Source: an uncultured Flavobacteriales bacterium (GTDB lineage: Bacteria > Bacteroidota > Bacteroidia > Flavobacteriales_D > Sanyastnellaceae). Taken from it: 51,048 nucleotides of DNA. The notes under the pieces are model-generated. The model saw only the letters and a list, made by a program, of their open reading frames with translations, did not search any database and was not told where the DNA came from. Both the position numbers and the translations under genes were made by a program. Positions within the stretch are counted from its first letter, which is position 1. Each line of letters opens with the position of its first letter. The stretch lies in the NCBI GenBank assembly GCA_913041135.1, contig CAJWIF010000004.1, positions 1 through 51,048 on the forward strand, written 5' to 3'. This document shows positions 1-51,048 of the stretch, piece by piece.

Positions 1-1
1 T

Positions 2-454
2 CAGTGGGTGGAGGCTTTGGATGTTGCCTCCGCGCGCCATTGGTCAACGTTGAATCTACACGTGGTTGAAACGGGGGGGATGAAGGGGCAAGGACCTGAA
101 CTGGTGCGCTCTGAGGTACATGATCGCTTAGGTAAACTCGTGCCCGATCAGGGCATTTGCAGCGAATACGGCATGACCGAATTGTTGTCGCAGGCATGGT
201 CCAAAGGAAATGGACTGTTTAAAGCTCCATCGTGGATGCAAGTACTTGTAGGTTCATTGGATGACCCGAGCGAATGGAAAGCAAGTGGACAACAAGGACG
301 GTTGCACATCATTGACTTGGCCAATATTGCGTCATGTGCGTTTTTGGCGTCAGGCGACATCGGTAGGCTGCATGAAGACGGTACTTTCGAAGTGTTGGGT
401 CGCTATGACCATGCAGAGGTTCGCGGGTGCAATCTCATGGCGTTCGACCTCTAG
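2..454 (+). CDS. LuxE-like acyl-protein synthetase, C-terminal part (5' end outside window)
   Basis: The reading frame is already open at base 2 and ends at a TAG at 452-454, so only the last 150 codons are present. The motif SEYGMTE followed by Leu-Leu-Ser-Gln-Ala is typical of LuxE-type acyl-protein synthetases, which belong to the adenylate-forming superfamily and activate a fatty acid as an acyl-AMP. The later GDIGRLHEDG and LGRYDHAEVRG stretches match the C-terminal part of such enzymes. Bacteroidota carry these genes without bioluminescence genes; the substrate is unknown. It converges on tyrS with 11 nt between the stops. A GTG at position 8 is in frame but lies inside the conserved region, so it is unlikely to be the start. 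Confidence 0.75.
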   Translation, partial: QWVEALDVASARHWSTLNLHVVETGGMKGQGPELVRSEVHDRLGKLVPDQGICSEYGMTELLSQAWSKGNGLFKAPSWMQVLVGSLDDPSEWKASGQQGRLHIIDLANIASCAFLASGDIGRLHEDGTFEVLGRYDHAEVRGCNLMAFDL

Positions 455-465
455 CGCGAGATATT

Positions 466-1737
466 TCAGGAAATCCGTGCGAGGAAGTAGTTTTTCTTTC
501 CGCGTTGCACGAGCACGTGTTTGCCTCCAATGAGATCATCTTGAGTAATCACATACGAATCGTTCACTTTGCATTTGTTGATGCCAATTGAATTCTCTTT
601 GAGAGCGCGACGTGCATCTCCTTTTGAAGAGAGGAAGCCGGTTGCTTCAGAAATAAAATCGATCACTGAAATACCGTCCTGAATCAATTGCGCGCTGACT
701 TCTGCTTGTGGCACGCCTTCGAAGACGCTCAGAAATTCGGTTTCAGGCAAGGCTTCGATCTCGGATTTCGTGCTTTGTCCAAACAGAAGTTTGGAAGCCG
801 CAATGGCTGTCTGCAAATCCTCTTCGCTATGCACAGTCCGTGTAATGTCTTCGGCCAACTCTCGTTGCAATAATCGCTTTCCAGGGTCTTCAGCATGCTG
901 CGCCTCCAATCGTTCGATTTCCGCTTGCGTCTTGAGTGTGAAAATGCGGATATACCGGCTGACGTCTTCATCGGCAGCATTGATCCAATATTGATAAAAG
1001 CGATAGGCTGAGGTCCGCTTTTTATCGATCCAGACATTGCCTCCTTCAGACTTGCCAAACTTCGAACCGTCCGCTTTTGTAATCAACGGAGCAGTGACGG
1101 CGAAGGCTTGACCACTTCCCATCCTCCGAATCAATTCCGTACCAGTCGTGATGTTTCCCCATTGGTCAGATCCTCCAAATTGGACCCGTACGTCTTTGTT
1201 TTTCCAAAGGTGAAAAAAATCGTATCCCTGGACGAGCTGATAAGAGAATTCGGTAAAACTCATTCCCGAGTCCAAGCGTTTTTTCACACTATCCTTCGAG
1301 GTCATGTAGTTGATCGTAATGTGCTTTCCCACATCTCGAATGAAGTCCAAAAACCGAAATTCTTTAAACCAATCCGCATTGTTGACCACCTCGGCAGCAT
1401 TTGAGCCCTTGAATTCAAGGAATCGTTCGAGTTGAGCCTGCTGGCATTCCAAATTGTGTTGAATGGAATCTACATCTAGAAGTTGACGTTCAGCGGATTT
1501 CCCGCTGGGATCGCCAACCATGCCCGTAGCGCCACCCACGAGTGCTATAGGATGGTGCCCGGCTCGTTGCCAGTGAACCAGCATCATGACAGGAACGAGA
1601 TTCCCAATATGAAGTGAGTCTGCCGTGGGGTCAAACCCTACGTAGCCTGTGGTAGGACCTTGGGCCAGTTGTTCTTCCAACCCGGGGGTCATGTCGTGGA
1701 GCATGCCACGCCAGCGCAATTCCGAAATAAAATCCAT
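466..1737 (-). CDS. tyrS: Tyrosyl-tRNA synthetase
   Basis: Class I aminoacyl-tRNA synthetase that charges tRNA-Tyr in the cytoplasm. The 423-aa product shows the HIGH-type motif HIGN at residues 43-46, a KFGKS motif (KMSKS equivalent) near residue 230, and a C-terminal S4 RNA-binding domain with GGKHVLVQRGKKNYFL. The open frame extends 76 codons further upstream to 1965, but that stretch is Arg/Lys-rich, overlaps the murF 3' end and has no family resemblance, so the ATG at 1735-1737 is chosen. A TACCTTTG promoter box lies 6 nt upstream of this ATG, which also supports the start. Length is normal for bacterial TyrRS. murF lies 50 nt upstream on the same strand. Confidence 0.96.
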   Translation of the reverse strand: MDFISELRWRGMLHDMTPGLEEQLAQGPTTGYVGFDPTADSLHIGNLVPVMMLVHWQRAGHHPIALVGGATGMVGDPSGKSAERQLLDVDSIQHNLECQQAQLERFLEFKGSNAAEVVNNADWFKEFRFLDFIRDVGKHITINYMTSKDSVKKRLDSGMSFTEFSYQLVQGYDFFHLWKNKDVRVQFGGSDQWGNITTGTELIRRMGSGQAFAVTAPLITKADGSKFGKSEGGNVWIDKKRTSAYRFYQYWINAADEDVSRYIRIFTLKTQAEIERLEAQHAEDPGKRLLQRELAEDITRTVHSEEDLQTAIAASKLLFGQSTKSEIEALPETEFLSVFEGVPQAEVSAQLIQDGISVIDFISEATGFLSSKGDARRALKENSIGINKCKVNDSYVITQDDLIGGKHVLVQRGKKNYFLARIS

Positions 1738-1743
1738 GGATGT

Positions 1744-1751
1744 CAAAGGTA
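1744..1751 (-). promoter_or_regulatory. Candidate -7 promoter box for tyrS (TACCTTTG)
   Basis: Reading the minus strand, TACCTTTG is a perfect match to the Bacteroidota -7 consensus TAnnTTTG. It ends 6 nt before the tyrS ATG, so transcription would start at or very near the start codon. No TTG (-33) is seen at the usual spacing. A short or absent leader is inferred. Confidence 0.35.
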
Positions 1752-1787
1752 CGGTGATGAAAGGACGCTTGATAGAGAAGACGATGA

Positions 1788-3125
1788 TTAGAGTTCTTTC
1801 ACGAGCCTTTCCAATGCAATGGAGCGAGAACCTTTCAATAAAATATGCCGTTCGTTCCACGTTTCTTGGCTTATGGCAATGCGGGCGCTTTCGATGTCTT
1901 GAAAGGCCCGAACGTTTTGATTGTTTTCGCCGGCCGCCTTTGCGAAGAGGGGGCCTACAGTCCACACCACCAAATTCAAATCAACAGCCACATGCAGCAG
2001 TCGCTCGTGTGCTTCCGTCGCAAAACCTCCCAATTCTCCCATGTCACCCAAAATGCAAATACCAGGAAACGCTGAGGTATCAAGAGTGCTTGCAAAATGA
2101 TTTAAGGCAGTTGACATGCTACTTGGGTTCGCATTGTACGCATCCAAAAGAAGTAAATTTCGCTCCGTTTGGTGCCATTGGGATCGGTTGTTATTGGGAT
2201 TGTAGCTTTCGATGGCTAGAGAACATGCGGATGGGCTAACTCCGAAATAACGGCCGATGGCGACCGCTGTCATCATGTTTTCATGGTTGTGTTGTCCCGT
2301 TATTTTTGGCGTTAAAGGTCCCCAGATGTCATTTTCATGTCCCTGCCAGGTCAACTCATGCTCTTGCGATTTAGACTCCTGAATGAACGGAGGGTGCTCT
2401 GTTGTTCCATAGAGTGTTCTTTTCAGCGAATTGGATATTTCAATGAGGTCGGGTTGGCTTGCATGAACAAAAACTTCAACTCCGCGCGAATGAGGCTGTT
2501 CGAAATACCGAAACAGTTCGCGTTTGCCCTTTAAGACACCTTGGATTCCGCCAAACCCCTCTAAATGAGCTTCTCCAATGTTGAGAATCACTCCATGTGT
2601 GGGCTCTGCGATTTTGGCCAGCTCCGCAATTTCTCCTTGGGCATTTGCTCCCATCTCCACGATGGCCATATCGGCATCTTGCGGGATTTCCAACAGTGTC
2701 AATGGGACTCCGATGTGGTTGTTGAGGTTTCCACGCGTGGCGAAAGTTTTGGAAAACGTGGTTTGCAAGACGGCATGGAGCAGCTCCTTGGTCGTCGTTT
2801 TCCCATTGCTTCCTGTCAGCCCAATGACGGGGAATTTCCAACGGGACCGATGCAGATGTGCAAGTGATTGCAAAGCAATTAACACATCGGGCACTTCGAG
2901 GCACAAGTCGGATTGTCCTGCAATGATTGGATCATCGACGATTGCGAGAATACATCCAGCATTCAACGCTTGCAATGCAAACTCATTTCCGTCGAACCGC
3001 TCTCCTTTTAGAGCAAAAAACAGTTTGCCTTGTTCTGCCATGCGAGTGTCGGTAGTGACCCCACTGGATTTTTGGAAGGCTGAATCTATTTGGGTTAAAA
3101 TAGAGTTGGTGGCATCCATGAGCAT
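1788..3125 (-). CDS. murF: UDP-N-acetylmuramoyl-tripeptide--D-alanyl-D-alanine ligase
   Basis: Cytoplasmic Mur ligase that adds D-Ala-D-Ala to the UDP-MurNAc-tripeptide, the last soluble step of peptidoglycan precursor synthesis. The 445-aa protein has the Mur N-terminal domain (SSGVTTDTR and FFALKGERFDGNEF near residues 20-50), the ATP-binding P-loop GSNGKTT at 105-111, the central-domain motif VEMGANAQGEI, and a C-terminal stretch LLDAYNANPSSM typical of MurF. The start could be the ATG at 3125 or the one two codons later (3119). gldJ lies upstream on the same strand but is separated by a good terminator, so murF probably has its own promoter. The gldJ-murF neighbourhood is common in Flavobacteriia. 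Confidence 0.95.
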   Translation of the reverse strand: MLMDATNSILTQIDSAFQKSSGVTTDTRMAEQGKLFFALKGERFDGNEFALQALNAGCILAIVDDPIIAGQSDLCLEVPDVLIALQSLAHLHRSRWKFPVIGLTGSNGKTTTKELLHAVLQTTFSKTFATRGNLNNHIGVPLTLLEIPQDADMAIVEMGANAQGEIAELAKIAEPTHGVILNIGEAHLEGFGGIQGVLKGKRELFRYFEQPHSRGVEVFVHASQPDLIEISNSLKRTLYGTTEHPPFIQESKSQEHELTWQGHENDIWGPLTPKITGQHNHENMMTAVAIGRYFGVSPSACSLAIESYNPNNNRSQWHQTERNLLLLDAYNANPSSMSTALNHFASTLDTSAFPGICILGDMGELGGFATEAHERLLHVAVDLNLVVWTVGPLFAKAAGENNQNVRAFQDIESARIAISQETWNERHILLKGSRSIALERLVKEL

Positions 3126-3164
3126 GCGGCTAATTTACGTTTTAGGTTGTCATGGAGCCTATTT

Positions 3165-3200
3165 AAGAAAAGAAAAAGGCCCCTTAAGTAGGAGCCTTTT
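3165..3200 (-). terminator. Rho-independent terminator of gldJ
   Basis: On the minus strand a 10-bp stem (AAAAGGCTCC with GGGGCCTTTT, one T-G wobble; plus-strand arms 3191-3200 and 3174-3183) closes a 7-nt loop and is followed by a T-rich tract. It sits 23 nt after the gldJ stop and before murF. Confidence 0.8.
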
Positions 3201-3223
3201 CTAATTCAGTCACTAGCGAGTGA

Positions 3224-4960
3224 TCAACGAGGACCGGCAAGCACTTGAGATCCCATTCGATCCATAGCGCAACGGAAACCAATAGCCGCAGAGGCTTTGT
3301 CTTCGTCCAAGAACCTTCTCGTTCCAGGGCTCAACCAATAGCTGCGGTCATTCCATGCTCCGCCTTTGTAAACACGGGAGCGATTGTTGATCATGGTGGT
3401 TTCGCCATACCCATACATGCGGCTTCCTTCAGCTTCAAATCCTTCATCACCGTAGTAAATGCTGGATTCAAAGTCTCCATCGCGGTAATCGATGTTGTCG
3501 GCTTCCCGGTAATTGTCACGTTCTAAGCTTTCTTCAACCGTGACATCGCGGTAACGCAATTCACCGGGATTAGAAGAAATATTCGAAGTGAAAATGCTGA
3601 GTAAATCGGGTGCAACAAGCAAGTCGCTGTTGAGGATGATTTCTTTCCCTTCAGCCATTTGCTCTTGTGATTCTTCGTTTCGCTTCAGTTTCCGATCGGC
3701 CTTGGCTGATTCAATATACGTGAACACATTGTCAACTAGATTCTGCTCTTCGTCTATGAAGTTTTTGGCAGCAGCCTTTTGGTACGCTTTTAAGTCCGCG
3801 TCGACGGCATCGATATCATAGACGACGTAATCGAACTTATCTGCAATTTGCCCCTCAGAATTGAGTTGCTTTGTCCTGTATACGTTTCCTCTGTAAGGAC
3901 GAAACTCTTCGGCATCCATAGCGCTCAAAGGACGGTATACGTCGAGACACCATTCGTTGACATTGCCCGACATGTTGTAGAGACCATAGTCGTTTGGGGC
4001 GTATTGATACACTGCGGCCGTAGCGGCTGCACCGTCATTCAAACTTCCAGCAACACCCATGTAATCACCACGTCCGCGTACGAAATTGGCATTCATATTG
4101 CCGTAAGAGCGATCGCGACCGTTGTCATTGCGCGTGTAGTGTCCATCCCAAGGATAGGTCCGACGGTCTGTAATCAATTCCGCATAACTGTTTCCAATGA
4201 GGCCCAATGCTGCAAATTCCCATTCTGCTTCAGTCGGCAAGCGATAGGCTGGTTGGAGCAGTCCGTCTTCATAGGAGACATTTCGGTACCCTGAACTTCC
4301 AGGTCTGAGATCACGAAGCCCCTCTGCTACGGGCTGCCCTTGGTACTGTCCATTGAGATAGGCTTCTGTAGTAAAGTGATCTTCGTCAATTTGGCCATCG
4401 GGGTTGTGGGCGATAAGGCCTTCCCGAATAAGCAATTGTTCATTGACTCGGTCAGTGCGCCACTTGCAAAAGTCGTTCGCTTGATTCCATGAGATTCCTA
4501 CAACAGGGTAGTCTCTGTAAGCTGGATGACGCAAGTAGTAATCTACGTGAGGCTCGTTAAATGCCAGCTTTTCTCTCCAGACCAATGTGTCTGGAAGTGC
4601 ACGACGAACGACTTCAGGGTAGCTGCTGCCATAAACGCGTTGCAACCAAGAGAGGTACTCCAACCAATAATAGTTGGTGACTTCGGTTTCATCCATGTAA
4701 AAGGATGGGACTGTGACGCGCCGAGGAATGTTGTCCCAATTGTAGGTCAAGTCATCTTCGACTTGGCCCATCGTGAAGGTTCCTCCTTCAATAAAGACCA
4801 ATCCAGGGGCCGTTTCTTGCTCAAAGAAAGGTTGCCGTTCAAATCCTCCGTTAGTAGGATCGTTGTAGGCCCATCCTGTGGCGCCGGAACGGTCTCCGAT
4901 GCATCCTGTGAGGAGGAGTGCACCAAAGAACATCATGGGGGCTGTGAACTTCCAATTCAT
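3224..4960 (-). CDS. gldJ: Gliding motility / T9SS lipoprotein GldJ
   Basis: Outer-membrane-associated lipoprotein needed for gliding and type IX secretion in Flavobacteriia. The 578-aa protein starts with a lipoprotein signal peptide ending in the lipobox LLTGC (Cys20). The body is a formylglycine-generating-enzyme/SUMF1-like fold: FIEGGTFTMG near residue 55, the DETEVTNYYWLEYL stretch, YRLPTEAEWEFAA, NVNEWCLDVYRP, and near the C-terminus RVYKGGAWNDRSYWLSPGTRR and IGFRCAM. A long acidic, Lys-rich insertion separates the two halves of the fold, as in GldJ. Length agrees with known GldJ proteins. It lies divergently from porU, with a PorP/SprF-like gene between them. GldK, also SUMF1-like, is the alternative, but the porU-porV context favours GldJ. 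Confidence 0.9.
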   Translation of the reverse strand: MNWKFTAPMMFFGALLLTGCIGDRSGATGWAYNDPTNGGFERQPFFEQETAPGLVFIEGGTFTMGQVEDDLTYNWDNIPRRVTVPSFYMDETEVTNYYWLEYLSWLQRVYGSSYPEVVRRALPDTLVWREKLAFNEPHVDYYLRHPAYRDYPVVGISWNQANDFCKWRTDRVNEQLLIREGLIAHNPDGQIDEDHFTTEAYLNGQYQGQPVAEGLRDLRPGSSGYRNVSYEDGLLQPAYRLPTEAEWEFAALGLIGNSYAELITDRRTYPWDGHYTRNDNGRDRSYGNMNANFVRGRGDYMGVAGSLNDGAAATAAVYQYAPNDYGLYNMSGNVNEWCLDVYRPLSAMDAEEFRPYRGNVYRTKQLNSEGQIADKFDYVVYDIDAVDADLKAYQKAAAKNFIDEEQNLVDNVFTYIESAKADRKLKRNEESQEQMAEGKEIILNSDLLVAPDLLSIFTSNISSNPGELRYRDVTVEESLERDNYREADNIDYRDGDFESSIYYGDEGFEAEGSRMYGYGETTMINNRSRVYKGGAWNDRSYWLSPGTRRFLDEDKASAAIGFRCAMDRMGSQVLAGPR

Positions 4961-5052
4961 TTTTTATGAGGTTCCAATGGGTTTCTTGCAGTAATGTAAG
5001 GCAAATGCTTGGATCCAAAGTGAGAATAGATCCGTGACATGTGTTTTTAAAA

Positions 5053-6051
5053 CTAGAATGACGGGCAGTTTATTGTTCTAAACTTAGAACGCTTGCCACG
5101 GCAGTCAAACTGTATCGTCATGCTGATTTCGTGCGCTCCCCCGGTTGAAGGGGTCAATTCAGAAATCGTTAAATCATAGCTGTAGCCAAATTGGACAACA
5201 TCAGTTTTGATCCCGAGTGTCACAATAAAGGCATCCCGATAATCCGTGAACATGATGCCCCGGTACCAAATGCCACCCACGAGTGGACCTTTGTTCACGT
5301 AGAGACCAACATTGAGCTGTTCAAATTCTCCTTGTTTCCGATAGAAAATATTCGGAGAAATCGTAGACTCTACACCGGTAACAGAACGTTGCAGTGGAAG
5401 CACGGCACCTGCATGGAAGGTATACTTCATGGGCAAACGACTTGTTCCAACGACCAAAGATTCATTGGGTTCATTGAGGTGATGCACGGCACCCCCGAAA
5501 TAAAATCGGTCCGTAAAACCAATGATACCAGAGCTGAAATCTACCGTACGAACCATTCCTCCACGTGGAATGTCCTGAGTGTTGTAGATGAATCCACGTC
5601 GCGGGTCAATCATGTCCCCAAAAGTCAAGCGGTCCCAATCCAATGCTTTCTGCATGTAGGTGACCTGCATGGCTGCTTTTATGGAGAGTTTCCGGGTAAC
5701 TGCTTGCTGGTAACTATAAATACCGCTGGCGGTAGTCGTGCTGAGTGTGCCACGTCCCGCTTGGTCGTTCATCACAATGAAGCCCAAACCACCGGAAAGT
5801 GTTTCGACATGCTGGTCATAAGCTGCCGCTGTCGTGACATACGAGCCACTCATGGCGGGCCACTGGTTGCGGTACGACATCGTGAGACGTGGGCAGCGAG
5901 CAGATCCCGCAAAAGCAGGATTGAGATAGAGCGGGTTAGCGAAATACTGTGTAAACTCAGGGTCTTGAGCTTGCGCAGTATTCGATTGCAGTGTCAAAAA
6001 TGACGCCATTAGCAGGATGCCAATGGTGGGGATAGTCAGTAGTTGCTTCAT
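5053..6051 (-). CDS. PorP/SprF family T9SS outer membrane protein
   Basis: The 332-aa protein begins with a signal peptide ending near AQAQ (residues 26-29), then the family hallmark DPEFTQYFANPLYLNPAFAG. The rest consists of alternating beta strands of a membrane barrel, with SYRNQWPAM and FGYSYDLTISEL typical of PorP/SprF. PorP belongs to the T9SS core; SprF-like paralogues partner type B CTD cargo at the cell surface. Core porP normally sits with porK-L-M-N, so this copy beside gldJ is more likely a paralogue. It is transcribed toward gldJ across a 92-nt gap with no clear terminator. Family is firm; partner is unknown. Confidence 0.88.
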   Translation of the reverse strand: MKQLLTIPTIGILLMASFLTLQSNTAQAQDPEFTQYFANPLYLNPAFAGSARCPRLTMSYRNQWPAMSGSYVTTAAAYDQHVETLSGGLGFIVMNDQAGRGTLSTTTASGIYSYQQAVTRKLSIKAAMQVTYMQKALDWDRLTFGDMIDPRRGFIYNTQDIPRGGMVRTVDFSSGIIGFTDRFYFGGAVHHLNEPNESLVVGTSRLPMKYTFHAGAVLPLQRSVTGVESTISPNIFYRKQGEFEQLNVGLYVNKGPLVGGIWYRGIMFTDYRDAFIVTLGIKTDVVQFGYSYDLTISELTPSTGGAHEISMTIQFDCRGKRSKFRTINCPSF

Positions 6052-6173
6052 GTAGAGAGACCCAAAGGATTCACAAGAATAAGAAAAAAACCAATGCCTA
6101 CCCGAAAATCATCGCAAGGAGATTGCATTTCGAGCATACGTTTTCATCTTTAACGCACGTTTGGAGCTTTACG

Positions 6174-6199
6174 TTGCATCTTTTTTTTAACCAACTTTG
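6174..6199 (+). promoter_or_regulatory. Candidate porU promoter (TTG / CAACTTTG)
   Basis: TTG at 6174-6176 is followed 15 nt later by CAACTTTG (6192-6199), one mismatch from TAnnTTTG, after a T8 run. It ends 9 nt before the ATG at 6209. The spacing is slightly short, so support is modest. Confidence 0.3.
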
Positions 6200-6208
6200 C
6201 GGCACGGA

Positions 6209-9200
6209 ATGAAATCATTTAAAATGGCAGTTGTTTTTGGAGTGCCCATTCGTGAAATAGACGTGTTTTTAAAGTCTGTTTTAGCTGGAGTTAGCTGTTT
6301 ATTGGTTGTTTTGAGTGTGGGCGTGGGCACGGTGAGTGCGCAGTCTCTAAATCAGAGCAATGTGGCTGAAGGCGTTTGGGAGGTTGATTGGTTGCCGATG
6401 GGCTCAGACTATGCTCCTGTGGGCAAGTGGGCTCCTCGTGATGGGTTTTGGCTTGATGAGATTCCTTGGGTTGTGTGGGAGGCGGAATTGCCTGGATTTG
6501 ATGAAGGGATGGAGCGGCTAGTCGATTCAGAAACGTGGGTTGAAGTTCCGACGAACGAACTGACGGCTCGTCAACAATCGGTTTTGAAAAAGGAGATCGC
6601 AGCACCGCACTGGCGTTTTTTGAATGAAACGATAAAAATCACTCAGTTTGAATCTCCGCTTTTCAGGTTTGTCGAGGCGCGTGATGTATTTGAACGGTTG
6701 GTGAAGGTTGATTGGGCCATGGGCTCCTCGATCGAATCCACGCCGCGAGCGCAGCGGGAGAGACAGTGGCCGTTGGAGGGTCCTCTAGAGAAAGAAAATA
6801 TGTATCGCTTGTCCATTGCTGAAGACGGTGTCTTTCGAATTGATCGCAATTGGATGGTCGCAGCGGGCTTTGATCCCGATACCTTAGATCCAAGAGCGAT
6901 TCGATTGTGGGGCAACGGCGGGGAGATGCTTCCGATGAACAACGACGTTGATCGTCCATTGGGAGTGGAGGCAGCGGCTATTTGGTTTGAGGGAGAAGAC
7001 GACGGAATGTGGAATGTAGACGACGCCTTGTTTTTTTATGGGAAGGGTCCAGACACTTGGACACAAGGCACGAATGCACGCACATGGAAACATAATCGGC
7101 ACACGTACAGTGACTCCGCTTGGTATTTTTTAGAAGTGAACAGTGAATCCGTGGATTCCTTAGCGCGTATCCAAGATCGTGGAGAAATCTCCGCGACACC
7201 GGATACCGTTGTTGAGACCTTTTGGATGCGCTCTTTTCATGAATTGGAATTGGAAAGCCCCAATCGTTCAGGACGCGAGTGGTTTGGAGAGTCTTTTCAG
7301 AACACCAGTTCTCGGGTGGTGAATTTTAATGTCCCATTTGCCACGACGACACCCGGTCGTTTGGACTTTAGGGTGGCGGCCCAATCCATGGGCTCTTCGA
7401 GCACATTTAATTTCAATGTGAATGGGGTCGAAGCGGAAGCATCGCCTTCTTACACAAGCAACGGATCAGTGAGCAATGTCGCTAATCTAGCAAGTGGAAA
7501 CTTTGATTTAGGACAGCCCACTGGCAGCGGTGCGACCGCGCAGCATCAGGTGCAGGTTTCTTTTGACCCAACTGTGCCAACCGCTATTGGATGGCTTGAT
7601 TACCTCCGAATCTCTCAGGAATGCACATTGCGCATGGCGCAATCGCAGTTGGAGTTTGACGCAGACGCAATGGAAGAGGGTGCTGTGGCGGCATATACTG
7701 TCTTGAATGCAGAGAGTCTCTTGGGTATTTGGGATGTTTCAAAGCACAATCAGCCTAAACGAGTGACTTGGGACGATACCGAGTCTGGCGAAGCGGTCTT
7801 CCGTTCACTGGCGGATGAGCCAAGGCGCTTTGCGTTGTTCACGGGGTACAATTTTAAGACGCCTGATTTCCAGGGGTCTGTGAAACCGTTGGATCTGCAT
7901 GGAGTGGAGCAAGCGGATTTGGTTGTCATTACACGTGCTGATTATTTACCCGCAGCTGAGCGTTTAGCGCAACTGCATGCAGAAGAGGGGTTGAGTGTTT
8001 TGGTTACCACCCAACGCGCTGTATTCGATGCGTTTTCAAGCGGAAACACAGATCCAACAGCGGTGAAAATGTTGATGATGATGTTGCGTGACCGGGCGCT
8101 TCAAAATGATGTAGCCCCGCCGAAGTATTTGCAGATCATGGGAGATGGGACGTTTGCGAATCGGGTAAACTTGATGCAATCTCCGTTTGTAATCACGTAT
8201 CAGAGCGAAAACTCCTTGAGCCCAACGGGAAGCTATGTGAGTGATGATTTCTTTGGTTTTTTGAAGGATGAATACGGTGAGGGCATTGGCGATAAGATGG
8301 CCATTGGTGTTGGTCGTATTCCTTGCTCTAGCATTGCTGAAGCGGATGCAATGGTGGACAAAGTCGAAGCGTATATGAAGCGCTCCCAACCAGTCTTGCC
8401 AGGACTGGATTGCGAAGATGTGAACGCCAGCTCTTCAGGCTCTTGGAGGAATGTCATTTGTTTTGTTGCGGATGACATGGATGGCAATGGTGGGCCGACC
8501 GAAGATGAGCACATGGTGAATTCGGATGAGCATGGAAATACCCTTGCGGAGAATCACCCGGAATACGATGTCAATAAAATATACTTAGACGCATATCCGC
8601 AGTGGAGTACCCCGGGTGGGGAACGGTATCCGGATGCCCAGGAATTCATTGATCGCCAGGTCAGCGAGGGGGCGTTGATCATGAATTACATCGGTCATGG
8701 TGGTGAGCGGGGGTGGTCTCATGAGCGTGTTCTCAATACGACGACCATCCAAGAGTGGGACAACGTGACCAACATGCCGCTCTTTATGACGGCGACCTGT
8801 GAATTGGCTCGGTTTGATGACCCAGGTGTTGAATCTGCTGGTGAAATGATGGTCATGAATCCTTCGGGGGGTGCCATCGCCATGCTCACGACCACACGCG
8901 TTGTGTTCAGTGGTTCGAATCAGCAGTTAAATCGGGCGTTTTATGACATTGCACTGCAAGACACGGAATCTGAGCCGTTGAGGTTGGGAGATATAGCGCG
9001 TGTCACGAAAAACGACCCCCAAGTATCGAACACCTCGAATAAACGGAACTTCACCCTGTTAGGAGATGTTGCGCTTCGTCTGAACTACCCGCGTAAAAAT
9101 GTGGTGATAGAATCTCTTCCAGACACGATAAAAGCTTTGGATGTTGTTTTGGTAGAAGGAACGGTTCGCGATGAGATCGGAGCTTTAATGCCTGAATTTG

Positions 9201-10156
9201 ACGGATTGGTTTACGTTAAGGTTTTTGACAAACCGTCTCAAATCACCTCGCTTAACAATGACAATGGCCCCAATCCGCATGTTTTTGAAGTATTCCGAAA
9301 CGTACTACACCAAGGGGTAGCTAGCGTTGAGGCCGGCGTCTTTGCTTTCGAATTTGTCGTACCAAGGGACATCGATTTTTCTTTTGCTGAAGGCCGAATT
9401 AGTTGCTATGCTGTTTCTGATAGTACGGATGCACACGGAGCTTCTCAAGCTTTTGTTATTGGGGGCGTCAATGATGAATTCACCCTTGATGAAACTCCCC
9501 CGACTGTTTCGCTTTTCCTGAACGATACGCTGTTTCGCACGGGGGGCATCACCCATAGCCATCCCATGCTCTTGGCACGGGTTTTTGACGAGGGAGGAAT
9601 CAATGCGGCAGGTGTCGGAATTGGTCATGATATCAAGGCCACGCTTGATGGGGAGTCAAGCGAAAGTGTCGTTTTGAACGGATTCTACACGGCCGATTTG
9701 AATACGTACATCCGCGGAACCGTGCGCTATCCGTTTGAAGATTTAGAATCAGGGCCCCATCAATTGGAGTTGGTGGTGTGGGATGTTCAAAATAACAAAG
9801 GCAAAGCGGAGATTGAATTCGAGGTATACGACGACTTTGAATCGGCGCTTGGCCAGGTTGTGGCTTATCCGAACCCCTCAACAGACGTCTTTCAGTTTTC
9901 TCTTGAACACAATCAAGCCTGCCAGTCGGGTGTTGCGACCTTGGAGGTCTTCTCGAACTCGGGACAATTGGTTTATCGATCGGAACAGCCTTGGGAGCAA
10001 GAAGGATTTCGCACCGAGTCGTTGCGTTGGAATTCTGCCGGAGGATCTGATGGCAAAGCCGTGCCTGCAGGGGTCTATGTTTTCCGTTTGACCCTCAATA
10101 CAGAAACCGGGGGGATCGTGCAATATGCCGACCAAATCATCGTTCTGCGACCATAA
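6209..10156 (+). CDS. porU: Type IX secretion system sortase PorU
   Basis: Cell-surface gingipain-like (peptidase C25 family) sortase that removes the C-terminal domain of T9SS cargo and attaches the cargo to the surface. The product is 1315 aa from the ATG at 6209; a TTG four codons earlier and an ATG at 6224 are alternatives. A hydrophobic signal peptide ends at VSAQ (about residues 43-46). The catalytic His is in NYIGHGG (about 830) and the Cys in TATCELARFDD (about 864). A type A sorting domain begins near YPNPSTDVF and ends GVYVFRLTL...IIVLRP; PorU is known to carry its own sorting domain. Length matches PorU. The stop overlaps the first possible porV ATG (TAATG), so the two are probably cotranscribed. 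Confidence 0.93.
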   Translation: MKSFKMAVVFGVPIREIDVFLKSVLAGVSCLLVVLSVGVGTVSAQSLNQSNVAEGVWEVDWLPMGSDYAPVGKWAPRDGFWLDEIPWVVWEAELPGFDEGMERLVDSETWVEVPTNELTARQQSVLKKEIAAPHWRFLNETIKITQFESPLFRFVEARDVFERLVKVDWAMGSSIESTPRAQRERQWPLEGPLEKENMYRLSIAEDGVFRIDRNWMVAAGFDPDTLDPRAIRLWGNGGEMLPMNNDVDRPLGVEAAAIWFEGEDDGMWNVDDALFFYGKGPDTWTQGTNARTWKHNRHTYSDSAWYFLEVNSESVDSLARIQDRGEISATPDTVVETFWMRSFHELELESPNRSGREWFGESFQNTSSRVVNFNVPFATTTPGRLDFRVAAQSMGSSSTFNFNVNGVEAEASPSYTSNGSVSNVANLASGNFDLGQPTGSGATAQHQVQVSFDPTVPTAIGWLDYLRISQECTLRMAQSQLEFDADAMEEGAVAAYTVLNAESLLGIWDVSKHNQPKRVTWDDTESGEAVFRSLADEPRRFALFTGYNFKTPDFQGSVKPLDLHGVEQADLVVITRADYLPAAERLAQLHAEEGLSVLVTTQRAVFDAFSSGNTDPTAVKMLMMMLRDRALQNDVAPPKYLQIMGDGTFANRVNLMQSPFVITYQSENSLSPTGSYVSDDFFGFLKDEYGEGIGDKMAIGVGRIPCSSIAEADAMVDKVEAYMKRSQPVLPGLDCEDVNASSSGSWRNVICFVADDMDGNGGPTEDEHMVNSDEHGNTLAENHPEYDVNKIYLDAYPQWSTPGGERYPDAQEFIDRQVSEGALIMNYIGHGGERGWSHERVLNTTTIQEWDNVTNMPLFMTATCELARFDDPGVESAGEMMVMNPSGGAIAMLTTTRVVFSGSNQQLNRAFYDIALQDTESEPLRLGDIARVTKNDPQVSNTSNKRNFTLLGDVALRLNYPRKNVVIESLPDTIKALDVVLVEGTVRDEIGALMPEFDGLVYVKVFDKPSQITSLNNDNGPNPHVFEVFRNVLHQGVASVEAGVFAFEFVVPRDIDFSFAEGRISCYAVSDSTDAHGASQAFVIGGVNDEFTLDETPPTVSLFLNDTLFRTGGITHSHPMLLARVFDEGGINAAGVGIGHDIKATLDGESSESVVLNGFYTADLNTYIRGTVRYPFEDLESGPHQLELVVWDVQNNKGKAEIEFEVYDDFESALGQVVAYPNPSTDVFQFSLEHNQACQSGVATLEVFSNSGQLVYRSEQPWEQEGFRTESLRWNSAGGSDGKAVPAGVYVFRLTLNTETGGIVQYADQIIVLRP

Positions 10157-10194
10157 TGGATTTTTTAATTTTGCGCTTTACCTTTCACGTCGCC

Positions 10195-11463
10195 ATGCGA
10201 TTGAACAACACTTTGTCTTTTCCACGCCGCGCAGCTGTAGTCGCTGTTCTGCTTTCCTTAAGTTTTTCGGGCCTTCAAGCTCAATTGACCCCCGGAGAGG
10301 TGTCTCAACAAGTGCAGCTCAATACCATCACAACGGCTGTCCCGTTCCTAATGATTGGGCCGGATTCGCGTTCTGGGGCCTTAGGAGATGCGGGTGTAGC
10401 GCTATCGCCGGACGCAAATAGCCTGCATTGGAATCCAGCAAAGATGGCTTTCAGTGAGAATGAGGTGGAATTCAGCTTGAGTTATGCGCCTTGGTTACGT
10501 GCTCTTGTGGACGACATGAATTTGGCCTACCTCTCGGGTGTCAAGCGCTTGAACAAGCGACAAGCGTGGGGTGCTGCTCTTCGCTACTTTAGCTTGGGTA
10601 ACATCACCTTTACAGATGAGACAGGAACGACCATTCGGGACTTTCAGCCTGCTGAGTTTAGCTTGGATGTAGGATACAGTCAGAAACTGAGTGATAAATT
10701 CAGCGGAGGAATTGCGGGAAGATTCATCAATTCGAATTTGACAGGAGGAACGAATGTTTTGGGTGCGAACTCCAAACCAGGACGTTCGGTTGCCGTTGAT
10801 ATCAGTGCATTTTATTCCAATCCTCGAACCAAATTTGCAGGCCGTGATGCGGCGTTCAATTGGGGTGTGAATATTTCGAACATAGGCGCCAAGATGAGCT
10901 ATTCCGAATCAGCGGATCGGGACTTCATTCCCACAAACTTGAAGCTTGGCTCAGCGTTGACAATGAAGTTGGATGAATACAACAGCTTGACCTTTACAGC
11001 GGATGCCAACAAACTGTTGGTTCCTACCAGTCCGATTTATGATCAAGAAAGCGGGGTGAACATTGTGAGTGGATATGATCCGAACGTTGGGGTTGCAACT
11101 GCCATGATGCAAAGCTTTTACGATGCGCCTGGCATTGTAAATTTCAATCAAGACGGTACGTATACGGTAGAGGAAGGAAGTATTTTGAGGGAAGAGATCA
11201 GAGAATGGAACATCGGCGGAGGAATTGAGTATCTCTACAACGATGTTTTTGCATTTCGAACAGGCTTCTTCAATGAGCACTATTCTAAAGGTGCACGTCA
11301 ATTCATCACATTGGGTGCTGGGATCAAGTACACGGTGTTTACAGTTGACTTGAGTTACCTCATTTCAACACGTCAGCAAAATCCGCTTGCCAACACGCTG
11401 CGATTCACGCTGCGTTTGCAGTTCTCTGACCTGGTTAATTCCAGCGGAGATTCGGAGGATTAA
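10195..11463 (+). CDS. porV: Type IX secretion system outer membrane shuttle protein PorV (LptO)
   Basis: FadL-like outer membrane barrel that carries T9SS cargo to the PorU attachment complex. From the ATG at 10195 it is 422 aa with a signal peptide ending GLQAQ (about residue 30). The conserved start of mature PorV is visible: TAVPFLMIGPDSRSGALGDAGVA and LHWNPAKMAFS. The C-terminus is a strand-rich barrel ending TLRFTLRLQF. An earlier ATG at 10156 overlaps the porU stop and would add 13 residues; I prefer 10195 because the signal peptide then has normal length. gldJ, porU and porV near each other is a conserved arrangement in Flavobacteriia. Confidence 0.93.
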   Translation: MRLNNTLSFPRRAAVVAVLLSLSFSGLQAQLTPGEVSQQVQLNTITTAVPFLMIGPDSRSGALGDAGVALSPDANSLHWNPAKMAFSENEVEFSLSYAPWLRALVDDMNLAYLSGVKRLNKRQAWGAALRYFSLGNITFTDETGTTIRDFQPAEFSLDVGYSQKLSDKFSGGIAGRFINSNLTGGTNVLGANSKPGRSVAVDISAFYSNPRTKFAGRDAAFNWGVNISNIGAKMSYSESADRDFIPTNLKLGSALTMKLDEYNSLTFTADANKLLVPTSPIYDQESGVNIVSGYDPNVGVATAMMQSFYDAPGIVNFNQDGTYTVEEGSILREEIREWNIGGGIEYLYNDVFAFRTGFFNEHYSKGARQFITLGAGIKYTVFTVDLSYLISTRQQNPLANTLRFTLRLQFSDLVNSSGDSED

Positions 11464-11481
11464 GTCAAGCAGCGCAGGATC

Positions 11482-11967
11482 ATGGCATTTCGAATCGGTT
11501 ACGGATATGACGTACACGAGCTAAAAGAAGGCCACCCCTTCTGGTTGGGAGGAATCCAAGTTCCACATACGAAAGGGGCGCATGGCCATAGTGATGCGGA
11601 CGTGGTATTGCATGTAATATGTGATGCCTTGTTGGGCGCACTCGCCTTACGAGACATAGGCTATCACTTTCCAGACACAGACCCGGCATACAAAGGCATC
11701 GACTCTAAGAAGCTGCTTCAAAGAACCTATGATTTGATTACAGATCGGGGATGGGAGCTGGGGAATTTGGATTGCACGTTGTGTTTGCAACTTCCAAAAG
11801 TGTCTCCTCACATCAAGGAGATGAGGCAGTGCATTTCGGGTTTATTAGGGGTCGAAATGCACCAAGTCAGCATCAAGGCTACGACAACCGAAAAGCTCGG
11901 TTTTGTTGGGACTGAAGAAGGCGTGAGCGCGCACGCCGTAGTCTTGATTCAGAAGATTGAGTCTTAA
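11482..11967 (+). CDS. ispF: 2-C-methyl-D-erythritol 2,4-cyclodiphosphate synthase
   Basis: Cytoplasmic enzyme of the non-mevalonate (MEP) isoprenoid pathway; it cyclises CDP-methylerythritol 2-phosphate with release of CMP. The 161-aa sequence has the zinc ligands Asp10 and His12 in GYDVHEL and His44 in HSDADVVLH. ALGDIG-like ALRDIGYHFPDTDP, KATTTEKLGFVG and EGVSAHAV are further signatures. Length is normal. It begins 18 nt after porV and is probably read through from that operon. The MEP pathway would supply carotenoid precursors, which fits with the blh gene at 31.9 kb. Confidence 0.96.
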   Translation: MAFRIGYGYDVHELKEGHPFWLGGIQVPHTKGAHGHSDADVVLHVICDALLGALALRDIGYHFPDTDPAYKGIDSKKLLQRTYDLITDRGWELGNLDCTLCLQLPKVSPHIKEMRQCISGLLGVEMHQVSIKATTTEKLGFVGTEEGVSAHAVVLIQKIES

Positions 11968-11988
11968 GGATTGAGGTTGTAGCCCTTC

Positions 11989-12603
11989 TTATCCTTCACT
12001 CGCTCCACCTTCAAAATGGCCGGGCTGCTTGTCCCCGTCGAAGTGGACTTTGATGACCGCTGTATCCCGCAAGAGATCCACTTTCCCAATCTCAATGCGC
12101 ACGATTTCAACGCCTGTTCGTGTCTCGAGATCGCGGATTAATTCAGCGCGTTTCCCCTCATGTAGCAGGTCTACGCGATCGTAAACAACGACCTTGGTAG
12201 CAACATGGCGGATGGACCAAATGCGGTCTAAAACGAGCGTTAAAATCCACACCAAGACATTCGCGGCGACAATCAATAGGAATGATGTGGATCCGGGCGC
12301 TAAAGCATTGAGAACGGCCAAAGCAATGACAATAAAGAGATAGGTCATCTCTCGAATAGGAATGGAATCTGTTCGATAGCGAATGATTCCAAAGATGGCA
12401 AACAAGCCCAGAGCAAAAGCCATGTCTATTTCGACTCCCATGAGCAAATTGCAGAGCAAGAAGATCGCAGTGCTCACCAAAATGAATGTAAAGACGTAAT
12501 CTCGACGCTTGGAGACTTGGTGGTAAACACCCAATATGAGCACAAGGCTAGAAAGTAAGTTGCCTGCAAAGGCAATCAAAAAAGAAGAGAGCATTTCGTT
12601 CAT
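11989..12603 (-). CDS. DUF4956 membrane protein
   Basis: This 204-aa protein has about four hydrophobic segments in its first 125 residues (from FLIAFAGNLLSSLVLILGVY through LLIVAANVLVWILTLVL), then a soluble C-terminal domain of about 80 residues (VVVYDRVDLLHEGKRAELIRDL onward). The central GLFAIFGIIRYRTDSIPIREMTYLF is the hallmark of DUF4956. The function of the family is not established; members are often found beside VTC-type polyphosphate polymerase domain genes, as here. Its ATG overlaps the stop of that gene by 4 nt (12600-12603), which suggests translational coupling. It converges on ispF with 21 nt between them. Confidence 0.85.
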   Translation of the reverse strand: MNEMLSSFLIAFAGNLLSSLVLILGVYHQVSKRRDYVFTFILVSTAIFLLCNLLMGVEIDMAFALGLFAIFGIIRYRTDSIPIREMTYLFIVIALAVLNALAPGSTSFLLIVAANVLVWILTLVLDRIWSIRHVATKVVVYDRVDLLHEGKRAELIRDLETRTGVEIVRIEIGKVDLLRDTAVIKVHFDGDKQPGHFEGGASEG

Positions 12604-13403
12604 CTCGTGGATTTATAATCAATTAGCCCTCGGATACTTCGTAAAACGGAACGATATGATCGTGTGGGCAACTCGGGATTTAAAAGTAGCATACCAATGA
12701 CATACTTGGATAGACTTGTCGATCTGCCTAAAGGCGGTGGGTATCCTGTAAAGCTTTTTAGAGCTTTGTGAATGGGAGACAGTCGGTCGATGCGGATTTG
12801 TTTGACTTCTAATATGGCCAATCCTCGAAGGGCCTGACTCGTTTCATCGGAATGGAACTCAATGTTCGAATCGATGGTGACGCGTTCTTGACGCTTAATA
12901 GACACGAGAGTGCAGCGATTGAAAGAACATTTCGTGGAAGTCAGTTCTCCCTGTTCATATGGGTAAAGCGCATTCAAGAAGCTTCGCTCTTCGCCGTTAA
13001 GGGGGGAATTCCAGGGTTTTTCCTTTGAACGGAGAATGCGGTCTTTCAACGTTCTGCCATGAACCGTCTTATGCTTGACTTCGAGAAATGAGATTCCATT
13101 CGATCCGTAGCGACGAATGCGCGCTTTGAATCGATTTTTTCTGCCGCGCACATGATTCTCAAACGAGTCACGCGTTGGAGTTTCTATAAATTGATTCTCG
13201 TATTGTGTAATCCGCTCTCCATTGACCTCTAAGATGGAATAATGGTCGCTGCACTGCTGCACCAATTCTGGAATCCAGTCCGAAAGCACGAGAAACTTTT
13301 GATCCAGTCGGTTCATAAGCTCCGCACCCTCCATTGCTTCTAAGCCAATGGGTTTTAATTGAGAAAGAGATTCAGGCAGGTTCAAGAGGCTAAAGTTAAC
13401 CAT
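12600..13403 (-). CDS. VTC-domain polyphosphate polymerase family protein
   Basis: The 267-aa protein matches the VTC (vacuolar transporter chaperone) catalytic domain of the triphosphate tunnel fold. Visible tunnel-lining basic and acidic residues are NRLDQKFLV (31-39), the Arg/Lys-rich strand RFKARIRRYG (91-100), FLEVKHKT (107-113) and the late strand ILEVKQIRID. In yeast Vtc4 this fold makes polyphosphate from ATP; bacterial homologues next to DUF4956 have not, to my knowledge, been proven to do so. It is cotranscribed with the downstream DUF4956 membrane protein through a 4-nt overlap. The 202 nt upstream, up to pdhA, contain no other gene. Confidence 0.8.
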   Translation of the reverse strand: MVNFSLLNLPESLSQLKPIGLEAMEGAELMNRLDQKFLVLSDWIPELVQQCSDHYSILEVNGERITQYENQFIETPTRDSFENHVRGRKNRFKARIRRYGSNGISFLEVKHKTVHGRTLKDRILRSKEKPWNSPLNGEERSFLNALYPYEQGELTSTKCSFNRCTLVSIKRQERVTIDSNIEFHSDETSQALRGLAILEVKQIRIDRLSPIHKALKSFTGYPPPLGRSTSLSKYVIGMLLLNPELPTRSYRSVLRSIRGLIDYKSTR

Positions 13404-13576
13404 TCCTATTTGAAGACGACATTCTGCTTGAATGGTTTAACAAAGTGAATGTTCATGCACGTTTGCGGGCGAATTCGAGGTTTAGAAGGCGCGAAGATAT
13501 GGTGTCCAATGTACACGAGTCGCAATGTTTCTTGCGGTTTGCTATTCTATTCGGATGATTCATCTAAATCGCCCGT

Positions 13577-13584
13577 TATATTTG
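13577..13584 (+). promoter_or_regulatory. Candidate -7 promoter box for pdhA (TATATTTG)
   Basis: TATATTTG matches TAnnTTTG exactly and lies 21 nt before the pdhA ATG. A TTTG occurs upstream at 13538-13541, but at 35 nt it is too far for a standard -33 element. Confidence 0.4.
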
Positions 13585-13605
13585 TTGTTACAGAATTGAA
13601 TAGTC

Positions 13606-14691
13606 ATGGCGATTACAACGCAAGCAAAGCGACCAAGCAAGGCGGTTTCTCCCAAGAATTCCACAAAGAAGAAGGACGGAGAAGTTGCATCAAAAGGCGG
13701 TGCTGTTGAGCACAATAAAGAGGTGTATCAGCGCTGGTTTCGCGATATGTATCTCATGCGAAAGTTTGAGGAACGTTGCGGACAGCTGTATATCCAACAA
13801 AAATTTGGCGGTTTTTGCCATTTGTACATTGGACAAGAGGCTATCCTAGCAGGAATCTCAGAAGCTGTTCGTCCAAGCGATCGTATGGTCACAGCTTATC
13901 GCGATCATGCGCATCCATTGTCTCTTGGAACGGACCCCAAGTTTGTGATGGCTGAGCTATACGGGAGGAAAACCGGAACGAGCAAAGGGAAAGGAGGGTC
14001 CATGCATATGTTCGATAAAGAGCGCAATCTTTTCGGAGGACATGGCATTGTAGGAGGTCAGATTGGACTCGGAGCAGGCATTGCTTTTGCGGACAAATAC
14101 CGCAACGAAGACCACGTTACCATGTGCTTTTTTGGAGACGGTGCTGCTCGACAGGGAATTTTGCACGAGACGTTTAACATGGCGATGCTTTGGAAGCTCC
14201 CCGTCATCTTTATCGTAGAGAACAACAAATATGCCATGGGCACCTCTGTTGAGCGCACGACAAACGTGACGGAATTGGAGATGCTCGGCGCGAGTTACCG
14301 CATGCCAGCGGAAACAGTGGATGGGATGAGCCCAGAACTCGTTTGTGCCGCCGTAAAGCGAGCTGCAGACCGAGGTCGAGCAGGCGAGGGCCCAACGCTG
14401 TTGGATATCCAAACCTATCGATACAAGGGGCACTCGATGTCTGATCCACAGAAGTATCGAACGAAGGATGAGTTGTATGAATACCAGGACAAGGACCCCA
14501 TTCTTCATGTGCGCAACACCATCCTCGAGCGGGGATGGAACTCAGAAGAGGAACTGAAACAAGTGGAGAAGGAGGTGAAAGCTCAAGTGGAAGAGGCCAT
14601 CGTTTTCGCAGAGGAGAGTCCTTATCCTGATGCGCGAGAATTGTACGAGGACGTTTACAAGACGGAGGATTATCCTTTCGTAAAAGATTGA
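13606..14691 (+). CDS. pdhA: Pyruvate dehydrogenase E1 component, alpha subunit
   Basis: The thiamin-diphosphate-dependent E1 decarboxylates pyruvate and transfers the acetyl group to the E2 lipoyl arm. The 361-aa alpha subunit shows YRDHAHPLSLG (98-108), the GKGGSMHMFD stretch, and the ThDP-binding motif from GDGAARQG (177-184) to VENNKYAMG (204-212). The phosphorylation-loop region RYKGHSMSDPQKYR is conserved. A Lys-rich N-terminal tail of about 35 residues precedes the conserved domain. pdhC follows after 30 nt; E1 beta (pdhB) and dihydrolipoyl dehydrogenase are not in the window. The pdhA-pdhC pairing without pdhB is common in Flavobacteriia. Confidence 0.95.
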   Translation: MAITTQAKRPSKAVSPKNSTKKKDGEVASKGGAVEHNKEVYQRWFRDMYLMRKFEERCGQLYIQQKFGGFCHLYIGQEAILAGISEAVRPSDRMVTAYRDHAHPLSLGTDPKFVMAELYGRKTGTSKGKGGSMHMFDKERNLFGGHGIVGGQIGLGAGIAFADKYRNEDHVTMCFFGDGAARQGILHETFNMAMLWKLPVIFIVENNKYAMGTSVERTTNVTELEMLGASYRMPAETVDGMSPELVCAAVKRAADRGRAGEGPTLLDIQTYRYKGHSMSDPQKYRTKDELYEYQDKDPILHVRNTILERGWNSEEELKQVEKEVKAQVEEAIVFAEESPYPDARELYEDVYKTEDYPFVKD

Positions 14692-14721
14692 CCAGCGAAT
14701 CACAACGAATCATTCGGAACC

Positions 14722-15981
14722 ATGGCTGAGATTATACGCATGCCGAAATTGAGCGACACGATGACCGAGGGGGTCGTCGCTTCATGGCTGAAAAAAGTAG
14801 GAGATGAGGTCGAAAACGGGGAGCTTCTCGCCGAGATTGAGACCGATAAAGCAACCATGGAATTCGAGTCCTTCTTCGATGGTGTGTTATTGCACATCGG
14901 AGTAGAACAGGGTGGAGCGGCTCCAGTGGACAGCTTGCTGTGCATTTTGGGTGAGAAAGGAGAAGACATCTCTGCGTTGCTCGAGTCTGCCCTTGAGGCA
15001 GCTCCAGTCGCTGAAGAAAAGTCGGCACCGGCACCGGCACCGGCACCGGCACCGGCGCCAAATCCTGCACCCGCACCAGTGGCTTCTGTTGCCGCTAGCG
15101 TAACCCCTGTGGCAGCTCCAGCTCCAGTTTCTGCCAATACGGGTCGTTTAAAAGCGTCGCCATTGGCTCGGAAGTTGGCGGAAGAACGCGGCATTAATGT
15201 CTCGCAAATCCCCGGTTCAGGGGATTCTGGTCGGATTGTAAAGCGCGATGTAGAAGCCTTTAATGGATCGAATTCAGCCGCGCCAGGGGTTGAACGATTC
15301 ACAGAGGTAGGAGTCAGTCAAATGCGGAAAACCATTGCGCGCCGTTTGGCGGAGAGCAAGTTTTCGGCGCCTCACTTTTATCTGACGGTGAGTATCGAAA
15401 TGGATACAGCCATGGATGCTCGTAAGTCAATCAATGACGCCGGAGAGGTCAAAATTAGTTTCAATGACATGGTCGTGAAAGCGGCTGCACTTGCTTTGAA
15501 AAAACACCCCGCTGTGAATAGCAGCTGGTTGGAAGATCGCATTCGATACAACGAGCATGTTCATATCGGTGTGGCTGTTGCTGTAGAGGACGGATTGCTC
15601 GTACCCGTTGTGCGCCATGCAGACGGAAAACGCTTGTCTCAAATTGGGGCAGAAGTCCGTGATTTTGCCGGCAAGGCCAAGGATAAAAAACTACAGCCAA
15701 GTGACTGGGAAGGGAACACCTTTACCATTTCGAATTTGGGCATGTTTGGTATTGATGAGTTTACGGCAATCATCAACGCTCCTGATGCGTGCATTTTAGC
15801 CATTGGTGGAATCAACGCTGTGCCCGTTGTACGAGATGGGGCGGTTGTTCCAGGCCATGTCATGAAAGTCACGCTCAGTTGCGACCACCGCGTTGTGGAT
15901 GGAGCTTCAGGGGCTTCTTTCTTACAAGACTTCAAAGCATTTTTAGAGAATCCTGTACGGATGTTAGCCAACGGTTATTAA
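14722..15981 (+). CDS. pdhC: Pyruvate dehydrogenase E2 component (dihydrolipoamide acetyltransferase)
   Basis: The E2 core transfers acetyl groups from lipoamide to CoA. The 419-aa protein has one N-terminal lipoyl domain with the lipoylated Lys43 in ETDKATME. An Ala-Pro-rich linker (about 100-140) follows, then a peripheral subunit-binding domain (ASPLARKLAEERGINVSQIPG, about 147-180). The catalytic domain has the active-site motif DHRVVDG with His389. The linker is encoded partly by a hexanucleotide repeat. A strong terminator follows 26 nt after the stop, closing the pdhA-pdhC transcript. Confidence 0.95.
   Translation: MAEIIRMPKLSDTMTEGVVASWLKKVGDEVENGELLAEIETDKATMEFESFFDGVLLHIGVEQGGAAPVDSLLCILGEKGEDISALLESALEAAPVAEEKSAPAPAPAPAPAPNPAPAPVASVAASVTPVAAPAPVSANTGRLKASPLARKLAEERGINVSQIPGSGDSGRIVKRDVEAFNGSNSAAPGVERFTEVGVSQMRKTIARRLAESKFSAPHFYLTVSIEMDTAMDARKSINDAGEVKISFNDMVVKAAALALKKHPAVNSSWLEDRIRYNEHVHIGVAVAVEDGLLVPVVRHADGKRLSQIGAEVRDFAGKAKDKKLQPSDWEGNTFTISNLGMFGIDEFTAIINAPDACILAIGGINAVPVVRDGAVVPGHVMKVTLSCDHRVVDGASGASFLQDFKAFLENPVRMLANGY
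15024..15059 (+). repeat. Hexanucleotide tandem repeat (GGCACC)5 plus GGCGCC in pdhC
   Basis: Five perfect GGCACC copies (15024-15053) and one variant GGCGCC copy encode an Ala-Pro dipeptide run in the E2 linker. Any copy-number change stays in frame and only changes linker length. Confidence 0.9.
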
Positions 15982-16007
15982 GCTTTCGTGCAGCGCTAAG
16001 ATATTTC

Positions 16008-16039
16008 AAAGCCCTCTTCGGAGGGCTTTGTTGTTTTTC
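16008..16039 (+). terminator. Rho-independent terminator after pdhC
   Basis: A perfect 9-bp stem AAAGCCCTC / GAGGGCTTT (16008-16016 and 16021-16029) closes the stable tetraloop TTCG and is followed by GTTGTTTTT. Confidence 0.92.
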
Positions 16040-16049
16040 ACCCTGAGCC

Positions 16050-16069
16050 AACCGACCTTGTTGTCGGTT
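16050..16069 (+). repeat. 7-bp inverted repeat upstream of recG
   Basis: AACCGAC and GTCGGTT flank a 6-nt spacer (CTTGTT), and the right arm ends 17 nt before the recG ATG. It could be a second weak terminator hairpin behind pdhC, or an RNA structure in the recG leader. No function is proven. Confidence 0.5.
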
Positions 16070-16086
16070 CATTTGTTCATCAGATC

Positions 16087-18192
16087 ATGCAGGTACTGAC
16101 CCTCGAAACCCCCATTGAATATGTCAAAGGAGTGGGCCCCAAGCGCGCCGAATGGTTGCGCGTGGAGTTGGGTATTCATGCTGCAGGTGATTTACTGGAA
16201 TATCTCCCTTTTCGCTACGAGGATCGATCGAAGTTTGCGAAAGTCTCTGAAATCGTTTCGGACGTTGCATCGCTGCAGTTTAAAGGAGTCATAACAGGCA
16301 TTCAGCAGGTGGGTTCCAAACGCGGATCACGTTTAGTGGCACGCTTTCAGGACGAAAGCGGATCGTTGGAATTGGTGTGGTTCAAAGGAGCTAAATGGAT
16401 TGCATCGCAGATTCCAGTGCAGCAAAAAGTGGTGGTTTTTGGGAAGCCAACAGCGTATCAAGGGAAATGGAATATTTCGCATCCTGAGGTGGAGCTGGAG
16501 TCTGCTTTTGAACGCCGCCAGGGATTGGGATTGCAGCCAGTGTATCGCACAACCGAAAAATTGACCAATCGTGGCATGTCTTCAGCGGGAATCGCACGGT
16601 TGATTCGAAGCTGGATCGGACATCCTGAATTCACGGTTGCAGAGGTCCTCCCTCAAGAATTGTTGAATGAGCTCAAGATGCCGGGCCGTGAAGCTGCTTT
16701 TTGCAAGGTTCACGCACCGAAATCACCCGAAGAAGCGAGTGCTGCAAGGAACCGTCTGAAGTTTGAGGAATTGCTGTTTCTGCAGCTTTCGCTTTTACAA
16801 CGAAAGAAGGAGCAAACACAAGAGCTTCCTGGGGTTCGGTTTTCCGACGTCGGTTCATTGTTCAATACATTCTACGCTAACCATTTGACGTTTGAATTGA
16901 CAGGAGCACAAAAACGGGTGATGCGGGAGATTCGGATCGATGTCAATACGGGGTGGCACATGAATCGCTTGCTTCAGGGTGATGTAGGAAGTGGGAAGAC
17001 GATGGTGGCATTGTTAACTGCGCTTTTGGCCTTGGACAACGGTTACCAGGCCTGTGTGATGGCTCCAACGGAGATACTGGCGAATCAGCATTTGGTTTCA
17101 TTCAAAGAAGCATTGGAAGGGTTGCCCATTCGCATTGAGTTGCTGACGGGGTCTGTGAAAAAGTCCGACAGGAAACCAATTTTAGAAGGGTTGCAATCTG
17201 GTGAAGTGAACATTCTTATTGGAACCCATGCACTCATCGAACCTAAAGTGATCTTCAAAAGTTTGGGGCTTGCGATTATTGATGAGCAACACCGTTTTGG
17301 GGTTGCCCAGCGGAGTAAGTTGTGGGCCAAGGCCGATCCGCCACCTCACGTGCTTGTCATGACCGCAACGCCGATTCCAAGGACCTTGGCCATGACGGCA
17401 TACGGAGATTTGGATGTGAGTGTTATCGACGAAATGCCTCCCGGAAGGAAACTCATCAAAACGGTCCATCGGTCGGATGCAGCGAGATTGCCGGTCTTTC
17501 AATTCATGGAAGAAGAGGTTAAAAAAGGCCGCCAAGTATATGTGGTATACCCTTTGATTGAAGAGAGTTCTACCTTGGACTACAAGGACCTGATGGATGG
17601 GTATGAAAGTATTTCCAGACGATTCCCGCTTCCCGAATACCGCTTGGGCATCGTCCACGGTCGGATGAAGTCCCAGGACAAGGACATTGAGATGGAGCGG
17701 TTTATCAAAGGGATTAGTCAGATTTTGGTTGCGACAACGGTGATTGAAGTCGGAGTGAACGTTCCCAATGCTTCCGTCATGGTCATTGAGAGTGCTGAAC
17801 GATTTGGGTTGGCTCAATTGCATCAGCTACGAGGACGAGTGGGCCGCGGAGGAGACCAGAGTTATTGCATTTTAATGACCTCAGACGAGTTGTCCAAGGA
17901 TGCAGCTCTGCGCATGGAAACCATGTGCCGGACCAACGACGGCTTTGAAATCGCAGAAGTGGACATGTCCTTGCGTGGCCCTGGAGATTTAATGGGGACA
18001 CAGCAATCGGGCGTTCCCGATTTAAAAATGGCCGATTTGTTGCGTGATCGAGAGCTACTGACCACGGCACGTTACATCGCTTCACGAATTCTAGAGGAGG
18101 ATCCCAATTTATCAGACCCCAAGTATGCTATCCTCAATGCAACGTTGAAACGTGTTCAATTGGGAAGGCCAGATTGGAGCCAGATATCCTGA
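16087..18192 (+). CDS. recG: ATP-dependent DNA helicase RecG
   Basis: Superfamily 2 helicase that remodels stalled replication forks and branched recombination intermediates. The 701-aa protein has the N-terminal wedge (OB-fold) domain with GVGPKRAEWL at the start and DLLEYLPFRYEDRS, the Walker A motif GDVGSGKT (298-305), the DEQH box (399-402), the motif MTATPIPRTLAMTAYGDLDVS, and the C-terminal QLHQLRGRVGRGGDQSYC with MSLRGPGDLMGTQQSG. Length is normal. The next gene starts 11 nt after the stop and is probably cotranscribed. Confidence 0.97.
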   Translation: MQVLTLETPIEYVKGVGPKRAEWLRVELGIHAAGDLLEYLPFRYEDRSKFAKVSEIVSDVASLQFKGVITGIQQVGSKRGSRLVARFQDESGSLELVWFKGAKWIASQIPVQQKVVVFGKPTAYQGKWNISHPEVELESAFERRQGLGLQPVYRTTEKLTNRGMSSAGIARLIRSWIGHPEFTVAEVLPQELLNELKMPGREAAFCKVHAPKSPEEASAARNRLKFEELLFLQLSLLQRKKEQTQELPGVRFSDVGSLFNTFYANHLTFELTGAQKRVMREIRIDVNTGWHMNRLLQGDVGSGKTMVALLTALLALDNGYQACVMAPTEILANQHLVSFKEALEGLPIRIELLTGSVKKSDRKPILEGLQSGEVNILIGTHALIEPKVIFKSLGLAIIDEQHRFGVAQRSKLWAKADPPPHVLVMTATPIPRTLAMTAYGDLDVSVIDEMPPGRKLIKTVHRSDAARLPVFQFMEEEVKKGRQVYVVYPLIEESSTLDYKDLMDGYESISRRFPLPEYRLGIVHGRMKSQDKDIEMERFIKGISQILVATTVIEVGVNVPNASVMVIESAERFGLAQLHQLRGRVGRGGDQSYCILMTSDELSKDAALRMETMCRTNDGFEIAEVDMSLRGPGDLMGTQQSGVPDLKMADLLRDRELLTTARYIASRILEEDPNLSDPKYAILNATLKRVQLGRPDWSQIS

Positions 18193-18203
18193 ACTTGTCC
18201 TCC

Positions 18204-19988
18204 ATGCGATCTTCACACATATGGGCCGTGATTTTGACGTTAGCGTTGGCATGTGGCAGCGCGTTATCGTTGATTTCAATCCAACGGAATTCTTCCGAGC
18301 TGGCGGACCCAACGAATTTTGCGTCCGATAAATATGACGTGTGGGAGCAAACTTCGTTGTTGCCTGACGGGTTGGTTTTTGCAGATTCTTTGCAAGATGA
18401 GATCGTCACCTTATTTCAAGTGAACGAGCGGTCGGATTTGAATGTGTGCCATGCGTATGCCCTTCCAATGACCCTTCCTGACGGGTGGTCAGCACAGTCA
18501 TGGCGTGGCGGTTGGTTGTTAGGATTCCCGGCAGCATTAGAGGAGTGGGAGGAGAATCCAGAAGAAATGGTCTCGAAATGGCATCCACGAGCGGATGGGG
18601 CGATTCGACTGGAGCGTCGGCCAGAGGGTATGTATCATTCTCGATTTCGGGGAGCGTCTAGCGATGCCGTTATGACAGAAACAACGTGGTTGTCCGCATC
18701 AACTGAAATAAGCGCTTCGCCATTGGCTAGTGAATGGTTGTCCGCATGGCAAAGCATGAAGTCAGGCAAGCAGGATTTGGTAGCATGTCAAATGGCCCGT
18801 TGGGGAACTCCGCATGGAGGTCTTCCTGATTCGTCATTGCTTTCTGTTTGGAATGGAACGTGGTCAAGCTGGAAATGGCAGTCTGGGGAAGTGTTGGAAA
18901 TTTGGGGTTGGTCTGATAGCACAGGATACGATTCAAATGGAGTGGGAGAAGTCCACCGCGATGGTTTGTACCGATGGGAAGGCAATCGAAAACCCGGGTC
19001 ATGGACTGCATTTGATCGGATGCTCCATGACGCTAAGCCAACGACACTGCTTTGGGACGCTGTAGAGTGGACTTCGGATCAAACCCGACTGGGTCAGGTG
19101 AAAGCCAACCAGCGCGTGGCGTGGATTGTGAAAGGGGATCAAGCGCATCGTGAGGCATCGTATGTTCAAATTTCTGAAGTCCTTGAAGCCGATCAAAACG
19201 AACTGACTGAACCCCTTGGGTATGTTCGGAATCACCGGTTGAAGAAGGACATGGCGATTGTTTGGGACTCCCCTTTTGTGAAAGCGACACACGACAATAT
19301 AGCGGTTTGGCAATTGGAGTTGGACGGAGACCAAAGGCCGCGCGTTTGGGAAGTGGATGTTTACCGCAATGGGAAGTTCCAAGTTGCACTGGCCAATGAA
19401 GTTGCATTTCATGTTGTCGATGTGCTGGGAAGAGAAGTCCGAGGCTATCCGATTGTGCCTTCAAGTGGGGTTTCTTCGGCGGCCGTGGTCGATTATGACC
19501 GCAACAGAAAGTATCGAATCTTGATTGGATCGGGAGATGGTGATTTATTGAACTATCGGGAAGAAGGAGCCCGCACGCCAGGATGGGACTTTAAGCCGCA
19601 GGCTGGGCGTGTAATCGTTCAAATACATCACTTGCGTGTGGGCAACCGTGATTACCTGTATGCGGGTCAAGATGATGGAAGCATCCGCTTGCTCAAGCGA
19701 TCAGGGGCGGATCGCTTTGACACGCCCGTGTCCGTTCCTTCAGAACAGGTTCCTTGCTTCCGACTGTCCCAATCCATCGCTTCTTCGACGGTGCTTTATT
19801 CGGACGAACAAGGCTGGATTCAAGAACGAACATTTGGGACGAACGAGGCAGTGGGCATGAGCCGCATGACACGTGGGATATCCGTTTCGATGGAAGACCG
19901 AGACTCGGACGGGATTGAAGAAGTGGTTGTGCAGACGGTCGACGGCGAGGAAGTCTGGAATGCCCGCAACGAGCGTATCAGTCCTTGA
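18204..19988 (+). CDS. Unrecognised Trp-rich exported protein
   Basis: I do not recognise a known family. From the ATG at 18204 the product is 594 aa; a TTG at 18174 is in frame but lies inside recG. The N-terminus (SSHIWAVILTLALACGSALS) is a signal peptide or anchor; its Cys is preceded by Ala-Leu-Ala, a poor lipobox. The protein has about 28 Trp, several times the usual frequency, mostly in the first 300 residues. The C-terminal part has beta-propeller-like blades, for example YDRNRKYRILIGSGDGDLLNY and NRDYLYAGQDDGSIRLLKRSG, reminiscent of WD/PQQ repeats. It probably acts in the periplasm or at the surface. It follows recG by 11 nt and its 3' end overlaps the convergent acyl-CoA dehydrogenase gene by 11 nt. 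Confidence 0.75.
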   Translation: MRSSHIWAVILTLALACGSALSLISIQRNSSELADPTNFASDKYDVWEQTSLLPDGLVFADSLQDEIVTLFQVNERSDLNVCHAYALPMTLPDGWSAQSWRGGWLLGFPAALEEWEENPEEMVSKWHPRADGAIRLERRPEGMYHSRFRGASSDAVMTETTWLSASTEISASPLASEWLSAWQSMKSGKQDLVACQMARWGTPHGGLPDSSLLSVWNGTWSSWKWQSGEVLEIWGWSDSTGYDSNGVGEVHRDGLYRWEGNRKPGSWTAFDRMLHDAKPTTLLWDAVEWTSDQTRLGQVKANQRVAWIVKGDQAHREASYVQISEVLEADQNELTEPLGYVRNHRLKKDMAIVWDSPFVKATHDNIAVWQLELDGDQRPRVWEVDVYRNGKFQVALANEVAFHVVDVLGREVRGYPIVPSSGVSSAAVVDYDRNRKYRILIGSGDGDLLNYREEGARTPGWDFKPQAGRVIVQIHHLRVGNRDYLYAGQDDGSIRLLKRSGADRFDTPVSVPSEQVPCFRLSQSIASSTVLYSDEQGWIQERTFGTNEAVGMSRMTRGISVSMEDRDSDGIEEVVVQTVDGEEVWNARNERISP

Positions 19989-21120
19989 GGATTGAGCGGC
20001 TGATCACAATTTTCTGAACTTCGGAGGTGCCTTCGTAAATCTGGGTGATTTTCGCATCCCGCATCAAACGCTCCACGTGGTATTCTTTGACGAACCCATA
20101 TCCGCCATGAATTTGAACGGCTTCAATGGCATGCCGCATGGCGATGTCTGAAGCGTACAACTTTGCCATGCTTGAGGCGAGATCATAATCTTCACCGGCA
20201 TCTTTGAGAGCTGCCGCTTTGAGAACCATGAGGCGAGCGGCTTCCACTTGGGTCGCCATGTCCGCTAACTTGAATGCGATGGCCTGATGTTGGTGAATGG
20301 GCTTGCCGAAAGTCGTGCGCTCCTTCGAGTATGCCAGAGACAACTCTAACGCTCCCGAAGCAATACCAAGAGCCTGTGCAGCAATGCCAATTCGTCCTCC
20401 GGCCAGTGTTTTCATGGCGAATTTGAATCCAAAACCATCTTCGCCGATTCGGTTTTCTTTGGGCACTTTGACATCTTGAAACATCAACGTATGGGTGTCC
20501 GAACCCCGGATGCCCAGCTTATCTTCTTTAGCGCCCACAATGAATCCAGGCATGTCGCGCTCCACGATGAGCGCGTTAATCCCGTGGTGTCCTTTTTCCG
20601 GATCTGTTTGGGCAATGACCAAATATGTAGAGGCACTGTTGCCGTTGGTGATCCAATTCTTCGTTCCGTTGATCACGTAATGATCGCCGCAATCGACAGC
20701 TGTCGTGGACTGAGATGTCGCATCGGAACCGGCTTCTGGCTCTGACAGGCAGAAGGCTCCAATTTTTTGACCCGAGGCCAAAGGGTGAAGGTATTTTTTC
20801 TTTTGAAAGTCGCTGCCGTATTCCTGTAACCCATAACAGACCAAGGAATTGTTGACACTCATGCAAACAGAAACAGATGCATCAACTTTGCTGAGTTCTT
20901 CCATTGCCAGCACATAGCTGACGGTATCCATTCCGCTCCCGCCGTATTGTTCATCGACCATCATCCCCATGAACCCCAACTCACCCAACTGCCGAATTTC
21001 TTCTGTCGCAAATTGTTGCGCGTTGTCGCGTGCAATGATGGTGGGCTTCAGTACATTTTGTGCAAAGTCACGGGCTGCGTCACGCACAGCAATGTGTTCT
21101 TCCTTGAGATCTAGGTTCAT
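19978..21120 (-). CDS. Acyl-CoA dehydrogenase
   Basis: FAD-dependent flavoenzyme that introduces the alpha-beta double bond into acyl-CoA. The 380-aa protein has the family's N-terminal helical domain, the beta-domain FAD motif GAFCLSEPEAGSDATSQ, and NGTKNWITNG. Near the C-terminus, HGGYGFVKEYHVERLMRDAKI and IYEGTSEVQKIVISR contain the catalytic Glu. It is most like the short-chain/butyryl-CoA group, but chain length cannot be read from sequence alone. The frame extends 24 codons further (to 21192) without family similarity, so the ATG at 21118-21120 is chosen. It is divergent from anmK, and its TATCTTTG box lies 61 nt upstream. Confidence 0.93.
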   Translation of the reverse strand: MNLDLKEEHIAVRDAARDFAQNVLKPTIIARDNAQQFATEEIRQLGELGFMGMMVDEQYGGSGMDTVSYVLAMEELSKVDASVSVCMSVNNSLVCYGLQEYGSDFQKKKYLHPLASGQKIGAFCLSEPEAGSDATSQSTTAVDCGDHYVINGTKNWITNGNSASTYLVIAQTDPEKGHHGINALIVERDMPGFIVGAKEDKLGIRGSDTHTLMFQDVKVPKENRIGEDGFGFKFAMKTLAGGRIGIAAQALGIASGALELSLAYSKERTTFGKPIHQHQAIAFKLADMATQVEAARLMVLKAAALKDAGEDYDLASSMAKLYASDIAMRHAIEAVQIHGGYGFVKEYHVERLMRDAKITQIYEGTSEVQKIVISRSILKD

Positions 21121-21181
21121 TTCCTGGCTTGCTTTCGGATATCCAATCAGAATTGGAGAAATTACTCCATCTTTCGTCTCG

Positions 21182-21189
21182 CAAAGATA
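21182..21189 (-). promoter_or_regulatory. Candidate -7 promoter box for the acyl-CoA dehydrogenase (TATCTTTG)
   Basis: A perfect TAnnTTTG match on the minus strand, in the 72-nt divergent spacer with anmK, 61 nt before the dehydrogenase ATG. No TTG is seen at the -33 spacing. Confidence 0.45.
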
Positions 21190-21192
21190 CAC

Positions 21193-22347
21193 ATGTCTCC
21201 TCCGTTGAAATCCTCCTCTCGTCTTTCGCGTGTTTCTTCAAACGCGGAACCAGCTACTTTCCATGTTATGGGGTTGATGAGTGGCACCTCATTGGATGGT
21301 TTGGACATTGGAGTTTCGGTTTTCCAAAGATCTGGAAAACAAGGTGGTTGGTCCGGAATCTTGGAGTGCTTTGTGAGCATTCCTTTTCCGGAGTCTTGGC
21401 GTAATCGGTTAAAGGAATTGCCTGCGGCATCTGCAGAAGATTGGTTCGTTACAAGCATAGAATGGACCCAGTGGTGTGCGAATCAGATCCATGAAACGGG
21501 TTGGATTTCAGAAGTGGACTTGGTGGTTTTTCCTGGGCAAACGGTTTTTCACCGCCCGAATGAAGGATGGACAGGACAATTGGGTTCAGGAGCACATTTG
21601 CATGCGGCCTTGAACGGTGTGCCCGTCGTTTGCGATTTACGGTCTTTGGATGTGGCGTACCATGGGCAAGGGGCACCACTGGTCCCCGTTGTTGAAGAAC
21701 ACCTCTACGCAGCCTTTGAGGGGTGTTTGAATCTGGGAGGGATTGCAAACTTCAGTTGTGTGGATGAGGAGACAGGAAATCGGGTGGCGTGGGACATTGG
21801 CCCATGCAATCTGCTTTTGAATCATTTGGCTGCTCGTGTTGGACACGTTTTCGATGAAGAGGGCCACATCGCAGCAAAGGGTCGCGTGCTTCCAGCGTTG
21901 TTTGAACGCTTTCTAGGACTGGCGTTTCATGCGATGCCCCTCCCCAAAAGCTTGGGAAGGGAATGGATAGAGGACGAGGTATTGCCTTTGCTTGATTTGG
22001 AGCCGGATGCTGCTGTTGAAGACCTCATGGCGACAGCGGTCGCCTACATTGCATCGGTTGTTCGCCTGGCCGCAGAGGGAAAACACACTTTGGTGACAGG
22101 GGGCGGAGCCTATAATGCAGCGTTGATTGATGCCTTGAAGTCGAACAGTAGCGCCATCCGCGGATTGCCCTTGGATGTAGTTATTCCGCAGGAAATACAA
22201 GTGGAAGGCAAGGAAGCTCACGCCTTTGCATTTTTGGGTTTGCTCCGTGTTTTGGGAGAGCCGAATGCACTGCCCTCAGTCACTGGATCTCGACAAGCCA
22301 GTTCTGGAGGAGCACTTTGGGGCACGCCGCGTTTTCTTCGCCGGTGA
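21193..22347 (+). CDS. anmK: Anhydro-N-acetylmuramic acid kinase
   Basis: Cytoplasmic kinase of peptidoglycan recycling that opens and phosphorylates 1,6-anhydro-MurNAc to MurNAc-6-phosphate. The 384-aa protein has the ATP/phosphate motif MSGTSLDGLD (29-38), FPGQTVFHRP, DVAYHGQGAPLVP, the NLGGIANFS motif and WDIGPCNLLLN, and near the C-terminus TGGGAYNAALID. Length is typical. An N-terminal tail of about 24 residues precedes the conserved core; an internal ATG at residue 26 (VMGLMSGTS) is less likely, because it would begin within the first strand. No murQ is adjacent. Confidence 0.93.
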   Translation: MSPPLKSSSRLSRVSSNAEPATFHVMGLMSGTSLDGLDIGVSVFQRSGKQGGWSGILECFVSIPFPESWRNRLKELPAASAEDWFVTSIEWTQWCANQIHETGWISEVDLVVFPGQTVFHRPNEGWTGQLGSGAHLHAALNGVPVVCDLRSLDVAYHGQGAPLVPVVEEHLYAAFEGCLNLGGIANFSCVDEETGNRVAWDIGPCNLLLNHLAARVGHVFDEEGHIAAKGRVLPALFERFLGLAFHAMPLPKSLGREWIEDEVLPLLDLEPDAAVEDLMATAVAYIASVVRLAAEGKHTLVTGGGAYNAALIDALKSNSSAIRGLPLDVVIPQEIQVEGKEAHAFAFLGLLRVLGEPNALPSVTGSRQASSGGALWGTPRFLRR

Positions 22348-22353
22348 ACAGCT

Positions 22354-22361
22354 TATCTTTG
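22354..22361 (+). promoter_or_regulatory. Candidate -7 promoter box for the amino acid dehydrogenase (TATCTTTG)
   Basis: A perfect TAnnTTTG match in the 39-nt gap after anmK, 25 nt before the next ATG. It suggests that the dehydrogenase is not solely dependent on anmK transcription. Confidence 0.5.
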
Positions 22362-22386
22362 TCCTCGCCGAAAAATCCATCATACA

Positions 22387-23631
22387 ATGATCATGAAAGA
22401 GATGCTCAAGGCTTACGCCCAGCGAGAACCCGAAATTGTTTTCGAGTGGAATGACGCCGAAACGGACGCCAAGGGGTGGGTTGTGATCAATTCGTTGAGA
22501 GGCGGAGCTGCCGGTGGTGGAACACGAATGCACCCGCGATTGGATCGTCGGGAAGTCGTCAGCTTAGCGAAGACCATGGAAATCAAATTCACGGTGAGCG
22601 GCCCTCAAATAGGAGGCGCTAAATCGGGCATTGCGTTCGATCCGAATGACCCGCGAAAGGAAGGGGTTTTGCGTAGGTGGTATCATGCGGTAACACCTTT
22701 GCTACGACACTATTATGGCACCGGAGGGGATATGAATGTGGACGAAATCCACGAGGTTATACCGATCACTGAAGATTGTGGCATCTGGCATCCACAAGAA
22801 GGGGTGTTCAATGGCCACTTCAATACCAAGACAGCAGAGAAAGTAAAGCGCATTGGCCACTTGCGTCAAGGCGTTTCCCAAGTTGTCGAGAATTCAAATT
22901 ACACGCCATCCGTCGCTCGAAAGTTTCGAGTTGCTGATTTGATTACCGGATATGGAGTGAGCGAATCGGTTCGTCACTTTTTTAGCGTATACGGTGGTGA
23001 TGTCAAAGGAAAGCGTGTCGTGGTTCAAGGATGGGGAAATGTAGGCGCTGCTGCAGCGTATTACCTCGCCCAAGAAGGAGCCGTGCTGGTTGGTGTGATC
23101 GACAGGGCTGGAGGATTGATCAAAGAAGAGGGATTCTCGAAGGAAGAGGTGACCGAATTGTTCGAAAAGAAGGATGGAAATAGCTTGAAGGCCGATAATC
23201 TCTTGTCTTTTGATGAGGTGAATGCGCGCATTTGGGATGTTCCATGTGATGTCTTTTTGCCTTGTGCGGCATCACGTTTGGTTCAGGAAGATCAGGTGAA
23301 TAGGATGGTGTTGGCTGGCTTGAGTGTGATCTCAAGCGGTGCGAACGTTCCGTTTGCAGATGATGAGATTTTCTATGGTGCCATTGCTGAGAAAGCAGAC
23401 GTCACTGTTGCTGTGATTCCTGATTTTATTGCGAATTGCGGCATGGCCCGGGTCTTCGCTTACTTGATGAGCGACGCCCAAGTAGACATGTCCGATGAAG
23501 GCATCTTTGAGGATACTTCGGCCACCATTTTATCCGCTTTGCGGGCGACGCATGCCATGAATCCATCAACGACGATGCTTTCAGCGACGGCATTTGAGAT
23601 TGCTTTGGCACGGCTGATGAACAATGTTTGA
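22387..23631 (+). CDS. Glu/Leu/Phe/Val family amino acid dehydrogenase
   Basis: NAD(P)-dependent oxidative deamination of an amino acid, probably branched-chain. The 414-aa protein has the dimerisation/catalytic domain with GGGTRMHP (43-50) and the catalytic Lys79 in GGAKSGI. TGGDMNVDE follows, then the Rossmann domain with VVVQGWGNVGAAAAYYL. The C-terminal ANCGMARVFAYLM is typical. Substrate specificity (Leu, Val, Phe or Glu) cannot be fixed from the motifs alone. The start could also be the second ATG, two codons later. nhaD follows after 73 nt that contain a perfect inverted repeat. Confidence 0.9.
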   Translation: MIMKEMLKAYAQREPEIVFEWNDAETDAKGWVVINSLRGGAAGGGTRMHPRLDRREVVSLAKTMEIKFTVSGPQIGGAKSGIAFDPNDPRKEGVLRRWYHAVTPLLRHYYGTGGDMNVDEIHEVIPITEDCGIWHPQEGVFNGHFNTKTAEKVKRIGHLRQGVSQVVENSNYTPSVARKFRVADLITGYGVSESVRHFFSVYGGDVKGKRVVVQGWGNVGAAAAYYLAQEGAVLVGVIDRAGGLIKEEGFSKEEVTELFEKKDGNSLKADNLLSFDEVNARIWDVPCDVFLPCAASRLVQEDQVNRMVLAGLSVISSGANVPFADDEIFYGAIAEKADVTVAVIPDFIANCGMARVFAYLMSDAQVDMSDEGIFEDTSATILSALRATHAMNPSTTMLSATAFEIALARLMNNV

Positions 23632-23661
23632 GTTAAAACTTCCCTTATAACGGGTGTGCTT

Positions 23662-23686
23662 GCTCAATTTGCTCTGCAAATTGAGC
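23662..23686. repeat. Perfect 11-bp inverted repeat between the dehydrogenase gene and nhaD
   Basis: GCTCAATTTGC, a 3-nt spacer TCT, and GCAAATTGAGC form a perfect dyad whose right arm ends 18 nt before the nhaD ATG. No T-tract follows, so it is a poor intrinsic terminator. It could be a protein-binding operator or a leader hairpin near the nhaD translation start. The left arm contains TCAATTTG, one mismatch from the -7 consensus, so an operator overlapping a promoter is conceivable. Confidence 0.75.
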
Positions 23687-23704
23687 GTCAAATGAACTGA
23701 GTTT

Positions 23705-25087
23705 ATGGAATATTTGATTCTAGTTGTTTTCGTGTTGGGCTACGTATTTATTGCGCTTGAACACAATTTCAAGGTGGACAAAGCGGCCAGTGCTCTGTTG
23801 ACCGGGACCATTTGTTGGGGTTTGTTCGTCACGGGAATTCATGAAATTCCGGCGCACTTAGCCGAGGATTTCGCTACGTTTAAGTTGAGTTTTCTTGGGG
23901 ATTCGAATTTGGCTTTGCATACCTTTTTTGAGCACCGTCTCCTTCATCACATGGAGGATATCTCGTCGATTTTATTCTTCCTCTTGGGGGCTATGACCAT
24001 CGTCGAATTGGTCGATGCCCATGAGGGTTTCTCGGTCATTACCGACCGGATCAAAACCAATAACAAGGTCATTTTGATGTGGATTTTGGCGCTGCTGACC
24101 TTCTTTTTCTCGGCTGTTTTGGATAATCTAACCACGTCGATTGTCATGGTTTCTCTTTTGAGAAAGCTCATCGCCGACAAAGAAACTCGCTGGCTGTATG
24201 CAGGGATTGTTATCATTTCTGCCAACGCTGGTGGTGCTTGGTCGCCCATTGGTGACATCACGACGACCATGCTTTGGATTGGCAATCAACTGTCGTCGGG
24301 TGTGATCATTTCACATTTATTTCTCCCGTCAATGGCATGCTTGGTGGCTCCTTTGACCATTCTTTCTTTTACGATGAAGGGCGAGGTTGATCGGCCCAAT
24401 TTGGACAGTAAAGACCGAGTAGACCCGACTTCTCAAGGCGAGCGCAACTTGGTGTTTATCCTAGGTGTTGCCGGACTGCTGTTCGTGCCCGTCTTCAAAA
24501 CGGTGACGCATCTACCTCCGTTTATGGGCATGATGCTTTCCCTCGGTATGATGTGGGTCGTGACGGAAATCATCCACCGCTCTAAGAATCACGAACAGCG
24601 AGATCACCTGTCAGTTATAGGTGTTTTGAGGAAGATTGACTCTGCATCGGTCCTGTTCTTTTTGGGTATACTACTAGCGGTAGCAGCCTTGCAGGAAATT
24701 GGGCATTTGCTGGCTGCGGCCTCGTGGCTTCGTGATAGCTTGGGGAATGTGTATGCCATCAATGTGACCATCGGGTTTTTGTCGGCTATCGTGGATAATG
24801 TTCCACTTGTAGCCGCTTCAATGGGCATGTACGACATCACGCCTGCAACAGCTGAAGTGGTTGCCGGAAGTTGGGAGAGTCACTTCGTTAAAGACGGCAT
24901 ATTCTGGCAGTTCTTGGCTTACTGTGCGGGTACTGGAGGGTCGGCGTTGATCATTGGATCTGCTTCTGGAGTGGCGGTTATGGGGCTGGAAAAGATTGAC
25001 TTTATGTGGTACGTGCGTAAAATCAGTTTGCTTGCCATCGTGGGATATTTATCAGGAGCTTTGGTCTTCTGGTTGATGTATCGTTGA
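23705..25087 (+). CDS. nhaD: Na+/H+ antiporter NhaD
   Basis: Inner-membrane sodium/proton antiporter of the ion transporter superfamily, important for sodium and pH homeostasis in marine bacteria. The 460-aa protein has about a dozen hydrophobic segments. Family motifs are DNLTTSIVMVSLLRK after the third or fourth segment, ANAGGAWSPIGDITTTMLW, the second-repeat counterpart AIVDNVPLVAASMGMY, and the C-terminal GTGGSALIIGSASGVAVMG. Length is normal. The upstream inverted repeat is the only visible candidate regulatory element. Confidence 0.94.
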   Translation: MEYLILVVFVLGYVFIALEHNFKVDKAASALLTGTICWGLFVTGIHEIPAHLAEDFATFKLSFLGDSNLALHTFFEHRLLHHMEDISSILFFLLGAMTIVELVDAHEGFSVITDRIKTNNKVILMWILALLTFFFSAVLDNLTTSIVMVSLLRKLIADKETRWLYAGIVIISANAGGAWSPIGDITTTMLWIGNQLSSGVIISHLFLPSMACLVAPLTILSFTMKGEVDRPNLDSKDRVDPTSQGERNLVFILGVAGLLFVPVFKTVTHLPPFMGMMLSLGMMWVVTEIIHRSKNHEQRDHLSVIGVLRKIDSASVLFFLGILLAVAALQEIGHLLAAASWLRDSLGNVYAINVTIGFLSAIVDNVPLVAASMGMYDITPATAEVVAGSWESHFVKDGIFWQFLAYCAGTGGSALIIGSASGVAVMGLEKIDFMWYVRKISLLAIVGYLSGALVFWLMYR

Positions 25088-25223
25088 GCTTCCTAGCGGC
25101 TAGGATTATTGTAGGTTTACGAACGTTGAGCCGTCGAAAATTGTCCTTGGGTCGCAACTGACTGTCCAATAATTGCAAGAACTTTCCCGTTCAATACAAC
25201 GGTTACCTTCTAGCAATTTACCC

Positions 25224-25940
25224 ATGTGGACATCCATTCTTCTTCAAACCTTAACAACTGGTGCAGGAACCACCGAAAGCGCAGCCTCCGAAGTGACTGC
25301 TGATGTCATTCAACAAGTGGATGTGAGCCTTTTGGACTTATTGATGGAAGGTGGATGGTACATCATGACACCATTGGCGCTCATGTCAATCATGGCCATC
25401 TATGTTTTTTTTGAAAGAAGTTTGGCCATTCGTAAGGCAGAGCGCGTCATCCCTGATTTCATGGATAAACTGCGTGATTACATTGGTCAGGGTAGCTTTG
25501 AAAGCGCACGAAATTTGTGTCAACAATCGGATACGCCGATGGCTCGGATGCTGGACAAGGGGATCAGTCGCATTGGAAAAGATTTGAAGGACATCAGTGT
25601 TTCCATTGAGAACATCGGGAAACTCGAGATCTACAATTTGGAAAAAAACCTCAGTTCGTTGGCGACCGTTTCCGGCGCTGCACCCATGGTGGGGTTCTTG
25701 GGGACGGTGATTGGAATGGTCAATGTCTTTTTGGACATGGAGCAAGCGGGAACAGTCCGGGTTGAGGATATATCAAGCGGCACGAAACAAGCCATGATCA
25801 CGACGATCGTCGGTTTGATTGTTGGGATCATTGCTTTCATGGCATACAACCACCTCGTGAGCAAAGTCTCCAAAGTGGTTCACCAAATGGAGGCCACGAG
25901 CATTGAGTTTATCGACATCCTCGAAGAGCCTGCCTCATGA
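25224..25940 (+). CDS. ExbB/TolQ/MotA family proton channel protein
   Basis: Inner-membrane subunit of a proton-driven energiser. From the ATG at 25224 the product is 238 aa; a TTG at 25173 would add 17 non-conserved residues. Three membrane segments are seen: one near residues 38-58 (GWYIMTPLALMSIMAIYVFF) and two after a cytoplasmic loop. The last two flank the conserved GAAPMVGFLGTVIGMVNVF and KQAMITTIVGLIVGIIAFMAYN. The stop overlaps the exbD-like ATG by 4 nt. Together with the next two genes it forms an ExbB-ExbD-TonB-type set that powers outer-membrane import; a TolQ-TolR role is the alternative. Confidence 0.92.
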   Translation: MWTSILLQTLTTGAGTTESAASEVTADVIQQVDVSLLDLLMEGGWYIMTPLALMSIMAIYVFFERSLAIRKAERVIPDFMDKLRDYIGQGSFESARNLCQQSDTPMARMLDKGISRIGKDLKDISVSIENIGKLEIYNLEKNLSSLATVSGAAPMVGFLGTVIGMVNVFLDMEQAGTVRVEDISSGTKQAMITTIVGLIVGIIAFMAYNHLVSKVSKVVHQMEATSIEFIDILEEPAS

Positions 25941-26329
25941 ATTTGGGTCAACGCAATAAAATCAGTGTGACGGGAAACATGTCCTCTATGACGGACTTGG
26001 TTTTCTTGCTGTTGATTTTCTTCATCATTTTGTCAACGCTCGTAAGCAACGGTGTCAATGTGGAATTGCCTCAAGCCAAGGGGACCAATTCGGTGACGTC
26101 CAAAATGACAGTGAGTATCAAGCCAGATGGGACGTATTATCTCAATGGAGGTCAAGTCGACTCGGATGATTTGGAATCGCTCATTCGCATTCGCATGGCT
26201 GATACAGCCGACCCCGTGATCTATTTGCAGGTTGATGCGGCTGTGCCAACAGGGCAAACGGTCGAGGTCATTGGCATGGCGAAAGCCAACGAATGGAAAA
26301 TAATGTTGGGCGCAACTCCCAAGAAGTAA
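25937..26329 (+). CDS. ExbD/TolR family biopolymer transport protein
   Basis: Partner of the preceding channel protein. The 130-aa protein has a short cytoplasmic tail and one membrane segment (about 20-40) that begins with the conserved proton-binding Asp20 in MTDLVFLLLIFFI. A periplasmic domain with KPDGTYYLNGGQVDSDDLESLI and the C-terminal VEVIGMAKANEWKIMLGA follows. It overlaps the upstream gene by 4 nt and lies 4 nt before the TonB-like gene, so the three are very likely one operon. Confidence 0.93.
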   Translation: MNLGQRNKISVTGNMSSMTDLVFLLLIFFIILSTLVSNGVNVELPQAKGTNSVTSKMTVSIKPDGTYYLNGGQVDSDDLESLIRIRMADTADPVIYLQVDAAVPTGQTVEVIGMAKANEWKIMLGATPKK

Positions 26330-26333
26330 GCGG

Positions 26334-27140
26334 ATGAGCGCTCCCATGGAATTACGCCGCCAGGCGGTGGAAAAGAAAAACCAGCGGAAAGCTGCTGGGG
26401 TGACAGCGCTGTTATTTATCGTGGGTGTTATAGGCTGTTTTTTCATCACGGCGTTTACCATTTCGAATCCCCCTCCAGGTGAACAATATGTGGCCGTCGG
26501 GTTTGCCGATCTTGGCGACGCGGAGGAAGCTTCCGGGGATGTGGAATCGGAGGTTTCGTCAGAAACCATTCAGGAGGCTGTCCAATCCGCAGAATCCCAG
26601 TCTGTTTCGGAGGAGTCTCCCGCAGTCGATCCCATCGCAACCCAATCAGCGTCTGAAATGGCTGTTCCAACGGAACCTAAGCCGGTTGAAGAGAAACCTG
26701 AGCCCGTTGAGCCTGAGCCTGAGCGTACAGTGTCATCGGCACTTTCGAATGCATTCAGTTCATTGACCACCTCAGGCGGTGGAGGTTCGCAAGGGGCAAG
26801 TGAGCAGGGTGCGGGTAATGAAGGCAATGAAACCGGAAAGATTGACGGAAAGGGATTGGTGAGTGGTGACAATGGCGACTGGGCACTGGAGGGAGGAAGA
26901 CGAATAGGGAAGCCCATGTTGGATGAAAAACCCCAGCAAGAAGGGGTGATTCGGGTGAATATTATCGTCGATAAATCGGGTACTGTGACCTCAGCAACTT
27001 TTGATCGTTTAAATTCATCCTTCGCAGAGTCGCATCACGTTGAATTGGCAATTCGTGCGGCGAAAACAGCCAAGTTCACGGCAGACCAAGCCAAGCCAGT
27101 GCGCAGGGGATATTTGAATATTCGCTTCGAGCTCGAATGA
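26334..27140 (+). CDS. TonB-like energy transducer protein
   Basis: The 268-aa protein has a basic N-terminus, one membrane segment (about 22-44, VTALLFIVGVIGCFFITAFTI), and a long low-complexity periplasmic linker. The linker is first Glu/Ser-rich, then Pro-Glu-rich (PKPVEEKPEPVEPEPE), then Gly-rich. The C-terminal domain (VIRVNIIVDKSGTVTSATF onward) has the TonB/TolA-like alpha-beta pattern. By position and architecture it should carry energy from the ExbB-ExbD pair to outer-membrane receptors. Its stop overlaps the folC ATG by 4 nt. Confidence 0.82.
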   Translation: MSAPMELRRQAVEKKNQRKAAGVTALLFIVGVIGCFFITAFTISNPPPGEQYVAVGFADLGDAEEASGDVESEVSSETIQEAVQSAESQSVSEESPAVDPIATQSASEMAVPTEPKPVEEKPEPVEPEPERTVSSALSNAFSSLTTSGGGGSQGASEQGAGNEGNETGKIDGKGLVSGDNGDWALEGGRRIGKPMLDEKPQQEGVIRVNIIVDKSGTVTSATFDRLNSSFAESHHVELAIRAAKTAKFTADQAKPVRRGYLNIRFELE

Positions 27141-28363
27141 CGTATTTGGAAGCAACGGATTGGCTGTTCCAGCAGCTGCCTATGTTTCAGCGACAAGGCC
27201 CGGCGGCTTACAAAGCTAATTTGGATGGAACCAAATATGTTTTGGAGAAGATGGGACGTCCTGATTTACATTTGGAAGGCGTCATCCATGTCGCTGGCAC
27301 CAATGGCAAAGGGTCGGTCTGTACGGCGGTTTCCAATGCCTTAACGGAAACGGGCTTTCGCGTGGGACTTTTTACGTCACCACACCTCGATGATTTTAGA
27401 GAACGGATGCAAGTGTGCGGTGAAATGCCTCCAGAGTCCTGGGTCGCCGAGCGTGTAAATAGTTTCCGAGAAGAATTGCCCACTTGGTCTTATGAGCCCT
27501 CCTTTTTTGAATGGACCTTTGGATTGGCGTTGCTCTGGTTTGTTGAGGCGCAAGTGGATATCGTGGTGTTGGAAACGGGAATGGGAGGTAGACTTGACAG
27601 CACGAATATTTTTCCAACGCCTCTGGTTACGGCAGTTACTAATATTGGATGGGACCACCAGCAATTTTTAGGGAATGACATTCGAAGCATCGCTGCGGAG
27701 AAGGCGGGAATTTTAAAGGACGGTGTTCCGGTGGTGTTGGGACGCATGCGGCCTGAAGCACAGTCGGTCATTTTGGCTGCAGCGTTGCGTTCAGGAAGTG
27801 AAGTGTACTATGCCAACCCGTCGAATCCAGCTTCCATCGAGTCAGGTCCTTTTTGGCCTGAAAATGAAGCGACTGCAAATAGGATACTGGAAGTACTCGG
27901 AGATCAGCCGGGATGGAGGAGTTGGGTCCGCCCTTCATCGGTCCATCCAACAGGACATCGAGGGCGTTGGGAGTGGATGGCTCCGTTGGAATCTGGAGCT
28001 CGAGTTTTGGTGGATTGCGCGCACAATGTCGACGGTTTGAAACGATTTACGGAGGCGATAAAGACGATTCAACGTGCCCGCCTGTTGATTGTAATGGGCA
28101 CGGTAGCAGACAAAGATTTGAGCGGATTATGGTCGTTACTGCCTCACGAAGCCGAGTATTTCTTTTGTGCAGCCGACATCCCGCGTTCTATGGATGCCTC
28201 GACATTACAGGCGGCAGCGCATGCGGTAGATCGCAGGGGAACTGCTCACTCTTCCGTTGAAAATGCTATAACTGCGGCCTGCGGCCAGGCAGAAGCCGAG
28301 GACCTCATCGTGGTGATGGGAAGCATCTTTGTCGCAGCAGAGGCGTTAAAGGTGCTTCAATAA
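27137..28363 (+). CDS. folC: Bifunctional folylpolyglutamate synthase / dihydrofolate synthase
   Basis: Mur-ligase-family enzyme that adds glutamate to dihydropteroate and extends the polyglutamate tail of folates in the cytoplasm. The 408-aa protein has the P-loop GTNGKGS (54-60), FTSPHLDDFRERM, FEWTFGLALLWF, ETGMGGRLDSTNIF, and TNIGWDHQQFLG with metal-binding His. The C-terminal domain has VDCAHNVDGLKRF. Length is normal. It is translationally coupled to the TonB-like gene, and its 3' end overlaps the convergent gpmI gene by 7 nt. Confidence 0.94.
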   Translation: MTYLEATDWLFQQLPMFQRQGPAAYKANLDGTKYVLEKMGRPDLHLEGVIHVAGTNGKGSVCTAVSNALTETGFRVGLFTSPHLDDFRERMQVCGEMPPESWVAERVNSFREELPTWSYEPSFFEWTFGLALLWFVEAQVDIVVLETGMGGRLDSTNIFPTPLVTAVTNIGWDHQQFLGNDIRSIAAEKAGILKDGVPVVLGRMRPEAQSVILAAALRSGSEVYYANPSNPASIESGPFWPENEATANRILEVLGDQPGWRSWVRPSSVHPTGHRGRWEWMAPLESGARVLVDCAHNVDGLKRFTEAIKTIQRARLLIVMGTVADKDLSGLWSLLPHEAEYFFCAADIPRSMDASTLQAAAHAVDRRGTAHSSVENAITAACGQAEAEDLIVVMGSIFVAAEALKVLQ

Positions 28364-29871
28364 AGCGCCGATCCTGTCATCGCCTCCGGTTGCGCGACTC
28401 CCATCAGTTTCAAAACCGTGGGGGCCACATCAGCAAGGATTCCGTCGTGAGCTTCGGTCACTTGGTCGGATAAAATCAAAACGGGTACCGGATTCGTCGT
28501 GTGAGCTGTGTGCGGAGATCCGTCTGGGTTTCTAGCATAGTCCGCATTTCCATGGTCCGCGATGATGATGAAGTTGTAGCCTTGATGTGCCCCGGCTTCC
28601 ACAATTTGTTTTAAACAGGAATCGGTGGTTTCAACTGCTTTGACAATGGCGTCAAAGACACCGGTGTGACCGACCATGTCTGGGTTGGCAAAGTTGAGAC
28701 AGATGAAGTCTGGTCTTCCGGCTTCCAATTCGGGAACGATGGAAGCGACGATCTCATGCGCGGACATTTCGGGTTGCAGGTCGTAGGTGGCCACTTTGGG
28801 ACTGTGCGCCATCATCCGCGATTCCCCTTCGAAGGGCTGTTCGCGGCCTCCATTGAAAAAGAAGGTAACATGCGGATACTTTTCTGTTTCGGCAATGCGG
28901 ATTTGCGATTTGCCTGCCAACGCCAATGTTTCACCCAGCGTATGCTCGAGATTGGGCTTGTCGTAAATCGTGTGAACACCGGTAAATGTGTCATCGTAAT
29001 TGGTCATCGTCACGTAGTGCAACGCCAAGGGTGACATGCCAAAGTCTGGATAGGGCTTTTGGGTCAATGCCGATGTGATTTCACGGCAACGGTCTGTCCG
29101 AAAATTGAAGCAGATGACCACATCGTTGGGTGCAATCGGAGTGGCTTCTCCAATCACGAATGGCGGTATGAATTCATCGGTCGTGCCTGCGCTATAGTGC
29201 GAGGCGATGCCTGCATCGGCTGTGGCAAAGACATCTCCTTCTCCTCGAACTAAGGTGGCATACGACCGACTGATTCGTTCCCAGCGGTTGTCGCGATCCA
29301 TGCTGAAGTAGCGCCCGTGGACACTGGCAATGCGTCCGCCAGTTTCTTTCAAGACTTCTTCGAGTTCCGCAATGTATCCTCGGCCTGTTCGGGGTGCTGT
29401 GTCACGGCCATCGGTAAACGCATGCACGACAAAATCGCCGACATCCGCCTTTTTTGCGGCCTTGCACAGCGCATTGAGGTGGGCTTGTTGGGCGTGAACC
29501 CCTCCCTTGGAAACCAATCCCATGAGATGCAAGCGGACACCCGGTGCGCTGGCCGCTTCGAATGCACGCTGCAACGAGGCTTCTTGCTCAAAGGACCCAT
29601 CGGCTACAGCGCGATCAATGCGCAACAAGTCCTGGTAAACGATGCGTCCCGCTCCAATGTTCATGTGCCCCACTTCGCTGTTGCCCATCTGTCCTTCAGG
29701 CAGACCCACATGCTCACTGTCTGTCCTCAAGGTGGCGTGGGGTGCGTTGCGCAGCAAACGGTCCATAAAAGGCGTGTTGGCTGCCGCGATGGCATTGGAG
29801 TCGTCATTGTTTCCAATGCCCCAACCATCAAGAATGATCAAGGCACATCGGGAAGAATTGGTCGGGTTCAT
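28357..29871 (-). CDS. gpmI: 2,3-bisphosphoglycerate-independent phosphoglycerate mutase
   Basis: Manganese-dependent glycolytic enzyme that interconverts 3- and 2-phosphoglycerate. The 504-aa protein belongs to the alkaline-phosphatase superfamily: LDGWG with metal ligand Asp15, the nucleophile Ser65 in QMGNSEVGHMNIG, HAFTDGRDTAPR, NFRTDRCREIT, and the C-terminal metal-binding motifs NFANPDMVGHTG and IIADHGNADYA. Length is typical for GpmI. Its ATG overlaps the stop of the upstream sensor kinase gene by 4 nt. Confidence 0.97.
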   Translation of the reverse strand: MNPTNSSRCALIILDGWGIGNNDDSNAIAAANTPFMDRLLRNAPHATLRTDSEHVGLPEGQMGNSEVGHMNIGAGRIVYQDLLRIDRAVADGSFEQEASLQRAFEAASAPGVRLHLMGLVSKGGVHAQQAHLNALCKAAKKADVGDFVVHAFTDGRDTAPRTGRGYIAELEEVLKETGGRIASVHGRYFSMDRDNRWERISRSYATLVRGEGDVFATADAGIASHYSAGTTDEFIPPFVIGEATPIAPNDVVICFNFRTDRCREITSALTQKPYPDFGMSPLALHYVTMTNYDDTFTGVHTIYDKPNLEHTLGETLALAGKSQIRIAETEKYPHVTFFFNGGREQPFEGESRMMAHSPKVATYDLQPEMSAHEIVASIVPELEAGRPDFICLNFANPDMVGHTGVFDAIVKAVETTDSCLKQIVEAGAHQGYNFIIIADHGNADYARNPDGSPHTAHTTNPVPVLILSDQVTEAHDGILADVAPTVLKLMGVAQPEAMTGSALY

Positions 29872-30803
29872 GGGTTGAATGGTATGGTAGTGGTGACGAG
29901 ACAGCCTCCTCTTTGACTGGTTTCAATGGATAGTTTGCCCTGGTGCATGTCAATGATTTGGTTGGCTAGGTACAAACCGAGACCAGTCCCTTCAATATTG
30001 CTTTGGCTTTCAACCCGTTTGAATTGTTGCAACACGTGTTTGCGCATTGCCGCTGGAATGCCTGAGCCTCCATCATCGATCTGACAGAGCATGGCGTTGT
30101 TTTTCCATGCCATGTGAATGCGGATAGGTTCGCCTTCAGGACTGTATTTGAGCGCGTTTTCAATCAAGTTTCCCCATGCGAGGGTGAGAGCATCAGGATC
30201 CCCTTCGAGCAACCCTTGAGGGCTTCCTTCTTGTGTGAACAGGACTTCTCGATTTCGAAATTGGCCGATGCGGTTGCGTCGAATGGCTTCGGATAGAATT
30301 TCTTCCGCATCATAGGCCTCGCTGCTCAAGTGCTTCCCAAAAACCAATCGATTGCTTTGCAAAATGTTTTCTACGCGCTGCTCGAGTCGTTGCGTGCCTA
30401 TTTGGGCTTCGTTCAAGAGTTCGGTCGAAGTTTCTGCATCGACCCGGTGCTTTTGCAACGTGTCCAACGCGAGGCGAATGGCCGCAATGGGTGTTTTCAG
30501 TTCGTGCGTGACGGCCAGTAGGAAATTTCGTTCTTTTTCAGCACGCTGTTGGTCTCGCCGAAGGCCTTTCCAAATAACCCGAAACCCCAGTGCGAGGATG
30601 AGTAAAAAGACCAGCCCTTCACCGAGGATCATATGGGTTGATCGCGCGCGTAGTTGCGGAGCATTTCCTGCTGCGACAGAAACCGCTTCATCCTGTAACG
30701 AAATGAGTAGCCACGCCCACCAACTGAATTGCAAGAGGATGTAGGCTCCCAAGAATGCGGTCAACCAAACTCTCTTTTTAGCGCCAAATCGCTTCATCAA
30801 CAT
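29868..30803 (-). CDS. Sensor histidine kinase, two membrane segments, no adjacent response regulator
   Basis: The 311-aa protein has two membrane segments (about 13-36 and 58-78) around a sensor loop of only about 20 residues, so it may sense a membrane or intracellular signal. The cytoplasmic part has the H-box VTHELKTPIAAIRL with phospho-acceptor His100, the N-box NLIENALKYSPEG, the G1 box IDDGGSGIP and the G2 box GTGLGLYLANQII. No response regulator lies beside it. It sits 49 nt after the methyltransferase gene and overlaps gpmI by 4 nt. The start may be the second ATG, two codons in. Confidence 0.9.
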   Translation of the reverse strand: MLMKRFGAKKRVWLTAFLGAYILLQFSWWAWLLISLQDEAVSVAAGNAPQLRARSTHMILGEGLVFLLILALGFRVIWKGLRRDQQRAEKERNFLLAVTHELKTPIAAIRLALDTLQKHRVDAETSTELLNEAQIGTQRLEQRVENILQSNRLVFGKHLSSEAYDAEEILSEAIRRNRIGQFRNREVLFTQEGSPQGLLEGDPDALTLAWGNLIENALKYSPEGEPIRIHMAWKNNAMLCQIDDGGSGIPAAMRKHVLQQFKRVESQSNIEGTGLGLYLANQIIDMHQGKLSIETSQRGGCLVTTTIPFNP

Positions 30804-30852
30804 GCTGCGAAATTACTGCACAAGAGCATGACCGTGTGTCAGAAATAGGACG

Positions 30853-31635
30853 TTAAAGCCGGATGCTCCGGATTTCTTTGGACAAATCAGGATTGGCGGT
30901 CAATAGCCCCCACTCATAAAAGTCCGCACCATTGGTCCAATGCGGGTCGTGGGTCAACTCCAGCCATGCATTTTCCATGTCAGGTGACCAGTGGATGTCA
31001 TCGCAAACGAGCACGCCTCTCGGGCGAAGCCATGGTTTCAAAACGTCGACATACGCTAACAAAGCGCTCCCGATATGATGGCCATCGATGAAAATCAGGT
31101 CAAAACCGGGATGGTTAGATTTCTTCCATTGTGCCATGAGCAGAGGAAGTGTCTCTGAAAATCGACCTTCGTGAAGGGTGATGTTCGTGAGCCCAAGTGC
31201 ATCCCATTGTGCTTTTGCCAACGCAGCAATGGCCGGATCTCCCTCACACGTGGTGACCGTGTTCGATTGATTAGCGAGGTACGCAGTCGTTAAGCCGAGG
31301 GAGGTTCCCAATTCAAGGATATGCTCTGCCTGTATGCTTCGCGATAGGTTTCCCAACGCAACTGCATGGCGTGGACGTTTGAGGGAGTTTCGCGCGACAC
31401 CTCCCACTGTTTCTGAATGTGATTGCGATCCCGCGCCAAAGTCCAAGCGTTGAATGGGGGTGGTGTCGGCGCGTAATTTTTTTCGAAGGGTTTCAATCGC
31501 AGGATTGTGCCCTTCCATTTGATGCATTGTTTGCAACACACCAAACAACCATGGGGGATGAACGGCCCTCCAAGACTTGGATTCACTGAGCCATTTAAAC
31601 CAACTTTGAATACGATGTAGCCAAATATTTTTCAC
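30853..31635 (-). CDS. Class I SAM-dependent methyltransferase
   Basis: The 260-aa protein has an N-terminal region of about 75 residues without clear motifs, then a Rossmann methyltransferase fold. Motif I is ELGTSLGLTTAYLA (about 112-125), the acidic residue after strand 2 is in TTCEGDP, and FDLIFIDGHHIGSALLAYVDVL and RGVLVCDDIHWSPDM resemble the O-methyltransferase/Methyltransf_24 group. The substrate is unknown. It appears to be the first gene of the run methyltransferase, sensor kinase, gpmI. It is divergent from tRNA-Val. Confidence 0.82.
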   Translation of the reverse strand: MKNIWLHRIQSWFKWLSESKSWRAVHPPWLFGVLQTMHQMEGHNPAIETLRKKLRADTTPIQRLDFGAGSQSHSETVGGVARNSLKRPRHAVALGNLSRSIQAEHILELGTSLGLTTAYLANQSNTVTTCEGDPAIAALAKAQWDALGLTNITLHEGRFSETLPLLMAQWKKSNHPGFDLIFIDGHHIGSALLAYVDVLKPWLRPRGVLVCDDIHWSPDMENAWLELTHDPHWTNGADFYEWGLLTANPDLSKEIRSIRL

Positions 31636-31674
31636 CTTACCAAAAGTACAATGCAGAGAACGTGAAATTTGGAT

Positions 31675-31682
31675 TATCTTTG
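31675..31682 (+). promoter_or_regulatory. -7 promoter box for tRNA-Val (TATCTTTG)
   Basis: A perfect TAnnTTTG match, 9 nt before the first tRNA base. The same octamer stands 12 nt before tRNA-Phe. No -33 TTG is seen at the standard spacing. Confidence 0.55.
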
Positions 31683-31691
31683 CACCCCTTA

Positions 31692-31769
31692 GGGCGATTA
31701 GCTCAGTTGGTTCAGAGCACCTCGTTTACACCGAGGGGGTCGGGAGTTCGAGTCTCTCATCGCCCACCA
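31692..31769 (+). tRNA. tRNA-Val (anticodon TAC)
   Basis: The 78-nt gene folds as a cloverleaf: acceptor stem GGGCGAT pairs with ATCGCCC, anticodon stem CCTCG pairs with CGAGG around loop TTTACAC (anticodon TAC), and the T-loop is GTTCGAGTC. The discriminator is A, and the CCA end is encoded (31767-31769). A terminator follows directly. Confidence 0.97.
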
Positions 31770-31813
31770 AAACGGAATCTTTCTCTTTACGAGATTGGTT
31801 CCGTTTTTTTTTT
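31769..31813 (+). terminator. Rho-independent terminator after tRNA-Val
   Basis: AAAACGGAA (31769-31777) pairs with TTCCGTTTT (31799-31807), with inner TCTC/GAGA pairing possible. A run of T residues follows. Confidence 0.85.
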
Positions 31814-31861
31814 GAGCCCTTGAAATGAAGGTCGTTCAAGTCTTGACTCTATTTTCGTCAG

Positions 31862-32764
31862 ATGAATGTGTTCACCTTCATTTTTGTGGTTTGTCTGTAT
31901 GCGCTGTACCATGTTTTTGAGGCCTATACTGATATCAGTGTTGAACAGCAACTTGCCGTTGCATCATTGTTGATTCTGGCCTTTGGAATCCCGCACGGGG
32001 CCATAGATCACGTATTGTTCTTTAAAAAGAATACCACATCCCAATTAAAGTTTTACGGGGCTTATCTCGGACTGATTCTCTTATTTTTAGTTGGATGGCT
32101 CGTTGAGCCTTTGTGGAGTTTTGTCTTTTTTCTGGTGCTTTCCGCGTTTCATTTTGGAGAAAGTCAACTCAATGACCTGAAGCTGAAACGATCATTTCTA
32201 CGTCCTGTTTTGTTTCTGACTTGGGGTCTGACGTTGCTGCTGACGCTTATTTATTACAATACAGCGGAGCTGATAGGGCATACCGGGTTTTTCAAGGATA
32301 CCGCAGTTTTTCAGGCTGTATACCAATATGAATTCCTCTCTGAAGCGTTCATCGCGTTGAATGCATTGACAGTGGGTATGCTCTTCGTCTTTATTAAGAG
32401 GGGCTCCTTTGATTGGAATCGACTGGGTGGAGAACTCTTCCTCCTGGCTCTGATCCATCTGACCTTCTTCTTGTTTCCGTTCATCATAGGCTTCACCATG
32501 TATTTTGTGGTACTGCATTCACTGCGCGTGATGAGTCAAGAATTTCAGTTTTTGAAAAAAGAGGAAGACGCGTTTTCTTTTCGTGATTTTCTAAGGCTCT
32601 TGATGCCTTATTCTCTGTTGAGCGTATTTTTCACGTTGGTCACGTTCTGGCTTTCCTGGATTGATTTCATACCAGTGTCCATTCCGTTGTTGGCCTTGAT
32701 CATTATCTCGACCATCACGCTGCCGCATGCCGTGGTCATGCACTTGTTTTACAAGCAGAGTTAG
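31862..32764 (+). CDS. blh: Brp/Blh family beta-carotene 15,15'-dioxygenase
   Basis: Integral membrane enzyme that cleaves beta-carotene into two retinals, the chromophore of microbial rhodopsins. The 300-aa protein is very hydrophobic (about eight membrane segments). It has the family's histidine motifs: GIPHGAIDH (42-50), AFHFGESQ, YFVVLHSLRVMSQE and TLPHAVVMHLF near the C-terminus. In most marine Bacteroidota this gene sits next to a proteorhodopsin gene; here the neighbours are tRNA-Val and a T9SS cargo gene. The 48 nt between the tRNA terminator and the ATG hold no clear promoter. The family is firm; retinal production is the established activity of characterised homologues. Confidence 0.92.
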   Translation: MNVFTFIFVVCLYALYHVFEAYTDISVEQQLAVASLLILAFGIPHGAIDHVLFFKKNTTSQLKFYGAYLGLILLFLVGWLVEPLWSFVFFLVLSAFHFGESQLNDLKLKRSFLRPVLFLTWGLTLLLTLIYYNTAELIGHTGFFKDTAVFQAVYQYEFLSEAFIALNALTVGMLFVFIKRGSFDWNRLGGELFLLALIHLTFFLFPFIIGFTMYFVVLHSLRVMSQEFQFLKKEEDAFSFRDFLRLLMPYSLLSVFFTLVTFWLSWIDFIPVSIPLLALIIISTITLPHAVVMHLFYKQS

Positions 32765-32785
32765 GGTTTCAGCGTGCTTGCACGT

Positions 32786-35080
32786 CTACTGACGCTTGCG
32801 TAGAATCGTGAGCGGTCCATAAAAGGTTTCGCCATCCGACCGCCTCAATACGTAATAGTACGTCCCATCAGAAACGGGGTCTCCACTCATCCGGCCATCC
32901 CAGCCGCCTTTGTAGTCGTCATCCTGAAAGACCAGATTGCCCCATCGATTGAAGATCTCAACGCTCGAGTTGGGAAAGCCTTCAATTCCCGGAATTCTGA
33001 AAAAGTCATTGTAGGTGTCGTTGTTCGGAGAGAAGACATTGGGGATTTCCGTGTCGCATGCCACGAGGCTGATCATGAACGAGGCGTCGCTGCCGCATTG
33101 GTCAATGGCCCACACCTCCATAACACCCTGTTGGGTCGTTGATTGGTAATTGCCAAACGGGCCGATGAAAGTGACGAGGCTGTCCAAGAATTGATCGACA
33201 GCCACCCAAACGGAATCTTGAGGACTCTGGTTGGAGTCGAAATTCGAATATTGCCAGGTGAAGAAGGTGTAGTTGCCAGTTCCTCCTTCCAGTCCGAGAC
33301 TGGCCTGAAGTCCGAGGCAGACATCGTCTTCGTCACCGGTAATGGGTTCGTAAATGGGGATTTCAACTTCCCATTCCACGACGGCCTCCGTTTCGCATGG
33401 GTCCGTCACGGTCAAAATAATCGCCGTGCTGGTGTTCAGGTTGACCAATTCCGTTTGTACGTCACCGCCAGAAGACCAGGCGTAATCAAAGGGCCCAACT
33501 CCGGTATTGATCCCCGCCTGCAAATACACGCTGTCACCCGCGCAGAGGGGGTCATTCAGTTGGTTGATGTAGACGTTCAGTTCCGGTGGTTGAGTGAATG
33601 CGACAGTCGCCTCAACCTCGTTTCCGCAGACATCGGTCACCACCACATCAGCTGTCCCCGGTGTGTTTGTGGTCACTACATTCACAGAAAGGGTGTCATT
33701 CGTCCCTGTACTCCATTCATATGAATACGGTCCATAACCACTGATTGGATTCACTTCAAGTACAGCCTCTCCTTGACAAATGCCGACAGGAGATTCAAAG
33801 TCAAGCGTCGTTTGTTCGAAATCTTGTATGACCAGGGTGGCCGATCGTAAGACGGAATCGCCGCACAGATTGGTATACAGGTACTCGATGGTCACGGTTT
33901 CGGGAGCTTCTGCTTCTGCGTCAGCGTTGACATTCAACGGCAAATCATAAATGTATTGCCCCACCAACATGATCACTTCGGGATCAATGGTTTCGTAATC
34001 GACACCGTTCGTAGCTGTACCTGAAATGGTCACATTCAACGTGTCTTCAGTAGTTGCGCTTGGACGAATGATTTTGAATATGGCATTGTTGCAGGATTCC
34101 ACCACCGTCGTGTCTCCCAGGAAGATCTGATTTCCAGAAACGGATGCGCTGGCCACCAGGTCAAATGCATTGGAGGAAAAGCTGCCTTCTTCTAAAACCA
34201 CGATGGACTCCAAAGCGGTGTCGCTGCCGTCAGCAATGGCGAGTTTGATGTGATACGTTGCGCCGCATTGGACCGCGTATTCTGCCGTAAACGGCACAGT
34301 ATATCCGTTGATGCAAACATCAGTCCCCCCTTGATTGTCTTCGTAGTAAATAGCGTTTGTGCCCGAATTGACTGAAGAGATGGTGATGGGTAAAATGGGG
34401 TCGGTGTCGGGGACGCCGGCAATGTTGACCGCTCCATCGGGGAATCCAGCTGGGCTATCGAATGGACCCGTAATCCCTGGTCCGCTCAAGAAAAAAGCGA
34501 AGACATCGTTGTATTGGGTATTGATCCACGTCTCGTACTCGTCCGATCCAAAGACGTAATTGAAACTAATTGAATCCCCGCCGGAGACAAAATCAAACTC
34601 TAAGACACATCCATCGTTTACTGAATTGACGGTGAAGTTTTGGCCTATCATCGGTGGAACAGAATTGGCGATGTCCAGCAAGTCAGGGTCAGCGAAGGCT
34701 GCTCCGAGACAGTCGTCGCAGGTGTTGATGGAGCATTCGAGATTTTCTGAAGCATCCGAGCTCAGAACCAATCCTGAAGCGATGGAAAAGGAATCTTCCC
34801 CTTGGGTTAAATAGCCTAATTGTGAGAGTCCACCCGTATACGTCACGTTGAACGCTTCAACACCTTCACCAAGAAGCACGGTGTTGACATACTCTTCCGG
34901 GGTGAGGGTTTGATCCACCTGAATCTGCCCCGTTGCGGCACTCCAGCAAAAAACAGCCAATCCGAGAAAAACGAATTCAGCCCATGATCTGCCGTGGTTA
35001 CGATTTTCAACTTCGTCCAACAGGGAGTGATGCTCTGAAGCAATATCGCTAATACGGGGTGTGCGAATGGACTGTTTCAT
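32786..35080 (-). CDS. T9SS type B sorting domain protein with choice-of-anchor L domain
   Basis: Secreted or surface protein of about 764 aa (ATG at 35080). The frame extends to 35143, and the true start is uncertain because the hydrophobic signal (WAEFVFLGLAVFCWSAATGQ) lies about 34 residues in. The mature N-terminal domain matches the choice-of-anchor L family: SGLVLSSDASENLE, VLEFDFVSGGDSISFNYVFGSDEY, FAFFLSGPGI and AIADGSDTALESIVVLEEGSF. Several Ig/PKD-like beta domains with paired Cys follow. The C-terminus is the gliding-motility-associated (type B) sorting domain: IPNVFSPNNDTYND, VEIFNRWGNLVF, GGWDGRMSGDPVSDGTYYYVLRR. It depends on T9SS; SprF-like proteins such as the one at 5.1-6.1 kb often assist such cargo. 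Confidence 0.88.
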   Translation of the reverse strand: MKQSIRTPRISDIASEHHSLLDEVENRNHGRSWAEFVFLGLAVFCWSAATGQIQVDQTLTPEEYVNTVLLGEGVEAFNVTYTGGLSQLGYLTQGEDSFSIASGLVLSSDASENLECSINTCDDCLGAAFADPDLLDIANSVPPMIGQNFTVNSVNDGCVLEFDFVSGGDSISFNYVFGSDEYETWINTQYNDVFAFFLSGPGITGPFDSPAGFPDGAVNIAGVPDTDPILPITISSVNSGTNAIYYEDNQGGTDVCINGYTVPFTAEYAVQCGATYHIKLAIADGSDTALESIVVLEEGSFSSNAFDLVASASVSGNQIFLGDTTVVESCNNAIFKIIRPSATTEDTLNVTISGTATNGVDYETIDPEVIMLVGQYIYDLPLNVNADAEAEAPETVTIEYLYTNLCGDSVLRSATLVIQDFEQTTLDFESPVGICQGEAVLEVNPISGYGPYSYEWSTGTNDTLSVNVVTTNTPGTADVVVTDVCGNEVEATVAFTQPPELNVYINQLNDPLCAGDSVYLQAGINTGVGPFDYAWSSGGDVQTELVNLNTSTAIILTVTDPCETEAVVEWEVEIPIYEPITGDEDDVCLGLQASLGLEGGTGNYTFFTWQYSNFDSNQSPQDSVWVAVDQFLDSLVTFIGPFGNYQSTTQQGVMEVWAIDQCGSDASFMISLVACDTEIPNVFSPNNDTYNDFFRIPGIEGFPNSSVEIFNRWGNLVFQDDDYKGGWDGRMSGDPVSDGTYYYVLRRSDGETFYGPLTILRKRQ

Positions 35081-35194
35081 GAATCTGAATGCGACAATTG
35101 TGCTATCAAACATACGTTCTATTGTCATTGCAGTGCGTGTCATTGAATTGGACTACTAACAGTGGACCTTGAATTTCGTCAATACCTTAGCACC

Positions 35195-35869
35195 ATGAAA
35201 ACGCTCATTTCCTTGCAAGAGTTGCGCAAGACGTATACCATTGGAACACAGGTGGTGCATGCACTTGATGGCTTGGACCTGCAGATTGACAGGAATGAGT
35301 ACGTTGCACTCATGGGGCCTTCTGGAAGCGGGAAGTCTACGTTGATGAACATTCTCGGATGCTTGGATTCACCATCTCAAGGGAATTACACGCTGAATCA
35401 GCAGGATGTGGCCCATCTCAATGAAGATCAGTTGGCGGAAATTCGCAATCGTGAAATTGGATTTGTCTTTCAGACATTCAATTTATTGCCGCGGTATACT
35501 GCGCTTGAAAACGTGGCTTTGCCATTGATTTATGCCGGCTTAGACCGTGAAAGCCGAGAAGAAAGAGCCAAGGAAGTACTCACCCAAGTTGGCCTGGCAG
35601 ACCGCATGAGCCATCGCCCCAATGAATTGAGTGGTGGGCAGCGCCAGCGGGTTGCGGTGGCACGTGCTCTGGTCAATCGACCTTCCATCATTTTGGCGGA
35701 TGAGCCAACAGGAAACTTGGACACTGCGACCTCCATGGAGATCATGGCATTGTTTCAGGAAATCCAAGAAGCGGGAAATACCGTCATCCTCGTCACGCAT
35801 GAAGAAGACATTGCAGCATGTGCTAAGCGTGTGGTTCGTTTACGCGATGGTAAACTAGACCTGAGCTAA
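35195..35869 (+). CDS. ABC transporter ATP-binding protein, LolD/MacB-like
   Basis: The 224-aa ATPase (ATG at 35195; a GTG at 35162 would add 11 unlikely residues) has Walker [10 protein letters not shown] (41-49), a Q-loop in [18 protein letters not shown], the signature [17 protein letters not shown], Walker [14 protein letters not shown] and the H-loop VTHEED. The [13 protein letters not shown] segment and the short length place it in the LolD/MacB/FtsE-type group that drives lipoprotein release or mechanotransmission. No permease gene is adjacent, so its partner is encoded elsewhere. It is divergent from the type B cargo gene. Confidence 0.9.
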
Positions 35870-35986
35870 TTCAATTCCGTACCGGGTGCTTTGTTGATTT
35901 CTGGAATGTTGTGAAGCAAGGTTCTGCCGTTCCTGCCGTTTCTTTGTGGAAGGCGACATGAGTCGTTTTCAATTAAGATAGAATTC

Positions 35987-37417
35987 ATGCAACGCGAACG
36001 CATTGTGAACTTGCGCGATGAAGCGCATATTGGAGAGGAATTGACCGTGTGTGGTTGGGTTCGAACATTTCGAAACAATCAATTTATCGCGCTCAACGAT
36101 GGCTCATGCTTGGGAAATTTACAACTCGTCATTGACCGCGAAAGCATTCCAGAAGCAACCCAAAAACGCCTGACCACAGGGGCTTCGATTCGAGCGAAGG
36201 GCTTGCTTGAAAAATCTCAAGGTCAAGGCCAGTTGACAGAATTGAAAGTGGTGGAATTGGAGGTGCTCGGCGATGCAGACCCGGAGGTATACCCGATCCA
36301 AATGAAGCGCCATTCCCTTGATTTCTTAAGAGAAAAAGCACATTTGCGGTTTAGAACAAGCACATTTGGTGCTGTGTTCAGAGTGCGTCACGCCTTGAAT
36401 TTTGCAATCCATAAGTTTTTCACGGATGGTGGTTTTTTCCAGATGCATACCCCCATTATTACGGGGAGTGACGCGGAAGGAGCCGGTGAAATGTTTCAAG
36501 TAACTACGTTGGATCTGAATGCGCCACCAAGGAATGAAGCGGGTTCCGTTGATTTCTCGGAAGACTTTTTTGGTAAAGCATCGAATTTGACGGTGAGTGG
36601 TCAGTTGGAAGCTGAGTTGGGTGCCATGGCATTGGGCCAGGTGTATACGTTTGGGCCGACTTTCCGGGCCGAGAATTCAAATACCTCTCGCCATCTTGCG
36701 GAATTTTGGATGGTTGAGCCGGAGGTAGCCTTTGCTGATTTGTCTGACAATATGGCGTTGGCAGAAGCGTGTTTGAAAAGTGTGTTGGGTGACGTCTTGA
36801 AGCAATGCGATGAAGACTTGGCGTTTCTCGAAGAAAGGGAGGCGAATGCTGAGAAATCATTGCCTCAAGATCAACGCCAAGGCCAGCCTCTGCGCAATCG
36901 CTTGCAAGCGGTGGTGGATGCTCCTTTCCAGCATGTGACGTATACCGAAGCCATTGATTTGTTGCGGAATTCGAAGCCGTTCAAGAAGAAGAAATTCAAG
37001 TACCCGGTAGAATGGGGTGTGGATTTGCAAAGCGAGCACGAACGTTGGCTGGTAGAGAAGCACTTCAATGGTCCGGTAATCATCACGGATTATCCAGCAG
37101 GCATCAAAGCCTTTTACATGCGTTCCAATGAAGACGGAAAAACAGTGGCAGCTATGGATGTTTTGGTTCCGGGCATTGGCGAATTAATTGGAGGGAGTCA
37201 GCGCGAAGAACGCCTGGAACGTCTTCAAGCGAAATGTGCTGAATTTGACATCCCAGAGGAACATGTTTGGTGGTACTTGGACACAAGAAGATTTGGATCA
37301 GCGGTCCACAGCGGTTTTGGCATGGGTTTTGAAAGGTTGGTGATGTACGTGACGGGTATGACTAACATCCGGGACGTTATTCCATTTCCTAGAACACCCC
37401 AAAACGCAGAGTTTTAA
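35987..37417 (+). CDS. asnS: Asparaginyl-tRNA synthetase
   Basis: Class IIb synthetase that charges tRNA-Asn. The 476-aa protein has an N-terminal anticodon-binding OB domain (VCGWVRTFRNNQFIALNDGS), motif 2 FRAENSNTSRHLAEFWMVEPE, and motif 3 GFGMGFERLVMYVTGMTNIRDVIPFPRTP. The ending IPFPRTPQNAEF is typical of AsnRS; AspRS differs here. A TMSG-like stretch and the insertion between motifs 1 and 2 are as expected for Bacteroidota AsnRS. rpoN follows after 15 nt and is probably cotranscribed; asnS-rpoN is a common pair in Flavobacteriia. Confidence 0.96.
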   Translation: MQRERIVNLRDEAHIGEELTVCGWVRTFRNNQFIALNDGSCLGNLQLVIDRESIPEATQKRLTTGASIRAKGLLEKSQGQGQLTELKVVELEVLGDADPEVYPIQMKRHSLDFLREKAHLRFRTSTFGAVFRVRHALNFAIHKFFTDGGFFQMHTPIITGSDAEGAGEMFQVTTLDLNAPPRNEAGSVDFSEDFFGKASNLTVSGQLEAELGAMALGQVYTFGPTFRAENSNTSRHLAEFWMVEPEVAFADLSDNMALAEACLKSVLGDVLKQCDEDLAFLEEREANAEKSLPQDQRQGQPLRNRLQAVVDAPFQHVTYTEAIDLLRNSKPFKKKKFKYPVEWGVDLQSEHERWLVEKHFNGPVIITDYPAGIKAFYMRSNEDGKTVAAMDVLVPGIGELIGGSQREERLERLQAKCAEFDIPEEHVWWYLDTRRFGSAVHSGFGMGFERLVMYVTGMTNIRDVIPFPRTPQNAEF

Positions 37418-37432
37418 CCCCCTATTATCCCC

Positions 37433-38914
37433 ATGCTAAGGCAATCACTCCAACAGAAACTGCTTCAAAAACTGTCTCCTCAGCAGATTCAGTTGATGAA
37501 ATTGCTGCAGCTTCCAACGATGGAGCTAGAAGTGCGGATCAAGGAAGAATTGGAGGCCAATCCAGCGCTTGAAGAGGGGGCTGAGGAGGAGGCTTGGGAT
37601 GAAGAGCGGAAAGAGGAGCAGGAGGATGGTGATGAGACAGAGGCCATGTCGGAGTTTGATTTCCAAGAGTACTTGGATGATGAAACTCCCGATTACCGAT
37701 TGAGCATCCGCAACCAAGGAATGGATGAGGAGGATCGGTCTGTACCGTATTCGGGAGGGGCTACCTTTTTTGAATTGCTTTTAGCTCAGCTGGGCTTGTT
37801 GGATGTGGATGACAAAACCCGATCCATGGCTGGGCATGTTATTGGTAATTTGGACGATGCGGGATATTTGAGGCGTGACTTGGATAGTATTGTGAACGAT
37901 TTGGCCTTCACAGAAGGCCTGGTTGTGGAACGTTCGGTAGTTGAATCCGCGTTGGAGGTCGTCCAACGATTGGATCCTGCTGGAGTGGGTGCCCGTGACC
38001 TTCGAGAGTGTTTGCAGTTGCAGTTGAAACGAAAGTTTGAAGAGGCTTCCGCACAAAAACACCAACTAGCTCGCAAGCTGTCCCAGCGCATCGCTTTGGA
38101 AATTTTGGAACATCATTTTGACGCCTTTTCAAAAAAGCATTACACCCGGATTCAAAAGGGGATGGACATTGATGAGGAAGCTCTGAAGGATGCCTTGGAT
38201 GAAATTACCGCTTTGAATCCGAAGCCGGGGAACTCCGGTAGTGAGTCCAATCGAGGCGGTGCGGTGCATGTGGTTCCTGACTTTTTATTGGCCGTTGAGG
38301 ACGATGAATTGAGGTTGCAACTCAACCAACGTAATGCTCCTGAATTGCGCATCAGTCCGGTTTATAAGGAAATGATGCAGACCTATGCCAGTGGCTCAAA
38401 TCCTAATTCGCAACAAAAGGATGCACTTACTTTCGTGAAGCAAAAGCTCGATTCGGCCAAGTGGTTTGTTGACGCGGTGCGCCAACGTCAGCACACACTG
38501 ACCATCACCATGCAGGCGATCATTGATCATCAAAAGGCGTATTTCTTCAGTGGGGATGAGGTTGACTTGCGTCCAATGATCCTCAAAGACATAGCGGATG
38601 TTGTCGGTATGGATATCAGTACGATTTCGCGCGTTGCAAATAGCAAGTATATCCAAACGCCGTACGGCACGTTTCTGTTGAAGTCTTTTTTTAGTGAAAG
38701 CATGACGACGGAAACAGGGGAAGAAGTCAGTTCTCGAGAGGTGAAGAAAATCTTACTCGAGGCCATAGAAGCGGAGGATAAGCGCAAACCGTTGGCAGAT
38801 GAAAAGCTCGGCAAACTCTTGAATAATAAGGGGTACAATATCGCCCGCAGAACGGTTGCCAAGTACCGCGAGCAATTGGGGATCCCGGTGGCTCGACTTC
38901 GGAAGCAACTCTAA
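37433..38914 (+). CDS. rpoN: RNA polymerase sigma-54 factor
   Basis: Alternative sigma factor that needs ATP-driven activators and recognises -24/-12 promoters. The 493-aa protein has the Gln/Leu-rich region I (LQQKLLQKLSPQQIQLMKLLQLP), an acidic region II (about 45-80), the core-binding domain (GHVIGNLDDAGYLRRDL and VQRLDPAGVGARDLRECL), the helix-turn-helix DIADVVGMDISTISRVANSKY and the RpoN box ARRTVAKYRE at 471-480. No activator gene is in the window. The stop overlaps the ATG of the next gene by 1 nt (TAATG). Confidence 0.97.
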   Translation: MLRQSLQQKLLQKLSPQQIQLMKLLQLPTMELEVRIKEELEANPALEEGAEEEAWDEERKEEQEDGDETEAMSEFDFQEYLDDETPDYRLSIRNQGMDEEDRSVPYSGGATFFELLLAQLGLLDVDDKTRSMAGHVIGNLDDAGYLRRDLDSIVNDLAFTEGLVVERSVVESALEVVQRLDPAGVGARDLRECLQLQLKRKFEEASAQKHQLARKLSQRIALEILEHHFDAFSKKHYTRIQKGMDIDEEALKDALDEITALNPKPGNSGSESNRGGAVHVVPDFLLAVEDDELRLQLNQRNAPELRISPVYKEMMQTYASGSNPNSQQKDALTFVKQKLDSAKWFVDAVRQRQHTLTITMQAIIDHQKAYFFSGDEVDLRPMILKDIADVVGMDISTISRVANSKYIQTPYGTFLLKSFFSESMTTETGEEVSSREVKKILLEAIEAEDKRKPLADEKLGKLLNNKGYNIARRTVAKYREQLGIPVARLRKQL

Positions 38915-39555
38915 TGGCGCAATCAATGACGACGGTTAGGCCTTGGTGGGCAAGGATTCTTTCAACGGTGCTTCATCCGTTGGTCATGCCCCTGCTCACG
39001 CTGATTCTTTTGTTTGTGTTCGATCCGTATCTGAGGACCATGCCCGGTGTATTCGTCTATTTAATGTTGGTGGTAGTGGTCAACACGGTAGCGCCAGCAA
39101 TTTCGTTGTTCGTCCTGTATCGAAAGGGGGTGCTCAGCGACTTGGAAATCGCCAATCGCTCAGAACGGGCTTTGCCTTTCCTCATTGTACTGGCCTATTT
39201 CATATTGACTTATGTGCTCTTGGTGACCGGCGATACCATGTACATTCCATCAGTTTATTTGTCGACGTGGATGGGGCTGATCCTCTCGATTGCGTTGGCT
39301 CTTCTGATTACCAAGCGATTTAAAATCAGCATGCACATGCTGGGGCAGGGAGGTGCTTTAGGAACGCTTATGGCGGTGCAAAACATTCATTTTGAGTCTC
39401 ATTTTGAGCTCAATGCCATTCTGTTCATCCTTGCTGGAGCATTGGGTTGGGCGCGCATTCGACTCGGAGTTCACCGGCACATTGAGGTATACACCGGTTA
39501 CCTGCTCGGCTTCGGTGTGTGTTTCTTAACCGTCCTTATGGGGTGGGGTGGATAA
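38914..39555 (+). CDS. PAP2-like integral membrane protein
   Basis: This 213-aa protein has about six hydrophobic segments. The last third resembles the phosphatidic acid phosphatase (PAP2) fold: HMLGQGGALGTLM takes the place of the PSGH motif, and ARIRLGVHRHIEVYTGYLLG that of the SRx5Hx3D motif, with Glu for the terminal Asp. The first signature (Kx6RP) is represented only by DLEIANRSERALPF, so catalytic activity is uncertain. Such proteins follow rpoN in other Bacteroidota, and the TAATG overlap suggests coupled translation. Role in lipid or undecaprenyl phosphate metabolism is only a guess. Confidence 0.7.
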   Translation: MAQSMTTVRPWWARILSTVLHPLVMPLLTLILLFVFDPYLRTMPGVFVYLMLVVVVNTVAPAISLFVLYRKGVLSDLEIANRSERALPFLIVLAYFILTYVLLVTGDTMYIPSVYLSTWMGLILSIALALLITKRFKISMHMLGQGGALGTLMAVQNIHFESHFELNAILFILAGALGWARIRLGVHRHIEVYTGYLLGFGVCFLTVLMGWGG

Positions 39556-39573
39556 GGCGCTAGCGGGGTTCAG

Positions 39574-40608
39574 TTAGCTTTTATGCTCGAGCTTCTTCTG
39601 CCAATTCCAAGAATCTTTCAAGGCCTCTTGCAGAGAATGCTTGCATTCCCATCCCAATAAATCCTTTGCTTTTTTGGCATCGGCATAGATGGCGGTCACA
39701 TCACCTGGTCTGCGCGGTCCAATGGTGTAGGGAACCGAGATGCCATTGGCTGATTCGAAGGCTTCGATGACTTGCAGGACACTGCTCCCGTTTCCAGCAC
39801 CCAAGTTCAACGCTTCACACGCATGATTTTGGTCTTTCAACCAATTCAACGCGGCGACATGAGCCCTTGCCAAATCGATCACGTGGATGTAATCACGGAC
39901 ACACGTTCCATCGGGTGTCGGGTAGTCATTCCCAAATACAGTCAATGGATCTCTTAAGCCTGCAGTAGCTTGGGTCAGAAAAGGAATGAGGTTGTTGGGG
40001 TGACCCAATGGCAGTTCGCCGATGTCTCCAGAAGGGTGCGCTCCGATTGGATTAAAATAGCGGAGCAAGGTCACATTCAATTCAGCGTGTGCTGAATGGG
40101 CATCTGAAATCAGCCGCTCGCAGGCTTGCTTGGTATAGCCGTAAGGAGATTCAGCGGGAAGAAAAGGGGCTGTCTCGTCAACCGGTATTTGCTCGGGTTG
40201 ACCGTAAATAGTGCAGCTACTCGAGAAGACAAAGGACCCAACGCCATGCCGATGCATCGTGGCCAACAGTGCCGCCGTGGAACCAATATTGTTGCTGAAA
40301 TACTTCAGCGGTTCAGCAGTGCTCTCACCAACAGCTTTGAACGCAGCAAAATGAATCACGCCCGCGATATTTCCACGCTTCAAACAGGATTCAAAAACGC
40401 CGTTTAAAGCAGATTCATCACAGCAATCGACATCGAAAAGTTGAATTTTTCGATTCAAAATTCGCTCCAAACCGTCCAAAACACGGGGGTGAGAATTGGA
40501 GAAATTGTCGACGATAATGGGCTCGAAACCGGCGCCTATGAGCTCAACGACGGTATGTGATCCGATGTAACCTGCACCTCCTGTGACAATAACCTGTTGC
40601 GACTTCAT
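39574..40608 (-). CDS. galE: UDP-glucose 4-epimerase
   Basis: NAD-dependent short-chain dehydrogenase-type epimerase that interconverts UDP-glucose and UDP-galactose for surface polysaccharides. From the ATG at 40606-40608 it is 344 aa and begins just before the dinucleotide motif TGGAGYIGSH (9-18). The catalytic SSSCTIYG and YxxxK pair (YGYTKQACE) are visible, as are LRYFNPIGAHPSG and the C-terminal RPGDVTAIYADAKKAKDLLGW. The frame extends 19 codons further, but a TAACTTTG box 5 nt before the chosen ATG and family length favour the shorter form. It stands alone, convergent with the PAP2-like gene. Confidence 0.95.
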   Translation of the reverse strand: MKSQQVIVTGGAGYIGSHTVVELIGAGFEPIIVDNFSNSHPRVLDGLERILNRKIQLFDVDCCDESALNGVFESCLKRGNIAGVIHFAAFKAVGESTAEPLKYFSNNIGSTAALLATMHRHGVGSFVFSSSCTIYGQPEQIPVDETAPFLPAESPYGYTKQACERLISDAHSAHAELNVTLLRYFNPIGAHPSGDIGELPLGHPNNLIPFLTQATAGLRDPLTVFGNDYPTPDGTCVRDYIHVIDLARAHVAALNWLKDQNHACEALNLGAGNGSSVLQVIEAFESANGISVPYTIGPRRPGDVTAIYADAKKAKDLLGWECKHSLQEALKDSWNWQKKLEHKS

Positions 40609-40613
40609 TGTTT

Positions 40614-40621
40614 CAAAGTTA
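40614..40621 (-). promoter_or_regulatory. Candidate -7 promoter box for galE (TAACTTTG)
   Basis: A perfect TAnnTTTG match on the minus strand that ends 5 nt before the chosen galE ATG. If used, the transcript would start at or next to the start codon. Confidence 0.42.
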
Positions 40622-40685
40622 ACCACGGCTTTCATCGCCTCATAGACCGCTGTAACTTTTTGCAATCAATCTCGTAAGGATACAT

Positions 40686-41024
40686 ATGAAAAGCCCTCAG
40701 CGACTCGGTCACCTTGTGGAGATGTTCCAAGGAAATCAACCCCTAGTTGACGGCTTGGTCGTGCTTTTCCTTGAGCACACACCGAAGTTGCTTTCAGAGT
40801 TTTTGACCCTGGTTCGCGAAGGTCGAGTGAATGAATTTCACGGAGTTTCGTTTCGACTGAAGTCGAACTTGCGTGTGTTGGGGTTCCCTGACATTCGCAA
40901 TCTGGTGGAGTCCATTGGAGCTTCGCTAAGATCTGGAATCCCCGCTTCAGAGTTGGAGCCGGAATTGCAAGCGCTGGAAACAGCCCTTCTTGGTGCGTGC
41001 CAGCAATTGAGAGAACCTCTCTAG
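40686..41024 (+). CDS. Degenerate Hpt-like helical protein lacking the phospho-acceptor His
   Basis: The 112-aa, mostly helical protein looks like a histidine phosphotransfer (Hpt) domain. FRLKSNLRVLG (56-66) aligns with the Hpt core pattern H-x-L-K-x5-L-G, but the phospho-acceptor His is replaced by Phe56. A His occurs four residues earlier (His52), outside the usual register. Upstream helices (FLEHTPKLLSEFLTLV, then a short linker) and the downstream FPDIRNLVESIGASLRSG fit the four-helix Hpt order. It may be a non-phosphorylatable binding partner, or the resemblance may be chance. It is divergent from galE and lies 43 nt before the DUF4301 gene on the same strand. Confidence 0.6.
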   Translation: MKSPQRLGHLVEMFQGNQPLVDGLVVLFLEHTPKLLSEFLTLVREGRVNEFHGVSFRLKSNLRVLGFPDIRNLVESIGASLRSGIPASELEPELQALETALLGACQQLREPL

Positions 41025-41055
41025 GAGTTTCGTTTTACACCCATTTTCTAGGACT

Positions 41056-41063
41056 TAATTTTG
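41056..41063 (+). promoter_or_regulatory. Candidate -7 promoter box for the DUF4301 gene (TAATTTTG)
   Basis: A perfect TAnnTTTG match that ends 4 nt before the ATG. The sequence around it is T-rich, so a chance match is more likely here than at the other sites. Confidence 0.3.
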
Positions 41064-41067
41064 TTTC

Positions 41068-42465
41068 ATGGACAACCCATGGAATGAGGGAGATGTGCGC
41101 GCATTTGATTTGCGCCAATGGCCCGTTGAAGAGGCTGAAAGACAACGAGAACAACTGGTCCAAGGAGGGATCCCTGTGGACGCTGTAGCGCCATGTATCC
41201 AAGGAGATGGCATTTTCGTTTTGACCGACGAAGACAAACGTCGTGCAGTGAAGGTGTTTGCGGAACTGCTCGCTTCCAACCTGACGCTTGCTCGCTTTGT
41301 CCCCGCTTCAGGTGCAGCCTCGAGAATGTTTGCTCCGTTGCGCGGAGAAATGGTTGAAGATGTCGTCCGTGCTTTGGCAACGAACGGTCACCGTTTGCCG
41401 ATGTTTCAAAAGGAGCAATACGATCAGCTGTCTGCGGCGGATCGTGCCACGGCCATGGCGAAGGACTTGTTAGCTCCGGATCCGGGTTGGTCTAGCTTGC
41501 CAAAAGGACTCGTTCCATTTCATCGGTATCCTGCGGGAGACGTCCGCACACCATTTGAGGAGCACGCCCATGAGTGGGAGTCACTCGCTCCAGGACACCG
41601 ACTGCATTTTACCGTTCCTTCTACATACCGCAGCCAGATTCGGAGCCTTTTGAAAGAAAAGGGGTTTGACCGGGTTGATTTTTCCGTTCAGTCCGCTGAG
41701 ACGGACACCGTGGCCTTGGATTTAGAGTCGAAGCAGTTGGCCCGCGATGCCCAAGGCGAATTGTTATTTCGTCCAGGAGGCCACGGTGCGTTGTTACACA
41801 ATTTGAATGAATTGCAAACGGATTTTGTGTTCATACGCAACATCGACAATGTTGTTCCGAAGCACCGGATGGCGGCGCGCAATGAGGTCCAGCATTGGAT
41901 GGGTGGTGAGGCGTGTCGTCTGACGAACGAGAGGAATGCGCTTATCAGTTCGGTAAATCAAGGAGGTCAGGAGGCGTTGGATGACGCCGCTGCATGGCTT
42001 GAAGGATTCTCTAAAGACACCCGAACATTGACGCGTAACCAGCTTTTAGAAGCCTTAGATCGACCGATTCGTGTTGCCGGAATGGTTCCAAATGAAGGCA
42101 AGGCAGGCGGTGGACCTTTTTGGATTCGCTTGAAGGAAGGGAATGCCGTTCCTTCAATTGTCGAAGGAGCTGAATTGAAAGGCGGAATGCTGGGTCAAGG
42201 AACCCATTTCAACCCGGTTGATATCTGCTGCAGTTTGATGGATGCTAGCGGGAAGCCCTATGATTTGAATCAGTTCGCAGCCCATGACTTGTTTTTCACA
42301 GCCACGAAAGATTGGAGTGGATCGAGCATTAGGATCTTGGAGAGACCCGGTCTTTGGAACGGGGCGATGGCCAATTGGCTCACCCGATTTGTCGAGGTCC
42401 CTGCGGATACATTTGCCCCGGTCAAATCGGTCTTGGATTTGATGGAAGAAAGTCGCTGGAAATAA
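41068..42465 (+). CDS. DUF4301 family protein
   Basis: The 465-aa protein matches DUF4301, a family found mainly in Bacteroidota with no established function. Its hallmark is the N-terminal glycine/serine loop FVPASGAASRMF (77-88), which resembles a phosphate-binding loop. Other conserved parts are PKGLVPFHRYP, THFNPVDICCSLMD near the C-terminus and the NLNELQTDFVFIRNIDNVVP segment, reminiscent of nucleotidyltransferases that handle sugar nucleotides. That resemblance is my inference. The stop codon overlaps the A-rich end of the terminator of the convergent gene. Confidence 0.85.
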   Translation: MDNPWNEGDVRAFDLRQWPVEEAERQREQLVQGGIPVDAVAPCIQGDGIFVLTDEDKRRAVKVFAELLASNLTLARFVPASGAASRMFAPLRGEMVEDVVRALATNGHRLPMFQKEQYDQLSAADRATAMAKDLLAPDPGWSSLPKGLVPFHRYPAGDVRTPFEEHAHEWESLAPGHRLHFTVPSTYRSQIRSLLKEKGFDRVDFSVQSAETDTVALDLESKQLARDAQGELLFRPGGHGALLHNLNELQTDFVFIRNIDNVVPKHRMAARNEVQHWMGGEACRLTNERNALISSVNQGGQEALDDAAAWLEGFSKDTRTLTRNQLLEALDRPIRVAGMVPNEGKAGGGPFWIRLKEGNAVPSIVEGAELKGGMLGQGTHFNPVDICCSLMDASGKPYDLNQFAAHDLFFTATKDWSGSSIRILERPGLWNGAMANWLTRFVEVPADTFAPVKSVLDLMEESRWK

Positions 42466-42493
42466 AAAAGGGCCACCCTTTCGGATGGCCCTT
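42462..42493 (-). terminator. Rho-independent terminator of the type A cargo gene
   Basis: AAGGGCCA (42468-42475) pairs with TGGCCCTT (42486-42493). Read on the minus strand the hairpin is followed by a T6 run. On the plus strand no T-tract follows, so it mainly serves the minus-strand gene. Confidence 0.82.
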
Positions 42494-42520
42494 GAACGCT
42501 AGAGAGAATCAGTGATTCAA

Positions 42521-43375
42521 TCAGTGCTTCATGATCGTTGTGTTGAACATACGTTGCTCGTTGATCACTCGAACGGCATACGCTCCAGGGTTCAAGAAGT
42601 AACGTGGATTGATGTTTATTCGATCACCTGACCGAACGTTAGTTCGAATCTCACGGTGAAGGACATTGCCTGTCAAGTCCAACAAGACAACGCTTGTCTC
42701 ACCTTTCAAATCCTTTTCGAATTCAACAGTGAACTCGTTTGAGAAAGGATTAGGGTACGTAGAGAACGTTGATGCTAGCTCGGTTCCTCGCATGTCGATC
42801 TGCTCGGTATACGAGTCGTCACGAGTGGCTTGAACAGCGTCAATTTCATTGATGTGCTTGAACCCAATCGCTGTAGAGATTGACCCGTCCAATTTCCATC
42901 CGTTTAAGTACAAGTCATTGCCTGGAAGGCGAGTGTAGCGACCTTCAATGATCAAGTCAACACCAGCAGCATCCAACTTCAAGTTGTATCGCACGCCATT
43001 TTCTACTTTCGCACTCAATTTACCAATAGCAACGCCTGAGAAGCCGTCTTTGATGGTAACCTTGACTTTGTCTAACAATTCGCCGCGGCTGTCCAAAATG
43101 GATATGGTCAATTGACCATCGCCTGAAGTTTGCTTGACCTTAACATAAACTTTTCGTGCATCGCCATCAGTGCATGCAGTGAAAGACTGCGTTACGACAT
43201 CGGAATTGTTCAAGAACAAAACCTGAGATCCAGAAGGAGTCTTGGACACGCAATCGTGTGGCAAGTTGGCAAAAGGACCAGGGGTTGAATTAAAAGAGGC
43301 TGTTTGAGCGTTGGCTACAATTGCTCCAAAAAAGAACGTAGCGGCTGCAAGGGTGAAAAACTGCTTGAGTTTCAT
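42521..43375 (-). CDS. Secreted protein with T9SS type A sorting domain
   Basis: The 284-aa protein has a clear signal peptide (MKLKQFFTLAAATFFFGAIVANAQ). A beta-rich domain of about 170 residues follows with the feel of a jelly-roll or pre-peptidase C-terminal domain (VYVKVKQTSGDGQLTISILD, GVRYNLKLDAAGVDLIIEG). The last 80 residues form the type A sorting domain (STYPNPFSNEFTVEF, VVLLDLTGNVLH, LNPGAYAVRVIN, ending in Lys-His). It should cross the outer membrane through the T9SS and be processed by PorU. The role of the mature protein is unknown. It is monocistronic, with a strong terminator. Confidence 0.85.
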   Translation of the reverse strand: MKLKQFFTLAAATFFFGAIVANAQTASFNSTPGPFANLPHDCVSKTPSGSQVLFLNNSDVVTQSFTACTDGDARKVYVKVKQTSGDGQLTISILDSRGELLDKVKVTIKDGFSGVAIGKLSAKVENGVRYNLKLDAAGVDLIIEGRYTRLPGNDLYLNGWKLDGSISTAIGFKHINEIDAVQATRDDSYTEQIDMRGTELASTFSTYPNPFSNEFTVEFEKDLKGETSVVLLDLTGNVLHREIRTNVRSGDRININPRYFLNPGAYAVRVINEQRMFNTTIMKH

Positions 43376-43406
43376 GAGAGAGGAATTAAAGTTTCGTATT
43401 GATAGT

Positions 43407-43432
43407 CAAACTTCATTTACTCCAATGTCTCA
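43407..43432 (-). promoter_or_regulatory. Weak promoter candidate for the type A cargo gene
   Basis: On the minus strand TTG is followed about 16 nt later by GAAGTTTG (43407-43414), one mismatch from TAnnTTTG. The leader to the ATG would be about 30 nt. Confidence 0.25.
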
Positions 43433-43521
43433 ATAAAGGTTACGTGTGCCTGCTGCTGATTTATTTAAGTAGCTGATTAACAATTGTTTAACTCGTAAAA
43501 TAAATCAGAGTCAGACTCACT

Positions 43522-44172
43522 TTAATCAAGTGTAATGACCTGCGTTGCATCTAAATGGTCCTCTTTTCGGTTATTGGAACACACCACCACCGTACACTGT
43601 GGACTCATCCACTTCAAGCAATCCTGGTACCAAGTGATTCCACTGGCATCGAGATTGACGCAGGGCTCATCTAATACCAATAGTGCGCTTTGAGTTGCGA
43701 GAGCTAGGACGAGCTTAACGCGTTGCTGCATGCCAGAACTCAACGCGGAATAGGAAGACTGCAAATGGTTTGAAAGGCCGCTGTCTTCGATCCAAGTGTG
43801 TGGATTCAATCCAGGCCACCAGCTTCTGAACGCAGCATGGAACGCAATCAGTTCATGGATAGTGAGCAAAGGGTGCAATGTACTCGCAGGTGCCATGAGC
43901 ATAGTTTGCAACGCAATGTCGTCGAGATGTGATGCCGATTTTTCTCCCGTTAAATCCTTTTGTTTCCATAGGATTTCCCCTGATGAGCACGTCAAATGTC
44001 CTGCGATGATTTGCCCTAACGTGGACTTGCCACTTCCATTGCTTCCTTGAATCACCACATGCTCTCCAGCATGGATCGTGGCTTGAAGGCTTTTTAGTAC
44101 CTCTTGCTTTCCGAAGCGATGTCCTAAGTCACTTAAGGATACAGAACACGGAATGGCAGGATTCAATTCCAT
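43522..44172 (-). CDS. ABC transporter ATP-binding protein (short, no adjacent permease)
   Basis: The 216-aa ATPase has Walker A GSNGSGKST (43-51), a signature YSALSSGMQQRVKLVLAL (SSGMQ form, as in CcmA-like and drug/haem exporter ATPases), and Walker B LLVLDEPCVNLD. The start is placed at the ATG at 44170-44172 because it lies just after the lpxA stop (44183); ATGs at 44220 and 44313 would overlap lpxA. It is the last gene of the aroB-lpxD-lpxC/fabZ-lpxA run and may be cotranscribed with lipid A genes, but no permease is near, so its transport substrate is unknown. Confidence 0.82.
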   Translation of the reverse strand: MELNPAIPCSVSLSDLGHRFGKQEVLKSLQATIHAGEHVVIQGSNGSGKSTLGQIIAGHLTCSSGEILWKQKDLTGEKSASHLDDIALQTMLMAPASTLHPLLTIHELIAFHAAFRSWWPGLNPHTWIEDSGLSNHLQSSYSALSSGMQQRVKLVLALATQSALLVLDEPCVNLDASGITWYQDCLKWMSPQCTVVVCSNNRKEDHLDATQVITLD

Positions 44173-44182
44173 GGAGTCGTTT

Positions 44183-44965
44183 TCAAAAAGGTCCGCGGAT
44201 GATTCCTTTGTCGGAGGCATTGATGAAATCAAGGATAATGCTCTTGTCCTGGGTTGCGGGCAATTCAGTTTCAGCAGCGCGCAGCGCTTGAGATAAGTTG
44301 CCGTTTTGAACATAGAGCATTCGGTAGATGTCCTCGATGTTCAAGATGCGTTCATTGTCATACCCTCTGCGTCGCAGTCCAATGCTATTTACACCAATGT
44401 ATGAGAGTGGTTCGCGGGCGGCTTTGATATAGGGTGGAATGTTCTTACGCACGAGTGATCCTCCCGCAACAAATGCATGCATGCCAATGGTGACAAACTG
44501 TTGCACGCCGACCATTCCTTCGAGAATCGCCCAATCTTCAATGGTCACATGGCCTGCGATATTTCCTGAGTTCGCGATGATTACGTGGTCGCCGACCAAA
44601 ACATCATGAGCGAGGTGGGTGTATGCCATCAACAAGCAATCCGTCCCTACGGCGGTTCGCATGCGGTCTGTGGTGCCACGGTTGATGGTCACGCATTCGC
44701 GAATTACAGTGCGGTCACCAACTTCAGCAGTTGAGGGCTCTCCCGCATATTTGAGGTCCTGTGGCACGGCTCCGATCACAGCACCAGGAAAAATTTTACA
44801 GTCCTTTCCTATGCGTGAGCCATTCATGATGATTGCATTCGGACCGATCCAGGTTCCTGGACCGATTTCAACATCTTCTTCGATGAATGCGAAGGGATTA
44901 ATAATGGCTCCTTCTCCAATAAGCGCCTTGGAGCTCACATAGGCTTGGGGTGAAATCTGACTCAC
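44183..44965 (-). CDS. lpxA: Acyl-ACP--UDP-N-acetylglucosamine O-acyltransferase
   Basis: First enzyme of lipid A synthesis; it transfers a 3-hydroxyacyl chain from ACP to UDP-GlcNAc in the cytoplasm. The 260-aa protein shows left-handed beta-helix hexapeptide repeats (IGEGAIINPFAFIEEDVEIG, IGPNAIIMNGSRIGKDC). The LpxA signatures are TVIRECVTINRGT, the catalytic-His region LMAYTHLAHDVLVGDHV and IGVNSIGLRRRGY. It lies 27 nt after lpxC/fabZ on the same strand. Confidence 0.96.
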   Translation of the reverse strand: MSQISPQAYVSSKALIGEGAIINPFAFIEEDVEIGPGTWIGPNAIIMNGSRIGKDCKIFPGAVIGAVPQDLKYAGEPSTAEVGDRTVIRECVTINRGTTDRMRTAVGTDCLLMAYTHLAHDVLVGDHVIIANSGNIAGHVTIEDWAILEGMVGVQQFVTIGMHAFVAGGSLVRKNIPPYIKAAREPLSYIGVNSIGLRRRGYDNERILNIEDIYRMLYVQNGNLSQALRAAETELPATQDKSIILDFINASDKGIIRGPF

Positions 44966-44992
44966 TTGATCGTTGGTTTCAGTAATTTCCGC

Positions 44993-46390
44993 TCACTTGT
45001 CTTTTACAATCTTCGCAAGCATCTCTGCTTCTGAGGCCAATTGCCCACGGACATATCCTCTTCCTTTCATGTTAACCAAGCCTCGTCGTATCGGAGACAT
45101 CAATTCTAGATGAAAGACCAGCGTATCTCCTGGGAGCACCTTTTGTTTGAATTTGACATTGTCAATTTTCATAAAGTAGGTGGTGTAGTGCTCGGGGTCT
45201 GGGACAGTATTCAGGGCGAAGATGCCACCAACTTGAGCCATGGCCTCCACTTGCAATACGCCAGGCATGACTGGATTTCCAGGGAAATGACCTTGAAAAT
45301 AGGGTTCGTTGAGGGTGACGTTTTTTAAACCAATGATGCTGTCTTCATTGATTTCCAGAATCCGATCAACCAATAGAAAAGGGTAGCGGTGCGGAAGCAT
45401 CGCGCTAATTTGATTGATGTCAAGGACGGATGGGCGATCAGTACTCAGATTGGGTGTCTTCTTTTCTTCTATCATCATCTTCTTGAGGATTTTTGCAAAT
45501 GAGGTGTTGCCAGCATGGCCGGGCCTGGCTGCCAAAATGTGCGCTTGTAAAAAGCACCCCATGAGAGCGAGGTCTCCCATGATGTCCAATAACTTGTGTC
45601 GTGCAGGTTCGTTTTGATAACGGAGGGGAGATGTATTGAGAACTCCAGGAACGTCACCACGGGACTTGAGGTCCTCCTTTCCAAGCAATTGTGCGATGCT
45701 GTGCAGTTCTTCATCTGAATAGATGCGTTCGATGAGCACAACTGCATTGTTCAGGTCACCTCCTTTAATCAAGCCTTCATTCGCAAGATGCTTGACTTCT
45801 CGCAAGAAAACGAATGTCCGGGAGCGAGCGATTTCGTCTTTGAATTCCGAAATCTTGTACATACTTGCATGCTGGGTGCCGAGAATAGGACTTCGGTAAT
45901 CCACCATGACCGTTATCCGGAATTCATCTTGCGGTTCTGGTACAGCGAGCATCTCAACGCCCTTTTCCTTGTCTTCGTACCAGACATTTGAATTCAACTT
46001 GAAATACTTCCGATTGGCTTCCTGATCTTGGTAACCTGCGGCTTCTAAGGCCTCAACGAACTCGATTGAACTGCCATCCATGATCGGGATTTCAGGACCG
46101 GTCAATTCGATCATAGCATTATCGACTTCGCAACCGTATAGAGCCGCTAGAATGTGCTCTGTCGTGTTGACCTGGGCGCCATTCTGCTCAAGTGTCGTTC
46201 CTCTTTGGGTGCTGACGACACGGTCTACGTTGGCGTCAATAATAGGACTATCAGGGAGGTCTGACCGCTGAAACTTGTATCCATGATTCGCTTCAGCGGG
46301 ATGCAGAGTCATGGTTGTTTGTTGACCGGTATGCAATCCAATCCCAGAGAATGAGATGGATTTACGAATGGTTCTCTGCTTTTTTGTCAT
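44993..46390 (-). CDS. lpxC-fabZ: Bifunctional LpxC deacetylase / FabZ dehydratase
   Basis: A natural fusion, 465 aa. The N-terminal part (about 1-300) is the zinc-dependent UDP-3-O-acyl-GlcNAc deacetylase LpxC, with SFSGIGLHTGQ, TTEHILAALYG, and the metal-binding HKLLDIMGDLAL. The C-terminal part (about 320-465) is the 3-hydroxyacyl-ACP dehydratase FabZ, with MLPHRYPFLLVDRILEI and YFQGHFPGNPVMPGVLQVEAMAQ holding the catalytic His and Glu. The fusion is a known feature of Bacteroidota and ties lipid A deacylation to supply of unsaturated acyl chains. Its ATG overlaps the lpxD stop by 4 nt. Confidence 0.97.
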   Translation of the reverse strand: MTKKQRTIRKSISFSGIGLHTGQQTTMTLHPAEANHGYKFQRSDLPDSPIIDANVDRVVSTQRGTTLEQNGAQVNTTEHILAALYGCEVDNAMIELTGPEIPIMDGSSIEFVEALEAAGYQDQEANRKYFKLNSNVWYEDKEKGVEMLAVPEPQDEFRITVMVDYRSPILGTQHASMYKISEFKDEIARSRTFVFLREVKHLANEGLIKGGDLNNAVVLIERIYSDEELHSIAQLLGKEDLKSRGDVPGVLNTSPLRYQNEPARHKLLDIMGDLALMGCFLQAHILAARPGHAGNTSFAKILKKMMIEEKKTPNLSTDRPSVLDINQISAMLPHRYPFLLVDRILEINEDSIIGLKNVTLNEPYFQGHFPGNPVMPGVLQVEAMAQVGGIFALNTVPDPEHYTTYFMKIDNVKFKQKVLPGDTLVFHLELMSPIRRGLVNMKGRGYVRGQLASEAEMLAKIVKDK

Positions 46391-47439
46391 GAAGAGGTGC
46401 GCGTGTTCTGCTGGATTTTTTCAAGTTCTTCCAAGCGATCCATGAGGCGGTGACGTGATAAATTGCGCAAGGCAATTTGACGTTTTTGATAATCCTTGAT
46501 AGGCGTTGCTGGCGTCCCTTGCCAAACGGAGTCTGGCTCTTTGATACTTGTCGTAACTCCGGATTGCGCTGCGATTTTAACGCCGTCTGCTATTTTGAGA
46601 TGTCCTGCGAATCCAACTTGCCCACCAATCATGCATCGGCTTCCTATGGTGGTCGATCCAGCAATTCCTGTTTGCGCGGCAATGACCGTGTGAGCTCCGA
46701 TGGTGCAGTTGTGCGCAACCTGAATCTGGTTGTCCAACTTCACCCCTTCCTCGATAATTGTTGAGCCCAAAGTGGCACGGTCAATGGTCGTGGCAGCACC
46801 GACTTCACAGTTGTCATGGAGGATGACATTGCCTGTTTGAGGAATCTTTTTGTATCCGTCACCGGCCTGAGGAGCAAACCCAAAGCCATCGGATCCAATG
46901 ATCGCACCTGCTTGAATGGTACACCCGCTTCCAATGATGCAATTGTCCAATACCTGCACTCCACTGTGCAGTTTTGAGTTGGTTCCGATGCGCACATTGC
47001 GACCGACTGTAGCATGCGCATGGATTTCACACTCCTCACCAATGGTGGCGCCGTCTTCAATGACAGCGAGGGCTCCAATGTATACGTTCTGGTGAATTTG
47101 AGCCGATTCACTAATGACAGCAGCCGGATGGACGGTGCGCGGAAGTGCCATAGCTGCCGATGCGAACTCCAAGAGTTGTGCAAATGCCGCATAGGAGTCA
47201 GTAACTCGAATTAAGGTCAAGGCTGCTGGCAACGGTTGCGTAGCAGTAAAAGTTGTGGGAACAATAGCCACTGATGCGCCAGTTGTGTACAAGTACCTTT
47301 CATAATCCGGATTGGATAAAAAGGTAAGTGACCCAGAAGACGCCAACTCAATTTTCGACAATTGATTGACAATGACTTGGGAGTCTCCTTCAACGAGACC
47401 TTTCAACATGTCGGCTAGATCGCCTGCTGTATGTTGCAT
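46387..47439 (-). CDS. lpxD: UDP-3-O-(3-hydroxyacyl)glucosamine N-acyltransferase
   Basis: Third step of lipid A synthesis: attaches a second hydroxyacyl chain to the 2-amino group. The 350-aa protein has the uridine-binding N-terminal domain (LADMLKGLVEGDS, LTFLSNPDYERYLYTT) and a long hexapeptide-repeat domain. SDGFGFAPQAGDGYKKIPQTGNVILHDNCEVGA is the LpxD signature, and KLDNQIQVAHNCTIG contains the catalytic His. A C-terminal helical extension (YQKRQIALRNL) follows. It is 23 nt downstream of aroB. Confidence 0.96.
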   Translation of the reverse strand: MQHTAGDLADMLKGLVEGDSQVIVNQLSKIELASSGSLTFLSNPDYERYLYTTGASVAIVPTTFTATQPLPAALTLIRVTDSYAAFAQLLEFASAAMALPRTVHPAAVISESAQIHQNVYIGALAVIEDGATIGEECEIHAHATVGRNVRIGTNSKLHSGVQVLDNCIIGSGCTIQAGAIIGSDGFGFAPQAGDGYKKIPQTGNVILHDNCEVGAATTIDRATLGSTIIEEGVKLDNQIQVAHNCTIGAHTVIAAQTGIAGSTTIGSRCMIGGQVGFAGHLKIADGVKIAAQSGVTTSIKEPDSVWQGTPATPIKDYQKRQIALRNLSRHRLMDRLEELEKIQQNTRTSS

Positions 47440-47462
47440 GGGGTAAAGCTACGGGAGGGGAA

Positions 47463-48542
47463 TCAATTGGTCTCCACGGAAAGGAAGACTTGTTTCCAAA
47501 TGCTTGTGAATTTATTCAACGTTACGGGCTGGTTCCAAATGGCCTCTCCAATCTGCGTCAATGCAACATCAAGAACGGCTCCATCGAGGTTTTTTTTGTC
47601 CTTCAGCATGGCGGGCCACAAATCTGTAGGGTCCAGAGCACTCAGCCAATCCAATTGATGGTGCGCGGGGATTGTGTCGAGCCACATCCGAATGCTTCGG
47701 CTGGCCGATTCAAATTCCGTGGAGTCTGTTTGTAGCAGGGAATTGCTCCATGCCAGCGACCACAACATTCCCCACCCGACGGCTACACCATGACTGAGTT
47801 GCAAATCGTCTTGCTGTGCTTTCCATTCAAGAGCGTGGGCAACGGTGTGTCCGAAATTCAGGGATTTCCGAAGCGATTCGTCCAAGAAGTCTTGAGCAAC
47901 GATGTGTTTCTTTATTTCAGCAGCACGCGGGACCCAAGGCTCAATGGCTCCTGGAAGGTGAATGTCAACGTTCTGAATTTCATTCCACAATGTCCGATCG
48001 GCAATCAAGCTGTGCTTGACGAGCTCCATCCAGCCGTTTGTCCGCTCAAGGGCATCTAAAGAGGAGATGAAGTTGACATCGATGTAGGTCAAGTCGGGCA
48101 GTTGAAACGTTCCAATTTGATTTTTATAATCGGAATAGTTGAGACCATTCTTTCCCCCAATGGCGGCATCGATCATACCGACAAGGGTGGTCGGTACCAA
48201 AACAAAGGGAATACCTCTTTTAAACGTCGAGGCCACAAACCCCCCAAGATCACTGATAGTTCCGCCCCCGACAATCAGCAAAATATGTCCGCGATCTGTA
48301 TTTTCCTGATCCAACCAAGACCAAATGCGTTCAGCCGATTTGATGGATTTGGAATCCTCTCCAGCCGGAATGAAACATTTCGGACTCATATTCCAGACGT
48401 GCGTCAGCGGTCCAAAAACGGGCAACTCTCGGAATCGATCGTCCGCCAGAATTCGAAATCCATCCGATTGAATCCACTGGATCCAAGGCAATTCCAAGTG
48501 CTGGTTTTGGTCGGGTTGATTGAACTGGATGTTTTGATGCAC
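47463..48542 (-). CDS. aroB: 3-dehydroquinate synthase
   Basis: NAD- and metal-dependent enzyme that makes 3-dehydroquinate, the second step of the shikimate pathway. The 359-aa protein has IVGGGTISDLGGFVASTFKRG, VPTTLVGMIDAAIGGKNGLN, ELVKHSLI, the metal-binding region with NFGHTVAHALEW, LSHGVAVGWGM and LKDKKN. Length is normal. It leads the minus-strand run into the lpx genes. The closeness to lpxD (23 nt) suggests one transcript. Confidence 0.95.
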   Translation of the reverse strand: MHQNIQFNQPDQNQHLELPWIQWIQSDGFRILADDRFRELPVFGPLTHVWNMSPKCFIPAGEDSKSIKSAERIWSWLDQENTDRGHILLIVGGGTISDLGGFVASTFKRGIPFVLVPTTLVGMIDAAIGGKNGLNYSDYKNQIGTFQLPDLTYIDVNFISSLDALERTNGWMELVKHSLIADRTLWNEIQNVDIHLPGAIEPWVPRAAEIKKHIVAQDFLDESLRKSLNFGHTVAHALEWKAQQDDLQLSHGVAVGWGMLWSLAWSNSLLQTDSTEFESASRSIRMWLDTIPAHHQLDWLSALDPTDLWPAMLKDKKNLDGAVLDVALTQIGEAIWNQPVTLNKFTSIWKQVFLSVETN

Positions 48543-48578
48543 AGAACCGGAGATTCGATGAAGTGATTAGGGCTTGAG

Positions 48579-48611
48579 CGAAGTTAGCGCGTTACGAAAG
48601 TATAGAAACAA
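48579..48611 (-). promoter_or_regulatory. Candidate aroB-lpx operon promoter (TTG / TAACTTCG)
   Basis: On the minus strand, TTG (48609-48611) and TAACTTCG (48579-48586, one mismatch from TAnnTTTG) are 22 nt apart, within the Bacteroidota spacing. The -33 element lies inside the tail of the tRNA-Phe terminator. Confidence 0.35.
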
Positions 48612-48637
48612 AAAAAGCCAGCGTGAACTGGCTTTTT
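48605..48637 (-). terminator. Rho-independent terminator after tRNA-Phe
   Basis: AAAAAGCCAG (48612-48621) and CTGGCTTTTT (48628-48637) form a perfect 10-bp stem with a 6-nt loop. Read on the minus strand it ends in a T7 run. Confidence 0.9.
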
Positions 48638-48638
48638 G

Positions 48639-48711
<73 letters not shown>

Positions 48712-48723
48712 ATTAAGGGTCGC

Positions 48724-48731
48724 CAAAGATA
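48724..48731 (-). promoter_or_regulatory. -7 promoter box for tRNA-Phe (TATCTTTG)
   Basis: A perfect TAnnTTTG match on the minus strand, 12 nt before the first tRNA base. It is identical to the box before tRNA-Val. Confidence 0.55.
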
Positions 48732-48984
48732 GCCTAAACTTTCTTGAATTTCATGCGACCTGAAAAAGTTGTTTTTACCGGAAATTATTTGAAGTGTTTT
48801 GAAGAGCCGGTAACGCGTTGAATTCAGTTGAAATGTCGATAGGTGTTCGTAAAAATGAGACGAATAACAAAGGGCCTCTTGCAATTTGACAGAGTTGCCG
48901 TTACATTCGCTCCGTGCGTGTTGACATTGAAGAATGTTTCGCTCACATGTTGTTGAATGAACTGTTAACCAAATTCGTCGCGTC

Positions 48985-51048
48985 ATGCGTAAACTGCTAT
49001 GCCTCATCATAGCTGCGTCTTCCATGCTTTGGAATGCGCAAGCTCAGGAGCCAACTTCTTCTCCTTCACCTTCCGTACCGGATGGATATTGGCTTGAAGT
49101 TGTCGCCTACGCGGCCCACGATGGAATGGTTGGAACGATTGATTTGACTGGGTATACAACCTATCGCATTTACCTCAACATGGTGAATGAGTCTGATTTT
49201 TTATCGGCGATTTCTGGTGAGGCAGACAATCCGATGATGATCAACTCGACGTCCGAAATGGCCTGGTTCAATGATTTGGATTTGGGTGAGGATATTGGGG
49301 CGGAAAGCAATCCGGGATTCTTTGGTTTCTTTCCTGAATTGGCCTTTGACAGTTGGTTAACGATTGGTGGAGAGAGCGCTGCCGATGGAATTGATGTTTC
49401 GACAGCAGAGGGTGAAATTAGTTTGTTCGATCAATTCAATTCAGGGGACAACGTCCTCATCAATGATGCCACAGGTTCAGCGTTGTTTACGCTTTTTCCT
49501 TGTGACCCCTATGACCTTTCAACGTGTGATTGGAACCATCCTTCTTTTGCGGGTGAGGATTTGCGTGTTTTGGTGGGACAGATCACGACTGAAGGCGAGT
49601 TGACTGGGCAAATGCAAATTCAAGTTTTCAGCAATGGAACGTCGGAGGAAGAATGGCGCGGAGTCATTCCGTTCACGCCTTTTACTCCAGAAGAAATTGT
49701 GGATGGTTGCATGGATGAATTGGCGTGCAATTACGATCCCGCAGCAAACAATGATGATGGTTCGTGCGACTTCTGCTCGTGTGCGACAGCAGGTATGGTG
49801 ACGATGGATTATACCATGACGGTTGAGGAGCATGCAGTAGATATTGTTCCCGGTATGACGACGTACCGTTTTTACATGAACATGGCGAATGAGGACGACT
49901 TCTTAAGCTCGGTTTACGGCAACGATACAGACCCTTTGTATTTGTTGACAACGACCGGCTTCTTCAACAGCCAGTTTGGTGCTACGACGGCAGGAGGAGT
50001 GAATCCTGCGTTTTTGGCTTTCTTCCCTGATTTGGCAGCTGATAGTTGGGTTACCATCGGAATTGAATCGCAGCCTGAAGGAAGTGAGAGTTCAATCAGC
50101 ACGGTAGAAAGCGTAGACCAGCCATGGGTTGGAGCCTTCGCTGCTGCCAGCGCAATCGATGGACAGGACATTGTGATTGACGACCAAACGGGCGGAGCTT
50201 GGTATGTGTTGAATGGCACTCCCAATGGCCTCCCAGACCCAATGAACAACCGAGTGCTGATTATGCAGATGTCAACTGCAGGAGACATCAGTGGCACGCT
50301 GAATACCCAGGTTTTTGTAAATGGTGATGGCACGGATGATGTTCGTGGTGCGTTTAGCTTCGAGGGAACAGGAGTGTATTCTCCTGATGCGGCCGGTGTT
50401 TCCAATGCATGTGGATGCATGGATCCGGAAGCCATTAATTTTGATCCAGAGGCTGATTATGATGACGGAAGTTGCATCGATGTGATTGAAGGATGTATGG
50501 ACGAGGTGGCGTGCAATTATGATGCTTTGGCCAATACGGACGACGGATCGTGCAGCTATGTTGCTGTGGGGTATGATTGCGATGGCAACTGCCTCTTAGA
50601 CACGGACGGCGATGGAGTATGTGACGAATTTGAAGTAGCCGGTTGCCAGGACGCAACGGCCTGTAACTACAACGCTGAAGCGACAGACTCCGACGACTCC
50701 TGCACCTATGCTTCAGAGGGCCTCAACTGTGAAGGTGCCTGCATTGCCGATACCGACGGCGATGGAGTATGCGACGAATTTGAACTAGCCGGTTGCCAGG
50801 ATGCAACGGCTTGCAACTACAACGCTGACGCGACAGACTCCGACGACTCTTGTACGTATGCTGATGCGGGCTACGACTGCGATGGCAACTGCCTTGCGGA
50901 TGCAGACGCCGACGGTGTATGCGACGAATTTGAAGTAGCCGGTTGCCAGGATGCAACGGCTTGCAACTACAACGCTGACGCGACTGACGCAGCCTCATGC
51001 ACCTATGCTGATGCGGGCTACGACTGCGATGGCAACTGCCTCGTTGAT
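48985..51048 (+). CDS. Large secreted repeat protein, N-terminal part (3' end outside window)
   Basis: The frame is open from the ATG at 48985 to the right edge (688 codons). A signal peptide (MRKLLCLIIAASSMLWNAQA) opens it. Two related beta-rich modules follow (about 33-235 and 273-470): compare TTYRIYLNMVNESDFLSAI with TTYRFYMNMANEDDFLSSV, and FFPELAFDSWLTIG with FFPDLAADSWVTIG. They are separated and followed by Cys-rich units of the form GCxDxxACNYxxxAxxDDGSC, at residues 241, 477, 503, 553, 603 and 653. Between the later units lie DTDGDGVCDEFE segments like thrombospondin type 3 calcium sites. Such repeats are common in Bacteroidota surface proteins that end in a T9SS sorting domain; that end is not visible here. 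Function unknown. Confidence 0.88.
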   Translation, partial: MRKLLCLIIAASSMLWNAQAQEPTSSPSPSVPDGYWLEVVAYAAHDGMVGTIDLTGYTTYRIYLNMVNESDFLSAISGEADNPMMINSTSEMAWFNDLDLGEDIGAESNPGFFGFFPELAFDSWLTIGGESAADGIDVSTAEGEISLFDQFNSGDNVLINDATGSALFTLFPCDPYDLSTCDWNHPSFAGEDLRVLVGQITTEGELTGQMQIQVFSNGTSEEEWRGVIPFTPFTPEEIVDGCMDELACNYDPAANNDDGSCDFCSCATAGMVTMDYTMTVEEHAVDIVPGMTTYRFYMNMANEDDFLSSVYGNDTDPLYLLTTTGFFNSQFGATTAGGVNPAFLAFFPDLAADSWVTIGIESQPEGSESSISTVESVDQPWVGAFAAASAIDGQDIVIDDQTGGAWYVLNGTPNGLPDPMNNRVLIMQMSTAGDISGTLNTQVFVNGDGTDDVRGAFSFEGTGVYSPDAAGVSNACGCMDPEAINFDPEADYDDGSCIDVIEGCMDEVACNYDALANTDDGSCSYVAVGYDCDGNCLLDTDGDGVCDEFEVAGCQDATACNYNAEATDSDDSCTYASEGLNCEGACIADTDGDGVCDEFELAGCQDATACNYNADATDSDDSCTYADAGYDCDGNCLADADADGVCDEFEVAGCQDATACNYNADATDAASCTYADAGYDCDGNCLVD
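50491..51048 (+). repeat. Tandem 150-bp (50-residue) repeats in the secreted protein
   Basis: Units begin at 50491, 50641, 50791 and 50941, exactly 150 nt apart. The units at 50791 and 50941 share their first 44 bases exactly and another long identical block further on, so the duplication is recent or homogenised. The array runs off the window. Confidence 0.9.

Follow-up and report, generated by a model that had tools for sequence, protein, structure and literature searches.

The truncated open reading frame (ORF) at the right-hand end of the window, by which we mean the entire 51,048-nucleotide stretch of DNA under analysis, is best read as the front of one giant gene whose rear most likely lies on another contig of the same genome. 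We consider it likely that this gene encodes a giant modular T9SS cargo attached to the cell surface, with a stalk of Cys/acidic and HYR repeats and with the N-terminal modules outermost. At the level of sequence, this reading draws on gene order, complete orthologues, a sorting-domain match in those orthologues, and T9SS genes.

The organism is an uncultured marine bacterium known here solely as metagenome assemblies, and the window comprises all 51048 bases of contig C4 in a 2.30-Mb assembly of 174 contigs (G000). The ORF occupies 48985..51048 on the + strand and contains 688 codons and zero stops, remaining open through the window's final base. Because the window is a complete contig, the missing stop marks the end of the assembly within repeats. 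A first-pass annotation had described this ORF with an internal duplication followed by a repeat array, and an ORF scan, BLASTP, TRF, and alignment of the units recovered all of these features.

The aroB-lpx locus and its orthologues

Matches to the protein family were found in all 22 genomes of the same genus, and the N-terminus of the window gene itself was present in 21 of them; in the remaining genome, G009, the N-terminal part was matched at the paralogue level only. In all 21 copies, the frame was unclosed where the contig stops, counting one (G011) for which the contig end was judged from the length of the locus. Since the assemblies break within this gene, full proteins are missing from them, and the genus yielded no complete copy.

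We describe the locus by its neighbors, whose names are our reading of the translations, carried across genomes by tblastn. The divergent neighbor aroB (47463..48542, - strand) marks the locus together with lpxD, lpxC/fabZ, and lpxA (44183-47439). Flanks were fetched for 12 same-genus genomes, and the aroB-lpxD-lpxC/fabZ-lpxA block lay upstream of the gene in 11; in the twelfth, the contig begins 278 bases before the gene. Complete syntenic orthologues occurred in two other genera, one of 2773 residues (L145) and one of 3034 residues (L137), the latter from a 4.1-Mb genome in a single contig. Both have aroB upstream and genes for a thioesterase, rfaF, tatD, and ansA downstream. The entire lpx block is present beside L145, and fewer than two block members accompany L137, which owes its placement to aroB and the genes downstream. 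Three other long module-bearing proteins with CTD-like ends (L142, L143, and L146) were not counted because the aroB-lpx block was not seen beside them, so that such proteins are not tied to the locus.

With the C-terminus of L145 as the query, we found on contig C13 of the window's genome a 1389-residue frame that enters from the contig end and lies beside rfaF, tatD, and ansA. A matching 3' half was present in seven of nine same-genus genomes searched, each of the seven open at a contig end, with no clear 3' half in G013 and G021. The 3' halves of the window's genome and its sister genome G005 are 94% identical. The putative adjacency of C4 and C13 is suggested by synteny rather than by a linking read.

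HYR_4C (PF23237) scored 80.5 bits in this 3' half, over its cut-off, and 329.6 bits in L137; the score in L145 was 20.7, below the cut-off of 27, and HYR_4C was not among the Pfam matches to the window part of the gene. LapB_rpt_80 (NF033932) passed its cut-off of 45 in the HYR_4C region with 66.0 and 60.7 bits, and an OmpL47-type domain (NF047446) scored 54.5 bits in the 3' half against a cut-off of 40. None of the domains that define these known protein groups covers the module and array of the window. By eye, residues about 770-900 of L145, which separate its Cys array from its HYR part, resemble a fasciclin-like domain, a stretch for which Pfam returned no row at E 0.01.

Predicted T9SS export and the fate of the protein

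In the two complete orthologues, TIGR04183 scored 28.5 and 27.0 bits (cut-off, 23), and the type A domain occupies residues 2695-2771 of 2773 in L145 and 2954-3032 of 3034 in L137, over both the Pfam and NCBIfam cut-offs. The 3' half in the window's own genome comes close, with TIGR04183 at 21.5 bits against 23 (E = 1.7e-4) over residues 1310-1388 of 1389 and Por_Secre_tail (PF18962) at 20.6 bits against a Pfam cut-off of 27. A C-terminal type A sorting domain, for which the first-pass annotation had proposed a search, is thus found in both complete syntenic orthologues and nearly so in the likely 3' half. The window itself encodes the T9SS sortase PorU (6197..10156, + strand; 1096.7 bits, cut-off 420) and the T9SS outer membrane protein PorV (10156..11463, + strand; 456.9 bits, cut-off 250), along with a PorP/SprF family protein (236 bits, over its cut-off) and a GldJ-like protein barely under its cut-off (455.6 against 458.2 bits). 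SprA passed its cut-off outside the window in the same genome. The sorting domain of the orthologues, the near-cut-off match in the gene's own 3' half, and PorU and PorV in the window together support the predicted assignment of the gene product as a T9SS cargo, in agreement with the export route first suggested for it. Type A domains are described as recognized by PorV (PMC12618676).

The GldJ-like, PorP/SprF family, PorU, and PorV genes lie side by side at 3224-11463. Elsewhere in the window (32786-35143), a Choice-of-anchor L protein carries a type B sorting domain of the T9SS (69.6 bits), and the two T9SS domain types are therefore both present.

The gene resembles typical T9SS type A proteins (TIGR04183, PF18962) in its signal peptide as read by eye, in the type A domain of its orthologues, and in the presence of PorU and PorV; it differs in that the copy in its own genome falls slightly under the cut-offs and the gene is not closed. 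The SprB-type adhesins of gliding flavobacteria are very large, repetitive T9SS cargo at the cell surface. Our protein would be like them in size, repeats, and predicted export to the surface by the T9SS, and differs from SprB, which carries a type B domain.

Taken as a working model, the ORF would be the N-terminal part of one protein of probably 2,000 to 3,000 residues or more. The signal peptide at its N-terminus would direct export by the Sec pathway, and the C-terminal type A domain would direct crossing of the outer membrane by the T9SS. PorU with PorV would then cut off the type A domain and attach the protein at the cell surface. The stalk would be built from the HYR repeats of the C-terminal part and the 50-residue Cys/acidic repeats, with disulphides and probably Ca2+ holding them together, and the beta-rich N-terminal modules would lie furthest out as candidate binding heads. 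Array units may at times be swapped by recombination, which would alter the sequence or length of the stalk. Cleavage, anchoring, Ca2+ binding, and the geometry of the stalk are predicted steps of this model, as are the surface display, reach, and adhesion that the first-pass annotation had envisaged.

The same giant T9SS cargo might instead be released to the medium or matrix, as a Ca2+-dependent matrix or aggregation protein. The type A domain predicts export only, attachment and release look alike in sequence, and acidic, Cys-rich arrays would suit a matrix protein. We nevertheless regard release as unlikely, given that the PorU sortase is encoded on the same contig and that attachment is the commoner fate of type A cargo, and we favor surface attachment.

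The duplicated module and the Cys/acidic array

The encoded layout runs from a signal peptide through module 1, a short Cys motif, module 2, and a second short Cys motif to four 150-bp units. A Sec signal peptide (48985..49044, + strand) is evident in the ORF and in the orthologues by inspection, not by a predictor, with putative cleavage between AQA and QEP. The resulting Gln at +1 fits the Q-rule described for Bacteroidetes (PMC5837995).

The two copies of the module, a domain of about 195 residues, lie on the + strand at 49081..49677 and 49801..50367. The claim of an internal duplication of about 200 residues held up well: residues 33-238 and 268-474 are 35% identical (65 of 185 columns; BLASTP E = 1e-28), and the global score of 210 between the two modules lies far beyond those of 200 shuffles (mean, -36; maximum, 32). 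At least 11 copies occur in the window's genome, 11 being the number scored. An AlphaFold2 model of copy 2 (pLDDT, 95.5; pTM, 0.90) consists mostly of beta strands. The module is an unnamed domain without a significant Pfam or PDB match. Among 77 copies, the best Pfam row (E = 0.0027) was under its cut-off; a sequence search of the PDB gave two rows, with E values of 1.1 and 1.2; and a Foldseek search of the PDB with the model gave nothing at E ≤ 0.001 (best, 0.016). The best viral model in the fold search was a nameless entry (E = 1.3e-3, probability 0.98, TM 0.33), and the best VIA Z of 5.5 (125 residues aligned at 3.8 Å) lies in a range that the tool deems common. Because no fold match was significant, a binding role for the module is a guess. 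Within the window's family, 112 of 114 genomes contained the module, compared with 16 of 185 other genomes in the order (128 of 299 in total, the split being our own) and 3 of 296 genomes drawn evenly from the phylum; it is therefore nearly confined to one bacterial family.

The first short Cys motif, GCMDELACNYDPAANNDDGSC, lies at 49705..49767 (+ strand), and the second, without the acidic half, at 50413..50475 (+ strand). The array that follows on the same strand consists of units 1 (50491..50640), 2 (50641..50790), and 3 (50791..50940), of 50 residues each, and unit 4 (50941..51048), which is cut by the contig end at 108 bp and carries a one-codon deletion relative to unit 3. The description of repeats of exactly 50 residues accordingly applies to units 1-3 and fails for unit 4, which is cut and one codon short in its visible part. 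TRF reported a period of 150 with 2.9 copies and 86% matches. In 48 array segments, namely that of the window and 47 picked from named loci, six Cys columns per unit (positions 2, 8, 21, 30, 34, and 44) show little or no variation, and each unit contains an acidic DxDxDGxCDxxE loop. The named loci number 76 and were taken from a single scan of public genome contigs, in which the best 80 of 188 relatives were kept. Across them, unit starts were most often spaced by 50 residues (300 cases, compared with 138 of 27 and 70 of 51), which makes the period a feature of the family and not of the window gene alone.

The units share the head-to-tail DxDxDGxxDxxE loop of bacterial TSP3 repeats and EF-hand loops and differ from them in their 50-residue length, their six Cys residues, and a separate GCxDxxACNYxxxAxxxDGSC motif that makes up about half of each unit. 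In the window ORF, TSP3_bac (PF18884; 22.9 bits) and EF-hand_1 (PF00036; 18.8 bits) fell under their gathering cut-offs of 25 and 25.4, and NCBIfam gave no match up to E 1; EF-hand_1 passed in one paralogue array with 28.6 bits. The predicted array model (pLDDT, 92.6; pTM, 0.56) returned zero Foldseek matches, a result uninformative either way for so irregular a fold, and the best phmmer match, at E = 0.1, was a putative calcium-binding protein. A literature search on such repeats or tails yielded no description that we recognized, from which absence from print does not follow.

Whether the array is still expanding or converting, as first proposed, received a divided answer. The last two units are 90.7% identical over 108 columns and, as had been noted, share 44 identical bases from their start. 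A run of at least 44 arose in 4.35% of 20000 trials in which 10 mismatches were placed at random in 108 columns; at P = 0.04, the run by itself argues weakly for recent copying, and we rejected it as proof of recent expansion. In a comparison with the sister genome G005, the third positions of conserved residues agreed in 369 of 399 cases in the modules and in 85 of 116 in units 1-3 (Fisher P = 2.5e-7). Within the array, a mosaic tract at 50586..50754, whose boundaries we set by eye after seeing the positions, differs from G005 at 46 of 169 bases (27%), compared with 2 of 95 bases in the array before it and 8 of 126 after it. This is the pattern that conversion or unequal exchange would leave, and it may alternatively reflect mis-assembly near the contig end. 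Layout differs as well, between species represented by one genome each. Modules 1 and 2 are separated by one short Cys motif in G000 and G005 and by four units in G012, and in G015 module 1 is followed by one complete unit and a partial second one, after which the contig ends. The modules seen in the window gene number three in G019 and G021, five in G018, and one in L137 and L145. The mosaic tract and these species-level differences speak for a changing array; against it, the 44-base run is weak and two complete paralogues (1133 and 1756 residues) have the same lengths in G000 and G005 with zero gap columns. Third-position identities in these paralogues (array, 0.935 and 0.863; module, 0.803 and 0.883) reveal no clear excess divergence of their arrays. 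Genome-wide homogenization of the 150-bp units was not seen, the longer matches in G000 being 65-81% identical and short pieces up to 85%.

Much of this pattern (the 44-base identity, the mosaic, and the differences in module number) could be a short-read assembly artifact, which we consider improbable. Each of the 21 copies in the genus is cut by the end of its contig, and in G018 (contig C32, L028, residues about 516-1440) 1385 bases that comprise module and array recur without a mismatch at a shift of 1386 bases, a match that 2x150 reads would hardly resolve. It could stem from a real tandem duplication or from a loop made by the assembler. We did not use it as proof of expansion, given that the reads probably came from 2x150 Illumina sequencing; the likely source study, putatively linked through the bin name, describes free-living-fraction metagenomes sequenced by Illumina 2x150 and assembled with SPAdes (PMC10877868). 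Against an artifact, the 50-residue period is family-wide, and identity is about 94-98% on either side of the mosaic tract. A separate short repeat in the window (15023-15056; CGGCAC, 5.7 copies) lies in the Ala-Pro-rich part of what we read as a dihydrolipoamide acyltransferase and looks ordinary.

C-terminal tails of module-bearing proteins

A 28-residue, dockerin-like tail, CPGDxNGDGxVxxxDLLxFLxxYGxxC, stands at the extreme C-terminus of many proteins. By a rough pattern, 63 distinct C-termini of module-bearing ORFs from the named loci comprised 21 type A-like, 17 dockerin-like, and 25 other ends; on reading, many of the last resemble one of the two kinds, and a few are frame ends or a masked stretch. 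Because A3, with which tails were counted, was built from tails picked by eye, the counts depend on that choice: at least 51, 52, and 54 matches in G000, G010, and G005 of the window's genus and at least 88 and 87 in the related G068 (a single-contig genome) and G069, some proteins carrying two tails. TIGR04183 matches in the same genomes numbered 76, 69, and 79 and at least 150 and 144, respectively, the last two at or close to the limit of 150 scored candidates that applied to the tail counts as well. Among 20 hand-picked tails (12 from G068 and 8 from G000), 18 end 0-1 residues before the stop and one ends 2 before it; in the last, an apparent second copy follows at the stop. Examples are found in G000 on contigs C53, C81, C120, C6, C48, C61, C17, and C91 (L201-L208) and in G068 (L189-L200). 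With up to 41 candidates considered per genome, the tail was present in 47 of 51 genomes of the family and in 13 of the 148 remaining genomes of the order (60 of 199, again split by us), the members outside the family having one or two copies each.

NF041540, the NCBI model of a two-repeat GC-type dockerin, gave weak matches to 9 of 17 tails (best E = 0.011) and had 12 matches in G000 (2 over the cut-off) and 21 in G068 (7 over the cut-off). Among the 17 tails, 7 matched the Pfam model Dockerin_1 (best E = 9.1e-4) and 10 matched EF-hand_6. On this basis, the tail is best called a single-repeat relative of a described anchor domain and not a wholly new one. We tentatively suggest, at odds somewhat below even, a lineage-specific "choice-of-anchor" family that includes the module. 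Modules and arrays of this family would end in either a T9SS type A domain, as they do in the orthologues of the window gene, or the 28-residue tail, and the tail would serve next to the T9SS domain as another signal for sorting to, or attachment at, the surface.

That the module is a cohesin-type receptor for dockerin-like tails on proteins of the same cell, with the giant protein as a scaffold, seems very improbable even with 17 cohesins among the 50 PDB entries listed by VIA-align (Z of 4.4-5.5; our count) and dozens of tail matches per genome, since a Z below 8 may by the tool's own note reflect merely a common arrangement, Cohesin is absent from the Pfam rows of the 77 module copies, and a number of modules sit on the same proteins as the tails.

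Under the preferred reading of a surface-attached T9SS cargo, what appeared as a truncated ORF becomes one giant surface-protein gene that probably holds the same locus in several genera of one family and forms the breakpoint of the assemblies examined across a whole genus. The analysis also brings out an unnamed module, present in at least 11 copies in a single genome, and a shared C-terminal tail that is a candidate sorting signal.
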